Positions 1 to 64,000 of a stretch of DNA of 64,000 nucleotides are shown here, piece after piece. Under the pieces are notes generated by a model. That model worked only from the letters and a program-made list of their open reading frames with translations. It was not told where the DNA came from and ran no database searches. The position numbers and the translations under genes were made by a program. Numbering within the stretch: position 1 is the first letter of the stretch; each line of letters opens with the position of its first letter. Source of the stretch: Cladocopium goreaui (taxonomy: Eukaryota > Sar > Dinophyceae > Suessiales > Symbiodiniaceae). The stretch covers positions 638,201 to 702,200 of the forward strand of contig CAMXCT020001680.1 of assembly GCA_947184155.2 (NCBI GenBank), read 5' to 3'.

Positions 1-58
1 ACTTACTAAAAGCAGCTTGTTTTTCCCACGTCTCCTGAAACGCTTGGTGAAAGTCCAG

Positions 59-125
59 GTTTGCTGCGTGCACACCGGCGGGGCGAGCTACAGGATCTGC
101 GGCAGGAGCCGGCGGAGCCCATGGA
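59..125 (+). CDS. Possible exon, unknown protein
   Basis: A GC-rich block follows a CCAG acceptor and reads LLRAHRRGELQDLRQEPAEP in one frame, which looks like an amphipathic helix. It ends just before a family A element at 155. Other frames are also open because the block is short. No family is recognised, and the donor is not clear. Confidence 0.35.
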
Positions 126-154
126 TTTTTTGGGAGGCTTCCAGTCTGGCTATA

Positions 155-258
155 TACCATCTGGTAAACTAACATAACTATGGAAAATCGCCATTTTTAA
201 TGGGAAAATCCACTATAAATGGCCATTTTCAATAGCTATGTTAAATTACCGGAGGGTA
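155..258. mobile_element. MITE family A, full copy
   Basis: The element has terminal inverted repeats beginning TACCATCTGGTAAACTAACA and ending AAATTACCGGAGGGTA, with the internal palindrome typical of family A (AAAATGGTGATTTTCC and its complement). It is about 104 bp with no coding capacity. The flanking TA is the presumed target duplication. A family C element follows immediately. Confidence 0.85.
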
Positions 259-360
259 TGGGGGTTTCTATAAATGGGGGTTATCCCCAAATGGATGGTT
301 TATAATGGAAAATACCCTTAAAATGGATGATTTGTGGGTACCCCTATTTCAGGAACACCC
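259..360. mobile_element. Palindromic element family C
   Basis: The left end, TGGGGGTTTCTATAAATGGG, is the near complement of the right end, GGGTACCCCTATTTCAGGAA. The centre carries TGGATGGTTTATAATGG. Related copies lie at 6189-6269, 31208-31310 and 53890-53997. It is a non-autonomous inverted-repeat element, class not assigned. Confidence 0.6.
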
Positions 361-395
361 CCCGCACGCACACACGCACACACACGCACAGTAGT

Positions 396-2198
396 CGAAG
401 GAAGTTTAGAAGTCAAACTTCCGAACTTCCGACAATATGGAGAGATGAAAAAGCGGAGGTGGGAAGAGTCAGAGAAGAGAAGAGAAGAGAAGAAGAAAGA
501 AGATCAGAGAAGAGAAAGAGTCAGAGGAAAGAAGATGCAGGTGCGCGAAAAGGTAGCAAAGTCGCGATTCACTGTGTTTTTTCCAGTGATTTGTGGCTCC
601 GGAGGGTCGAAAAGTAGGCTCGCTAAAGCGGCGGGTGCGGAGCCGTCTGGGGAGATGAGAGATGAAACACTGCACGCCGTTGTGGCGCGAAGCACATTTC
701 GAAGTCAAAATGCGCAAAGCGCACCAGGTTCGGAGCACTTTTGGAAATTGCGATGTCGAAAATGTGCACGCCGTTGTGGCGCGAAGCACATTTCGAAGTC
801 AAAATGCTAAAAACAGCAGGGGTTCGGACCACTTTTGGAGGTTCAGATGTCGTTTCGCGTGGTAGGCGCAAGGGATTGTGCACCTTGTCGAAAGTGAGCA
901 AAGCGTGCGGGTTTTGTAGCATTTCCAAAAACGATGGCAGGCGTGGGACATTTGAAGAGGATCTGCAAAGATGCATTTTCCGTGGCAGGCGCAGTACAAG
1001 AGACATGTTCATCAGAGCTGTGAGGAGGTCCGGCCGCTGATTTCCTGAGAGGGTTTGCATTTTGGAGCATCAGATCTTCAGGTTTGCTGAGATGATTTTG
1101 CGTGACAGGTGCAGCACTTCGTATGACCTGGCATCACTTTTTCGGGGCAGGCGCAGTAGTTTAGACAGATGGATTGCAAAAATCGTAAACGCAATGGTAC
1201 GAGGCCGTCAGCTCTGCACTCAACTTTCCATGTTTGAAGGAAAAGTCTCGCAGAATTGCTTCGTTTTTGATCTTGCCAATTTCAAAACTTGAGGACGTCT
1301 CGCAGTATTGCTTCGTTCTTGACGTTATCAAGGTCAAAAGTTGAGGAGGTGTCGCACAATTGCTGCGTTTTTGATGTTGTCAAGTTCAAAAACTGAGGAT
1401 GGCTTCTTTTTCAAGCTTGCAGGTAGACAGGTAGATAGATAGACAACTACAACTGTAACTACAACTACCCACTACACTACAACTACAAATACAAACCACT
1501 ACGCTACATTACATTACACTAATTGGACTGCATTACACCAATTGCATTGCAGTAATTACAGTACACTACACTATTACAGTAAATACACTACAACTGTATC
1601 TACTAGTACAATTACAGCTACAACTGCAACTGCACTACATTGCACTACACTAAAACTACAACTACAACTGCAACTGCCACTACAACTACTACTACAACTA
1701 CGGCCGCAAGTACAACTAGAACTACACTACATTACACTACACGACAGCTACAACTACAACAACTACATCTACAACCACACTACAACTACGCTACATTACT
1801 TACATTGCGCTACACTACGCTACACTACACTACACCACACCACAGTACACTACACTACATTACACTACACTACACTGCACTAATTACACCACACCACAGC
1901 TACAACTGCAACTACAACTACACTGCACTATGTACACTACATTACAAATACAACTCCACTACGCTACATTTCAACTACGACTACAACTGCACTACACCAC
2001 ACTACATCCAGCAGTTGTGGGTGAGGTAACCACTGCAACCATTCCAGCCACAGAAAAACACAACTCCAACCAGCTTTCGGTCCATCAGTGGATTCGCTCT
2101 GCCATCCATGCATCACAACAACTCAGGTCTCCTATAGTGTCCTATCCGTGGAGCCTTGAAACTCCCGCCACCGCCTTGTGCGGTACTACTGGTACATA
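396..2198 (+). repeat. Left arm of large inverted repeat
   Basis: This arm matches 6612-8385 in reverse orientation. In order it holds a GA-rich tract (450-535), copies of a roughly 93-bp unit around GCACGCCGTTGTGGCGCG (from 672 and 765), spaced GGCAGGCGCAG blocks (850-1180), a roughly 58-bp unit around TCTCGCAGAATTGCTTCG (1240-1400), a GTAGATAG tract, a long ACTACA-type satellite (1440-2020) and a unique end with the CACCGCC/GTGCGGTACT block. Open frames here are repeat by-products and I do not call genes. Confidence 0.8.
1440..2020 (+). repeat. ACTACA-type low-complexity satellite
   Basis: Degenerate runs of CTACAACTACA, CACTACACTA and similar fill this interval, giving Thr/Tyr/Leu-rich open frames with no protein character. 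The complement (TAGTGTAGTTGTAG) is at about 6785-7205 in the opposite arm. Confidence 0.85.
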
Positions 2199-2603
2199 CA
2201 TCATCAAGTATCAATCATGATTATCTAATGGAAAATCATTATTGAATATCATGGTTACACATGCAAATATATACATATTATCAATTTTCATATCATACCT
2301 ATTGGAACATCAGTTGGTGAACATGTGGTCAATGTGGTCAATGTGGTCCATCTACAAAAACATTTAAAAAACATCACAATGAGATGAGTTGGCCAAAAAA
2401 AATGGGTGCCCTTTAAACCTACCATCAAACCTTTCAATCTTACCATTTTGAACCATGGTTCTTGGAACTAAAAAAACCACTAGAACATTCAAAAACAACA
2501 TACTAAAACAACCATCAAAACAACCATTAAAACAACTATAAAAACTACCATTAAACCAACCATTTGGCCATAAGACCTTGGGAACCCCACCCTTTACGGC
2601 CAG
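2199..2603. other. AT-rich intergenic or intronic spacer
   Basis: The stretch contains a short run of TCAATGTGG repeats (2330-2350) and runs of AACAACCATCAAAACAACCAT (2460-2560). No exon or named element is seen. Confidence 0.5.
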
Positions 2604-2716
2604 GAGTTGGACGAGTTAGCCGATGAAGTGCCATCGATGCCCAGCAAACAACGGGCCAAGCGCTGGCAGGAGACCATCAGTGTGGTGCCCTATTGGGATG
2701 GCCTGGGGCCACTTGG
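2604..2716 (+). CDS. Exon, unknown protein (KRWQETISVV block)
   Basis: The exon lies between a GGCCAG acceptor and a GG|GTGCGA donor. It is open in the frame ELDELADEVPSMPSKQRAKR, then WQETISVVPYWDGLGPL. GC at third positions is far above the flanks. The RAKRWQ segment resembles VSRWQDRV in the exon at 4112, so the exons may belong to one gene with related helices. No family is recognised. Confidence 0.6.
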
Positions 2717-3300
2717 GTGCGATGGGAACTATATATTTAAAAAATATATCTTTATGGACAGATTCCAAGTATCAAAATTTGGGAAAATCATCAGTAGATT
2801 TCTGGGAGTGAGTTCGAAAAATTGGGGCGAGGGAGATAGTCGCTGATACTTTATTGTATCATATCAATATGCACAGTATATAGTTAACACATCAGAATGA
2901 TGACTATCAGGATATGATCATTGGACACTGATTTATTTGTTGGAATTTGTTTTTGATTCTTGAGTGTGGTTTGCTTTTTGTTCAGTGCTTGAGTTACTAA
3001 CATTGGACATGAAAGACACATTGATCTGGCTTTTGATGGCGTTCCTGGATGACCCATGCGAGCAACAAACTCAAATTTAATGGATGTGGTACAGTATAAT
3101 TATACAATTTACAATCATGAAGTCAAGTCAACTCCTAATAGTATCGTTATAGATCGTTGTAGTATATAGAGTTAGACCCCCCAAAGTATAACAAGATCAT
3201 CACTACTACAATCAAATCTACCTATAACATCCTACAACTTTAGGCAAATCCCTGGTACAAATTCAGGTGATCCAAGTGAACGATGACTGAAACTCGGCAG
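2717..3300. other. Probable intron, no features
   Basis: AT-rich sequence with no inverted-repeat element and no coding-like block. It starts GTGCGA and ends CGGCAG. Confidence 0.45.
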
Positions 3301-3359
3301 GTAGCGACTCGGAGCCAGAAAACGTTCGCCGCCGCGACGACGACCTTTCTAGTAACGAG
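3301..3359 (+). CDS. Exon, unknown acidic/basic segment
   Basis: A short exon lies between CTCGGCAG and a GTGGGA donor. The open frame reads SDSEPENVRRRDDDLSSNE, a charged low-complexity linker. It ends in phase 0, which fits the exon at 4112. Function unknown. Confidence 0.6.
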
Positions 3360-4111
3360 GTGGGAATTCGGGAGGACACTGGGGGTTTGTGCCAGTAATT
3401 TAAAAGGGTTTAAGATATTTTAAGATCGTGATTTAAGTTGAAACTATTTATAAGACATAAAAATATGGGTCGGTTTTATATGACTATAAAATAGATGGCA
3501 TTTGATCTCAGGGATTTTTTTTAAAGAACATTGGTTGGATTTCAGCATCACCATCATTGGGATCAAACCAATGGACGGAAATGGGTCGGTCCAAAAGATG
3601 GAGTCATAGCTCAATTTCTGGCCATACTGACGGGAATCCGTACCCCATGATTGGACATGTCACCATGTCGTGATATGGTTGAATCATAAGATGTCGGGGG
3701 ATATCTAAGATTTCGGGGGATATCACCAATAATAGGCAAACAATAATAAGGGGACTGACTGCCAAAATGATCGAAATGTGTATCGGTCCAGTACACCCAC
3801 AAATGCGAGGGCAACATGGTGTGATATCTAGCTTATGGAAAAAATCATGAACATTCGACAAACAGAAGATGGGATAGAATAGAGCCAACTTGACTATATA
3901 ACGATAAAGGTGATTCCACCATTTCTGTAGATATCACTTTAGGTCATTGGTCAACAGAATGTGTGGATAGGAGATTACATGTTGGGATATTAATCAACAC
4001 TAAATGGAGATAGACAACTAGTTTGCGGACACTAGACAACAAGTGATTGGTTGTATAGAGTTGATGGCCAATTGAAGCCTCTTTCATGCTGCTAAACCAT
4101 AGCCAACGCAG
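3360..4111. other. Probable intron, no features
   Basis: AT-rich interval between two phase-compatible exons, starting GTGGGA and ending CGCAG. I see no inverted repeat element. The minus-strand open frame in it is not coding-like. Confidence 0.45.
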
Positions 4112-4203
4112 GGCAGTGATGCGGACACCAAACAGCTGGACGGAGCGGCTGCTGTCAGTCGCTGGCAGGACAGGGTGACAGCGCCATTGAAAAATCCACT
4201 TGG
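4112..4203 (+). CDS. Exon, unknown protein (VSRWQDRV block)
   Basis: The acceptor is CAACGCAG and the donor GG|GTTTGT. The open frame reads GSDADTKQLDGAAAVSRWQD, then RVTAPLKNPLG. The phase matches the upstream exon at 3301. The tryptophan-centred motif resembles KRWQET at 2604. No domain name is supported. Confidence 0.6.
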
Positions 4204-4615
4204 GTTTGTCTGAAACAAGGGTTAACTCATCCAACATCTACTGTAAATGGTTTGTCATCAGTTCCCCCTTGAAATGCAAGTTTTAGGGTAAACCACATTT
4301 CAATCCATTTCTGGATACTGGACAAATCGATTTTTCTTGGAGAGAGTCATCTATCTCCCCCAAGAGTTGGTATGCAACCCAAGGGCCATATATATTCAGA
4401 TCAGGTTCCACGTTCAAGTTCGGGTGTGGACAACGGGGAAGTGTGGCTCGAGTGGATGGTCCATTGGTGCCCCCCGTTCCGGGAAAATTCAGAAACAAAG
4501 CAGGAACGCCCCAGGTCCAATCCATGGTTCCCCCAGAGTAACCCCCAGAGACATCAAACATGGCGGTAATTCCCATGGTTCTGCCATGTGAAAACCCAAG
4601 CCATGGATCCTCCAG

Positions 4616-4728
4616 GCGCAAGCCAACAAACCTCGCAAGCGTTGGGCGGATATGACCACCAGCAGCGATTCAGGCCTGACTCATTATTGGAGAATCGGCA
4701 GAATTACAACCTGTTAAGATTTCCTGGT
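4616..4728 (+). CDS. Probable exon, frame uncertain
   Basis: A CTCCAG acceptor opens a GC-rich block that ends near CCTG|GTTGGT. Two frames are plausible. One gives AQANKPRKRWADMTTSSDSG, which echoes the KRW motif of the 2604 exon but then meets a stop. The other stays open to the donor (ASQQTSQALGGYDHQQRFRP). Function unknown. Confidence 0.4.
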
Positions 4729-5129
4729 TGGTAACTTCCCGTTTCATGGGTTAACCATGGTTAACCCATCTATGAATGGCTTATAACATCTAGATTAACT
4801 TATAACCATGGTTGTTAACCACTCAGGATTTGTGGAAGGATCCTCCAAGTATCATACTTGGCATCCAGATTTATTTGGTAGTTTATCCTAGTGTTGCCAG
4901 GTTTTTGCCTGATTTTGGCTGACTTTTGCCTAATTATTTCACTGGGCCATTCATACTTGGAAAGAGAATAAAGATAATAAGCCCGATTTAACTGCTATTT
5001 ATGTATGATTATTGTATGTTTATACTGTGCATATGATGGCATAATTATCTATTTCCAATCTTATTTCATACACCCATGTCCACAGAGATTCTTCTTGGGA
5101 TGCGTTGAAACTGTTGAACATGTCTGCAG

Positions 5130-5201
5130 ATTTGGATCCAGTTGGCAGCCAAGCGGGTAGGGCGGGTGCCCTAGACCGGCTACGGATGGGCTGGTCATGG
5201 G
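5130..5201 (+). CDS. Exon, unknown protein
   Basis: The exon lies between GTCTGCAG and TGGG|GTATCA. The open frame reads LDPVGSQAGRAGALDRLRMG, then WSWG. Its GC content stands out from the flanks. No family recognised. Confidence 0.55.
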
Positions 5202-5903
5202 GTATCAGTGGGAATGTAGGAAAACAGGTGAAAAAATGGTAGAGGATGGTAGAGGGATGCTGGGACATCCCAGCGTTCATTGTTGCTTCTTATGGTTTTT
5301 ATGTTACGTTGTTCAATGTTTCATCCTTGTTTTTTTAAAATGTTTTTGGATGTGGGGGGACAATTTTGCCCCGAACTTTGACTTGGTTTTTTGGTTGGGT
5401 TGCTGATTGCTCATTCACACTTACGGTATATTGTGCCCCCCAAAATGGATGGTTGTCCTATATTTTCCCACTAAAATGGACCCAATTTTAAGTTGGCTTT
5501 TGGATGATTCTCCCGATCGACTTCCAGCATATTTTCGGCATCAATGGAAAGCCCGTGTATATCAGACTAAAGGGAACACCTCAATTTGAACATACAAGTT
5601 TGTGCCAAGGATGAATTGGTCTTTTCCCAATAGAGCGCTCAGCAAATGCAGATCCCAAATGGCCCATTAACAGTGTCACCATGATGCCTGGATCACCAGT
5701 GCCTTCGAAAGTCTCAGACGAATAGAATATGAATAATATGCCACGTCACACCTTGAATCATATTTCATAAAACATTTGAAATAAGATAAACATATCACTT
5801 TGGTAAATAGTATGCCAATGTATGCCACTTTTATGAAATAAGATGTTCGTGTTGGTAAAGCCAATTTCATAAACCATCCCCAGTTCTGGTAGGTTTCTGG
5901 CAG
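5202..5903. other. Probable intron, possible family C relic
   Basis: Around 5430-5485 the phrase CCCCCCAAAATGGATGGTT resembles the core of family C, but the ends are lost. The rest is featureless AT-rich sequence ending in TTTCTGGCAG. Confidence 0.4.
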
Positions 5904-6066
5904 GGACCCACGACGCATTCGCGGCACTTCCACCGGCACTTCCAGCGGCAGCCGAGGCAGTGGGGCCTCTGCCGGTCGCATCCAAGGCCGTGAGGGCGAT
6001 CTCAGCAGCTGGGCCAATTTGGAGCTTTCCCTACCCTCTGATAGCTATGTTAGTCATTACCAGAGG
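5904..6066 (+). CDS. Gly/Ser/Arg-rich exon containing a MITE remnant
   Basis: After TTTCTGGCAG the frame reads DPRRIRGTSTGTSSGSRGSG and continues SAGRIQGREGDLSSWANLEL, a flexible linker. It then runs without a stop through a 39-bp internally deleted family A remnant (6032-6070, peptide SDSYVSHYQR) and reaches a GG|GTAAAT donor made by the element's own end. A neighbouring frame is also open, so the call is probable, not certain. Confidence 0.5.
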
Positions 6067-6070
6067 GTAA
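6032..6070. mobile_element. Internally deleted MITE family A remnant
   Basis: TACCCTCTGATAGCTATGTT plus AGTCATTACCAGAGGGTA has both termini of family A but lacks about 65 bp of the centre. Confidence 0.7.
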
Positions 6071-6147
6071 ATGATGTATAACCTCCCAATGGTTAATAGG
6101 GCAAATATTGAAAACTGATGGAACTTGATTAAATTAACCAATGGATT

Positions 6148-6269
6148 TAGAGTTACCCTATTTTCAGACTGACAAACCCATATTATAAAATGGGGGTTCC
6201 CCTAAATCATCCATATTTCATGGGATTTTCCATGAAATAAACCATCCATATATAGGGGTACCCCCATTT
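6148..6269. mobile_element. Family D end plus family C copy
   Basis: ACCCTATTTTCAGACTGACA is the complement of the family D end GTTTGTCTGAAAATAGGGTA. It is followed by a palindrome from AATGGGGGTTCCCCTAAATC to GGGGTACCCCCATTT, which is family C. No coding content. Confidence 0.5.
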
Positions 6270-6374
6270 AGCATTAGGAGGAGAAGGACGTTGATGTGAA
6301 AGAACACCTTAGGACCTTCCCCTGTAAACCATCCCATCAACCAGGTGGTAGTTCAACATCTTCCCATTACTAGG

Positions 6375-6513
6375 CTGGGTTGTGGTTTGGAACATGACTT
6401 TTATGACTTTCCATATATATATATATATATAATATAATTATATATATATTGGGAATAATCATCCCAACTGACAAAGTCAAATTTTTCAGAGGGGTGGCTC
6501 AACCACCAACCAG
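6375..6513. mobile_element. Inverted-repeat element family B
   Basis: The element runs CTGGGTTGTGGTTTGGAACA to CAACCACCAACCAG. The core has GGGAATAATCATCCCAACTG and TTTTTCAGAGGGG. It is expanded by an internal AT microsatellite (6410-6450). The flanks TAGG...TAGG suggest a 4-bp target duplication. Confidence 0.8.
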
Positions 6514-6611
6514 TAGGGGTATTCCCGATGTTTTTCCTTCCACCTAAAATTAGACACCTCCTAGAATCCATGGTTTTTCGTAGGGGATGACCACAGACTG
6601 GGGGTGTGACA

Positions 6612-8385
6612 AATACCAGTACCGCACGTGCGGCGGTGGCGACAGTTTCAAAGATAGGAAACCTATAGGAGAGCTTGGTTGCTGTGATGCATGGATGGCA
6701 GAGCGAATCCACTGATGGACCGAAAGCTGGTTGGAGTTGTGTTTTTTGGAGTGGTTGCAATGGTTGCAGTGGTCACCTCACCCACAACTGCTGGATGTAG
6801 TGTGGTGTAGTGCAGTTGTAGTTGTAGTGTAGTGGAGTTGTAGGTATAGTGTAGTGGTAGTCGTAGCTGTAGTGTAATGTAATGTAGTGTCGCGTAGTGT
6901 AAAGTAGTGCAGTCGTAGTTGTAGTGTGGTGTAATTAGTGTAGTGTGGTGTAGTGGAGTGGTAGTGGCAGTCGTAGCTGTAGTGTAGTGATAGTATGTGA
7001 TAGTTGTATTTGGAGTTGTAGCTGTCGTGTACTGCAGTGTAATTAATGCAATGTAGTGTAGTCAGTGTAGTGTAGTGCAACTAGCGTAGTGTAGTGTAGT
7101 GTAGTGCAGTGTAATTTGTGTACTGTAGCGTAATATATTTGTTTTTGCATTTGTAGTTGTAGTGGTAGTGTCGTGTGGTTGTAGCTGTAGTTGCAGTTGT
7201 AGTTGTGTATCTATCTATCTATCTATCTACCTATCTGTCTATCTGTCTGTCTGTCTGTCTATCTGTCTATCTGTCTGTCTTTCTGCAAGTTTGAAAACAA
7301 AGCTATCCTGCGAGACTTCCTCATTTCTTGAACTTGACAACGTCAAAGACGAAGCTATTCTGCGAGACTTCCTCAAGTTTCCAAGTTGACGACATCAAAA
7401 ACGAAGCAATTGTGCGAGACTTCCTTCAAAAATGGAAATTGAGTGCAGAGCTGACGGCCTCGTACCATTGCGTTTTGCGATTTTTGCATTCCATCTGTTT
7501 AAAGTACTGCGCCTGCCACGAAAAAGTGAGGCCAGGTCATACAAAGTGCTGCATCTGTCACGCAAAATCATCTCAGCAAACCTGAAGATCTGACGCTCCA
7601 AAATGCAACCCTTTTCAGGGAATCTCCGCCCTGACCTTTAACATCTCTGGTGAACATGTCTCTTGTAATGCGCCCGCCACGGGACTTGCATCTTTGCAGA
7701 TCCTCTTCAAATGTCCTACACCTGCCAATGTTTTTGGAACTGCTACAAAACCCTCACGTTTTGCTCACTTTTGGCAAGGTGCAGAATCCCTTGCCCATGC
7801 CACGCAAAACCATATCCTAACTTCCAAAAGTGGTCCGAGACCGTCGGTTTTTCATATTTTTCACTTCCAAATGTGCTTCGCGCCACAACCGCGTGCACTT
7901 TTTCGACATCTCAACTTCCAAAAGGGCTCCGGGCATGGTGTGCTTTGTACATTTTGACTTCGAAATCTGCTTCGCGCCACGGCGGCGTCCACTTTTTCGA
8001 CATCTCAACTTCCAAAAGTGATCCGAGACCTCGAAATGTGCTTCGCACCACAACGGCGTGCACATTCTCAACATTCTCAACTTCAAAAAGTGCTTCGAAC
8101 CTGGTATGCTTTGCACATTTTGACTTCAAAATGTGCTTCGCGCCACAACGGCGTGCAATTTTTCATCTCTCATCTCCCCAGACGGCTCCGCACCCGCCGC
8201 TTTAGCGAGCCTACTTTTCGACCCTCCGGAGCTACCTTTTCGCGCGCCTGCATCTTCTGTCTTCTGATTCTTTCTCTTCTCTGATATTCTTTCTTCTTTT
8301 CTCTTCTCTTCTCTGACTCTTCCCACCTCTGCTTTTTCATTTGTCCATATTGTCGGAAGTTTGACTTCTAAACTTCTTTCGATTA
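6612..8385 (-). repeat. Right arm of large inverted repeat
   Basis: This is the reverse-oriented partner of 396-2198 with the same block order and local indels. Here the array around GCTTCGCGCCACAACGGCGTG has more units (about 7870-8160). The tetranucleotide tract TCTA/TCTG (7205-7285) is longer than in the left arm. It ends where AACTTCTTTCGATTATATCT replaces the shared sequence. Confidence 0.8.
7205..7285 (+). repeat. TCTA/TCTG tetranucleotide microsatellite
   Basis: A run of TCTATCTATC units grades into TCTGTCTGTC units. The opposite arm has only a short GTAGATAGATAG equivalent (about 1425-1443), so the tract has changed length since the arms duplicated. Confidence 0.85.
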
Positions 8386-8446
8386 TATCTAGGGAGATGG
8401 CTATAGTGCAGAGTAAGGACATTGACCCAGAAAATTCCAATGACTG

Positions 8447-8595
8447 ATGATAACCCCTGGGTTTATTGTGGATTCTCACTACTATGCTGAGTATGGGGCA
8501 TTTGACTTTCAGGGTGAAGTGAGTCTGCCAGTCCGGGCTTATGTTCTTGCAAAGCACTTGACAACTGTGAGATCCCTCAAAATCATCAACAGCCT
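8447..8595 (+). CDS. Possible exon, unknown
   Basis: One frame reads PGFIVDSHYYAEYGAFDFQG, then EVSLPVRAYVLAKHLTTV, which has protein-like character just outside the inverted repeat. GC is low and no splice sites are convincing. Function unknown. Confidence 0.25.
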
Positions 8596-8934
8596 CTCTC
8601 TCTCTCTGTGTCTCCCTCTACGTATTGTATATACACATATATTGATGGGTGGTTTCATATATATATATATATATACACATATACACCATTTAATATGTTT
8701 CATTTTCCATCCATCACAAATGGGACACAATGCTTCCAGGATTCACATATTTCCCACACACACATATTTTTTCTTAGTGTGAAACATCACCCTCTCTTCG
8801 GATCTGGGTAGCTTGGGACGGGGGGCCGAGGCTTCTGCTAGGCCCCAGTAGCCTGGCAGCAGCAATAGGTGGATGGTGTTTTTAAAATGATTATATACTG
8901 TATCTTATCGTGGTCTATGGTGATTTCACTGTTG
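8596..8934. other. Microsatellite-rich spacer
   Basis: Holds a TC run (8600-8625), AT dinucleotides (8660-8685), an ACACACAC tract near 8760 and a short GC-rich patch (8815-8865) with no stable frame. Confidence 0.5.
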
Positions 8935-9697
8935 TTGGTTGGTTGGTTGGTTGGTTGGTTGGTTGGTTGGTTGGTTGGTTGGTTGGTTGGTTGGTTGGTT
9001 GGTTGGTTGGTTGGTTGGTTGGTTGGTTGGTTGTTGTTGGTTGTTGGTTGTTGGTTGTTGGTTGCTGGTTGTTGTTGGTTGTTGGTTGTTGGTTGCTGGT
9101 TGCTGGTTGTTGGTTGCTGGTTGTTGGTTGTTGATTGTTGGTTGGTGGTTGTTGGTTGTTGGTTGTTGTTTGTTGGTTGTTGGTTGGTGGTTGTTGGTTG
9201 TTGGTTGGTGGTTTGTGGTTGTTGGTTGGTGGTTGTTGGTTGTTGTGGTTGTTGGTTGTTGGTTGTGGTTGATGTGGTTGTTGTTGTTGTTGTTGTGGTT
9301 GTGGTTGTTGTGGTTGTTGTGGTTGTTGATTGTTGGTTGTTGGTTGTTGGTTGTTGGTTGTTGGTTGTTGGTTGTTGGTTGTTGGTTATTGGTTGTGGTT
9401 GTGGTTGTGGTTGTTGTTGTTGGTTGTTGATTGTTGGTTGGTGGTTGTTGGTTGTTGGTTGTTGGTTGTTGTTTGTTGGTTGTTGGTTGGTGGTTGTTGG
9501 TTGTTGGTTGGTGGTTGGTGGTTGTTGGTTGGTGGTTGTTGGTTGTTGTGGTTGTTGGTTGTTGGTTGTGGTTGATGTGGTTGTTGTTGTTGTTGTTGTT
9601 GTTGTTGGTGTTGTTGTTGTTTGTTTTTGTTGTTGTTTGTTTTTGTTGTTGTTTGTTTTTGTTGTTTGTTTGTTTGTTTGTTTGTTTGTTTGTTTGA
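8935..9697 (+). repeat. TTGG / TTG / TTTG compound satellite
   Basis: About 24 perfect TTGG units (8935-9032) decay into irregular TTGTTGG, TTGTGG and TTGGTGG units, then end as pure TTTG (9666-9696). The + strand is almost entirely G and T over 760 bases. The long Trp/Leu/Val/Gly frames it gives are artefacts. Confidence 0.95.
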
Positions 9698-9935
9698 TGT
9701 TATTGATGTTATTGATGTTACCATATAAGATAACTCATATTTTTGAATGACTCTGCACAGTTGGGGCAGATTCATTCATGGTTGGTGTCAAATTCAAAAA
9801 CATGCTGAACATTTCACTTAATTGGCGTTTGTTTCAAGTGGCCGTTTGAACTCAACATGGGGACAAAAAAAATCGTGATTCATGGGGATTCCAGAGAGCT
9901 GACGCTTGGGAAAAAAAAACAACATGTTTGAAGAG

Positions 9936-10047
9936 TACCCTCTGGTAAACATATAAAAAACTATGGAAAATCACCATTTTTAATAGGTCAATCAGCTATA
10001 AATGGGGTATTTTCAATAACTATGTAACAACAAATTACCAAAGGGTA
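9936..10047. mobile_element. MITE family A, full diverged copy
   Basis: It begins TACCCTCTGGTAAACATATA and ends AAATTACCAAAGGGTA, with the standard core AAAATCACCATTTTTAAT. Flanking TA is consistent with target duplication. Confidence 0.85.
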
Positions 10048-10448
10048 AATGGAAATTTTCCATGATTTCCCTTCCTACGTTAGGTTTAAGATGCACTGTA
10101 TCTCAGTTTTGCGGCTATTTCAGTTTCCAACTTTGGGTTTGATCAATGCCATACCAAGACTGGTCAAATAAGAAACACTTTCATGGAAATTGAATTCAAA
10201 AATGCACACAAATTATCAGTCTTCAACGGGATGTTTGCATCGACATTTTTCTTTGCTCGTTTGTTAACGGGAATATATGATCGTCAAGTATATATATCTC
10301 AATCCTGCATTTGTTCAACTCATTTCCACACTTGTCGAATCCCATGGCTTCTTCCACGCCCTAACTTCAAGCTCATGAACTTCTACAGTTCCCAGACTTG
10401 GATGAATGGACCATGTTCACAAGAAACCTCCATTTTTTTGGGCGAAAG

Positions 10449-10557
10449 CTGATGGCAATCCATTGAACACCGAACCGCACCAAGGAACCCATCGACTGCA
10501 GCCAGCAGCCATGATCCGCCCAAAAGAGCGTGATGTGGAAAAATCGCTGGCGGAATG
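10449..10557 (+). CDS. Exon, unknown, upstream of the phosphatase exons
   Basis: The frame reads ADGNPLNTEPHQGTHRLQPA, then AMIRPKERDVEKSLAEW, flanked by GAAAG and TG|GTGACT. It has high third-position GC and lies upstream on the same strand as the 5-phosphatase exons, so it may encode their N-terminal region. No motif confirms this. Confidence 0.5.
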
Positions 10558-10941
10558 GTGACTGTGAGTTGGAGAGTCATTTTTAGGATCATCATCCCCA
10601 ACATTCCCCATGTTTTTGTACTCAGATGCTTTCTAAATGATGTGACCTTCCCGAGAAACTGCAGAAATTGATATTTTTGGACCCCCTGCTATCCGATCTG
10701 TTCAAATTTGTGGATAGAAAATTCTACACAGATACTGATAGCCATTGAGGGATTGTTGCACTGGCATGTTTGATTACAAGAGGGTACCAATCTTTCTCCA
10801 TGATATCAATGGTAGCCATATCCATGGAGTATGTACCAAGATTTACCCCCCAAAAATGGTTCACACGGAGCGTATGAGATATGTTGGACCAGGGCCACCT
10901 GGAACTGGATGAAAAGTAACCAGCAGGAACACTCTTCCATA

Positions 10942-11066
10942 GTCTCTGGTTAAACTAGCTATGAAAAAACATGTTTACATATGTGTTAAATAGAGATATA
11001 TATTATATTATATATATATATAATCAAACTAAATTTGCCATGTTCCATAGCAAACTGTTAATCTAC
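10942..11066. mobile_element. Degenerate MITE family A copy
   Basis: TCTGGTTAAACTAGCTATGA at the left and CATAGCAAACTGTTAATCTA with AGGAGGGA at the right resemble both family A ends. The middle is replaced by an AT microsatellite. Confidence 0.45.
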
Positions 11067-11185
11067 AGGAGGGACAGTAACCTTTAGCCTATGATTCAAT
11101 GTCCCACATTTTTAATTTGGGTTTCTGCCATCTTTCGATCTTACATGGTGAAAAAACAATGTCCAGCTTGCACACGTCTTGCCAG

Positions 11186-11260
11186 GTGGCCTTCAGATTG
11201 GGCAATACCAAGTTGCTGTTTATGAACTGCCATCTAGCTGCACATGCGGACAAGATGCAG
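11186..11260 (+). CDS. 5-phosphatase exon, HLAAH motif
   Basis: After TTGCCAG the frame reads VAFRLGNTKLLFMNCHLAAH, then ADKMQ, matching the family phrase F.NSHLAAH. It is phase 0 at both ends. The donor begins GCGCCT, so this would be a GC-AG intron joining directly to ERTQ at 11899. Confidence 0.8.
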
Positions 11261-12809
11261 GCGCCTGCGCCACAAGTGGGCCAAGTGGGATCCTTATGCC
11301 AAGTCATTGACTGGCTAGCGACCTTACTGGCGAAGGTCACCAGAAGTCATCAGAAATCATGGTTACTGGGAGGGATTATCCTCCAATGACTCGCATTGTG
11401 CGAACTGGAAGCCATGGGCCCAAAAGTGAGACAGGATTTGCCAACCATCGCTATATATTCCAATATAGCTATCTTAAATTACCAGAGGGTCCCAAACATT
11501 GATTATTTCTGAGTTGTGAAGTATAGTCAGTATAGTCATTTGTCCAGAAAGTGTCACCAAAAGTGACCGAAAAGACACCGCAATGTTTGTGCAGATTCTG
11601 AGGGTATCGGTAGGTTTTGGTGCAGGTGCGAGCGACATTTTGCTGTGGGGTCTAGTGTAGTTGTGATTATTGAGGTCATTTACTGTATTTTGGTAGAAGT
11701 CAGCCTATTGAGATACTAGACCAAATTAAGGTTATATACTGTACATAAAGTTACTAATATATTGTAATATAATATAATATATATGTACGCACTATATAAT
11801 AATATATATATATAAACAAAAATGATGTATTTGTAAATACATGTAAATACACAAATTATGTAACTTCCTATGGGAGGCATGCGGAGGCTCTGCCCCAGGA
11901 GCGAACGCAGTCGATGCACCGGATTTTAGAGACGTCTCCGATACGGAAACGAAAGGACGCGATTGGCATGGTTGGTTCATGGGGCCGTGATTACCCTCTG
12001 GTAAACCTACACAAAACTATGGAAAATTGCCATTTATGGTTGATTTACCGAGTAAAAATGGTGATTTCCCATAGTTATGTTAGTTTACCGGAGGGTACCC
12101 ACTTTCATATCTTTCATGAAGGAACATAGGATTATGTAATTATGTAGGATTGTTTTTCCGAAATCTAGCTTTAGTAAAGATCGAAAAGGATGTGTGTGTG
12201 TGTGCGCGTGTCAGGTTAGAATGCGGTGGGCTTAGGAGTCGCATATGTGTTTTGCGACTCCTGAGAACTAGCCGCTTTTGAAGATATTTGAAGATCATTT
12301 CCTTTGTGGCACAACATTCTTCTTGATCATCCGTGTCAGCTGCAAACGAATTGGCACTGCCTTTTCGCCATGGCCGGAACCTCATAAAATGGCAACATGG
12401 TATCCACTGGTATCCCATGCTATCCCCCAATTCAAAGACGCGACACTACACGGGAACTCCAGAATCTGCACAGCCACCGGTTTGGAGGATATGAGTGGAG
12501 TTCATCGAGAGTATGATCGTGTTTTCTTCATGGCCGGGGGTCCCAGCAAGCTCTGGAAATATGGATGGCATATGTAGGATCGATAGGATGGATAGTGGGT
12601 GCTTCGAAGCATGCTGAGACCCACATTCCATGCCAGTTGATCCCATAAGTTGTCCCGCGGACATCATCCTGTATCTGGGTTGTGACATCTTCCCCGTTTT
12701 GTATAGTAGAGCCATTTTCACACCTGCTGCCCCAACAGAAGCGGCCCAACACGCACACACATACACACACAATATATATATATATACATACATAATTTGT
12801 GTGTTTATG

Positions 12810-12840
<31 letters not shown>

Positions 12841-15800
12841 TGTAAATATATGTAAATAGAAGTAAATAGGTTCTATTGGAAAGACTGGTTTCTTCCTGCA
12901 CCACATTTTCCTTTGCATCAGCATGTTCATTGAAAATTGGGGCTTTTTTACCGGGCAAAATCTTGTCCCGACTCAACGACTCAAGCTATTCCCAAATTTC
13001 GATGATTGGACACACCAAAGCCCTCAGGACCTGGAGCCATTTGGCCAAAGAAAAAACAGTAAAAACATCTATGGTAATAATTTAATAATCTATGGTATAT
13101 GTAAGAATATTCTAGATTCTTATAATCCAATTTATGTAGAAACATATAGAATATTATAGAATCTAATAATCTATGGTAATCTGTACAATTTCCAAAACAA
13201 ATTTCCAATATCCAATTTCCAGTTCTACCAATAATAATCTACCAATTTTGATATAACCGAAAACTGGAAATTTCCAGTGGTAGAACTGGAAATCACTAAT
13301 ATAGTATAGAATCTAATAATCATTAACAATAGTCAATAATCACTCATAATCATGAATCATCATGAATCATCTATTAATCATCATGAATCATCAATAATCA
13401 TTCATAATCACTAACAATGAATAATCATTAATAATCTATTAGTGATTATGGTGACTAAGTTTGGTTCATTAGTCATCTATTGGTTCAATTTGAATGCCAT
13501 TGACCCGTGAAAACCATCCAATTCCTCATCAGGGTGACCTCAATACCCGCGTGGACGCCTCCCGGGACGACGTGGATGCCTGGTTGGCCGCCAAGTCGGG
13601 GGCACCCGGCGACCGTGAAACGTGAAGCGTTGAGGACGGGAGAACTGAGTGGGATGCAGTTGATAGATTTCGATAGATATTTCATGGATATGTCGTTTTT
13701 TTTGGAAAAATTGTAGAACTATACCATGAAATATCTATGTTTCTTGGTGATGAACTGATTTGATCATATTTTCACTGGGCTTTTGATGGTAGAAATATCA
13801 TGAAATATCTATTGTTTCCATAGTTACTAGTTAATCGGGGGTTAATCCCTTTCCAGGTTCATCTCAAAGACAGTAATTTGAACAGGTTCAATTTATCACT
13901 CACTCAGTAATTTTGCGGATTGGTATCGTAAAATCCGGATTGCTATCAAACTTTAATGACCCATATTTATTGTCCAGTATTGGATCTATATTTGGCAGCG
14001 AAGGCTATGGGTCAAACTTGGGTACTCCAATAAGTAGATTACCCTCTGGCAAACTAGCGTAACTATGGAAAATCACAATTTTTCATGGGTAAAGCGGTAA
14101 AATCTACTATTTCTATGACCATTTTCAATAGCAAACTGTTAGTTTACCAGAGGATAATACCATTAAAATCACCATTTTTGTTGGTTAAAGCCCATTAAAC
14201 CACCATTAAACCACCATTAAACCACCATGATTAATACAAAACCAACCAACTAAGGTCGGTGGTCCCATAGGGAGGGACGGCCCATGGGATCCAAGGCAAT
14301 TCGACCGCTGTATGGCGGCCGATCAGTTGCTGCCTCTACTGAAAGGCGATTCAGGCTGGGAACGTTGGGATTTACCATGGGTTTACCATGGATTTAATAG
14401 ATGTTTTCTTATTTTCATGATATATATGTACATATATAATATTGTATATATATATAATATATATATATATATCATGGATTGATTATATGGAATATCATGG
14501 TCCCATTGAAATCCCGGAAAAAACATGATTCCCTCAATCGCCAAACTCCGGCAGAGGTCATGCCAGCCCGTGTGGCCTTTGGCCCGACTTTCAAGAGGCC
14601 GGGACACGTTCGACTGGGCAACTGGAGAACGATAGAAAGGGCTCTATGCATCAAACCACTATAGGTTGGATTTTACCTTCCCAAATGTTTTTTTTTTGGG
14701 ACTGTATGCAGTATCACGTATATATATATATATATGATGATGTGATGATATTGTTGTTGTTGTTGTTGTTGTTGTTGCTGTTGTTGTTGTTGTTGTTGTG
14801 GTTGTGGTTGTGGTTGTTGTTGGTTGTTGTTGGTTGTGGTTGTTGTGGTTGTTGTGGTTGTTGTGGTTGTTGTTATTGTTGTTGTTGGTGGTGGTGGTTG
14901 GTTGTGGTTGTGGTTGTGGTTGTGGTTGTGGTTGTTGTTGTTGTTGTTGTTGTTTGGTTGTTGTTTGGTTGTTGTTGTTGTTGTTGTTTGTTGTTTGTTG
15001 GTTGTTGGTTGTTGGTTGTTGGTTGTTGGTTGTTGTTGTTGTTGTAGTTGTAGTTGTATATATAATATATATATATAATATATATATATATATACAGTAT
15101 GAAGTACATGTATACAGTATATATGTAGTCCATGTATACGTGAAGTTTAACCTATCGATCTATATCTGGTTTATAGCCCATTTGTGAACACGTCGAGACT
15201 TGCCATGGTTGCCATCCACACACTGGGTGCTGGCTGACGGTTTTGCAGTGGTATTCTGTATGTTCTTACCTGAAAATTCAATGGAATGATGATCCATGAT
15301 GTATGATTATCCCAAAGCGAAGATTTTTTGCACTTATACACGTATGAACCTCCAACCAGTCATGCCGCGATGTCATGTTCTGGGATTGAATCAGGCGCAG
15401 ATCAACTTTCCACCCACTTACAAGTTCGACAAATACTCCGTTCGTCCCTTAGGGTGTGGGTACCAGCGGGTACCAGCGGGTACCCCTGGCACTGGATGCT
15501 GACCTTGAATTTGGATTTTCCCATTGATTAAGGCAGTATGGCTGGGGAAAATCTGTTTCATTCTTTTGGGTCCCCCTTTGTTTAGCATACCCAAGTGAGT
15601 GTTTGTCCCTACGTCCCTACCTTCTGGGCAGGAAGAAACGGGTTGTTTTGTGCAAGTCAAGAGATGGTCAAGACTGCAGGATCCCCAAGATCTACCCGAA
15701 GTGTGCTCCTTGCCTGTTGCTTGATTGATGTTCCTTAGTTACTTAGTTCATTCCCAATAATTCCCAGTGATTATGTCCCCTGCCACGATTGATACTCAGA

Positions 15801-18800
15801 TACGAACCTTCTTGCTTCGTTACCTGGCCCTCAGGCACCTCATCTCTCCGCTATGTTCCACTTTTTTGCTTGGTACATACCTGGTGTATGTAACATTTTT
15901 CTCCTCAGCTTCATGATCCAAGGAGGTTTACGATTCCTCCAAAAAGCGACGAGTTCCCAGTTGGACGGACCGAGTCTTCAGGGGTCGACCAGAAATCAGT
16001 ACAGCAGGGCAGTCATACACTAGAAATCACTGGCGCCATAGACTATCCTTAATTTACATCTAGTCTACATACTACATGAATTGATATGTATATTTAATAT
16101 TATTTAATATTAGATTAATATTAGTATATAACATATAACATAGTCTAGCCAGCAATTTTCCTCAGGATGCAATCTACAAACAGATGAGAAGTTCACTGGC
16201 ATATGTTCACCGAATGTCAGCAAGACTAATTGGTGGTGCAGGTTGCAGTAGGTTAGTTTCAAAATGGTTTGGTTGGTCCAAAAATAAAAAAAACACATTG
16301 AAAACTATCATATAAATACATTTATTCATAAAAACAAATAAATAAAGAGAAATAAAAAGACATAAAAAGAAACACATACACAAAAAATACATACATAGAA
16401 CTCAAATGATTTTACTTCATTCTATTTAATCTGTTCAGGCTGTGGCCTATCAAGACTGACTTTGTTTTGACAACGCTGGCCACGCACAAACAATCTCAGA
16501 TTTTTCCACAGCACATCGCGCCAGAAACACCCTTGCAGCATGTTTGCGATTTCCTTTTTTTTTTAGATTTTGTTTTGTTCTCAAATCTTTTGATTTTTCG
16601 CATTTTTGTCAAAAAATAGCAAAAAAGAGAAAAAACGAGAAACCACAAAGAGATCTTAAAAAAACATTTTCTCAATTAAAAACCAACTGCAGGTTATCCC
16701 ACTGTCGCGAAACCCACGAGATAAAAACAGCAAAAAAAAGAAAAAGGTGCATTTGTTTTGTTTTTTCCCATGTTTTTAATTTCTTTTCACTTTTTGTTCA
16801 TTGTTTTCATTTTGTTCAGTTCTTTTCACTTGTTTTTTTCAATTTCTGTTCATTTTGTTCATTTGTTTTCACTTTTTGTTCATTGTTTTCATTTCTTTTC
16901 ATTTCCTGCGTTTTCCTTCTCTTGAAAAAAACATTACCAATCCAGACCACTTGCATGTCGACCCACTACTTAGTTTTGCTGAGAATGGTAACTTGGGGAC
17001 ATGGTCACTGATCATGGGAAACATTACATGGGACCCATGTGCTCCATGTAGGGTATATCTACAAGCGGACCATTTCTGGGGTAAATGTTGGTAAACATGT
17101 CCATTATTTGGGTAAACGTTGGGTAAATGTTGGTAATTATCTGGGGTAAATGTTGGTAATTTCTGGGGTACATATATTATCATTCATGAAGCATCTGGGT
17201 AAAGTATAATTACCAATACCGCTCAAAAGTGATACGTAGCTTGCTGCGGACATCGGCCAAACACTGCGGCAGAACCAAAAATACCAAGACCGGTGAAAGA
17301 CTTCTGAGGTACACTTGGGTAGCTTGCCTCAAGCAGTCATGCAACATTTAGCCATGATACTCCCAAATGAGGGAGTGGGTCACGATTTAAGTCCCGGGGA
17401 CACACAAATGAAATGGACATGTTTAGCATCAAAACATCCAAGTTTGAATCCTCAACTCATGCCGCGTTCAGAACAACCTTCATATTTGTGTGTCCTTTAG
17501 TTGATTTTCCAATAGCCCAATCATCCACGGGTAAATCCAATTGTTTGTTCCTGATGGTAAATCCATAATACTCCCATAATCAAAAGATTGCAGTAGTCCC
17601 CCATGATAGTCAATATGGTAAATCCAGTAATCCATCCCCAATTTTACCAGAAATATCCACAGCATGAGGTTTTGGGTTTACCACGTTGCTGGGTCAGCAG
17701 AGGATAGAGGATAGCCAGATAGGAAGCGGATCCACGCCAGCTTGACGGCTCGAGATATGCCAAATCACATAGATCATCATAGATCATTAGATTCAAATAG
17801 GTACGCCATAGCTACACCACGGCAAAACACGGTAAACCAGAAACAAAAGCTGTGATCCCGAAGGTCTCAAATACACGTCCTGGTCATGTCCAGTGGGCTG
17901 GCAGGATCGTATCCTCTGGAAGAAGGACCCCGGCATCAAATCGCTGAGTTACAACTCGGTGCCCCTGGGTCAACCGGACATGTCCCGACTCCGTTCTTCT
18001 TGAGCCATTCAGAATGGGATGGTGATGATGGTGCCACACGCACATATTTTTTGGGGATGAATTAAAATCATCATTACATGGTACCAATTGTTTTTTTATT
18101 TGACAATTTAGCTGAAAATCATCAATATTCACCAACGATGCTTGTTACATCTTGTTACGGTTTGCAATTTTCATCTAGAGCCTCAAGTTACTCAGGTTCA
18201 AGGCTGACAGTTGCTGTCACCAGTCTTGTTGTCCTTGCCGTTGTCATCCTGGTCGCTGCTTCCGTTCTTTGCTTCTATCTTTAAGGAGCACATGGTACGG
18301 AGGTTTGTACATTGGAATGTTTCAGAATGTTTCAGATTTGATACCTCTTCTGCTTTGGCTAAAGGTTTTCAGAACCGGGTACTGGCTCAAGACCTTTTGA
18401 CCCCAAGACAGATTTGTACCACAAAAATTGAGGGTGTGGCCCTGTTTTCAGCAGTAGTTGCGCAATTGAGAGCATTTCACAATTCAAAGATTAGTACCGC
18501 CAGACCATCAGCATTTTGCAGCCTATCTAAATCCTGTCGGCGTTGATGATGCGTGATCCTTAAAATGTGGGTGCATCACCATCACCATCACCATCGCCAT
18601 CGCCATCGCCATCGCCATCAATCACAACCACCACCACCACCACCACCAGCAGCAGCAGCAGCATCATCATCATCATCATCATCATCTTTTCCATTTGGAG
18701 GTTTCCTAAAATTGGGGGGGGTACTATGGGGTACTCCCAAATAATCCAGTCATACCCAACTTTTTTCGCATCGAAACAACCATGGTGACGACCTCTGGGG

Positions 18801-18869
18801 ATCCCCCAGGTACCAACGCTGCAATGCTCCGACCATCGCCCGGTCTTTGGGCAATTCGAGGCGACGTGA
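11186..18869 (+). CDS. Inositol polyphosphate 5-phosphatase-like gene (span)
   Basis: Separate exons carry the ordered signature motifs of the inositol polyphosphate 5-phosphatase branch of the endonuclease/exonuclease/phosphatase fold: NCHLAAHADK, ERTQSMHRI, EYDRVFFMA, GDLNTRVD, DQLLPLLKGD, INFPPTYKFD, YDSSKKRRVPSWTDR, WQDRILW and SDHRPVFGQF. These enzymes remove the 5-phosphate from phosphoinositides or soluble inositol phosphates in a Mg-dependent reaction. The Asp/Asn of GDLN and the Asp/His of SDH are family catalytic residues and are present. Motif order matches the family, and several exon phases join cleanly. The DR[IV] motif occurs twice (15923 and 17894), so either the model has alternative exons or the gene holds parts of two domains. 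A stop follows FGQFEAT at 18867. Confidence 0.8.
11465..11490. mobile_element. Truncated MITE family A, right end only
   Basis: ATAGCTATCTTAAATTACCAGAGGGT is kept; the left part is absent. It lies inside the intron after the HLAAH exon. Confidence 0.6.
11899..11965 (+). CDS. 5-phosphatase exon after HLAAH
   Basis: The exon begins GAGCGAACGCAG after CCCCAG and reads ERTQSMHRILETSPIRKRKD. This continues HLAAHADKMQ as expected for the family. A GC donor at 11966 leaves phase 1, which joins to VHREYDRVFF at 12501. Confidence 0.7.
11992..12097. mobile_element. MITE family A, full copy (inverted centre)
   Basis: It begins TACCCTCTGGTAAACCTACA and ends TAGTTTACCGGAGGGTA. It is intronic, 26 bp after the preceding exon. 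Confidence 0.85.
12501..12537 (+). CDS. 5-phosphatase short exon, EYDRVFFMA
   Basis: The frame reads HREYDRVFFMAG, matching the strand that precedes GDLN in the family (D.VFW.GDLN). The acceptor is GTGGAG. The donor is unclear because the next bases are GGGGGTCC, so the exact join to GDLN at 13533 is unresolved. Confidence 0.6.
12538..13532. other. Intron with AT tracts and an internal palindrome
   Basis: AT microsatellites lie at 12770-12850. Around 13200-13300, TTCCAGTTCTACCA and TGGTAGAACTGGAA form an inverted pair. AATCATGAATCATCATGAAT repeats fill 13310-13440. No exon is seen. Confidence 0.5.
13533..13614 (+). CDS. 5-phosphatase catalytic exon, GDLNTR
   Basis: After CTCATCAG the frame reads GDLNTRVDASRDDVDAWLAA, then KSGAPGD. 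GDLN[FY]R is the catalytic signature of the family; here the aromatic residue is Thr. The donor GTGAAA leaves phase 1, which fits the next exon at 14271. Confidence 0.8.
14040..14156. mobile_element. MITE family A, full copy
   Basis: It begins TACCCTCTGGCAAACTAGCG and ends TTAGTTTACCAGAGGATA. It is slightly longer than consensus because of an insertion of GGTAAAGC near the centre. Confidence 0.8.
14271..14354 (+). CDS. 5-phosphatase exon, DQLLPLL
   Basis: The exon starts after CCCATAG. The frame reads RDGPWDPRQFDRCMAADQLL, then PLLKGDS. The family has a DQL helix at this point. It joins in phase to the GDLN exon and leaves through a GC donor (CAG|GCTGGG). Confidence 0.7.
14555..14607 (+). 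CDS. 5-phosphatase exon, frame ambiguous
   Basis: A GC-rich block follows CCGGCAG. The in-phase frame gives EVMPARVAFGPTFKRPGH. Another frame gives GLWPDFQEAG, which resembles the F.E[GA] segment that precedes FPPTYK in this family. I cannot decide between them. Confidence 0.45.
14751..15057 (+). repeat. TTG/TTGTGG satellite
   Basis: A second G/T-only tract like the one at 8935, made of TTG, TTGTGG and TTGG units, followed by an AT microsatellite to 15100. It lies inside an intron of the phosphatase gene. Confidence 0.9.
15401..15453 (+). CDS. 5-phosphatase exon, FPPTYKFD
   Basis: After AGGCGCAG the frame reads INFPPTYKFDKYSVRPLG. The I.FPPTYK[FY] motif is diagnostic of the family and contributes to substrate binding. 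The donor is GTGTGG. Confidence 0.8.
15454..15922. other. Intron, possibly hiding a short exon
   Basis: Direct repeats of GGGTACCAGC sit at 15458-15485. The phase of the flanking exons does not match directly, so a short exon may lie here, for example near CTGCAG at 15680. Confidence 0.4.
15923..15990 (+). CDS. 5-phosphatase catalytic exon, PSWTDR
   Basis: The frame reads EVYDSSKKRRVPSWTDRVFR, then GRP. YD.S.K.RVPSWTDR[IV] is the second catalytic signature of the family. The donor is not settled: GTTGGA inside the motif, GTCGAC or a GA site are all possible. Confidence 0.75.
16540..17010. repeat. A-rich then T-rich low-complexity intron segment
   Basis: The segment has CAAAAAAGAGAAAA runs, then TTTTCACTTTTTGTTCATTG units repeated about four times (16780-16910). 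The Phe/Lys-rich open frames come from base composition and I do not call them genes. Confidence 0.6.
17078..17170. repeat. Short tandem repeat GGGGTAAATGTTGGTAA
   Basis: Four or five imperfect copies of a 17-35 bp unit. Adjacent CCATGTGCTCCATGTAGGGT resembles an arm of the hairpin at 59172-59261, so this may be a decayed copy of that element. Confidence 0.5.
17894..17958 (+). CDS. 5-phosphatase exon, WQDRILW
   Basis: The exon follows ATGTCCAG and reads GWQDRILWKKDPGIKSLSYN, then S. This corresponds to the DRIL...L.Y.S segment of the family. The donor GTGCCC leaves phase 0 and joins exactly to VPTLQCSDHR at 18810. It duplicates the DR motif of the 15923 exon. Confidence 0.75.
18181..18284 (+). 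CDS. Possible alternative last exon with a membrane segment
   Basis: The frame reads SSYSGSRLTVAVTSLVVLAV, then VILVAASVLCFYL and a stop. The hydrophobic run of about 22 residues would be a C-terminal membrane anchor. It lies between two phosphatase exons and is phase-compatible with a longer form of the 17894 exon ending at 17992. It could also be a chance reading of a pyrimidine-rich intron. Confidence 0.35.
18567..18690 (+). repeat. CAT/CAC/CAG trinucleotide array
   Basis: Runs of CATCAC, CATCGC, CCA, CAG and CAT units. It gives His, Ser, Pro, Asp or Met homopolymers depending on frame. It is intronic. Confidence 0.85.
18810..18869 (+). CDS. 5-phosphatase terminal exon, SDHRPVF
   Basis: After CCCCCAG the frame reads VPTLQCSDHRPVFGQFEAT and stops at TGA (18867). 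SDHRPV is the final catalytic motif of the family. A donor (GAC|GTGAAA) overlaps the stop, so the protein might continue instead. Confidence 0.8.
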   Translation, partial: VPTLQCSDHRPVFGQFEAT

Positions 18870-19439
18870 AAAGAGACAGGGAACCCTGAAGTGACTGTGG
18901 AAAAATATCCCAAAAAACTGGGGATTGACATGATTGAATTTGCACATCAACGAAAGTAAGTGGGATATAATATAGCAAAAAAATGTAAACAGTATAATTG
19001 ATAATAATTAATAATAATAATAAATAATAATTAATAATAATAATACTAATAATATATATATACACATGCATTCCAGGCAAACATGTTAGCAACGGGGAGT
19101 AGCAGCAACTACCCATTTACTTATATAAAGTTGTGATATCCCAATAGTAGGGATCAACAATCGGAGCAAAATGGTGGTTCAGTTCAGCACATTTGCTGCA
19201 TTTGCTTGCGCCGAGCCGACCAACTCGATCAAGATTGGTCATAATTTTCCCATAAAGGGGCACAGTGATCCCATTCATATACGGGGTTAATGTATGTCAA
19301 TGTTGTCAATGTACCATGTTTTGACAGTGGTACATCTATTTAGACGATAGACGAAAGTTCTTGTGGTTTTATGTTTGATTTTCATGTAGGAAATCAACAG
19401 ATGTCAAGATCAGAATGAGACAAGGTTGCCAGATAGATA
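18870..19439. other. AT-rich spacer
   Basis: TAATAATAAT runs lie at 19000-19050 and an ATGTCAATGTTGTCAATG repeat near 19290. No convincing exon. Confidence 0.4.
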
Positions 19440-19560
19440 CCTTTTGCAGAAAGTTCAGCACTTCAAAAGGACACCTGTGGAAGTCCGAACCAAGATCTCC
19501 AAGCTGTGCCACGACAATCCCAGCAGTTGCACTCTGGCTGACAGTTCGTCATGGAACACT
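19440..19560 (+). CDS. Possible exon, unknown
   Basis: One frame reads LLQKVQHFKRTPVEVRTKIS, then KLCHDNPSSCTLADSSS. Another frame is open too. No family match. Confidence 0.35.
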
Positions 19561-19719
19561 TCGCCATGGACATTCCGAAGATTCCGAACGAATAGGGGAA
19601 GTCATGGGAATTCATCTACTTTCATGGCATGTCATGACGCATTTTCATTCATTTTCCATACCTTCAACGCTGCTCGAAACAACCACCGGAATCACCTGCC
19701 GTTCCCGCGCCTGCCGCAG

Positions 19720-19783
19720 CGGTTCCCGCAGGTGAAGGTTGACTTGAATTGGTCAGGTCCACCACCTTCTGCCAGGACGGGTG
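19720..19783 (+). CDS. Exon, unknown
   Basis: After TGCCGCAG the frame reads RFPQVKVDLNWSGPPPSART, ending at a GG|GTGGGT donor. It has strand-like alternation and lies downstream of the phosphatase domain. Confidence 0.45.
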
Positions 19784-20312
19784 GGTAGCCCATGTGGAAT
19801 TTTGAGGACCTCGAAGATGATCTTTGGGACCGCTCATCCAGAGTTTGAAAATGCAATGAAAATGCTATGAACATGGTATTATTTCCCTTGAACTGGAAAT
19901 CAATACAACCGGTGGCCCACTTTGAATTCGGGGTTAGACTTAATACGATTGTTAACTATCCACTTAATGCAAGAGTCCGCTCAATTGAAACAACAAATTA
20001 AATGGGATTCTACAATGATCAAATCCGACTTAACCCCAGTTAACCCTATATCTATAGTTATTCTTAGTGACGCTTCCCTTCTAAGCATGTCTAAGCTAGT
20101 TCCTATTTGGTGCTACGGCAACCCATGGCTATCATGGGACCAGGAAAAGCTCGGTGTGCACAGTGCAGTGAGGCTGGTTGGTGCCATTCTGGGATTTACC
20201 CATGATTTACCATGTTATTTTACCCACACCATATGACCACATGACACAAACATACATGAAAAATCCATGTTTTTTTCGTCGGAAAATCCATGAAGAATCC
20301 CCCGGTTGCCAG

Positions 20313-20400
20313 GTACCAGCCCTGTCATCGCCGAGGGTTGACCTGTCCGGATGGATCCCAAGCGATTTGCTGGGAGACAATGCAGGCGCAGGAGACTTTG
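20313..20400 (+). CDS. Exon, unknown
   Basis: After TTGCCAG the frame reads VPALSSPRVDLSGWIPSDLL, then GDNAGAGDFG. The donor is not clear. No domain recognised. Confidence 0.45.
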
Positions 20401-20526
20401 GAACATCAATAGATGTGATTTATGACATGATTTATTAGATTAGTCTTGGATCTTTTGGAAATCTTTGGATCTTGGATCTATCTCCTATAGATGTCCCAAA
20501 ACGATCCAAAACGCCCACTTCTTCAG

Positions 20527-20660
20527 ATCAGTTCCAGCACAACTGGTCACCAACTTCACCGGGTCACTCCTCCGCGGACTTTACGAGTCACTCGTCTCCG
20601 GATCTCCAAAGGAGACACGCCCGGAGACACTTTTCGGGAGAAATTTCCAATGCCCAGTTT
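20527..20660 (+). CDS. Possible Ser/His-rich exon
   Basis: After CTTCTTCAG one frame reads QFQHNWSPTSPGHSSADFTS, then HSSPDLQRRHARRHFSG. The other two frames are also open, so the reading is uncertain. Confidence 0.4.
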
Positions 20661-21112
20661 GTTTGGGGTTGAAACTCGTGGGCGTGTCCAGAGCCCGTAG
20701 ATTTCCAAAGTGAATCGTCGATCTTTGAACCCTGCAGGGCTAGATGTGAAAACCGCGCAGGAAATCAGTTTTCCATAGTTTTTCTATGTTTTCCCTAAGA
20801 ATATCCAGAAAATATATGAATATTTCCCGAAACTAGGGCACTCCCACCACCAAACTGGTTTGTTCCAGTACGGGGACACGGCCCTGATATTGGCAAAATT
20901 GGTGTTTAGCCATCAAATATTCACTGATATGATTCAGATCGGAAAGTGTCAAAATTAGCACCTCAAGAACGACGTGATGCCACGGAGCCTGCCACTAATT
21001 GTTTTTTTTTTCGCCATCATCAATTCCAAAATGCGCGCGACATCTGAGATCTACAGGGTGAACGAAAAAATAGGCCCCTTTTCCTGGCCATCAGTGGTCA
21101 AGGTTTCACAAG

Positions 21113-21171
21113 ATCCGGTGGCGGATCATTGCGGCTTTGTCCACCAGAGCTGCCCCGGGCGGAAGTTGTTT
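21113..21171 (+). CDS. Possible exon, frame ambiguous
   Basis: A GC-rich block after TTTCACAAG. It reads either IRWRIIAALSTRAAPGG or DPVADHCGFVHQSCPGRK. No family. Confidence 0.35.
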
Positions 21172-21179
21172 GTTCAAAG

Positions 21180-22271
21180 ATACCATGCAAGAGGCATGAA
21201 GGGGTGACTTGAGGAACAACATGGATATGGACATGGATATTGGATGATATTGGGGAGATTAATGCACATATATGAACTGTATAAAGATGTTGAAACAAAT
21301 GTTTAACTAGACAAACATTACAGTCAGATGAACCAAACATCTTGGGAAGGCCTTGTTTTTACAGCATGGTTTTCCCAAAGCGATTTGATTTCGAGAAGAT
21401 ATCCCCAAATCTTGGATAACTGTCATGTTGATCTTTGATCAGCTCTCCAAGAACTCCATCAAAAGTCCATTTGTAAGCAAAATCCCTGGTAGCCTTGGTG
21501 TTTGTTTTCAGAAAACCACGAATTGCCCGGAGAATTTGCAGATGTGCCAGGGATTGTACAGTTCTGTCTTGCGCGCGAAATCGGTGTATGATTCCCCAGC
21601 ATTTTGGATGGGTTTTACCCATGATGATCACATCAGGGCAGGGAAGACCAATAAAAAAAACTTTCTTTTTTTATTGGTGATGTGGCTAAAAGTGCATCTT
21701 TATCCGCCCAGCCATCATCTACCAGGGGCCAGATTTCCTATAGTTACTATAGTTATATAAATGTGGCTCTGAACCTTACACAAAGGACAGGAAACGACCC
21801 CAACCACTCCTTTGACCACTCATAAATTACTAAAACCTGGTGCCTGATTTCAAACCACAAAGCACAAAAACATTGCAATGAACTTGGTGGACCATACCAA
21901 GAATTAGGGTAGTAAGTCCACCACATGGCCGTGAGCGTGCAGCCATCAGGCCCAACAGTATCTTCACTGAGATGGAAAGCTGACTCAGATCAGTGTGTCT
22001 TGATATACTTGTTCAAAACGATGTGATATCCGGACGCAAAATCAGGACACACAAGCAACCTGAGACAACACCATGCATATTCCATAGATCGAAGCAGCCA
22101 CACAAAAAAACTAGCAGGGGAAACAGCTTCCCGACGAAAATAGAGGTAATTGATCAACAATTACATCAAGTCATCAATTTTTCATGAGCCAAAATCAAAG
22201 GTTCAATACATCAGAACCGGACTCAAATGGTTAAGCAATGTTGAATCCTGTTAAATCATGTTGAATATTGT
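21180..22271. other. AT-rich spacer without clear features
   Basis: No inverted-repeat element or confident exon. The open frames around 21425-21760 have low third-position GC and no splice support. Confidence 0.4.
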
Positions 22272-22379
22272 CTGGTTGGTGGTTTGGACCATTTTTTATT
22301 TTTCCATATATTGGGAATTTCATCATCCCAACTGACGAACTCCATCATTTTTCAGAGGGCTAGGTCAACCACCAACCAG
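22272..22379. mobile_element. Inverted-repeat element family B, full copy
   Basis: It runs CTGGTTGGTGGTTTGGACCA to GTCAACCACCAACCAG, with core GGGAATTTCATCATCCCAAC and TTTTTCAGAGGG. Flanks TTGT...TTGT suggest a 4-bp duplication. It ends 34 bp before the ATG at 22414. Confidence 0.85.
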
Positions 22380-22413
22380 TTGTATAATCCTGTTAAAAGT
22401 GGCATTTCTCACC

Positions 22414-22625
22414 ATGGATTGGGATGATCCCATGCTCCGCGACCTGGCCCAGCTGGGTCCCGCATCCGTCGGCAGAGCCCGGGACGGCCCGGGGCCGCTG
22501 AACCCGGTGGCCGTGATCCGCGCGCTGCGCGCGCAGCGGGATCCGCGGGAGGCGCAGCCGGCGCCGGAGGAGAGGCGGAGGCAAAGTCCCATGCGGAGGG
22601 CCAGGAGAAGTTCGAGAAGTTCCAG
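22414..22625 (+). CDS. Arg/Ser-rich exon, possible gene start
   Basis: From an ATG the frame reads MDWDDPMLRDLAQLGPASVG, followed by Arg/Ala-rich helix and a run of RRSSRSS. The donor is CCAG|GTCTAA. GC is about 65 percent against AT-rich flanks. The RS-rich tail resembles linker or nuclear-targeting sequence. Without an SL leader or promoter, the start is a guess. Confidence 0.6.
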
Positions 22626-25600
22626 GTCTAACTCGCCGACACTGGGACAGGAGTTTTTCGGGCTGGATTTCATGATTTTCATTGGGATTTCACTGGCTGA
22701 AATTCCATTTCTTGGCTGGATTTCATTGGGAGAATAAGCAGTGAAGTTCTGAAACAGCGTAAACAGCGCTTCTTTTTCTTGCCGTGATGGGATGTGAAAT
22801 TCTGAAAGGATTGAGCAACTGGATGATCATGATGGTAGCGGTACATGAGCAAAATTGAGGTAAGATGGTTTTGGGACATCTGGTTTGGATGTTTTGTAAA
22901 GGATAAATTGCCATGTGTGCCATACTTAAAACATGCAAACAACATGATTATATATATATATACACATAACATGTTATATATATAAAACCTGGATAAGTTG
23001 TTGATTTGTTGGTGCTTGGTCATGAATGCATGAATTGATATTCATTTACCCATGATATCCCATTACGGATGGCCAAGACCAAGACATACCGAAAAGCAGC
23101 CGCGTACACCATGCTTTGACAAAGGTCCTAAGGTAGATGGAACTGCCATAGATTGATATAGATTGTGGATATATATATATATTATATTATATATAGCATT
23201 TTCTAGCTTGAGGGATTATCCAAGAGTGTTTGGAGTTAGAATCTTTGGCAGTCACCTGCAGATGAGCTACTAATCATGGTTTGCACCCATACTGCGTTTG
23301 TTTATTGTTTGGTGATCAATGATGAAATATATGGAGGGGCTTGAATGAGTAGTCAATCATAGTCAATCGAATTCAATTGATGTCAATTGGCACTTTTGCA
23401 TTCTGGATGGAAACAGGCTGCCGCTTGAATTATTGGGTAGATGAGATGCAAAATTCTGTGGAATCTGTAACGTGTTCTCTTTTGTGTCCTTTCCTGTGGG
23501 TTCAGGATCCATTATATATTCAAGCAAAACATGTGCTGCAGTTCTGCAAACTCATGCCGGAAATTGCCGGAATCAATTCAAAGATTTCGATTCGGCCTCA
23601 AGATGGCTTAGGTGAATCTATATATATATATATAGATAAGTTTAAAATTCCATATTTATGTCACTATCTATAGTATAATTTGTACGACTTCACAACCTTT
23701 CCACGAGATGAGTCCTATTATCACTATGGCTGCCAAGGAGAGAGTCAAGGAGCAAATCACGGAGCAAATCGCCCTGGAAAACCTATTGGAATCCCAAGGA
23801 GGAGTCCAAGTCCCTCGGATGCCTGGAATCTCTGAGATGTTTCTTCTGGTTAAATGCCGATTGAAGGGTTGTGAAATGTAGTGAATAGTTTGGACAGGCT
23901 TTGGAATATGTTGAAAAGTGTTGCAATCTTAGAAAAAACAGGTGATGTTTTTTGTTTTTGTTTTTTTTGTGGATACCATCCAGATTTTGGGGAGGCAACT
24001 CATTTGACTGCTAGCTGCTTTGTGGGATGAGCGATCAATTTCAAGGTTTCAGACTCAGCAACGCACAGAGATGGATAAATCGCAACAAAACAGCTTTAAG
24101 TGTGAATTCTCTGCAGATAAGGAATTTTATTATGATGATTTACATTTTTGTACAGATAAATATCAGATAACCGGTTTTTGTGCATACATATTTTCAAAAG
24201 ACTATCATGATTTTTGGACGAGAGGTTGTTGTTGTGTGTTATAAAAACCAAAAACCATGTGTTATAATGTGGCTATGTAAAGCAGACATGTCTTTGTGTG
24301 AAAATGGGGTATCATTGATATCATTTAATTTTAATTTGATGATAGTTCATGCTTTATCATCATTTCTTTCTTTCAATGTCCCTTAGGGCCCTTAGGACTC
24401 GCTTTCTGCGGTCGACGCGGTCCGCAAAGCTCGAACGGCGCTTTCCCGAAGAAGCCGTGATCTGGCAGGAGCCTCATCCCTTGAGGAAGAAGCCGTGTGG
24501 CCGTTTCGTTGATGGAAGTCGGAATACTTTGATGCTTTGGCAAACTTTCTTCTTAGAAAAATGATGGAACATGATGGAACATGATGGAAAATGATGGGGA
24601 TGGTTGAATCAATTTGCCAAGATAATTTTTAGGATGAGTTGAAACCACCATATGACATGTGATAAAAATAAACAGTGTGGTAGGGGTATCAAAATCCATT
24701 AGGCCCATCTACACAAAAGACAAATCACTTCTCAAACGTGCTGTCGGCGACCTTTGATCTCTATTTGGAGTATCTTGATCAAAGCATATATACCCTCCTG
24801 TAATCTAACATAACTGGGGAAAATGGCCACGTTCAGAAGGTAAATCATTTGCAGCTGGGTAATATTCCATGGCTATACTAAATTGCCAGAGGGTAGAAGG
24901 GGTTTTTCACCAGCCGTAGGAAAAAAAACACGATCACCGGCAGATCCAGTTTCGAACACTCCATTTTTTGTGATGCGATCCTGTGAGACCATAGCCAATT
25001 CACCAATATCCATTGAGGATATTTAAATATATCATTGGATTGGTTTAAGGGAAAATCTTAACCGGAAACCCAGGGTTTTTACATGTTTTTACCATCAAAT
25101 ATAGGGCTTAAACCTGTAAATTTTCCCATCATCCAATTCTATGAATATAGGATTTAAATGTACCAGATTCCATGGATCAATCAACTTGAGTGGCGGTGTG
25201 AGCCGACTTAAGCTGTGGTACAGCTTAAGAATTGTTAAGATCCAGGCTGCTTTTGGAGGATCTTAGATCCTGAAGTCGGTTGGTTTTCTTGAACAGTTCC
25301 AATCCTTGCCGCTTAGGCTTTAATACCTTCTGGATATTCTCCAGGAAAAATCCATTCATTGAAAATCTATGAATACTGGTGCATCATAGAGCACATCATG
25401 GATAATATATGTGTTTCTTCTATTTAAACGTTCTTATTCATTGATAGCACTCCCTCGGAAAGATAGAATGGTTATGCTGTGGTTGCCACTGTATTTTTTT
25501 GGTAATGCTTAAATGATGCCATTACTTTAGTATTGCCATGTATTGCCACTATCAATGTCGTGTTCTTTTGTAAACGGGGGTGTTATGATTCTTAACAATG

Positions 25601-28600
25601 GAGATTTTCGAGTCCTCGCGCAGGAGTTGAGTCCCGTCTCCAAAGCCCAGCGAGGAGAAAACACGCGCGGCGTTTCTTCGGAAGCGGGACGGAGACCCCC
25701 GTCCGCCTCAGCATCACTGAGCAGACAGGACCCCAGCCCAAGTGGGGTTGGGGGTGATAAAAGCATAGCTAGATACACTATGATATATCTAGATAATTTT
25801 AAGCGCCTCACTGCGACGTCACCGGAATGTAGGGGCAACTATCCCAAACTTGGCATAATTGTTAGTGACTATAATCATACCTCGGTAATCCTCGGTATAT
25901 GAGAGTGAGGCGGATCAAGCGACAAGTTTCGACCCCTCAGGATGGCTGGGAAGGGCCAGAACGGACGCAAAAGTGAGATGGAATACAGTCCTTGAAACTG
26001 CCAGGGTAGTGGAAAACAGAAACCCTCCATCTTCGACCCAGGTTTGACCTGGGTTGGTCCGACCCAAAATTTCACCGCAGCCGTCGGGTCGCAGGACAAG
26101 TCGCCCCAAAGCAGAGACTGGGAGACAGTTCCGCCAAAGCTCCCGGTGAACTGGGACTCGACAGGACTGCGGTGCTCGAAGATCCCCATTTCTATGCGCT
26201 ATGTTCCTAGGCTGGTTGAATCATGTTGAATCCGCGCGAGGGACAAATCTTGGAACAAGATTTCAGTGATTGCTACTACTTTCTTATATATACTTTTTAT
26301 GTGGAACTTAATGTTTGCATGCCATAAACCGACCGTATTTTGATGGTAAACACCCATAAACATGGTAAAATTATTGTAAAATTCGGATCCATTCGGATCC
26401 TATTGCTTTACTAACATTATACAAATTATGACAAGATATTCCCTTCCGGATTTCAGTCAGTAGGACGTCGCTACGCATGTCACAACGACCTCATCAGTGA
26501 GCCACTGCTGGGAGAGATGTTGTTGGATGCCGCAGCCAAAGGCGGGGATCGTATGATATGGGACATGATGGGACTGTAATGGGGATAGTTTATGGGATAT
26601 AACTTATACTGTATCATATTATATCACAATTTTCCCAATCGTTTCTGCAGTTTTTTGTTATAGTCCCACCAAAACTCCCCAATAGTTTCTGATAGACTGT
26701 CAGCAGTTCCAACATATAGCTGACCTGACCAAACAAATGGATTAATGTGGGAAACACAATGACATAAACCTATACCATTCTTGGAGGATTTATACACCAC
26801 CCATGGGCATATATATATATATACTGTACATATATAATATGTATATATATATATATACTGTACATATATAATATGTATATATATATATATTGTATACATA
26901 TCTGTTGGATATTTGGACATTTGCCTGCAAATTGCGGGTTGGTATGATATGGGTGGTTGTGGTCTCATTTCTTTGGGACTGCATCCCTTTTGATGGGATG
27001 ATTCTCCCAGGTGATGTGCTGCAAGTCCGAGGCATACTTGAACTTTGGCAAACGGAGTAGAATGCTGAGCTTGTCCATTGGACAAGCTTTGATCATTTTT
27101 CTGGAAAATGAATGAAAATGATCCATGAATTGGTGAGACTTCCAGGGTACTTTCAATTGCTGGTTTGACACTTGACCAGTGCTTTCAACTGAGCTGCACA
27201 AAACAACTCATGTTTTTTCGTTGGTGGTGATAGGGGTATCCCACTACATGCATGTTTTTCGTTGGGGTATCATCCATGGAGTGGGAAACTCTTCCAGTAA
27301 CAGGCAGGATACTGCGCCACTGATCAAGTTCTAGATACAATATTATGTGGCCAAACTTATGGGTCTCCTCTCAATTTTCATTTTTTAAGAAATGCATTTT
27401 TGATTGGTTCAATGCCCATGTTTGAAAAAACACACCCACAATTGTGGTGAAATAAGTCTTTCTTTTTGCTGGTCAGTCTGCATGCTTGATCAGGTTTCTT
27501 GGTCAGATTCCAAGTTATGGTCAAATCACAGTTTCCATTCTTGCGGGTCAAATCGCAATTTCTGCTGGTTGAATCTCCATGAAATATTTCTTGTTGGATT
27601 CAACATGATTTTAGCCATGCTGGTAACCTCTATAGCTGGTCAATTTCCCCCGAAACTCAGATAACTCAGGATCAAGCAGAGCTGGACCAGCAAAATGTCG
27701 CCTCCGTTCTGGCGTCTCGAGACTTTGACGATCGCACGCCTCTGCACTGGGCAGCACGGCAGGGGCATTTGGAGGTGGCTCTTAAGGGAGGGACTCTAGG
27801 GGCCCAGTTTAAAGGGGTTCCCCTTGGCAGTTTGGAGAATTAATGTGGCTGGTTGGTGGTTTATATACTGGTAATATATGGTTAATATATGGTTAATATA
27901 TATATATATGGTTAATATATATATATATATATATGGTTAATATATATATGGTTAATATATATATATGGTTAATATATGGTTAATATATATGGTTAATATA
28001 TGGTTAATATAATTCATATTCGGAATTGATCTACTTTGCCCAATGAAGGGGGAAGTGGGTGTGGAGCCAGCAAAAATGAAGGGGATGCCATCCCTCGGAA
28101 GAGCAAGGAGACACCACATGTATACACCACGAAAGCATGGTTTCTTGGGAGCATGTTTGTTGTTGGGGCAAGAAGGGGCCAACCAACAAGAATGAGGGTT
28201 AAACCAACAAAGATGAAGAACATGGATATGCCACCTCATGAACAGCAATCACCAGCGGTTTGAACTCCAAGAAATTGGGTTTCAGCTGACCAGAACAATC
28301 TAATATGAGGATCAATCAGCCCACAGATGTTGGTAAGCCTTTCCATTTGTTGAAGCATAAATACTACCAACCTAACTTAACGAACACATGTGCCAAATGT
28401 TTGTGGAATTTGCTGGACAGTTCCAAGGAACGATGCCTTCTGATGCCTTCAGCACAGAAGGTGACATTTAAAATTGGGTTATCTGAAAATAGGGTACCCC
28501 AAATCCAGTGGTGTATCATAAAGTTCCCACTTAATATGGCGATTCGGGGTATCCCGGTGAACACCCGGTATCCCGCATTTTCGATCCAAATGTTAATCTA

Positions 28601-31600
28601 TCTCACCCAGAGGCACCCTACAAGAGGCACCCAGGCGCCCGGGTGGAGCGTTGCGACAGGTCTGTGATTTGCTCCTCCGCAAGAAAGCGGATGCCCTTAG
28701 CACGTCAGGCGGGCCGGCGGCTTCATTTTGATTCTGTGTCCGGGCTTGGTCAACTTCCAAGCCGCTTCCAAGCCATCTTCAATCATTTTCCATCAATTTC
28801 AGGTCAAAGCTGAATTTTCTCATTTTTCGATCATTTCTGACCCATCCATCCACGCGTTTCCCACGCATTTTCCACGCCTCGGGTGCTTGTGGGAGGTCCC
28901 CCACTGGCCACCCCGCTGATGCTGGCGAGCCTCCACGGGCACGCTGGCGTGGTGCGGCGGCTGCTGGGCACCTCGTCGGCTTCAAAACAGCTGCAGAGCT
29001 GCGATGCCAAAGGAAGGAACCTTGGAATTTTCAGAATTTTTCAGGGGTGGGAGTTCGGGGGTTGGGCCATTGTTGGGGTTGGGGTTGGGGGGTTGGGGTG
29101 TTGGATTTTTCCACCAATGGATTGGGGGGAAATTGACACCGATCACCCGGTAGGAACAAATCCCTTTAACCAATCCGGTAAATGAACATAGGGGAAACAT
29201 GATGGTAAGCCAGCACAAACCTGGGGGGCTTGGGGGCTGATGTGAGAGGGAAGTGGCAGATGTGCATGTTGGATAATTCTGGGGATTCCATAGCGGTCTT
29301 GACTAATGAAGACTGGTTTAATAGGGTTGGGATGGAGCTGGGGGAAGTTTGGGCTTGGTTGAGGCGGTTTGGTGGTCAGTGCGTTTGACATGATCATGCT
29401 TGTTTGCTCCAATCACCGGACAAGTAAACTCTAATTACTAAAGATATTCGGTGAATCCAAATGAATCATGGTGCCCATGGTGCCAGCGCTTTCAGGAATG
29501 CTCTCCATTTGGTGGCTTGGTCGAACGTACATTTTGGGGCGGGCTGATGTCTCCCATGACTCATAACAATGCCCAACATCAGGGGATGCTACGATTGTCT
29601 TTGAAGTCGCAGTCAAACAATCAAGCAGCCACGTTCCCATTGGATTTCATAGCAGGTTTTGGTTTCAATTCTGAACAAATGAAGCCTACATTCATAGGAT
29701 TTCATTGCAGTTGATGTGCAAATTGATAGGTTGATTTTTTTCTGGAACCACAACATGACCAACTGATGGCGGAACGGGGCACCTCATAAGCCCCAGGCTT
29801 GTTGTAGCAAGTCGCAAGTCTTGCAGCTCTTGCTGCACGTGCAACCTGAGCTTCTACATTCTCAGGCTGGGACTGTCAAAACGATGAAGATTTGACCGAG
29901 CAAATGATAGGATTTCATGGGATAGTCATTGGGATTTTTGGATAGATATATGATATAATGATGGATACAGATACCAATTGGATCCAATTGGTAATTAATA
30001 CTTGGGATATTTTTTTAACACTAACCAACTAAAAAATCAACATCAACCAATTAGATAAACCCATGGATAAACCATGATCAACCCATTGGATTTTATTGGG
30101 ACAAGGGTCATCCCACTACGATTTTTTGGATTCCAGTCGACTGGTGGGTTTCCATAACCATAACCATAACCCAAGGAATACCAACAGATGTCTATGGGAT
30201 ACCATAACCATAACATACCATAACCATCCATAACCATGTTTTGACATGTTTTGACCATGGCACATTCAGGTCTTTTTAAGGGCCGATCCGAGCTGATTTT
30301 CTGCTATCCAGCAGGTTTTGAGCGTCAACTGAGTGGTGATTATGTTACCAACAATATACGAGATACGTAAGGAACTGGCAGTGTGTCAAAACCTTGTACC
30401 CCTGGTGAACATCAAAATAGCTGGTAAATGGATGTTCATCCCACTCAAAATGGTATTAATAGGTATTGATCCATACCCAACTAACAACTGATAACATTTG
30501 GTAACACAATCACCACCTATGAGTTATTAGTTCGAATCATCCTAAGTTTTAATGGAGGTGGCTGTTGCATTTTGGGATGACGATTACCAAAACTGGTCTT
30601 TCCATGCCGATTTCAAGGTGAGGCGCATCAGGGGATGATCTCTAACCAAAATCGTTTGAAAGCAAAATACCAGTGCTTCTCCAATGAAAAATCATCCTCC
30701 AAAGCTCGGATTGTAGATGAAGTGTGCCATGGTTCAAAGTTAGATCGTATACTGTACGCATTCTGGCGATGGTCATAGATTATGTACTTGGGTTCCGTAG
30801 GGTCTTATATACCCATTATAGGGATTCCCATTCCAGGATGAATGGCCATACCCCTTGAATCTCATGTAACTTGACCATGGCACAACTGATCACATGGTCA
30901 GCTGGAGGACAAGCTGGGTCGCAATCCTCTGTACTATGCTTTGGGCAATCCCGTACCAGAGGAGCAGTGGGAGATCTTGCCTCTTGGTGGCGGATACCCC
31001 AAATTTGGACCAAAGTTTGATCAACATGGGCCTTCAACAGTCAACCCCATTGCTAAGATTGATGAGTTGGGAAGCTGCAACAGACACCGAACCAAGCTGA
31101 GGAATACCTTGTTGCTGGGGAAGTGTTGTGCACACCAGGCACCGAGTATCACAGCAGGGCAGAGGCCTCTCATTGAAGGTGAAAGGCTTCGTTCTGAGTT
31201 GGGAAATATGGGGTTTTTCATAGGGATACCCCTATCAATGGATGGTTTATCATGGAAGATCTCATTTGAATAGGTGATTTAGGGCTACCCCCATTTCAGG
31301 AAATACCCATATAGATCCATATCGCAATTTGATGTAACTTGCCCAGATGTTGAGCCAAGTCTTTTGTTTGATGGCTCAGTAATTCGAGAAGCTGGCACCA
31401 GCTCTTCGGTCACAGAGTTGGGTCCCCAAGATCTTGAGACATCAAGCTGCATCTCATGCTGCTGATAGGTGGATTATTTGGATCGAAGTCCACTTTGGTA
31501 TGCTGTACATGCAGGTGCGAGCTGCATGATCGGCACACCACCAATTTGGGAATTCGGAACCATATATATGTGTGTATATGATTGTATATGTGTATATAAA

Positions 31601-34600
31601 TTATATATATATATATATACGAGAAATGATCCGAGGATGTTTGGCAATCCTGAGATTGGACCAGTTGCCCACACCACTTGGGGGCCCACAATCTGCCGGT
31701 GGATACAGGTAGTTAGTCTCGTTTCGGCACAGGCAAAATCAATGCCACTGGCGCTCTCCCATCGTTTGGACAATATTGTCCTTATTGATGGTCCATCCAC
31801 GGCTTCAATCCTCAAATTGATCAAAATCATTCAAATCCAAACAGTCCTACAGTTCAATTCTCACTCTTTTTGCTCAGATTCCTGCGTGATGGTGAGATCT
31901 CACCCTTGCGGGCATCCCGACAATTTTGGTCTAGATACCAACGCAACTGCACACTGATGCTGGTCAAAAGCGGGTTTTCTGGGCCCTAAATTTCCGGCAG
32001 TAGTCACTAGTCGCCAGCACCATTCGCAGGTGCTGTCAACTCTACAGCCTTGATGTTGCGCCTATCACCTGACAGGTCGGGCGGTTGGGTGGGCCATCAA
32101 GAATCAGGAAACCACAGTGAATTTGGGAGTTACCCAATGAAATGGTGGTTGATCGGAGATCAAACTGCCGTATATGACATTTGGTATGAGATTGTGATCC
32201 CTCAAGATAGCAACCTAACGATTGGGATTGGCCTCCCTTGACCGCGGTTCAGATTTGCTGCTGAAATTGCTGAGGGCACCCTTGCTCCGCAGGCCGCCTG
32301 AAGTTGCTACGAGCTCAAAGACACGGCACGATTTAGAAAGACCAAAGCCTGAAAGCCAACCGAAGCCTGAAGAGTCCAAGGCGGAGGAAAAGAAGGATAA
32401 GCCCAAGCCTGATGCCAAGCCTGAAGAGTCCAAGGCGGAGGAAAAGAAGGATGAGCCCAAGCCTGATGCCAAGCCTGAAGAGCCCAAGGCGGAGGAAAAG
32501 AAGGATGAACCCAAGCCTGATGCCAAGCCTGAAGAGCCCAAGGCGGAGGAAAAGAAGGATGAGCCCAAGCCTGATGCCAAGCCTGAAGAGCCCAAGGCGG
32601 AGGAAAAAAAGGATGAGCCCAAGCCTGATGCCAAGCCTGAAGAGCCAAAGGCGGAGGAAAAGAAGGATGAGCCCAAGCCTGATGCCAAGCCTGAAGAGCA
32701 AGGCCGGAGGGAAAAGGAAGGATGAGCCCAAGCCTGATGCCAAGCCTGAAGAGCCCAAGGCGGAGGAAATGAGCCAAGCCTGATGCCAAGCCTGAGCCCA
32801 TAGCCCAAGTGATGTAAAAGAAGATGAGCCCAGCCTGATGCCAAGCTGAAGAAGGCGGAGGAAAAGAAGGATGAGCCCAAGCCTGATGCCAAGCCTGAGA
32901 GCCCAAGGCGGAGGAAAAGAAGGATGAGCCCAAAGCCTTGCCAGCCTGAATAGCCCAAGGCGGAGGAAAAGAAGGATGAGCCCAAGCCTGATGCCAAGCC
33001 TGAAGAGCCCAAGGCGGAGGAAAAGAAGGATGAGCCCAAGCCTGATGCCAAGCCTGAAGAGCCCAAGGCGGAGGAAAAGAAGGATGAGCCCAAGCCTGAT
33101 GCCAAGCCTGAAGAGCCCAAGGCGGAGGAAAAGAAGGATGAGCCCAAGCCTGATGCCAAGCCTGAAGAGCCCAAGGCGGAGGAAAAGAAGGATGAGCCCA
33201 AGCCTGATGCCAAGCCTGAAGAGCCAAGGCGGAGGAAAAGAAGGATGAGCCCAAGCCTGATGCCAAGCCTGAAGAGCCCAAGGCGGAGGAAAAGAAGGAT
33301 GAGCCCAAGCCTGATGCCAAGCCTGAAGAGCCCAAGGCGGAGGAAAAGAAGGATGAGCCCAAGCCTGATGCCAAGCCTGAAGAGCCCAAGGCGGAGGAAA
33401 AGAAGGATGACCCAAGCCTGATGCCAAGCCTGAAGAGCCCAAGGCGGAGGAAAAGAAGGATGAGCCCAAGCCTGATGCCAAGCCTGAAGAGCCCAAGGCG
33501 GAGGAAAAGAAGGATGAGCCCAAGCCTGATGCCAAGCCTGAAGAGCCCAAGGCGGAGGAAAAGAAGGATGAGCCCAAGCCTGATGCCAAGCCTGAGGAGC
33601 CAAAGACGGTTCCTGCTCTACCAAATGTGCCACATGTGCTTGCACTGGAAACGCCAAGAAGCTATGTGGATCCCGTGCCGGTGCTCAAAACAGTCACTTG
33701 GCCTCTTCTGTCAAGCGCTCACCCGATCCGAAACACATGGTGAACAGGACTTTCTAAAACAGATTCTTGAAAACAAGGGATTAATTCCATGGAGGTAGGC
33801 ATGTGTCGGACAAATTCATCATTCATCCATTTGAAGACAGATCTAGTTGGTGCACTCAGTCAGACATGACATTACCATGGAATTTGAGTTGACAGAAAGG
33901 AATTGCAGCATTGGATGGATGGAGTGACTGAGGGATGGATGAGACAGAAGAGATGGATTGAAAGACAAACAAATAGACAGATGCATACAGATGCGTGAAC
34001 TTATAGATGGAGATAGGTGAAGTGGGTACAGACTGAGGCCCAGGGAGACAAAGGTAACTCATGGTAATGCATCAGTGATGATTTGGTCTTAAGTTTGATA
34101 GAATAGAGCACACTAGCATCCACACCAAGTTTGGAGAAATATATCGATGGCGAGAGCATGAGAAAGCAACGCATTTCAGTTGTGGTCTTTGTTGCTTGGA
34201 CTGTGTCCATTGGACAAAATGTTTCATGGTAATCCCTCCCACCTACTATAAATACTCTCCAGAAAGCCACGCTTCACAGTACTGGCCAAATTCAGATTGA
34301 GGGCTCATATGGGGGTATTTAATATCGGGTGGATGGCATCGGTTTCTCCACAGCATTTTAAACGTTTGCAAGAAGCAAGCCGCTAAGCCAACTATTCAAC
34401 CTTCTACATCAACCAGCCATTTATGACCACCCACCTTGGGGTAAGCCAACCCAGGTGACGGAATCTGGCAGCGCTGAAGCCACAGCAGTGGCAAAGGAAT
34501 TGCAGGACCCACGGCATCCCATGGGCAAATGGGGACGGATTTAACGGGTGCCAGGGTGGAGGGGTGATTGAAAAATCATGGGTGGAAGATGGATATGATG

Positions 34601-37600
34601 GTTTACGATACGATTCATGATGGATTGATGCATATAATTGGATGCTGTAAAAAATGAGCTAACATCGCTGAGAATGGTTGAATTATGTTGAACATTTATA
34701 CATGTCAACCCCGAAATAGCTTATATTTTAACCAACCATGACCAGTTTTGTGGCCTCATTGATACCTCAATTTTGAGCCGTCTGTGATGTTCATGAAGCC
34801 ACCACTTGATCTATTTGGGATCGAGGCTCTCAACGGGTTTTACCATCAAATATGATTGGTGTAAAAATATACGTCCGCCACCTCTTATTGCTTGATCATC
34901 AAAGAGTTTGCATGATGATTTCATCCTCAAAGACTTGGCTTAAAAAAAGCAAACCTCTTTGCATTGACCAATATTGACCATCACTTAAAACTGAGGATTC
35001 GGATCCCAAGTAGAGACACCCCAAGGAATCCCAGGGCACCAAAAAAACGGGGGCATCGTCCCAAGTTCCTCCCATTGTTCCGTTCGACCTTTATTTAAAA
35101 ATAATTTAAAGCACGATTTGGCCCATAAGTACAACAAAAAATATAGTAGTCTATAGATAAATTATTTGAAATGATGATATAATTGTGATAAATTGGTACT
35201 GACAATAGAGTATGTATAATATCATTCTTACTCATAATTCAACAAAACTAGTGATACTAAAAAATCAGCGTAGCCATCATCAGTGGCCAGGAGTTGCTAG
35301 AGCAGCACAAGTATCTCAATCCACAGACAGCCCATGTTCGACATCCCTTGCACGGTTGCTGAACTCACGGGCGTTGGTTTTTGGCGAATTTTCACCATGG
35401 GATTTACTGCATTAGTGGCAAGTAAAGTCAATTTTCATTGGGTAAATGATGATAAACATTGATAAACTATGGGTTCTTATGGTTTTTTTAAATGTTCTTT
35501 TGGGTATCCCTTTTTTCAACAGAGCCACTTAGAATGGCCAGCCAGGTCTCCGCCATCATTCCTACCTTTAGGGAGCTAAAACGACCAAGGGGCGTCCCAG
35601 GTTGGGTGAGTCGCTGCTCACAACTCTTGGCCGATTCCAAAGTAGCGGAAGCCAAGGTGCGAAAGGGGACCCATGGGGACCGAAAGTCGATCCAAGTGGT
35701 TTCGTTGAAGATATCGGGGTAATTCACCCAGGGTCGACCGTGTAGGCTTATGATGGGTGAAAAACTTGACATGTGACGAATTGTGACGACATAGGATATG
35801 TATGGATATGTAATACAACTATATTGACGCTGTTATGTTTAGTATGAAAGATTCGCCAATGGTAAATGGTGTCTTGTTGGTGTTAGAAAATGGGTAGAGT
35901 TTAATGACTTCACTGCGATCCCTAAAAAATGTCAGAAGTGCGCGCTATCATATTCTGCGGAGGTTGATGGTTTCACTTGATGAAGGCTGGTCTTCAGGTG
36001 AATGATGTTGGTGGAAACTTTCCATGAACAAGTGCCTGTAAAGATATTATGCAAATCGAATGGTACCTCGCCAAAGGGACCCCCCCAACAATGGGGCTTA
36101 ATAAGCCTCTATAAATAAATTATTGGATTGATTCAAGAACACATAGTTGGATTAAATAGCTAATAACTAAATAACTATAATTCAACGATAATCAAGCCTA
36201 AAAGTATCATCTCTAAATCCAAAAATTGAAGTCTCCTCCCCTTTGGTTCAAATTTTCCATCTGTCCATCCACTTTCCACATTTTGAAAGACTTCATCCCC
36301 CGTGATCTCCACTTGGATGTGCATCCCAGTTTTTGAAATATAGGATTCTAAGTCATATATAGCTTCTATTAACTTTTCCATATATATATATATATAATTA
36401 TATATATATAAATAGATATTATGATTAGAACATGTTCTAACTGGTTTCCATCCCCAAACAAAATCAAGTTCCATCCCCAACGTCAAACAACTTCCGTGTA
36501 CCCAAACATGCCAGGTTTGTTTAGCTCGTGTGACCACGGGTTTGAACACCGACATGACGCGGATCTCAACGGCCTTCAGACGTTTTGATATGGACGAATC
36601 CAAACATCTAGATGAAACCGAGATCATGTGACCTGGCTGGGGAAAGCGGGATATGTTTGATGGGGAAATCATGGGAAGATCATGGTGAAATAATGGGATA
36701 ATGAGGAAATCATGGGAAAATAATGGTAAAGATCATGGGAAGATCATGGAGATTTTTGTTGGTGGATGCGACCCGGCATGGTGATGAAAAAAAAAAAACT
36801 CCGGAGATCATGGGGAAATCATGGGGAGATCATGGGGAGATCATGGGGAGATCATGGAATATAGTGGGACCTATTCATTACGAAGAATATTAATGAGTGT
36901 CTGATGGTGTTTGAATGTGTTTGAACATAGGGTTTTTTGATGGGGTTGTAAAGATCATTTGAAATGGGTATATTAATTGAACCATACTGAAATGCGGTTG
37001 TTAGCCAGGTATAACCAATGATCATCATTGGACCACCATGGAACTGTAAAGAAAAAGGGAAGGAAAACCATGGCAAACCATTGGAGTTACCCTCTGGTAA
37101 ACTAACATAACTATGGAAAATCACCATTTTTCATGGGAAAACTCACTATAAATCGCCATTTTCAATTACCAGAGGGTAGGAGTACCCTATTCTCAGACAA
37201 ACCCGTGTTGCACTGAGTAATATTCTTGGTTGGTGTGAATCGCTGTGAATTGAGTTGTTAGCCGTGGAATGGAGGAAAATGGACCAACTGGAAACTGGAA
37301 TCTGAATCCAAAAACAGTGGCAAGATAGGTGTTTTGGACGTTGGTTGTTTTGGATGTGGTTAAACCGAAAACCTACAAATCTTAGGGTTTTGTGGAGTCT
37401 GTAAGTAGATTGCCGGGGTGTTTGCTGAGAACTTGTTGTTTTTTGCAATGTTGAAACAGAGATGAACCAATTACCCCGGAATCCTGGCGAACAACGAAGC
37501 AAGGGGTTTGCGCCCAGGCTTCGAGGGTTAAGTGATTGTAACATTGTACCATACATGATATCGGGACTATACACACATTTATAATCCCCTTCCACACATA

Positions 37601-40600
37601 TTGAATGCCCATTGGAAAACTCTTGTTTCTTGTTGGATCTATTCATTCTCGGTTATCAGTTTTTAAATGTGTTCAATAGTTTTTCTCGGACATTCGCCAT
37701 TAAACCCCCCTGAAATTGCTTTTATTGCATTTACATGTTTCAACTGAAAGCCATAGTTTTAAGATGTTTTAAGCATTTCAAATCCTCATGAAATCCCATT
37801 CGAAACGGACTCGTGGGCAATGAGGCGCCTGGCTGCCTACCTGGGTGTTGATGTCAACCCCAAAGATTTAGATCACAACACCGACGGTGCGCGACGGCGG
37901 GCAAAGGCGGTCATATGATTTTTTAAAGGTGAGATTATCATGTATCCATACTGGTTGGTGGTTTGGAACCATGGAATTTTATGACTTTCCATATACCCTC
38001 TGGTAAACTAACATAACTATTGACAATCACCATTTTTAATGGTAAATCCACTATAAATGGCCATTTTCAATAGCTATGTTAGTTTACCAGAGGGTATTGG
38101 GAATTTCATCATCCCAACTGACGAAGTCCATGATTTTTCAGAGGGGTTGAAACCACCAGGTGGAAATCATATACTATAGGCGATGATTAGGAACATATAT
38201 ATCTATGAACATCATTGATGACAGATAATCACCATACGAGCTGGAAATAGGATAACATGGGAAATTATTGTTGATATTTCATAGAATATAATGGGATAAT
38301 GATATACTTACATACTCATATAATAATATACATGTTCATATGATAATGTATATATATACACACAGATATGTACATATATTAATATATTATGTACACATAT
38401 GTATATATATATATATAAATACGCACGGTATATATATATATATATGATAATTACACAACAATCTGATGTATTTCGGTGCGGTACCTGAAATGGGGAAAGT
38501 TCCCCCATGAATTCTCCAAAAGTTTGAGGTAAATGATGAGAAATCAGCCGATGGATTTCTCCACGAATTGAAGGAACATGTTACAGGAATACCCCGGTGC
38601 TACTTGATATTTGTCCATTTTTTTTGACAGGTTGTTTGCATTTTTTTGTTAAAGTAATGTAGTGTCATTGAGAACGACAAAACAGTGCAATTATCATAGG
38701 CTTAGTTTGCTTGGACATCTGCATACCATGTCACCTAAGAAATTTGGGAGATCTGTGGAAACACATTGAGTCAGCGTACTGCTATCCATATTTGGGTGCT
38801 GCCAAGGAAATAGGGCTGTCTAGGGCTGAATGCCTCGAAATTACAAAAAATCTGCGAATTAGCCTTTAGATCATGGATTTGACGTTTAGCTTTTAGATTA
38901 TTATGGATTGACGTTTAGACAATCATTCCTTTTCACGGAACCAGCTGCTGGAATTTTGGATAGCTGAGATGTCATTTGCATCCATTCTGCCTCCACAAGA
39001 AGTTTGCCTGATGCGACACCGAAAGTGAAAGAACAACTTTGAGGTAAAATCCACAGCAAGCAGCTCCTATATAGTTGGAGTTTCCAGTGGAGTTTCCCTC
39101 AAATCAGCCCAGTTTCATTTTTACTTTCAGACACCCACTTGCCACCATAATAGGGACCCTCAGGACTTGCAGGTGAGTTGTGTTTTGTCTTCTTACTGGA
39201 TTCCGCAGACACTGGTTCTTCTCTAATTATTTGGCTTCAACTTTTTTGATCCTGAGACATGGTGCTAGATTCTGCTAGATGTTGATTGACACATAAACTC
39301 CATATATTTTGTGGGTTTTGGATGTTTTTGGCTTTTCGACCCTTTCCATCAGTTATGCTTTTCCATCACCGGGCACCAGGGGGTGCTTTACCGGGGGCTC
39401 CAGGTGAAATCAGTCTGTCGGAGTTTCAAGACTTTGTTGGCCGCATGGGTGGGGTCGCTCGCATCAAAATCCTCAAGTTCCGGGGAGTGATGGCTGTGCC
39501 ACCAGAGGTGCCACCAGAGTTCTAGAGAGCTGAGAAATGTTTGGAGAGGCAACAGGGCTTCAACATGCTTCAACATTTTGGGTTACCCTCTGGTAAACTA
39601 ACATAACTATGGAAAATCACAATTTTTCATGGGAAAATCCACTATAAATGGTCATTTTCAATAGCTATGTTAAATTACCAGAGGGTAGAGATCATCAATA
39701 GATTCAATAGGTAATCTCCACCTGGAGCATGTCGGAGCTGCGGCGCAACGCTTGGGCTTCCGGGTATGGTGGAGTTTCCATGTGTTTCATCATAGTAAGC
39801 GATTGCCACCCGATTGAAGTATCCCCATTTCATCCCAATTATCAAGCGCTTGGTGATATAGCGGATTTACCCACCCCCAAATGAGATCTCCATGGTCCAA
39901 TATCATCCTGGCTGATGTACCCAATTTAAGTGACACATTTCTTGGGCAAATCCTGCGCTCAATAGCAGTGGTCAGTAGGGCTCCCATTCCAGACCAAATC
40001 CCCATTTTTGCTTGGTTGGATCCACATTGTTTTAAGGTTGGTGGAATGTTGGTTAGATAACTAACTCCCAAGTTGATGTGGCGATGTTATGTTGGTTTAT
40101 GCTGGTTAAAAGGTTCAATTCCTGGTTTTTGGTTGGTTACAGTAAATATAACATTCTATTTTCGTTGCTGAATTTTCAGTGTTTGCCATATTTTATCCAT
40201 ATTTTTCCCCCCATGGTTTTCCATGTTTGTTGGTGAAATCCCCATGGTTTTTTCCGATGGGATCATCGTCCCACCCCAGCTGCACCTGAGATCCAGCAGC
40301 TCTTTGAGCAACGCCGCCGGCGTGTGGCGGAGACGCGGCGCGACACGTTGAGCATGGCGGGGGTGGCCATTGGGGCGCGCGTGCTGGCGCATTTCTATGT
40401 GCCCCTGGCTGGTTGGGAGATTTTGATGATTTCCTGAGCCCCAAAAACTGGGAAAACCTGGAGAAAAATGGGGGGTTCAACGATGTTGAACGAAGTTCAA
40501 CTGATGAAAACATGCATTTGATTAAAGAAGACAAATCGGGATTCAACTTAGATTCAAGCCAGAAATCAGAAAAGTTGGGATATAATTCATTTGGCCAACG

Positions 40601-43600
40601 TAAAGATCAAAAAGGGAGAGACTTAACTATAACCCAATGAAATCCAACGAAAAACGGGCGATTCAACCTCTAAAATAGGAGAATTCCATCCGAAATAGAA
40701 GAAATGAACTGAGATGGAGGGTTTAAACCGCAAACTTTCGGGAGATCTGACAAAGAGTTGGGATTTGCCCACAAAACCATTCAGTTGGCAAAAAAATAAT
40801 TAGTTCAATTCTTGGCTAAGTTTCATGCATGAAAATCCCCCATAATTCCAATTTTATCCAATATTCGTGGTTTGAAATGGCTTGAAGATTCTTGTTTCTC
40901 TCGCCACATTTGGACGCCTGTCAGTGAGAGGCAGGCGTGAAGCCAGATCGCTACAAGTCACCGGAGCCCGAAGAAGCGGTGGTCTTGGGGGTTCATTACA
41001 AGGACAGTGAAGAGAAGCAAACTAAGATCACCATAATGATATGATATTAGTTTGCTTAATTAACTAAGATAATGCAAACTGAGAAGCAAACTAAGGACTA
41101 AGATCATCATATTCCCATAATTAGTTCATATTTATTCAAAGAATTTCAAAGATATTCAAAGCATTTTGGCATATTTGGTAACCACATGCAACCACCCGAG
41201 CCACATCATTTTCTTTATCAACCCCCATCTGAGAAAAGGATGCGACGAAGCATAGGACTTCAGCCAACAAAGAGGCAGACTCGACCCACATTCCGATGGG
41301 GTTCAAAAAATGTCTATGTAACGCTAAGTGATGGTTGAAGCTGGTTAAAATTGGGGACTTCAAAGGAAATTGGGGGTTGACCAACAGAAAGTGAGTTTTG
41401 ACCAACAAGAACTGGAATTTACATCATCAACAAAATGGGGGTAAATGCTATCGGCAACGAAAACGGTATGTAAATAGCCAAGAACAAGAATGAGGAGATA
41501 TCCGACAACAGGTTCGTTGCTTCTGATTCTCTGCATATACACAAGCTTTGTTGAGGTGGAGCAGCAAGAAGAATGGATGTAACTTAGTAACCATTAGCTA
41601 TAGACATGATCTTGGTTTGTCTTTGGGGTTCTTCTACAATCATGGAATCATGGGTCCCCATATTACTGATAAATCGGCTATTGTGGGCTATCATACCCAT
41701 GAAATCTCACTAAAATCCATTAAAATCCATCAACATGTACTAAAATCCCATGAAAATTCCATAACTTTGGTTTCTTTGGGGCTTAATCTCCCCGGAGGAT
41801 GATGATATGGCGGGCCCTTCTCAGCTGGAAGTGGAGTTAGAGTTCTTGCGAGATCCGACGACATTGGAGAGGAGGGCAGGGGTCCAGAACCGGAGATTGC
41901 TGGGGGGGGTGGATGACCATGCTCTAACCATGGTCTAAACATGTCTAAACCATCAAAAAGTGGGAGTTTTTATCATCAATTGAGGTGTGTTTCACACAGA
42001 AATCCTGATAGTTTCCTCGGTTTTTTGGGGCGACTGAAGTATCACATTTGGGGTCCACGGGTCCACAACCCCATCCATCTAAAGCCTCTGAAAACCATTT
42101 CTAGGCGGATTCGGTGTTAGTTCTCCGGGGGTGTAGTCTTCACTGGTTCTAATAATCTATCACTATGAATGAATATACCAAGAAACAGGAATCATAGGGA
42201 TGCAATTGGTAATCAGCGATAAAAATCGGATCAACTGGTGGCCATCGACCTTGGCGTAGCTTCTCATGACCGATAGTTGAAATTCCAGCCTTTGGTTCCA
42301 AATTCTGAGGCAACCTCATCTCGCTGGTGAGGAAACATGTGATGGGCGAACTGACAGGCAAACGCAAACCACAACCAAAGCGGCTAGTACTCAGCCCTAA
42401 ATTACTTCAAAGCACCCTGCATGGATTGTTTGCCTCCCTCATTGGGGCGAAGTTAGCAACATCTTTGTTTCTTCGTCAAGCTCAAACACGCTCGAGCAAT
42501 ACCTTGCATCTGATGCCTTCAAGCTTCCCAATTTTGTACCCAATCTGATCCACTTTCATTCACCATCCACTTCCGATTTTGAGGGCAGTACCTGATTTAT
42601 TGCTGTGGGGCCGGTGTCGCACTCTTTTTTGTGATTTTCATAATCTCTGTTTTACGCTATTTGATGTATATTATATACATGATTCACTAGAATTATGGCA
42701 AGAGCCAAAAAGTCCATCGTTGCACTCCTTGGCCGCTTTCATCCCTTTGCTGTTCTATTACTTTTACATGTTTTTACATCTCTTGCTTGAAGGTCCTTTT
42801 CCACTTGGATATTTTAGGAGAGATCTTCCACTTTAGTGCTGAAGATGCCCAACGAATTCCATTGTTGCTGTAACCTATTCTTTCCCTCTCAAACTCTGAA
42901 ATACCAGAAATACATAGGAATACTACAATCCGATACCCCATCTATCAAATCCCATCACCTCATCCGGTGTTCGTCAAAGCTCATATGAAAGCCGACTGGG
43001 TCGACTATCAGTCCCATCCCCCCAATATTCAACGACTTCCAACGCCATCACGACTCCCCCCTTGGTGGCCCTTGGTGGCCCTTGGTTTTCTTCTTTTTTG
43101 GTCCCCCTTGGGATGTCCCTGTCTCCATGACCAGCCGTTGTCGCAGGACTAAAAAGGCCACCTGCGTCCCTTCGCATTGGATCGTCAGCACCTCGGAAGA
43201 TGCTGAAGTGGCGGCTGCACTGCGCGAGGTGCCGGCTTTCACCTGAAAACTTGGGGGATTCAGCACCATGGCACCGAAAAACATGGGATAAACATGAGGG
43301 TTTAAACAAACCACTGGATGGAATGGGGTAGCCCTAATTTTCAGATGGCAAAGCCGAAAATTCCAATAGCTTTTGGTGAAAAACCCGCCGTTTGAATTCG
43401 AAATAGGAGGGATTGGTCTCAACGAATCCCTCTTCGGACAGGCCAAAACCACCAAGCAGTGATTCAGGCAATGATAGATCCGGATTTTGATTTTTCCAAA
43501 CAATAGAGCAAGGAGTGTGGTTTGAATATAAATCCAATCATAGATTATAAGATCGCATCAATATACCTTGGTAAACAGATTGGCTAGCCCTTTAAGAGTG

Positions 43601-46600
43601 TACCAATGGGGATTATATGAGGTAAGGGAAGACTGTACATCGAGGCAGAACTTGGAAGTGAAACAAACAACCAGTTTCTGGGATATTACTGAAATGAAGG
43701 TTTTCCACATATATATATATATATATGTACATACGGATACGTGATACGTATTTATAGTATATGTTTGTTGCCCGCCTGGTGAACATTCTGACAAGATTTT
43801 TGTTGATTTTCCCCATTCAACGACTCAATCAAGGATAACTAATACATGATGATTTACCGCAATTATTCCGATTTATCATGATTTACCATGATTTACCGTG
43901 ATTTTCTTGACTTTGCCTCTTGAAAATAGAAGATAAAACGAAGGATTTCCCAGTGACTTTTCCAGGTCCCGTCCCCCGTTGATATCGGGAGGTTGGTATC
44001 CACGACGAAGACCAACCCTTTTGGGATGCCGTCTTTCCGGCCTCCGAGACGCGAGAGGTGACCGCGAAGCTGGGGTGACCGGGTCTACTTGGAGCATCCC
44101 ACTTAAGGAGCTGGTGATATATCCCATTAATTAAAATTATATAATATTATTATATATATATATATTGTATACTATAATATATACAATATTATATTATTAT
44201 GTTTTCCAGAATAATACACGATATTAATTATGATCTTATATGATATATTATGTGATATTACATGATCATATATCATATAACTAATGTTGCTATCCCTATG
44301 GATCCAGCAATACCTTCTCAGAAAGGATTTGGATCCATAGGGCCAAACATAGGGTATGGGAGAAGCCCAGGAAATCGGGACTTACGATCTATGGGAATAC
44401 ATGAGATGCTGATCCTCCAAGTTAGATGTTTTTGGTACGTTCCCATTAATTTTAAAAGTGTTATTGACATATGATAAACCTAATGATATAGTACATGACA
44501 ACATATAGATGGTAGGATATCCGGAGGGAAGGGTTGATATGACCTGATGGGATCTTATGGGTAAGGTACCCGAAGATGCGATGCTTTGGTTTCTTGCATG
44601 TACATGGCTATGAATGACCAGTTATTAATTAATCCAGTCTGTTTGTTAAGCCAACATGTTTCTCCAACAATTCATTTCTGTTGATTCGACCGTGTTTGTT
44701 CTTGGTGAATTTCCGACTGCTTTAAGTTATGGTAGAATCATGTGAACCCCCCATTTTCACCATGTTCACCAGGTGTTTTCATGGATTTTCCATGGATTTT
44801 CCCATGATTTTCGTCCTTGAACGTCCTTCCATCCGTTTCGAATGGTCTCCGGCAGGTCGTCCGGTTGACCACCTGTCAACGTCGCGCCTTGGCGTTGGTG
44901 CGCGCACAGGCGACGTATCTTCACCAGGTGGGATCTGTCCATTGGAGTCCATTGGAGGATTTGTAACCAGCTGGTACTTTTTTGATGGTTTACCGTCCTC
45001 AAAATCAACCATGGTTAATCAGCCATAGCCATGGGAAATGACCCATAGAAATATATGGTTTACCGTTCTTAAAAATGGGTGGATCTTTCCATGGCTAATT
45101 ATGTTAGTCATAACCAGATGATTCATTGTCAGTAAATTTTGTACCATCTGGTTATGACTAACAGTTCGCGAACTGGAAAGATCCACCATTTTTAAGAACG
45201 GTAAACCATCTATTTCTATGAGCCATGGCTTCCATGGCTATGTTGAATAACCAGAGGGTAACGGGTAGATCATGGTGGATAGCTATGATTCATGGTCAGT
45301 GAAAATGGTCAGTAATTGGATGCAACATGATGTAAATGGTGACTAAGTAGATTATTTATGATGATTGACCTATGAAATGAATAATGGGTAGTTTTTTTTA
45401 CTATCTAATGGATTGTGGGAAGTATATGGTGGATAGCTAAGTAGATGATAGTACAGATGATTTACCTACTATTTGACGATGGGCAGTTTTTTTTTACAAA
45501 ATCTTGAATTGTAGTGATGACATCAGCCTATTTGTAGTGATTCCCATAGCTATTTTAAATTTCCAAATGTTACTCATTGAAACCGGGGATTTAAGACATG
45601 GATTTGATCAATGACATAATCATCAAAACAACTGAAACCTCATATAGAGATTCATCACTAAAGCCCAAACCAGGAGTTTGACATATCCCATGTTGGTTGA
45701 TTAAATCATCAATATTGAGGAATTGATATTGATTTACATAGATAGATAATATAACCCGTATATCAGCACTACAGTATGGATTTAATCAATGATTTAATCA
45801 ACCAAATATGGGGTTTTATTATATGTGATTTGATTATTTAATCGAATATGGGGTTTAATCATCTGGGTTTATCAAGGTGTTTTCAGTGTTCTATAGCTTT
45901 TCAGGGATGCATATAAAAAGGGGATTGCAGACAAAGAAGGCATCAAATGAAAACCCTATTAAAAGGGTGGCATTCATCAAAATAGGGATTTGACCAATGA
46001 TAAATATGGGCAGATGGCTGAAAATTGATTCACTATCCCCCAAAACAGTTTGACACTGAGAGTAGCCAATTCTTGAAGGGAGTTAGAGGTTTCCAACGTC
46101 CTACCTGGTAAGATCGTCATATTAGTGATGTTATGACTGAGTTCTTTTCTGGTGAGTTATTATATGGTGAGTTCTTATTACTTATCGTGGTCAGAATGTA
46201 TCTTAAGGTTCCATCCATGGCTTGGATTAGTTGGATTTCACTTGCCGAAATGGGGATGAAAAAAATCCCGTCAACGATGACTTTGTTTCATAGTATGATG
46301 GGTTGAGCAACAAAAGTGGGACTGAAACAGTTGGATGCTATGATTCTTTATGGGTCGAAAAAAACGTAATTTTGTTTCAACGTGCCAAAATGTGAATTTT
46401 TAACGTAGTATAATGAATGGCGTTGTCCAAACATACGTACATCATAGGGATCATATTGCAGATTGGTTGAGCAACAAGAGTTGTGATTTATTGGGAAACA
46501 ATGGGGTCTTGTATTTCTTGATTGGTCAAAACTATCAAGGTCTAAGCTGTGGTGGTTTAAATACCACCAGTATGAATAGTGACTTGTGATTTAAGCCAAC

Positions 46601-49600
46601 AAGTCATTGGTTCACAGACTGTTCATAGTAATTTTGTTTTACCATCGACCATCGGATATTTAAATTTAAACAATTATAAAACTATTTGCTGGTCACGGGA
46701 ATTTGACCAACATGAAATTGGACTTGAATGGAAACCCGCATGTTTCTTTTTACAAAGCAGATTTGAAATGGTTTTGCTGAAAATAGTGGTATATCAAATC
46801 ATATCCATTCATATCCCATGTAAGTATCATTCATACCCCATGTAAGTATCATTCATATCCCATGTACCCTATGGTAAACTTTCACATAACTATGGAAAAT
46901 CATCATTTTCCATGGGTAAATCCACTATTTCGATGGCCAGTTTCAAGCACTGGATTTGGGGATACCCCCCAGATCACCTGCGACTGGATGGCAGTGATGG
47001 GCAGAACCAGATGGCAACTGAATTTTTTATGTGAATCAAATCGAATCATCAAACGAATCATCTGAGTCAAATGATCTCACTAAAGTTGACTAAAGTTTGT
47101 TTTTTTCCGCAGAGATAATAGATCATTCCTGTTTGACCCAAAATCCGCTGGAACATCCGCTGGCAAATCCGCTGCCCATCCAGGCTGCCTATCCCAGAGT
47201 CTTGGAGCGATTTCAGAAGATGGGTTACACCGACAAGGAACTCCAGGCTCGCCTTACCGCTGGCCACAACGGGACCCAGTGCGGATTCGTATTGATGTTA
47301 TATGTATACCTATATGCGATTGTGTAACACACAGGGACATCATGTAGCGTATATTATGTATGAGAGTGTATATAAGTACAGTATAACAGTGTAACATAAT
47401 TACTAGATCTTTCGCACCGCTAAAAAAGGTAGATCTTGAATATTGTTTCAGCGGGTTCCAATATATTCCTTTTCCTTTTGCAGAACGGGACACCCAAAAT
47501 GTACTGTAAACATCTGTAAACATGTTTTTTTGTTCCAGGTTCTCCAGACAGACATGGCACGTTGTTGCGTTACCCTTTCACCACTTTCCCGGATCCTAGG
47601 CTGTTTGACCAGGTGATTTCCAGAAGACAGTGAAAACTTCGATCGAAACCCACAACATGAATTGGTACATGAAGTTCCGATTAAAAGGCGAGACTTATGG
47701 CAAACAAGAGCCTGGAAGACTTGGCGTTGGCTTACATCATCTTTCATCTTCAAGTTGAGGACTTGGGAATCGAGATGTTCCATCCTCAATAAGATATGTT
47801 TCACATGTTTTGGCACACTCTTTCATGTGTGTTCCATGTTCAAGAAGATATGTGAATATATGTGATATGTGCTAGATTGTCCAAAGCAATTGTCCCCTTG
47901 ACAACTTGAACCATTTTGAACATATCATGAAATATAAGTCCATTGGTGACTCAGGTGGTGACCTACAGTATAATATGAAAAGACCAATCATGAATCTATA
48001 TCTTATTACATATACTGTAGATGCAAGTCATTATTCATCATAAAATCCCAGCATTGAGAAGCATTATTAAGCCAGAATCAGAGTTAAGTACTTTGAAACA
48101 CATTGGCTTACATTTTGGTATCATGATATCGATATGGAGGTTTCCTAAGTCATAGGGGTACCCCCAGTTATCATCCATTTATACTGGTTGGTGGTTTGGA
48201 ACATTTTTTATTTTCCCATAATATATTGGGAATGTCATCATCCCAACTGACGAAGTCATATTTTTCAGAGGGATTGCTCAACCACCAACCAGGATAGATT
48301 ACAGCATATTACAACTACGTATATGATGGTCAATCATGGTGATATTTTATCTAATCATCATAGTTATCATCCATTTATAGACTGGTTGGTGTTTTCAAAC
48401 ATGAATTATATTTTCCATAATATATGGGATAAGCCTTCCCATTGACTAATATTTTTCAAGATGGTTAAAACCACCAACCAGTAGATAGATTTGCCATGAA
48501 ATAAACCATCCAGCGATAAAGGGGTACCATGGCTGAACCCTCAGGCCGTCTTGAGCTGGGTTCAAGACCTGGCACCCGTCATCATCCACGTGCAGCTGGT
48601 GGCTTTGGCGCAACGGGCACGGGCCCAGGGATTTTACTGACATATGCGGAGATGTGCCCCAAGTTCCATGGGTTTATGATTCATCGGTTTATGATGGATT
48701 TATGATGGGTTTATGATGGGTTTATGATGGGTTTATGGGATTTTTCTGGATTTTTGAAGGGACTAGCCTGGTTACGGTGAAATCTGGTGAGATGACCTGA
48801 GTTCGGGTGGTTTTTTTGGGGGGGTTGATGGGAATTGCCTTGTCCGACGGAGGACACAGTGGGTCGATTCCTCGAGTCCGATGAATTCTACAGGCTCCAG
48901 CTATTGGTTGTCAGCTTTTGTCCAAATATTTTTTGGGATGAACATCCATTTACTTTGGGGTTAGGTACCCTACCAAGGATTATCCCATCTAATATCCCAT
49001 TCAAATATTATCCATTTACCATCTAATATGGGATAATATATGGGATAATATTGGGCTCAGTAGGGTACCAGGGACTAGCCATATCTAAGTCAGAAAAAAC
49101 AATAGTAAGAACTTGAATCTACAGTACGTGGGAATGGTTCAGAATGATGTACTCCCCAATTTCCTCAGCATCACATATCCCAAACCGTTCTCGACCTTTT
49201 GTCTCTGCTAGTAGATGTTTGGGGATCAGCATAGTCTATCACTCTTTTCGACCAAATTCATTCCGTTGTTCTTTTATTAATATTCTTACATATTCTTATA
49301 TATGCAGTATATGAATATTCTTATGTTAATATGCTTATATTAGTTTATATCAATATTCTAATGTGAATATTCTTATATTGATATGTTTATATTATATTCA
49401 TATTGATGTTCTTATATCAATATTATTATATATTATTATATATTCCAATTCAATCTTGCTGTGGCTTCTTTTACTACCAAACAGGCCAAACAGGTCTCTT
49501 TTCAGCTGGTGCGAAAGCTGCACCTTTCTTGACGGCAGGAGTCAGTTCGAGACGAAGACCTCCAATGGTGCATTGGACGATGGTGCCGTAGGGCGGTCAG

Positions 49601-52600
49601 TATGGGCGGGTTGGAGCCGGTGCCTATTTGTGGGTACCGCTGGATTAATGGAACATCTCCTAAAAAAATCCAAAAAACAGATGATTTAGGGTAGCCTCAT
49701 GACTTAGGAAAGCGCCATTTTGTTTGGGGAACTTGGACTTGGAACGAGATCATCTAGGAACTGCAGGAATAGGACAGAGAATCTATGGCTGTGGGGGTTC
49801 CGATGGATGCATCCACCAGGAAACAACATTCGCATCGGATGGGAAGAAGATCTCTTTGGTGATGCCTATCATGATGCAACACCCTTTGAGCGCTGCAAGT
49901 ACGGAGCTTTGAATGTCACTGGTTTGCTGATGGAGAGGTTTTTTTTGTGACCCCCGGAAAGGGAACAAAAGATGCTATGGAGACCCCAATAGGTCATGGG
50001 TCAGAGTCAGCTGGGACCCTGTCCTAGGTGACCAATGACTTCGAGGGCTGCAGGTCAGCGCTTCAGTATGGAGACAGTGTCCTGGTGGAAAGGGGCGAGC
50101 ATCTCAGAGGTGAACCATACAGAATACCCTCTGGTAAACTAACATAGCTATTGAAAATAACAATTTATAGTGGATTTACTCATCAAAAATGGTGATTTTC
50201 CATAGTTACGTTAGTTTACCAGAGGGTATATCAGAATATATGGCTCTTGATCAAAATCTCATCTCTATCCCCATAGTATCATAGGACTCCCATTCTTTTT
50301 AATTTCCATGGATATCGCGTAACAAAAATCCCATACAAAATCCCATCATTTCCGATCCCTAGGCATTTAAAGGGTGCCGTCGCTTTGAAACGGTCCAAGG
50401 TTACCTGGTGCTGAAGGATGTGCGTTTGCGGTGTAGCTTCGCAGCCACGGATTCTGGTGGGATCGAAGGCGGTCGTTTTTTGAAGTTCTGAGAGACAAAA
50501 ATGGCAACCAGAGCTCATGGAGATTCCTAGATTTTCCATCATTTTCCATCATTTTCCCACCTCCATCGCAGTTGTGGGTTTCCAGCGCAGGCTCGAGGTT
50601 GGCCGTCCTGGACAAATATGCACATGTCGTTTGGCAAAGACAGAGCTGGTTGGGTTTCAGGAGGGTGACGGGATCATGGTGAAGGACGTTTTTTTTTTTA
50701 ATGGTTTATGATGGTTCCAGTGGGTCATCCGTTGCGCCGGAACATCCACAAAACAAGTTTGTCAAGGGACAAGACATTCAGGAACCCCGTGCAGATCAGT
50801 GTAGATGTTTGAAAGCAAACAATCATCATGGGTTCTTGTACAATTTTCTCTTGAACCAAACAGCGGTGGGTCATGGTGGGTCTCCTTATTTGAAGAAACC
50901 CTTAAAAAAAAATGGATGCAACATGTTGCAAAACCCCATCCTTAAGTCAATGAATTGGTTCAAACTTGTTCTGCATCGTTTTGGGGTCACTGTATCATCC
51001 GCTTCCCATATGTTCGGATTTCTTCCTCCACAATACACGCAATGTTGGTGTATAAACTCCACAATAGCCTTGAGTCAGTGTTGGTGTCTTTAAATCAAGC
51101 AGATCAACTCAAATCTTAAAGACACACTGACACATCCCTTCAAACTCATCCTTTCTCAGTTTTTCACCGCAAACTCCACAAGCTATCCCAACTGGTTGGT
51201 GGTTTGGAACATGAATTTTATTTTTCCCATTAAACAATGGGAATGTCATAATCCCAACTGACGAATTCCATCATTTTTCAGAGGGGTAGGGCTCAACCAC
51301 CAACCAGATTATTATTAACCATCATTAACCATGTATAATAACCATATAATAACCATCATCATTAACCATGGTGATGGGGTAGGTCAACCACCATCAACCA
51401 GCCAACATATCTGGGTATGGATCAATACCTATTAATACCATTTTTAGAGGAATGAACATCCATTTACCAGCTATTTTGGGGTTCACTAGGTACCAGGGTT
51501 TTGACCCATCCCCATCTCAACATCTCAAGCTTTCCCAGTTCCTTCGATTTCTTCGACATCCAGGTCCTGGAGGAATACCACGAGCACGAAATCCAGGGCA
51601 TTTTGGACGTGGCCATGGCTCCGGAGCCTCGAGCCGCGGAGGAGTTGCCAAAGCTCATGCGAGGCGAGACGCCGCATTGAGCCGAAAATGGCTGGAGTTG
51701 CTGAAAACCTGATGAGTTGAGATACTGTAAAGTAAATGATTGATGATTGATGATGATTGATGATGATTTTCGGAAGTTAGAGATTAAGGATGAATTATAG
51801 GGATAAATGATGATAAATGTATATGTCATCATATGGCCATTTTGGGTGGGAAACTGATGACTGATGATCAAACCATAGTCAGATGATGTCTCGATGATGT
51901 CAGATGTGGCCCCTGGTCGGACACCCCCAGGTCGGACGACGCAGTGTTTCTAGCGGCGACATGCGTTGCTGTAAAATGATGGACCGTTGGAGCTACTGAA
52001 GTGAGAATTGTTCCATGATTCGTTGGAGCTCATAGACTCTTCCTGGTTGGTGGTTTGGAACATGAATTTTATTTTCCATAATATATGGGATAATCATGGA
52101 TAATCCTTCCCATTGACTAATTTCAAGATGGTGGTTTTAAACCAGCTTCCAGTGGTTTTACCCTGGAATTGGGATAAACGCAGTGCCAAATGCCGAGTTC
52201 ATCCCTCGCGAAACTGGCCGCAGGAAGTACAGAGAATTCCATCAGAGAATGGCTCACCTTTGGCTTCCCCCAACTGAAACGGAAGGAAGGTGCTGCGTTG
52301 TTTCACAAGACATGCTGGGCGCATGGGGTGGGATGATGTAGCCCACTGGAACGTAGAGTACTACTGTGTGGCTTTGATGAAGTACATACCCCTGAGTGCG
52401 TGCTCGGTTTGTAGCCCCCAATACTTATATGCAGATATGCACACATAAACCATCATAAACCAAAGTTACAAGATCTATAAACCAAGTTGCCAAGTTAACA
52501 AACTAGGGCACCTCCCTGTAACATCCCCTAAGTACTTGTTAATCCCTCTGTTGGGCGAGAGGACCACCGAGCCTTGTTTGCTTGCAGGTTGCTTCTTTTT

Positions 52601-55600
52601 CGAGGTGGAGCTGAAGGAGGGCTGCATTCTGCCGCACGTTGGACTTGCAGGTGATCAATTCATGTGGACGGTGGGAGTGAAGAGTCTCCTGGAGACTGGA
52701 TTGGTCACTTTTGATCGAAGAATCGAAGCCAAGCCAGTGCCATAAAGTGCCACAAAACGCCACAAAACGACAAAACTGCCCAAGGTACACTTATCTTTCT
52801 GGGTTGGGTCATCTTTGCTCATCTATGATCGTTTGATAGTTTATTTTATCATTATCCGATTTTTTCTGTCCCACCCTTGTTTTTTATCTCAGGTGTCACT
52901 GGTATCGGTGGCATTGGCGACGATGAATACAGCTGTGGCGTCGATGGTCTGCACGGCGCGTGTCTCAAAAATGGCCCGGTGAGCTCGTGGAACGTCAGCT
53001 GGCCCAAGGGTTCGGTTGAGCGAGTCCACTTCGACTGTGAAACTTGGAGGATTTTATGGTATGGATCCAGCTATACCTTCGGAAGTATGACTGGGCTATG
53101 GTTTGGGGGGTTAGCCGTAAGTTCTCAGAAAGTATTTGGAGCCATAGGGGATGATTAAAGAAATGGTGATATCATGTGGATTTATCCAAGAAGAATGGGG
53201 AATTTAATGGGATTCAATGAGATTTCACTTGCTTTACTATCAAATTTATTGGGTTGCAATCCCCTTGACCGTTCACATTAAACATGCCCCAGAGTCACCA
53301 TGGTTTAAATAATGGGAGATAAAAGTTTAAAAACACATATTTGGGACCACAGAATGGGGGTGTTTATATGATATGAAGGGGGATGGGACTACGATTTAGT
53401 TGGTGTTAACAGTATATATAAGCAACCATTTTTATGGGTAGAATGGGATGTATTATCAAACTTTATAAACATAATTTTTCAACAATGGCGGATTTTCCAT
53501 GGGATTTGAGTGGAGAAATGTGGAAGCATGGTGATATAGCCAGCAATATTTGGGATTTAGAATGATTTAATGGGATGGGATTTATCTGGGGGGAACATGC
53601 TGATTTAACTGGCGCAATTGGTAAATCCACCATTTGGATCCTGGTTGGAATTTCCACTACAAAAGTAGTGATTGGGGTTGGGCAGAGCTACTTTACAGCT
53701 ACAAAATCTTGACCCAACCGTCCTCCCCAAATACCAACCCCGATCCATTTGGGGAATCTTTAGTTTTTTTATTTTGCTGGGCCATCTTGAACAAATCCCA
53801 GGACAATTATGAAAGGGAACAATCCGAAATTCTGGGCAAGACTGTGCTGGTGGGTATCTTGGAGTGATTAATTTTTTGGAGCATGTATTTGGAGGTTTCC
53901 ACAAATGGTGGTACCCCAAAATGGATGGTTTATAATAGTGGACATTCCTATACAAATTGATGATTTTGGGGTACCTCCATTTTAGGAAATCCCCATATGG
54001 CATTTTTTGTTTGATTTTTTTTTGACTTATGTGTTCTCAATCAACTCAGACTTGTGACTTGCGGCATTTATGGTACTTAAATGGTTAGGGATTGCCGCTC
54101 ATTATTTCTGGTCGAAAATCTAGATGTTGACAGTTGATGGTTGCGTGCTGAAGATCACCTACGTGATCTGGTTGGTGGTTTGGAACATGTGTTATTTTTC
54201 CATATATTGGGAATAATCATCCCAATTGAGTTTCATATTTTTCAGAGGGGTGGCTCAACCACCAACCAGTGATGATCGTAGATGTCCAGCTCTCCACTGC
54301 CAACATCATGATCCCCCCCTTTTATGGGGTAATTGTTTGATCACATCAAAAGGTGCATATCAACATGTTGTTTGGTTCCAAGCCATTTTGCAGCTTAACA
54401 GGTGTTGCAGCTGAATATACCCATCTTGGTTCGGTACAGTCAGTTACACCGACACCATTCGACAACCAGAAGGGTATGCAATGGTCCGTGCCCAGGTGTT
54501 TTAGTAGACTTGGACCATGGCACTGTGACCTTTGCATCAGATGGTGCCTGGGGAAGTACCTGGAACCCACACATCACACAGGAGGATATGCCCTGCGACC
54601 TGGCTGGCAAGTCACACCAGGGCGGATCTGGTGCCCATCAAGAGGGAAGGTGGATGCCACCGAACCTGGGGCCGGCTGGATGGCCTTGGATGGCCTTGGG
54701 GTCCCCCAAGTGTCAGAATTTCAATCACTGATAATCACTGGCTCTTGGCTGGAAGTTGGACTGGAAAAAACCAGTTTCCCCATGAAAAGTTGTGGGTTCC
54801 TTCAACAAATCCAGAAATTCAGCGGCCCATAGTGAGGGTCCTGATACCTTAGCTTGATGTCATTTTAGTTGAGGATTTATGTGTGGTTTTGGTGAAGTTA
54901 AAAACCTAGGGAATCACAGACTAGTCGGCTGCCAGGCAGCAGCTTGCAGGTAGTCAACTATATTCTATATGCAACTTTCAAGCTGCCCAAGTTTGCTTCA
55001 TACCCACATTTTTTCAGTCTCTTCCATCATTTTGTGTTCACCTTCCAACTTACAACTTCCACCTGTAGCCTTGCTGAGGCTACCATGAGGGACTCTTCCC
55101 AGCTATTTCCATCAAAGGTTCCGCGAGCTTTCACTTCGGTCCTGACTTTAAGCACCCACCGCCGTGACTTGTCAGTTCATGGCGATGACCTAATCGGGCG
55201 TTGATTTACCTCGAATTGCATGGACAAAGCTTCGATCCTGAGGGGTAGCAAATGGTAACCATGCTACCATGTCAATGTCCATCCATTCTTGGGAAGTTCC
55301 TTCACCCCCAATTCTATATCCATGCACATTGTATCGAAGTTTCACCGAAGTCTGATTCCGGTCTGATTCTCCGTTCTCCGTTGCGCCGAGTGAACAGCTC
55401 GGCTCACAGGAAGAGCTTTTGCGACTTCACCCCTTGGGCCAAGTTGGGAGAAGTTCGTGTGGACAACCCAGCGGTAGGATGCTCAGACGTGTTGAACATC
55501 TACAAGGAGACACTCAGTCGCCGACTCATGGCCAACAGCTTAATCATATCCACATCTTTGGTGCGGGAGTCAGAAGTGATAGATGATCAGTTAGATTCCC

Positions 55601-58600
55601 TTGTGAAAATACCATTTGGGTCTGGCCGCCAAAATCTCTGCGTTTTTTCGGCTCCGGCTCCGGCTGGTTAAAACGAAGCACAGGAGGCGCAGATCCACGG
55701 AGAGGTGTGCCTCAAGAAACATGTCCTGCGCTTGGTGGCCAATAAACGCTACCGCCAGCAGACGCGAAGTTGGAGCATCCAGGTGTGGGGCCATAGGATG
55801 GACAGGTTTTTTTGACAGGAATAGACCATAGGATTCATTAGGATTTAATAGTAATTTATAGTATGGATTGCTAGGATTTTTCCTTGGAATTGTAAGAGGA
55901 AGAATATCAAAGGTGGATGAATAGTATATTGGGAATGTCATCATCCCAACTGACGAACTCCATCATTTTTCAGACAGATTTCTTCGAGATTTACAGGGAA
56001 AGATCCCAATGGATCCATGGTGGATATCGCCAAATATCGCCTATCGCATCGAGGTCACAGGCGCGGGTCGCTGCAATGGCACCTACCAGTGGTTCGATCG
56101 TTTCAACAAGCGTTCCTGCTACAAGTCTCCCTCTGGGTGTATCATCTACTACAACCAGCAGGACCCGGTTGGGGGACCCGGTTGGGAATGATGACAGATC
56201 CAGATCCGGGATGTCATTGGAAGTTAGCCAGCCCCTTTCATTGGGCTGGCCCATGGACGAGAATGAGGGAAGGGTTTTTGAGTTTTTGAAAACGTCGCAA
56301 TGTTTCAACATGTTTCAAACATGTTCAAAATTTGTGGCCATGGCTCAACTCTCAATGTTGTACTCCCATAGTTTCATGGTTCCTTCTTCAGAGTTGGCAT
56401 GAGAATTGTTTGATCCGAAGTCCTAAGAATTACCAGTGCATCCGTCAGTCCGATCACATCTATATGTTTGTCTGAAAATAGGGTACCCCTAAAATCCCCT
56501 AATTTATATAAATCCATCAGTTTAGCATCATTTTCCCATAGACACACGGCCTTTAAACGGGGCTGTACCGTATACCCACTTGCCGTTGAGGAGTCATGCT
56601 GGCGCATCAACTCCCGACAGGAGTTCACTGGCTTCGTTTTTCAAGCCAAAAGCAAGGTCCGCAAAACCAGCGGTGGATGGGGGTATGTTCGGCACTGTGT
56701 TTTCAGGTGTACAAGGTGTAACAAGTAAAGTACAAACATGTACAAACATATTATAACTACTAAGAGCTAAAAGCTTGGAATTGGGGATGTATGCAGAATC
56801 ATATGGTTGGACTTAGGATAGGAATATCTTTGGATGTGTGTAAAGCTGCAGGAATACATGGTTGGATTTAAATATAGACATATTGTTTGGAGGTACAAAG
56901 CTGCAAAAAACAGGTTGCAGTTGATCATTTGACCACACAAAATTGCGCATTTGGGGAGGGACTATCATCTCGACTGGCTGGTGTTGCCAAAGGCCCTGGG
57001 AATGGCCGGGCCAGGAAACTTCCCGCTATGTGAGCAACATGGGTGGACACAGTGAACCACCTCGCACCGGCTGGAAACCCACCCTGGGTTTGAAAGGTCT
57101 GGAGCCCCGGTGCCGAAACTTTTTTTCGACAGGTCCAATGTTTGGTTTGAAATTTGATGCATCAAATGTTGCTGTGACAATCTGTGACATGGTTTTGCAT
57201 ATGGGTTTGTCTGAAAATGGGCTATCGCATATTCCAATATATTCCAATGGACTATCCTCATTTCCCCCATTAAAAAAAAAAAAACATTTCTGGGTATCCC
57301 CTACTTTTAGACAACTCAACATTTCGGCATTTCGCTTCTGGCGCAGGCTGCGTGCCAGTCGAGATCTTCCAAAAAGCCTTGGTGCAACAAGGAGTTCCAA
57401 CAGAGGACCTAGAACATATGATCAAGGTCGCCAGGGAAGATCGGCGGAAGATCTGGGCAGTAGCGAGAACCATACAATGATACCAATGATATCAATGATT
57501 CTTGAGATTTCTTGAGGATAATTTGTGTTCATTCTACAACCATTCTTGTGCAAGGTCGATGTTTCATGATGTTTGATGATCGACTGGGTGGAAGTGCGAT
57601 TTATAAAAGGCCCGTGAAATATGGGATGTCGATGTTTGATCACTCTGGACTCTGGACTATTAGAATTCCTCCTTCTCTTCGTAGCTTTCGTTGCTTTTTG
57701 GGTGGGAGCTTATTTTTTTCATCGTATCAGGTTACTGCCCAAAGCTCAGTGGCTCTTGTGGAAAAGCACCAGCGGAACAGACTAGGCTGCCCCGAAAACG
57801 CGCCATGTTTCAGGGACCTGCAGCGTGGTCGCAGGTCTTGCGTGGAAGCGACGAAGAGAAGGATTCCATTTTTCGGAAGCTGGGGGAATCTTGCATGCAG
57901 CTGTTGAAACACATTAACACATTGTACCAAGCAGGGCAGTCTGAAGTGTGGGTCAAAAAGAAAAAAGTTCCCCACGTATGTTTTTCATGACACCAAAAAG
58001 TGATCTCTTCATGGACTAAGTATGACTAGTGGTATGACATAGTATGACTAGTGGTATATCATTGGTGGTGCCATTTACCAATGGTGCCATTGGTGGTGCC
58101 CCCAGCCGTAGCAACTGGTGGTGCCATTGGTGGTGCCCCCAGCCGTAGCAACTGGTGGTGCCATTGGTGGTGCCCCCCAGGAAACGACCTTCAAAGCTGA
58201 GTGGCATCGCCTCGTTTGGCCACCACATGCACGGCCTTTGAGCGCTGCTGGAGCCTGGGCGGAGGCCGGTGGGGCCGTGGAAAGCCGGTGGGGCCGGTGG
58301 GGCTGTGGAGTTCAGCCCTGGGGAGTTCTTAAGTCATGGGGATCACCAATAGCTGGAGGGTTTTACCATGGAAAATATTGGAACATCCTATTCAAATGGA
58401 TGAACATCATGGTTGTTTCAATACTAAAATGATCTAATGACAATGATAACTGACCCTATGCTGACCAGATCGTGACCACTGAATGATTAGGTAAATCACC
58501 CAGTTAGATCATTTAAGATGTTGCTTCCTATACTATACAGTATTAGTACATATAATTATTGATATATACATATATATATATATATAGTGATATATACATC

Positions 58601-59094
58601 AATGTGGTTACATAGTTATAGCTATATATCCCCATGATATCCCCATCACCCCATGGTCTCCCCAAGGATAACCCCTGGTTTTTGCCAAGCTGCCAGGTGG
58701 TAAGGCTGGCACAAAGCGACATCTTGACCAAGCTGGGCTTGTCCACCAGCACCGCAGTGGTACCTTGATAAAGTAAGACCTCCCAACAAACGTTGGAAGA
58801 TGAGTTTAGTCTTTGAAAAATCGCGGGTTTATATGGTGCTGCCATATATGGTAACATTTACCATCAATATACCCCCAATGTTAGCATATATACCATACAT
58901 ATCCATACATGGATCCGTCATGGGGATAGGATTGATATGGACTTACCTGGATTTATAATGATTACTACAGGATTTTACATACCGCAGTTCTCGTTCGGAC
59001 GACTATGGCCTATATAAAGAACCTCCAAAGGTTGGGATAGGCGAAATTGGAGCCGCTGAAAGTCGGATGCTCCGACTTTCACTTGAAAATCCAG
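22414..59094 (+). CDS. Composite ankyrin / EF-hand / DUF3626-SPRY gene (span)
   Basis: Same-strand exons with many matching phases run through this interval and no convincing gene end separates them. Recognisable modules in order are ankyrin repeats (26.4-31.5 kb), a KPEE-rich tandem repeat, an EF-hand (37.9 and 39.4 kb), an LFEQRR helix, and a DUF3626-like domain (44.9-55.8 kb) with a SPRY domain inside. Ankyrin and SPRY domains mediate protein binding, EF-hands bind calcium, and the role of DUF3626 is unknown. A calcium-sensitive scaffold is an inference. The largest uncertainty is whether this is one gene or several in tandem; transcript evidence is absent. The first exon could be the one at 22414. 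Confidence 0.5.
22626..23707. other. Intron, AT microsatellites only
   Basis: TATATATA tracts lie at 22950, 23165 and 23610. An open frame near 23505-23615 has weak coding character and I leave it out. Confidence 0.4.
23708..23848 (+). CDS. Exon, charged helix
   Basis: After CCACGAG the frame reads MSPIITMAAKERVKEQITEQ, then IALENLLESQGGVQVPRMPG. The donor is CTG|GTTAAA. It is strongly helical with E/K/Q heptad character. Function unknown. Confidence 0.65.
24396..24507 (+). CDS. Exon, Arg/Ala-rich helix
   Basis: After CCCTTAG the frame reads DSLSAVDAVRKARTALSRRS, then RDLAGASSLEEEAVWPF. The donor is GTTGAT or the earlier GTGTGG. Function unknown. Confidence 0.65.
24508..25623. other. Intron with one family A copy
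   Basis: Apart from the element at 24791-24895, I see only AT-rich sequence. The ATGATGGAACATGATGGAA tandem repeat lies at 24560-24600. Confidence 0.45.
24791..24895. mobile_element. MITE family A, diverged full copy
   Basis: It begins TACCCTCCTGTAATCTAACA and ends ACTAAATTGCCAGAGGGTA. Confidence 0.75.
25624..25746 (+). CDS. Exon, Ser/Pro/Arg-rich linker
   Basis: After TCGCGCAG the frame reads ELSPVSKAQRGENTRGVSSE, then AGRRPPSASASLSRQDPSPS. It is a disordered linker with probable phosphorylation-type SP sites. Confidence 0.65.
26042..26202 (+). CDS. Exon before the ankyrin repeats
   Basis: After CGACCCAG the frame reads FDLGWSDPKFHRSRRVAGQV, a basic middle, then DRTAVLEDPHFYAL. The donor is GTTCCT. 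It joins in phase to the exon at 26461 if TCAGTCAG is the acceptor. Confidence 0.6.
26461..26550 (+). CDS. Exon, start of ankyrin region
   Basis: The frame reads GRRYACHNDLISEPLLGEML, then LDAAAKGGD. LLDAAAKGG is the typical opening helix of an ankyrin block. The donor GTATGA leaves phase 1, matching the next exon (27680). Confidence 0.75.
26806..26895. repeat. AT-rich direct repeats
   Basis: TATATATATACTGTACATAT occurs as near-identical tandem copies of about 50 bp inside the intron. Confidence 0.7.
27680..27774 (+). CDS. Ankyrin repeat exon
   Basis: The frame reads QLDQQNVASVLASRDFDDRT, then PLHWAARQGHLE. D.TPLHWAA..GHLEV is the ankyrin consensus. The donor GTGGCT in phase 0 joins to VCDLLLRKKAD at 28660. 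Confidence 0.85.
27850..28015. repeat. TATATGGTTAA tandem repeat beside a family B end
   Basis: CTGGTTGGTGGTTT at 27849 is the left end of family B. It is followed by about 12 copies of ATATATGGTTAAT-type units and no right end. Confidence 0.65.
28660..28708 (+). CDS. Ankyrin repeat exon (second helix)
   Basis: The frame reads VCDLLLRKKADALSTS and completes the repeat begun at 27680. It leaves via a GC donor (TCAG|GCGGGC), giving phase 1 into the exon at 28896. Confidence 0.75.
28896..29022 (+). CDS. Ankyrin repeat exon
   Basis: The frame reads PPLATPLMLASLHGHAGVVR, then RLLGTSSASKQLQSCDAKGR. TPLMLA..GH..VVR.LL fits the consensus. The end is uncertain. Confidence 0.8.
29023..29796. other. 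Intron, GGGGTTGGGG run
   Basis: A G-rich run (GGGTTGGGGTTGGGGGGTTG, about 29070-29100) is the only notable sequence. One short ankyrin exon may be missing, since the LH.A start of the next repeat is not seen. Confidence 0.4.
29797..29864 (+). CDS. Ankyrin-like exon
   Basis: After AGCCCCAG the frame reads ACCSKSQVLQLLLHVQPELL, then HSQ. It leaves through a GC donor (TCAG|GCTGGG) in phase 0 and joins exactly to LEDKLGRNPLYYAL at 30902. Confidence 0.65.
29865..30901. other. GC-AG intron, no elements
   Basis: AT-rich. CATAACCATAACCATAACC repeats lie at 30155-30235. It begins GCTGGG and ends ATGGTCAG. Confidence 0.5.
30902..31178 (+). CDS. Long ankyrin-linked exon
   Basis: The frame reads LEDKLGRNPLYYALGNPVPE, then EQWEILPLGGGYPKFGPKFD and onward through a Lys/Arg-rich stretch to GAAG|GTGAAA. 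GRNPLYYAL is an ankyrin start; the rest is not assigned. Confidence 0.65.
31208..31310. mobile_element. Palindromic element family C
   Basis: It runs ATGGGGTTTTTCATAGGGAT to GGCTACCCCCATTTCAGGAA, then ATACCCAT, around the core TGGATGGTTTATCATGG. It lies 30 bp past an exon end. Confidence 0.65.
31316..31460 (+). CDS. Probable exon, Ser/Thr-rich
   Basis: The frame reads SQFDVTCPDVEPSLLFDGSV, then IREAGTSSSVTELGPQDLET. It ends before tandem stops (TGATAG) that serve as the acceptor of the next exon. The splice sites are not certain. Confidence 0.45.
31469..31514 (+). CDS. Ankyrin repeat exon
   Basis: After CTGATAG the frame reads VDYLDRSPLWYAVHA. D.RSPLWYAVHAG is an ankyrin first helix. The donor is GTGCGA. 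Confidence 0.65.
31878..31963 (+). CDS. Probable exon, frame ambiguous
   Basis: After TTGCTCAG one frame reads FLRDGEISPLRASRQFWSRY, then QRNCTLML. A second frame is also open. It lies between ankyrin exons and the KPEE repeat. Confidence 0.4.
32293..33745 (+). CDS. KPEE tandem-repeat exon, partly degraded
   Basis: After CTCCGCAG the frame reads PPEVATSSKTRHDLERPKPE and enters a roughly 54-bp repeat coding EEKKDEPKPDAKPEEPKA (18 residues, about 23 units). Units near 32690-32720, 32765-32950, 33218 and 33408 carry small indels or a stop, breaking the frame. The tail reads KTVPALPNVPHVLALETPRS, then YVDPVPVLKTVTW, with TGA at 33743. It is an extended, highly charged, disordered repeat. The breaks may be real decay or sequencing errors in a repeat. 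Confidence 0.65.
32340..33600 (+). repeat. 54-bp coding minisatellite
   Basis: The unit is around GCCTGAAGAGCCCAAGGCGG and GAAAAGAAGGATGAGCCCAA. Copies are near identical at both ends and most disturbed in the middle (32690-32950). The complement has no stops, which creates a spurious 480-codon minus frame. Confidence 0.95.
33746..34454. other. Intron or spacer, no features
   Basis: GATGGATG-type repeats lie at 33910-33990. No exon is seen before TTGGGGTAAGCCAACCCAG. Confidence 0.4.
34455..34540 (+). CDS. Exon, unknown
   Basis: After CAACCCAG the frame reads VTESGSAEATAVAKELQDPR, then HPMGKWGR. The end is uncertain. It is GC-rich relative to the flanks. Confidence 0.55.
35291..35354 (+). 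CDS. Exon, unknown
   Basis: After GTGGCCAG the frame reads ELLEQHKYLNPQTAHVRHPL, then H, with a G|GTTGCT donor in phase 1. It joins exactly to EPLRMASQVSAIIP at 35523. Confidence 0.65.
35523..35718 (+). CDS. Exon, unknown basic helix
   Basis: After TTTTCAACAG the frame reads EPLRMASQVSAIIPTFRELK, then RPRGVPGW, a helix QLLADSKVAEAKVRK, and IQVVSLKIS. The donor is GTAATT. Phase fits the previous exon. No family assigned. Confidence 0.7.
35719..37774. other. Long intron with one family A copy
   Basis: ATCATGGGGAGATCATGGGG repeats lie at 36660-36855 and an AT tract at 36380-36410. A minus-strand frame of 166 codons (37146-37646) is open but has no support. Confidence 0.45.
37088..37178. mobile_element. 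MITE family A, right end shortened
   Basis: It begins TACCCTCTGGTAAACTAACA and ends TTTTCAATTACCAGAGGGTA. It lacks the TAGCTATGTTAGT block before the right end. Confidence 0.85.
37780..37886 (+). CDS. EF-hand exon, first half of the loop
   Basis: The frame reads NPHEIPFETDSWAMRRLAAY, then LGVDVNPKDLDHNTD. The end, DHNTDG, is the start of an EF-hand calcium loop. The donor GTGCGC in phase 1 joins to GEISLSEFQDF at 39404, completing DHNTDGEISLSE, a textbook 12-residue loop (D1, N3, D5, G6, I8, E12). The start is approximate. Confidence 0.8.
37951..38160. mobile_element. Family B element interrupted by family A
   Basis: Left part CTGGTTGGTGGTTTGGAACC to CTTTCCATA; right part TTGGGAATTTCATCATCCCA to AACCACCAG. 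The family A copy at 37994-38096 splits it. It lies in the EF-hand intron. Confidence 0.9.
37994..38096. mobile_element. MITE family A nested in family B
   Basis: A full copy with ends TACCCTCTGGTAAACTAACA and TTAGTTTACCAGAGGGTA. Removing CCCTC...GAGGG and one TA restores CCATATATTGGG, the sequence seen in uninterrupted family B copies (22272, 54168). This shows the TA target duplication directly. Confidence 0.95.
38161..39403. other. Rest of the EF-hand intron
   Basis: AT microsatellites lie at 38340-38450. The short stretch DPQDLQ before GTGAGT at 39172 could be a micro-exon, but it would break the clean EF-hand join, so I leave it out. Confidence 0.45.
39404..39453 (+). CDS. EF-hand exon, second half
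   Basis: After GGCTCCAG the frame reads GEISLSEFQDFVGRMGG in phase with the exon at 37780. The donor GTCGCT in phase 0 joins to IQQLFEQRRRRV at 40291. Confidence 0.85.
39584..39687. mobile_element. MITE family A, full copy
   Basis: It begins TACCCTCTGGTAAACTAACA and ends TTAAATTACCAGAGGGTA. It lies 130 bp past the EF-hand exon. Confidence 0.9.
40291..40411 (+). CDS. Exon, LFEQRR helix
   Basis: After GCACCTGAG the frame reads IQQLFEQRRRRVAETRRDTL, then SMAGVAIGARVLAHFYVPLA. The helix directly extends the EF-hand and the second half is strand-rich. The G|GTTGGG donor in phase 1 matches the next exon. Confidence 0.8.
40935..41026 (+). CDS. Exon, acidic
   Basis: After AGAGGCAG the frame reads VKPDRYKSPEPEEAVVLGVH, then YKDSEEKQTK. 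It is phase-compatible with the 40291 exon. The donor is not certain. No family. Confidence 0.65.
41798..41908 (+). CDS. Exon, unknown
   Basis: After CCCGGAG the frame reads DDDMAGPSQLEVELEFLRDP, then TTLERRAGVQNRRLLG. The donor is GG|GTGGAT. Confidence 0.65.
41909..42966. other. Intron, no elements
   Basis: No inverted-repeat copy and no coding-like block stands out; open frames near 42327 and 42579 have weak composition. Confidence 0.4.
42968..43016 (+). CDS. Probable exon, unknown
   Basis: One frame reads VFVKAHMKADWVDYQSHP, a protein-like segment with clear GC bias. The acceptor is not obvious. Confidence 0.45.
43147..43228 (+). CDS. Exon, unknown
   Basis: After GTCGCAG the frame reads TKKATCVPSHWIVSTSEDAE, then VAAALRE. 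The donor GTGCCG is in phase 0. It may pack as a strand-helix pair; no domain named. Confidence 0.7.
43992..44074 (+). CDS. Exon, unknown
   Basis: The frame reads VGIHDEDQPFWDAVFPASET, then REVTAKLG. The acceptor is TCGGGAG and the donor GG|GTGACC. Two other frames are open but less protein-like. Confidence 0.6.
44856..44927 (+). CDS. DUF3626-like N-terminal exon
   Basis: After TCCGGCAG the frame reads VV RLTTCQRRALALVRAQA, then TYLHQ. LT..Q..AL..VRA.A resembles the start of DUF3626 proteins. The donor is CAG|GTGGGA. Confidence 0.6.
45040..45225. repeat. Long hairpin, family A derivative
   Basis: The arms 45040-45120 and 45145-45225 are near complements (for example TGGTTTACCGTTCTTAAAAA against TTTTTAAGAACGGTAAACCA) around a 24-bp loop. 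ATTATGTTAGTCATAACCAG resembles the family A terminus. A further diverged A end follows to 45259. Confidence 0.7.
45260..46863. other. Long AT-rich intron
   Basis: Repeated GGGTTTAATCATC and TTTGATCAATGA phrases lie at 45580-45860. No exon or complete element is seen. Confidence 0.45.
46864..46960. mobile_element. Truncated MITE family A, left end
   Basis: TACCCTATGGTAAACTTTCA begins a copy that loses homology after ATGGCCAGTTTCAA; no right end. Confidence 0.6.
47113..47288 (+). CDS. DUF3626-like exon
   Basis: The frame reads PLEHPLANPLPIQAAYPRVL, then ERFQKMGYTDKELQARLTAG and HNGTQCGF. The donor TTC|GTATTG in phase 0 joins to AVLSWVQDLAPVII at 48544. A second acceptor (ATCCAG, 47176) is possible. 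Confidence 0.7.
48184..48292. mobile_element. Inverted-repeat element family B, full copy
   Basis: It runs CTGGTTGGTGGTTTGGAACA to GCTCAACCACCAACCAG, with TTTTTCAGAGGG before the right end. Confidence 0.9.
48382..48481. mobile_element. Family B, variant subtype
   Basis: It begins CTGGTTGGTGTTTTCAAACA and ends AAAACCACCAACCAG. The core differs (CCCATTGACTAATATTTTTC, AAGATGG). Flanks TAGA...TAGA support a 4-bp target duplication. It lies 62 bp before an exon. Confidence 0.85.
48544..48597 (+). CDS. DUF3626 exon, APVIIHV
   Basis: After ACCCTCAG the 18-codon frame reads AVLSWVQDLAPVIIHVQL, matching the strand before the VL.....YRSQFET core of DUF3626. The donor GTGGCT is in phase 0 with the next exon. 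Confidence 0.8.
48853..48893 (+). CDS. DUF3626 exon, ESDEFYR
   Basis: After GACGGAG the frame reads DTVGRFLESDEFY plus AG. The GC donor (ACAG|GCTCCA) splits an Arg codon completed at 49539 to give FYRSQFETKTSNGAL. Confidence 0.8.
49539..49609 (+). CDS. DUF3626 exon, SQFETKTSNGAL
   Basis: After ACGGCAG the frame reads SQFETKTSNGALDDGAVGRS, then VWA. YRSQFET..SNG.L is the most characteristic DUF3626 motif. The donor G|GTTGGA is phase 1. Confidence 0.85.
49847..49914 (+). CDS. DUF3626 exon, LFGDAY and KYGALN
   Basis: The frame reads EDLFGDAYHDATPFERCKYG, then ALN. LFGGAY and [RK].KYG.LN are DUF3626 motifs. The acceptor GGGAAG is weak, but phase is exact on both sides. Confidence 0.8.
50028..50076 (+). 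CDS. DUF3626 exon, QYGDS
   Basis: After GTCCTAG the frame reads VTNDFEGCRSALQYGD and ends in a donor A|GTGTCC that splits Ser. It joins to YLVLKDVRLRC at 50400. Confidence 0.8.
50125..50228. mobile_element. MITE family A, full copy inside DUF3626 intron
   Basis: It begins TACCCTCTGGTAAACTAACA and ends CGTTAGTTTACCAGAGGGTA. The host intron is only 323 bp (50077-50399), so the element is about a third of it. Confidence 0.9.
50400..50456 (+). CDS. DUF3626 exon, VRLRCSF
   Basis: After GTCCAAG the frame reads YLVLKDVRLRCSFAATDS. It fits the L.L...V..R.TF...DS segment. The donor G|GTGGGA is phase 1. Confidence 0.8.
50591..50628 (+). CDS. DUF3626 short exon
   Basis: 38 nt after AGCGCAG, frame SRLAVLDKYAHV. 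The donor GTTTGG is phase 0. It joins to VLEEYHEHEI at 51564. Confidence 0.75.
51192..51307. mobile_element. Inverted-repeat element family B, full copy
   Basis: It runs CTGGTTGGTGGTTTGGAACA to GCTCAACCACCAACCAG, core as in other copies. A second right-end fragment (GTCAACCACCATCAACCAG) lies at 51382-51402. Confidence 0.9.
51564..51663 (+). CDS. DUF3626 helical exon
   Basis: After GACATCCAG the frame reads VLEEYHEHEIQGILDVAMAP, then EPRAAEELPKLMR. The GC donor (CGAG|GCGAGA) is phase 1, matching the first SPRY exon at 52588. Confidence 0.8.
52043..52153. mobile_element. Family B, degenerate variant
   Basis: It begins CTGGTTGGTGGTTTGGAACA, with the CCCATTGACTAATTTCAAGA core of the variant subtype; the right end is decayed. 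Confidence 0.7.
52190..52335 (+). CDS. Possible exon, frame unresolved
   Basis: The block after AAACGCAG is open in three frames, best as SSLAKLAAGSTENSIREWLT, then FGFPQLKRKEGAALFHK. If spliced it would sit between DUF3626 and SPRY parts; phases join without it. Confidence 0.3.
52588..52650 (+). CDS. SPRY domain exon 1
   Basis: After CTTGCAG the frame reads CFFFEVELKEGCILPHVGLA. [CY]FFEVE......VGLA is the opening strand pair of SPRY. The donor G|GTGATC is phase 1. Confidence 0.8.
52893..53009 (+). CDS. SPRY domain exon 2
   Basis: After TTATCTCAG the frame reads VTGIGGIGDDEYSCGVDGLH, then GACLKNGPVSSWNVSWPK. GDDEYS.G.DG is the SPRY signature. A strong internal donor (CCG|GTGAGC) is an alternative end, but GG|GTTCGG gives the phase needed by the next exon. 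Confidence 0.8.
53890..53997. mobile_element. Palindromic element family C, best copy
   Basis: GGAGGTTTCCACAAATGGTG and GTACCCC at the left mirror GGGGTACCTCCATTTTAGGA and AATCCCCAT at the right. The inverted repeat is about 38 bp. Confidence 0.75.
54168..54269. mobile_element. Inverted-repeat element family B, full copy
   Basis: It runs CTGGTTGGTGGTTTGGAACA to GGCTCAACCACCAACCAG. Flanks TGAT...TGAT support the 4-bp duplication. Confidence 0.9.
54496..54555 (+). CDS. SPRY domain exon 3
   Basis: After GTGCCCAG the frame reads VLVDLDHGTVTFASDGAWG. LDLD.GTV.F..[ND]G is the SPRY core. The GA|GTACCT-type donor leaves phase 1 for the exon at 55079. A different upstream frame (GVAAEYTHLG, 54402) is also protein-like and not placed. 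Confidence 0.75.
55079..55163 (+). CDS. SPRY domain exon 4
   Basis: After TTGCTGAG the frame reads YHEGLFPAISIKGSASFHFG, then PDFKHPPP. GLFPA.S..G....FNFG..F is the closing SPRY motif. The donor CC|GTGACT is phase 2. Confidence 0.85.
55410..55473 (+). CDS. Exon linking SPRY back to DUF3626
   Basis: After GCTCACAG the frame reads KSFCDFTPWAKLGEVRVDNP, then A. It enters in phase 2 from SPRY and leaves in phase 0 (GCG|GTAGGA) into EAQIHGEV. It supports SPRY and DUF3626 being one polypeptide. Confidence 0.65.
55684..55782 (+). CDS. DUF3626 C-terminal exon, EAQIHGEV
   Basis: After AAGCACAG the frame reads EAQIHGEVCLKKHVLRLVAN, then KRYRQQTRSWSIQ. EAQ[IV]HG.V.L..HV..LV....[RH] is the conserved end of DUF3626. 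It is separated from the rest by the SPRY exons. The donor GTGTGG is phase 0. Confidence 0.85.
55923..55973. mobile_element. Family B fragment abutting an exon
   Basis: TATTGGGAATGTCATCATCC, CAACTGACGAACTCCATC and ATTTTTCAG are the right-hand core of family B, cut exactly after CAG. The terminal part is absent and coding-like sequence follows. Confidence 0.8.
55997..56167 (+). CDS. Exon, strand-rich module
   Basis: The frame reads GKIPMDPWWISPNIAYRIEV, then TGAGRCNGTYQWFDRFNKRS and CYKSPSGCIIYYNQQDP. The acceptor may be TTTACAG (55996, correct phase) or the family B CAG at 55973. The G.GRCNGTY.W...RSCYKS..GCIIYY pattern looks like a small beta domain, name unknown. Confidence 0.75.
56591..56656 (+). 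CDS. Exon continuing the strand-rich module
   Basis: After CCGTTGAG the frame reads ESCWRINSRQEFTGFVFQAK, then SK. The donor is GTCCGC. Phase 0 on both sides. A family D end (GTTTGTCTGAAAATAGGGTA) lies in the intron at 56467. Confidence 0.7.
57015..57096 (+). CDS. Exon, PP-T-GW module
   Basis: After CGGGCCAG the frame reads ETSRYVSNMGGHSEPPRTGW, then KPTLGLK. It finishes the module started at 55997. The donor is G|GTCTGG. Confidence 0.65.
57198..57312. mobile_element. Inverted-repeat element family D
   Basis: GTTTGTCTGAAAATGGGCTA at the left mirrors GGGTATCCCCTACTTTTAGA then CAAC at the right; the centre carries an A13 run. Ends of the same type occur at 6148, 28482, 37185, 43325 and 56467. 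Confidence 0.6.
57347..57459 (+). CDS. Exon, helical
   Basis: After TGGCGCAG the frame reads CVPVEIFQKALVQQGVPTED, then LEHMIKVAREDRRKIWA. It enters in phase 1 from the previous exon. A donor GTAGCG precedes an in-frame TGA (57477), so it could also be a last exon. Confidence 0.75.
57745..57975 (+). CDS. Exon, helical, basic end
   Basis: The frame reads LSGSCGKAPAEQTRLPRKRA, then MFQGPAAWSQVLRGSDEEKD, a helix IFRKLGESCMQLLKHINTLY and VWVKKKKVPH. The donor CAC|GTATGT is strong. Function unknown. Confidence 0.8.
58058..58175. repeat. About 36-bp tandem repeat
   Basis: Three copies around GGTGGTGCCATTGGTGGTGC and CCCCAGCCGTAGCAACT run up to the acceptor at 58180, supplying repeated CCCCAG sites. 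Confidence 0.8.
58181..58268 (+). CDS. Exon, unknown
   Basis: After CCCCCCAG the frame reads ETTFKAEWHRLVWPPHARPL, then SAAGAWAEA. Phase 0 from the previous exon. Several donors are possible in the repetitive GGTGGGGCC stretch. Confidence 0.65.
58988..59094 (+). CDS. Exon, unknown
   Basis: After TACCGCAG the frame reads SRSDDYGLYKEPPKVGIGEI, then GAAESRMLRLSLENP. The donor is CCAG|GTTGGT. It has no ATG and is easily missed by ORF searches. Confidence 0.65.
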
Positions 59095-59171
59095 GTTGGT
59101 CAACAGGTGAATTTCTAGCAAATCAGGAAACAAAAAGGATCCATGTCAATGTCTAGTCTAGCTAATAACAA

Positions 59172-59261
59172 CCCATATGCTCCATGTATGGTATATTTAC
59201 CTACATTTAGGTGATTTTGAGGGTTAATGTTGGTAAATATTCCATACATGGAGCATATGGG
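59172..59261. repeat. 90-bp hairpin element
   Basis: CCCATATGCTCCATGTATGG, TATATTTACC mirrors GGTAAATATTCCATACATGG, AGCATATGGG. Probably another small inverted-repeat family; a related arm sits at about 17030-17055. Confidence 0.75.
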
Positions 59262-59575
59262 CAACTATACAGAGTCTGTCGTTTGAAGGGATGTCGAAGC
59301 TTCGCCATCGTGTCTTCTTTATTGTCGCCATGGTATGTCAAGCCTGGATTAAAATGCCATTGGTCATTGGTTACAGGGTGCAGCTGTTAAGATATTGATC
59401 CTCTCATCCCGTATTCCGAATCAAATCCTGAGTCCTGATGTAATGTTAGTAAAGCAATGTCATAAACCATCCATATTTTGATGGTTTCTACATGTTTCTA
59501 CCAACCGTAAAAATGCTGATGACTTGGGGTGTTTTTGGATCCTATTGCCTTAACCACCTTCCTGCCCATCTGCAG

Positions 59576-59620
59576 GTGGTCTCTCCCCAAGGGGAGCCCG
59601 ATGGAACCTGGGAATGTCTG
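59576..59620 (+). CDS. Possible short exon
   Basis: The frame VVSPQGEPDGTWECL lies between ATCTGCAG and GTATCT. It is short and unconfirmed. Confidence 0.45.
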
Positions 59621-59712
59621 GTATCTTTGGGGCCCAGAGAGGCTGGCAATCCCATGGGGCCTATGGGACTAGGGCGACGGGGGATTCTCCATTTGAGAAG
59701 AACTTCCCAAGA

Positions 59713-59796
59713 TACCCTCTGGAAATGGTCATTTATAGTGGATTTACCCATAAAAAATTGTGATTTTCCATAGCTATGTTAGTTTACCAGAGGGTA
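59713..59796. mobile_element. MITE family A, left part deleted
   Basis: It begins TACCCTCTGGAAATGGTCAT (short left end) and ends TTAGTTTACCAGAGGGTA. Confidence 0.85.
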
Positions 59797-59807
59797 AGAT
59801 GGGGCAG

Positions 59808-59937
59808 GAACTTCCAGGTTGTCATGTTGGAACGTCCATCCCAAAGAATCACTCAGACCCTCAAGGCACCAGCCGGCTCGCCAGGAGTCAGACAGCACTG
59901 GTGTGGCTTTCCACGTCATCAATTTGCGAGGCTTCTC
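59808..59937 (+). CDS. Possible exon, frame ambiguous
   Basis: After GGGGCAG one frame reads NFQVVMLERPSQRITQTLKA, another ELPGCHVGTSIPKNHSDPQG. No family. Confidence 0.35.
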
Positions 59938-60575
59938 TAGTGGTTTCAGATGTTATGTTCCCCCATAAATTAGATACGATGATGTTCCTGGCTTTCTGGT
60001 TTGGCGACTTGGGATGGGTTTCCCACAGATCGAAAGTGACTTGGTGATTGGTTTAAAAAGAGATGAGTTGATGAGCCTATCGGACCTATCGTTTAACTGG
60101 GATCTAAGATGAAACATGCCATGTTTTGTTTCCTGATTTGATGAGGATTGGAGGTTTCCCATGGTTTCCCCACAATATTTTGATTGTGAGTTATGTAAGT
60201 TACATATGTAATTTTCTATGTATTACTATATAATATCCCCATATTATTGGCTATATACTATATATATATATAGTAAATCACCATTGAAATATGAGTGCTG
60301 GCACCCCCATGCAGATTGGCTCGCAGCTTCCTTTTCCACCATGAATCCTTTTGGTCAAGTATCTCGTTGGATACTTAAGGCCAAAGATATTCAGTATATA
60401 AGTGCACCAGTCGGATCAAGAATTGGGATCACATTGAACAATATTATCCAATATTGGCACTTATAGAAATCACCAACAACAAGATGCCAGAACAATCCAG
60501 AACAGCAGAACAGCAATTCTATATATCATTGCCATGGGATGTAAAGATATATTCTTGTATAGAAATGGCAAAAGA
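59938..60575. other. Spacer, no clear gene
   Basis: AT-rich, with a TATATATA tract at 60260. A block near 60322 (after CATGCAG) is weakly coding-like. Confidence 0.4.
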
Positions 60576-60650
60576 TACCCTCTGGTAAACTAACATAGCT
60601 ATTAAACATGGCCATGTATAGTGAGTTTTCCCATTAAAAATGATCTTTCC
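60576..60650. mobile_element. Truncated MITE family A, left end
   Basis: TACCCTCTGGTAAACTAACA begins a copy that stops near AAAAATGATCTTTCC, just before the satellite block. Confidence 0.7.
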
Positions 60651-60704
60651 ATCGTTTTTCCCGAGAGCGCCTGCGAAGGGTTCTTCGTAAAAAAGCAGCC
60701 GTTA

Positions 60705-61246
60705 TACTAGATCTTCACTCCTTCACATCTGCTGATCTAGATCTTCACTCCTTCACATCTGCTGATCTAGATCTTCATACCCTCACACCTGCAGATCTAG
60801 ATCTTCACTCCTTCACATCTGCTGATCTAGATCTTCACTCCTTCACATCTGCTGATCTAGATCTTCACTCCTTCACATCTGCAGATCTAGATCTTCACCC
60901 CCTCACACCTGCAGATCTAGATCTTCACACCCTCACACCTGCAGATCTAGATCTTCACACCCTCACATCTGCAGATCTACATCTTCACACCCTCACATCT
61001 GCCGATCTAGATCTTCACACCTTCACATCTGCAGATCTAGTCTTCACACCCTCATATCTGCAGATCTAGATCTTCACACCCTCACATCTGCAGATCTAGA
61101 TCTTCACACCCTCACACCTGCAGATCTAGATCTTCACACCCTCACACCTGCAGATCTAGATCTTCACACCCTCACATCTGCAGATCTACATCTTCACACC
61201 CTCACATCTGCAGATCTACATCTTCACACCTTCACATCTGCAGATC
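60705..61246. repeat. 30-bp satellite
   Basis: About 18 copies of GATCTAGATCTTCACTCCTT plus CACATCTGCA. Variants alternate CTCCTTCACATCTGCT and ACCCTCACACCTGCA; most units carry an AGATCT palindrome. Confidence 0.95.
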
Positions 61247-61317
61247 TCCTCTCGCTCTTCTTCTATTTCTCTCTTTAGGCGGGGGCGGTGCCGCCGGAGC
61301 GCCACGAAACGCAACCC

Positions 61318-61775
61318 TTTCGCACGAAATGGACGTTGGACGTCAAAAACTGAGGAAAAATTGCAACTTTTATTGGTCGCGCGCAACCCTTTCGCACGAA
61401 ATGGACGTTGGACGTCCAAAACCTAGGTAAAAATTGCGATTTTGATGCGTCGCGCGCAACCCTTTCGCACGAAATGGACGTTGGACGTCAAAAACTGGGG
61501 AAAAATTGCGACTTTACTTAGTCAATCGCAACCCTTACACACGAAATGGACGTTGGACGTCAAAAACTGAGGAAAAATTGCGACTTTTATCCGTCGCGCG
61601 CAACCCTTTCGCACGAAATGGACGTTGGACGTCAAAAACTGAGGAAAAATTGCGACTTTGAAGTGTCCCGCGCAACCCTTACGCACGAAATGGACGTTGG
61701 CCGTCAAAAACTGAGGAAAAATTGCGACTTTGAGTTGTCAATCGCAACCCTTACGCACGAAATGGACGTTGTGTG
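61318..61775. repeat. 72-bp satellite
   Basis: Seven starts of ACGAAATGGACGTTGGACGT at about 61324, 61396, 61469, 61541, 61613, 61685 and 61757. The 24-residue readings (HEMDVGRQKLRKNCDF on +) have no known function. Confidence 0.95.
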
Positions 61776-62820
61776 TAAAAGCGTCTGTGTGTAAAAGCGT
61801 TTGTGTGTAAAAGCCTCTGTGTGTAAAAGCGCCTGTGTGTAAAAGCTTCTGTGTGTAAAAGCGTCTGTGTGTAAAAGCGTCTGTGTGTAAAAGCCTCTGT
61901 GTGTGAAAGCTTCTGTGTGTAAAAGCGTCTGTGTGTAAAAGCGTCTGTGTGTAAAAGCGTCTGTGTGTAAAGGAGTCTGTGTGTAAAAGCTTCTGTGTGT
62001 AAAAGCTTCTGTGTGTAAAAGCGTTTGTGTGTAAAAGCCTCTGTGTGTAAAAGCGTCTGTGTGTAAAAGCTTCTGTGTGTAAAAGCGTCTGTGTGTAAAA
62101 GCGTCTGTGTGTAAAAGTGCAAAAGCGTTTGTGTGTAAAAGCGTCTGTGTGTAAAAGCGCCTGTGTGTAAAAGCTTCTGTGTGTAAAAGCGTCTGTGTGT
62201 AAAAGCCCCTGTGTGTAAAAGCTTCTGTGTGTAAAAGCCTCTGTGTGTGAAAGTGTTGTGTGTAAAAAGTTCTGTGTGTAAAAGCTTCTGTGTGTAAAAG
62301 CTTCTGTGTGTAAAAGCGCCTGTGTGTAAAAGCTTCTGTGTGTAAAGGAGTCTGTGTGTAAAAGCTTCTGTGTGTAAAAGCGTCTGTGTGTAAAAGCGTC
62401 TGTGTGTAAAAGCGCAAAAGCGTTTGTGTGTAAAAGCGTCTGTGTGTAAAAGCGCCTGTGTGTAAAAGCTTCCGTGTGTAAAAGCGTCTGTGTGTAAAAG
62501 CGTCTGTGTGTAAAAGCGCCTGTGTGTAAAAGCTTCTCTGTGTAAAAGCCTCTGTGTGTGAAAGTGTTGTGTGTAAAAAGCTTCTGTGTGTAAAAGCGTC
62601 TGTGTGTAAAGGACTCTGTGTGTAAAGGAGTCTGTGTGTAAAAGCGTCTGTGTGTAAAAGCGTCTGTGTGTAAAAGCGTTTGTGTGTGAAAGCATGTGTG
62701 CGTGTGTAAAAAGCATCTGCGTGTAAAAGCGTCTGTGTGTAAAAGCGTCTGTGTGTAAAAGCGTTTGTGTGTGAAAGCGTGTGTGCGTGTGTAATAAGCA
62801 TCTGCGTGTAGGAGCGTCTG
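61770..62820. repeat. 16-bp satellite with higher-order pattern
   Basis: About 65 units of GTCTGTGTGTAAAAGC. Variants (GGAGTC, GTGCAAAAGCG, GTGTTGTGTGTAAAAAG) recur about 300 bp apart. The complement lacks stops in every frame, giving a 384-codon minus frame of the FYTQTLLHTDAFTHRR type. It begins inside the last ACGAAATGGACGTTG of the 72-bp array. Confidence 0.95.
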
Positions 62821-64000
62821 TGTGTGATGGCATTCTCAGTTTGGAACGCAGCGAACAAATCCTTTGCAGTGGATTGTGCAACTCTGCACCGACAAGCATA
62901 GTTTACCTCTTTACCTCTTTCCTTGGCTCAGATGTGAACGTAGAGACAAGATGCATTGTGTACAGAGTGAACATCCATATTCTTATATGTACGCTGAATG
63001 TTCGTGAAACAAGTGACGATTGGCAAACAGGTATCTTGAACATTTCTTGGACTTCTCGAGGTTTCTGTGGGGGCTGTCCCTGAGATCTCGAGAATTGCAT
63101 TGTGACAATGTCAGTGTTTGTTTACGATGCAGTGGATCTATGTAAGTACAGCACGAAAAAATATATGTAATGTTTTCATGGAAATGCATGAGCAGTGGAC
63201 AAAAAATACTATTCGGGCCGATCCTGACATGCCGCCATTTTTAAGTCGGGACCTTATATGCAAATGAATAACATGTGTTTTGATGATTTGATGTGTTCAT
63301 TGTAAGCTTCACTGTTGACACGTTCAGCCTTCAGTTTGCAGGACTCTGCGACAGTGGTTCTTTGCCATGTCAAACTCATGAGTGGCATTCTCAGTTCTTT
63401 TGTGGACATGTCCATGATGATTGTTTTGTGCACAGAGTGAACATTCTTATTCCCATATGTACGCTGAATGTTCGTGAAACAAGTGATGATCGGACCGCAT
63501 GGTTTTTGACAATGAAAATGATCTGATGCTGGTTTCGCAGTGCGGTTGATGTATTTATATATAGCATGTGTATTGTTTGCATGTTTGCCATTCTTTGATA
63601 GACGTTGTTCGGGAAGCAGCAGCTGAGTTTTGAGCTTGCAGGTCGTTCTCCAGAGGATGGTGTCTTCTTATCGCAAGCTCAGGAGTTGCGATCCCAGTCT
63701 CGAGCTTCACAGAGTATGTTTTGCGTTGTTCCATGCTAATTCACTGTTTCACGTTCAGACCATGTTGACCTCTTTGCTCTATAGATGTGAATTGATCATT
63801 CCTGGTCTTAGATGTGAGCAAATGGACAAGACAAGAGTCACGCATGCGGAAACAAAATACCATGCAGCATGAGCAAATAGTGTAGGCATGCTTGACAAGA
63901 CACCCCAACGGTTCTGGCATTTCTCGAGATTTTTTGAGATTTCTGAACGTGGTTGGATCCTTACTTACAAATTGCATGTGCGTCTTTCGTTGCCATGTCT
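62821..64000. other. Right-end region with an internal duplication
   Basis: 62958-63025 and 63427-63495 share ACAGAGTGAACAT, then ATATGTACGCTGAATGTTCG and TGAAACAAGTGA. Weaker shared phrases (CTCGAG...GAATTGCAT) recur near 63060 and 63920. The open frames are short and not clearly coding. Confidence 0.6.

What the first reader, a model, noticed from the sequence alone, without database searches (positions are those of the whole stretch)
44856..55782. SPRY domain inserted inside a DUF3626-like domain
DUF3626 motifs run in order across exons from 48544 to 51663 (APVIIHV, FYRSQFET, LFGDAY, KYGALN, VRLRCSF), but the closing motif EAQIHGEV lies at 55684. Four SPRY exons (52588-55163) sit between them. 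Phases carry exactly: phase 1 out of LMR into CFFFEVE, and phase 2 out of FKHPPP through the 55410 exon into EAQIHGEV in phase 0. SPRY termini lie close together in known folds, so a nested insertion is structurally reasonable. I know of no described DUF3626-SPRY nesting, but cannot check.
Basis: partly seen in the sequence, partly recalled or inferred. Interest (0 to 1): 0.78.

Follow-up and report, generated by a model that had tools for sequence, protein, structure and literature searches.

The report
SPRY domain grafted into algal ADP-ribosyltransferase
A dinoflagellate alga gene encodes a fold related to a bacterial protein-modifying enzyme, and a protein-binding SPRY domain has been inserted into it just before the probable catalytic residue; the same arrangement recurs in related proteins from several dinoflagellates.

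The parts
36500..36625 (+). exon aligning to the EF-hand region of relatives (approximate edges)
   Evidence: profile hit 36.4 bits; tblastn with P0009 4.4e-5
39403..39465 (+). EF-hand-like exon GEISLSEFQDFVGRMGG (approximate edges)
40291..40401 (+). linker exon IQQLFEQRRRRV...GARVLAHFYV (approximate edges)
40928..41011 (+). linker exon AGVKPDRYKSPEPEEAVVLGVHYKD (approximate edges)
   Evidence: tblastn with P0011 2.6e-9; not among the profile hits
41786..41872 (+). linker exon DDDMAGPSQLEVELEFLR (approximate edges)
   Evidence: tblastn with P0011 6.6e-9; not among the profile hits
43142..43231 (+). linker exon TCVPSHWIVSTSEDAEVAAALREV (approximate edges)
43986..44063 (+). linker exon REVGIHDEDQPFWDAVFPASETREV (approximate edges)
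44856..44927 (+). exon A, N-terminal helical part of the DUF3626/ART region
47184..47246 (+). exon B
48545..48598 (+). exon C, LAPVIIHV (first strand, conserved His)
48853..48893 (+). exon D, DTVGRFLESDEFY
49539..49582 (+). exon E, RSQFETKTSNG (donor one of several possible)
49820..49914 (+). exon F, LFGDAY and KYGALN (conserved Tyr)
   Evidence: Pfam DUF3626 4e-4 alone
50028..50076 (+). exon G, VTNDFEGCRSALQYGD
50400..50468 (+). exon H, SYLVLKDVRLRCSFAATDSGGIE
50591..50625 (+). exon I (not in the finding), GSRLAVLDKYAH
51564..51663 (+). exon J, end of DUF3626 segment 1 and linker; insertion point near 51627
52224..52289 (+). exon J2 (not in the finding), leads into the SPRY domain
   Evidence: tblastn with P0001 3.0e-8
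52588..52683 (+). SPRY exon K, GCFFFEVEL...GVK
52893..53009 (+). SPRY exon L, GIGDDEYS (donor end uncertain)
54496..54606 (+). SPRY exon M, VLVDLDHGTVTFASDG (GC donor, end uncertain)
55079..55163 (+). SPRY exon N, LFPAISIKGSASFHFGPDFKHPP
55410..55506 (+). exon O, stretch after the SPRY core and DUF3626 resumption (GCSDVLNIYK, from about 55474)
55684..55782 (+). exon P, EAQIHGEV with presumed catalytic Glu
   Evidence: Pfam DUF3626 8.5e-4 alone
56054..56167 (+). exon Q, start of the second insertion (VTGAGRCNGTY...)
57340..57444 (+). further exon of the second insertion (approximate edges)
   Evidence: profile hit 9.7 bits

Best explanation
This is one gene of a dinoflagellate family of SopF-type ADP-ribosyltransferases. 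EF-hands come first. The transferase fold (DUF3626) is then split twice: a SPRY domain sits just before the strand that starts with the presumed catalytic glutamate (KEAQIHGEV), and in relatives a second multidomain block sits before the final helix and strand (HGWxFxW). Proposed action: the three DUF3626 pieces fold together into an NAD+-using core; SPRY, held near the active-site cleft, binds a protein substrate and presents it; Ca2+ on the EF-hands gates activity. Shown here: the gene layout, the split, one change on the tree, and the SopF-like fold of an uninserted relative. Inferred: that the split core folds, NAD+ use, the catalytic residues, the place of SPRY in space, its role, and Ca2+ control.
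Against: No activity data exist. In the model of the inserted protein P0124 the transferase part is poor (10-residue blocks of 33-43 at 161-190, 221-260 and 501-540; mean pLDDT 65.8), so folding of the split core is not shown; that alignment was also a poor one, and P0124 lacks the last piece. The window copy's own Pfam SPRY score is below cut-off (15.2 vs 26.3 bits). The last DUF3626 piece (HGWxFxW) was not found in the window. The His is not strict: in the 89 uninserted proteins the pattern gave His in 61, Met in 3 and no match in 25. Some public gene models break between the parts (P0007 and P0176, both listed with a longest contig of 350,362 bases, carry the front DUF3626 part and a SPRY part apart; P0179 starts just before KExQIHGE). 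The ARTT loop is described as the substrate-recognition loop of R-S-E class enzymes, and PARP1/2 are said to lack one (PMC7827354, passages), so that analogy is loose.
Confidence: 0.55

Rival explanations
1. The inserted family is a catalytically dead or non-enzymatic scaffold that keeps the transferase fold for binding (NAD+, small GTPase or phosphoinositide) while SPRY and the second block do the work.
For: Two large insertions in one catalytic fold are unusual (inference). SopF itself binds ARF1 (title of 7dn8) and phosphoinositides (PMC10333799, passages).
Against: The His is found in 43 of 48 inserted proteins (1 Gln, 4 not matched) and the Tyr in 47 of 48 (1 not matched). The Glu was required by my pattern, so its 48 of 48 is not independent evidence. 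Dead enzymes often lose such residues (general knowledge).
Confidence: 0.2
2. SPRY is a regulatory lid or spacer that controls access to the active site or assembly, not a substrate receptor.
For: The insertion point is next to the presumed catalytic strand. For DDX1 the relevance of its inserted SPRY is called uncharacterised, with complex assembly suggested (PMC4555926, passages).
Against: [quoted passage not shown] No test here separates the two.
Confidence: 0.2
3. Separate genes: a DUF3626 gene, a SPRY gene and a third gene lie in a row and only look like one.
For: Introns are long and there is no cDNA for this window. Some public gene models split the parts (P0007 and P0176; P0179).
Against: Phases match throughout and exon O spans the stretch after SPRY and the DUF3626 resumption. 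48 of 137 classified homologs keep both DUF3626 motifs at wide spacing in one polypeptide, 15 of them with transcript-assembly names.
Confidence: 0.02
4. The family is real but this particular copy is decaying or truncated (pseudogene-like).
For: Its end branch is long (0.45; median 0.17). Only one further exon was scored after 56167, and tandem repeats fill 60.7-62.8 kb. Its Pfam SPRY score is weak.
Against: No stop or frame break in 469 codons over 18 exons, as modelled. The conserved His, Tyr and Glu are present. The window ends at 64000, so the rest may lie outside.
Confidence: 0.2

Closest known systems
SopF of Salmonella (PDB 7dn8/7dn9), DUF3626-containing ADP-ribosyltransferase
   Different: A bacterial effector activated by host ARF (PMC10333799, passages), 374 residues long, too short to hold a SPRY domain and second block of the size seen here (inference). 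The algal gene is a multidomain gene with introns.
Uninserted dinoflagellate DUF3626 proteins (e.g. P0015, P0026, P0070), many with EF-hand marks
   Same: Same DUF3626 core at 46-56% identity to segment 1 of the window model (7 compared).
   Different: No SPRY: 73-76 residues between the flanking motifs (89 of 89); the last motif follows after 34-39 residues where found (34 of 89).
DDX1, DEAD-box helicase with SPRY inserted in its RecA core
   Different: The host fold is a helicase, not a transferase; unrelated insertion events (inference).
CopC/OspC3 ADP-riboxanases and DarT
   Different: Far weaker match than SopF; calmodulin is a separate host protein there.

Membership tests
DUF3626 (PF12294) | Pfam score at or above cut-off (27 bits) | tested here: met
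   Window model 78 bits in two stretches, the best at profile 14-113.
DUF3626 (PF12294) | usual but not required: contiguous domain through the final strand | tested here: not met
   In the window the match breaks after residue 195 and resumes near 388; last piece not found. Four of 4 uninserted relatives scanned match as one stretch to profile 227-236.
SPRY (PF00622) | Pfam score at or above cut-off (26.3 bits) | tested here: not met
   Window model 15.2 bits, E 0.024. The window stretch is called SPRY here by its continuous alignment to relatives, not by its own score. Relatives: 6 of 10 pass (P0003, P0012, P0122, P0123, P0124, P0127; P0010 and P0126 below cut-off, P0125 and P0129 not listed), 4 of 4.
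SPRY (PF00622) | SPRY fold | tested here: met
SopF-like ADP-ribosyltransferase | fold | tested here: met
SopF-like ADP-ribosyltransferase | catalytic triad | tested here: inconclusive
   His57, Tyr114 and Glu207 of P0026 lie on strands 54-58, 113-117 and 206-210 and have counterparts in the window. Residue correspondence to the I-Y-E of SopF was not printed; Glu207 is profile column 254, inside the matched range 154-273; His57 (column 104) lies outside it.
SopF-like ADP-ribosyltransferase | NAD+-dependent transfer | not testable with these tools
   Needs protein and assay.
EF-hand protein | EF-hand domains in the same polypeptide | tested here: inconclusive
   Window exons 36500-36625 and 39403-39465 align to EF-hand parts of relatives, but were not joined to the model or scored by Pfam. 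Four of 4 full-length relatives pass an EF-hand cut-off.
DDX1-type SPRY-in-core enzymes | SPRY inserted in a DEAD-box RecA domain | tested here: not met
   The host domain is DUF3626; similar in principle only.

The most novel reading that the evidence does not exclude
Dinoflagellates carry a lineage-wide set of endogenous, Ca2+-gated SopF-type ADP-ribosyltransferases in which one ancestral change placed a SPRY substrate receptor at the active-site rim and a second multidomain block before the last strand, turning a fold best known from a bacterial effector into a host signalling enzyme whose targets are set by the nested SPRY.
Probability: 0.3. Interest if true: 0.82.

Novelty: new variant of a known kind. 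Interest (0 to 1): 0.62.

Why it matters
DUF3626 is still annotated as unknown function in Pfam. Linking it to the SopF fold in algae gives a testable activity to a large dinoflagellate family. A catalytic fold split twice, with a binding domain set beside the presumed catalytic residue, would be a natural example of how substrate choice can be built into an ADP-ribosyltransferase. It also makes the origin of SopF-type enzymes (bacterial or eukaryotic) a question that can be studied.

Full report
WHAT WAS CLAIMED.

THE GENE. Two single exons already match DUF3626 weakly: LFGDAY/KYGALN at 4e-4 and EAQIHGEV at 8.5e-4, each below the curated cut-off. Joining exons with a phase check gave a first open model. 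Homologs then corrected the edges. The final model has 18 exons from 44856 to 56167, 469 residues, no stop, matching phases, 12 GT, 5 GC and 1 GA donors, all acceptors AG. GC and GA donors are known from dinoflagellates (recalled). Two exons, 50591-50625 and 52224-52289, are not in the finding; the second lies inside its LMR-to-CFFFEVE junction. Exon 55410-55506 encodes, in one frame, the stretch that follows the SPRY core and the DUF3626 resumption. The ends of exons L and M are uncertain.

IS IT CHANCE? No. A profile from 16 related proteins finds 22 colinear + strand segments at 8 bits or more; the best reversed-window score is 1.3 bits. With 32 proteins it finds 24 segments at 3 bits or more, control 0.8. 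The segments start at 36.5 kb with EF-hand-like sequence, so the gene begins well before 44856. The homologs were found with the joined window model, a mild circularity that the controls share.

RELATIVES. The first protein search gave 179 proteins below 1e-3 (120 listed; only the 7,996 candidates sharing most words were scored). A Polarella glacialis protein covered the whole query at 41%. Two further searches aimed at the SPRY part gave 12 and 64 proteins. Many of the 64 are 1,368-1,752 residues long with EF-hand, DUF3626 and SPRY marks. The organism names that I could read in the listings are dinoflagellates; many rows are unnamed. Named inserted cases among the 48 counted below include Polarella glacialis, Symbiodinium (several), Effrenium voratum and Durusdinium trenchii. 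A Protoceratium reticulatum transcript protein (P0166; taxid checked) shows the same order of KYG, KExQIHGE and HGWxFxW but was not counted because my YGDSY pattern missed it. A Prorocentrum cordatum model (P0177) stops before KExQIHGE. Among the 48, 15 have transcript-assembly names (TRINITY, MMETSP transcript, GFBE), which points to joined transcripts in other species. Some public gene models break between the parts: P0007 and P0176, both listed with a longest contig of 350,362 bases, hold the front DUF3626 part and a SPRY part separately, and P0179 begins just before KExQIHGE.

TWO FORMS. Of 180 homologs held, 137 have both YGDSY and KExQIHGE. Their distance is 73-76 in 89 and 229-298 in 47, with one at 586 (P0174); nothing lies between. 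My SPRY pattern lies between the motifs in 40 of the 48. HGWxFxW was found in 32 of the 48, 625-1,010 residues after KExQIHGE, and in 34 of the 89, 34-39 residues after. Where it was found, the two insertions travel together. Printed edges show the same flanks in both forms...VANAPEGSED then RIGDS...YKEAQIHGE without an insert, and ...VAMAPE then GCSDVLNIYKEAQIHGE around the insert in the window. The insert runs from about residue 196 to 387 of the model, window about 51627 to 55473. On a tree of 89 rows built without the insert, the 46 inserted rows (window model among them) sit on one side of one branch, SH-aLRT 99, one change (quick method, midpoint root for drawing only). This fits one origin, though the root is not fixed. 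Near-copies are included, so protein counts are not event counts.

NOVELTY. Ten searches of open-access PMC: DUF3626 in 2 papers, both on Salmonella; dinoflagellate with SPRY domain, 2; SPRY with ADP-ribosyltransferase and domain architecture, 4; dinoflagellate with ADP-ribosyltransferase, 12; SPRY domain with domain insertion, 4, including DDX1; dinoflagell- with SopF, none; the other four concern SopF or the ARTT loop. Passages were seen in four papers (PMC6682159, PMC10333799, PMC4555926, PMC7827354); all others were seen only as listings with the start of the abstract, and none of those titles is about this arrangement. Most subscription papers are not held. Public databases already name some of these proteins B30.2/SPRY or EF-hand proteins, so the domains have been seen by machines.

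VERDICT. The nesting is real and recurs in several dinoflagellate genera. It is a new variant of a known kind: a SopF-fold family split by SPRY and by a second block.

Noticed in passing
relatives P0131 and others, between KExQIHGE and HGWxFxW: Second insertion of about 600-1,000 residues in the same fold; in P0138 it contains a PDZ match above cut-off and a ZZ match below it.
   Followed up: partly
window 32363-33609: 54-base tandem repeat, 23 copies, encoding a repeated KPEEPKAEEKKDEPKPDA peptide in one frame; may belong to an upstream gene or exon.
   Followed up: no
window 60707-62825: Three different tandem arrays in a row (periods 30, 72 and 16), in the region where later exons of the gene might be expected.
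   Followed up: no
window 48185, 48383, 51193, 52044, 54169; also 6376, 22273, 37952: An interspersed repeat (TGGTTGGTGGTTTGGAACATG) occurs 8 times within 3 mismatches, none expected by chance; the first 5 places listed lie in introns of the 18-exon model.
   Followed up: partly
relatives, uninserted dinoflagellate DUF3626 proteins: Uninserted proteins are abundant in the search (89 of 137 classified); some end in a Cys-rich repeat region (e.g. P0060, P0070, P0116).
   Followed up: no
P0008 and P0169: Gene models joining a BLUF photoreceptor domain mark (PF04940) to DUF3626; may be annotation fusions.
   Followed up: no
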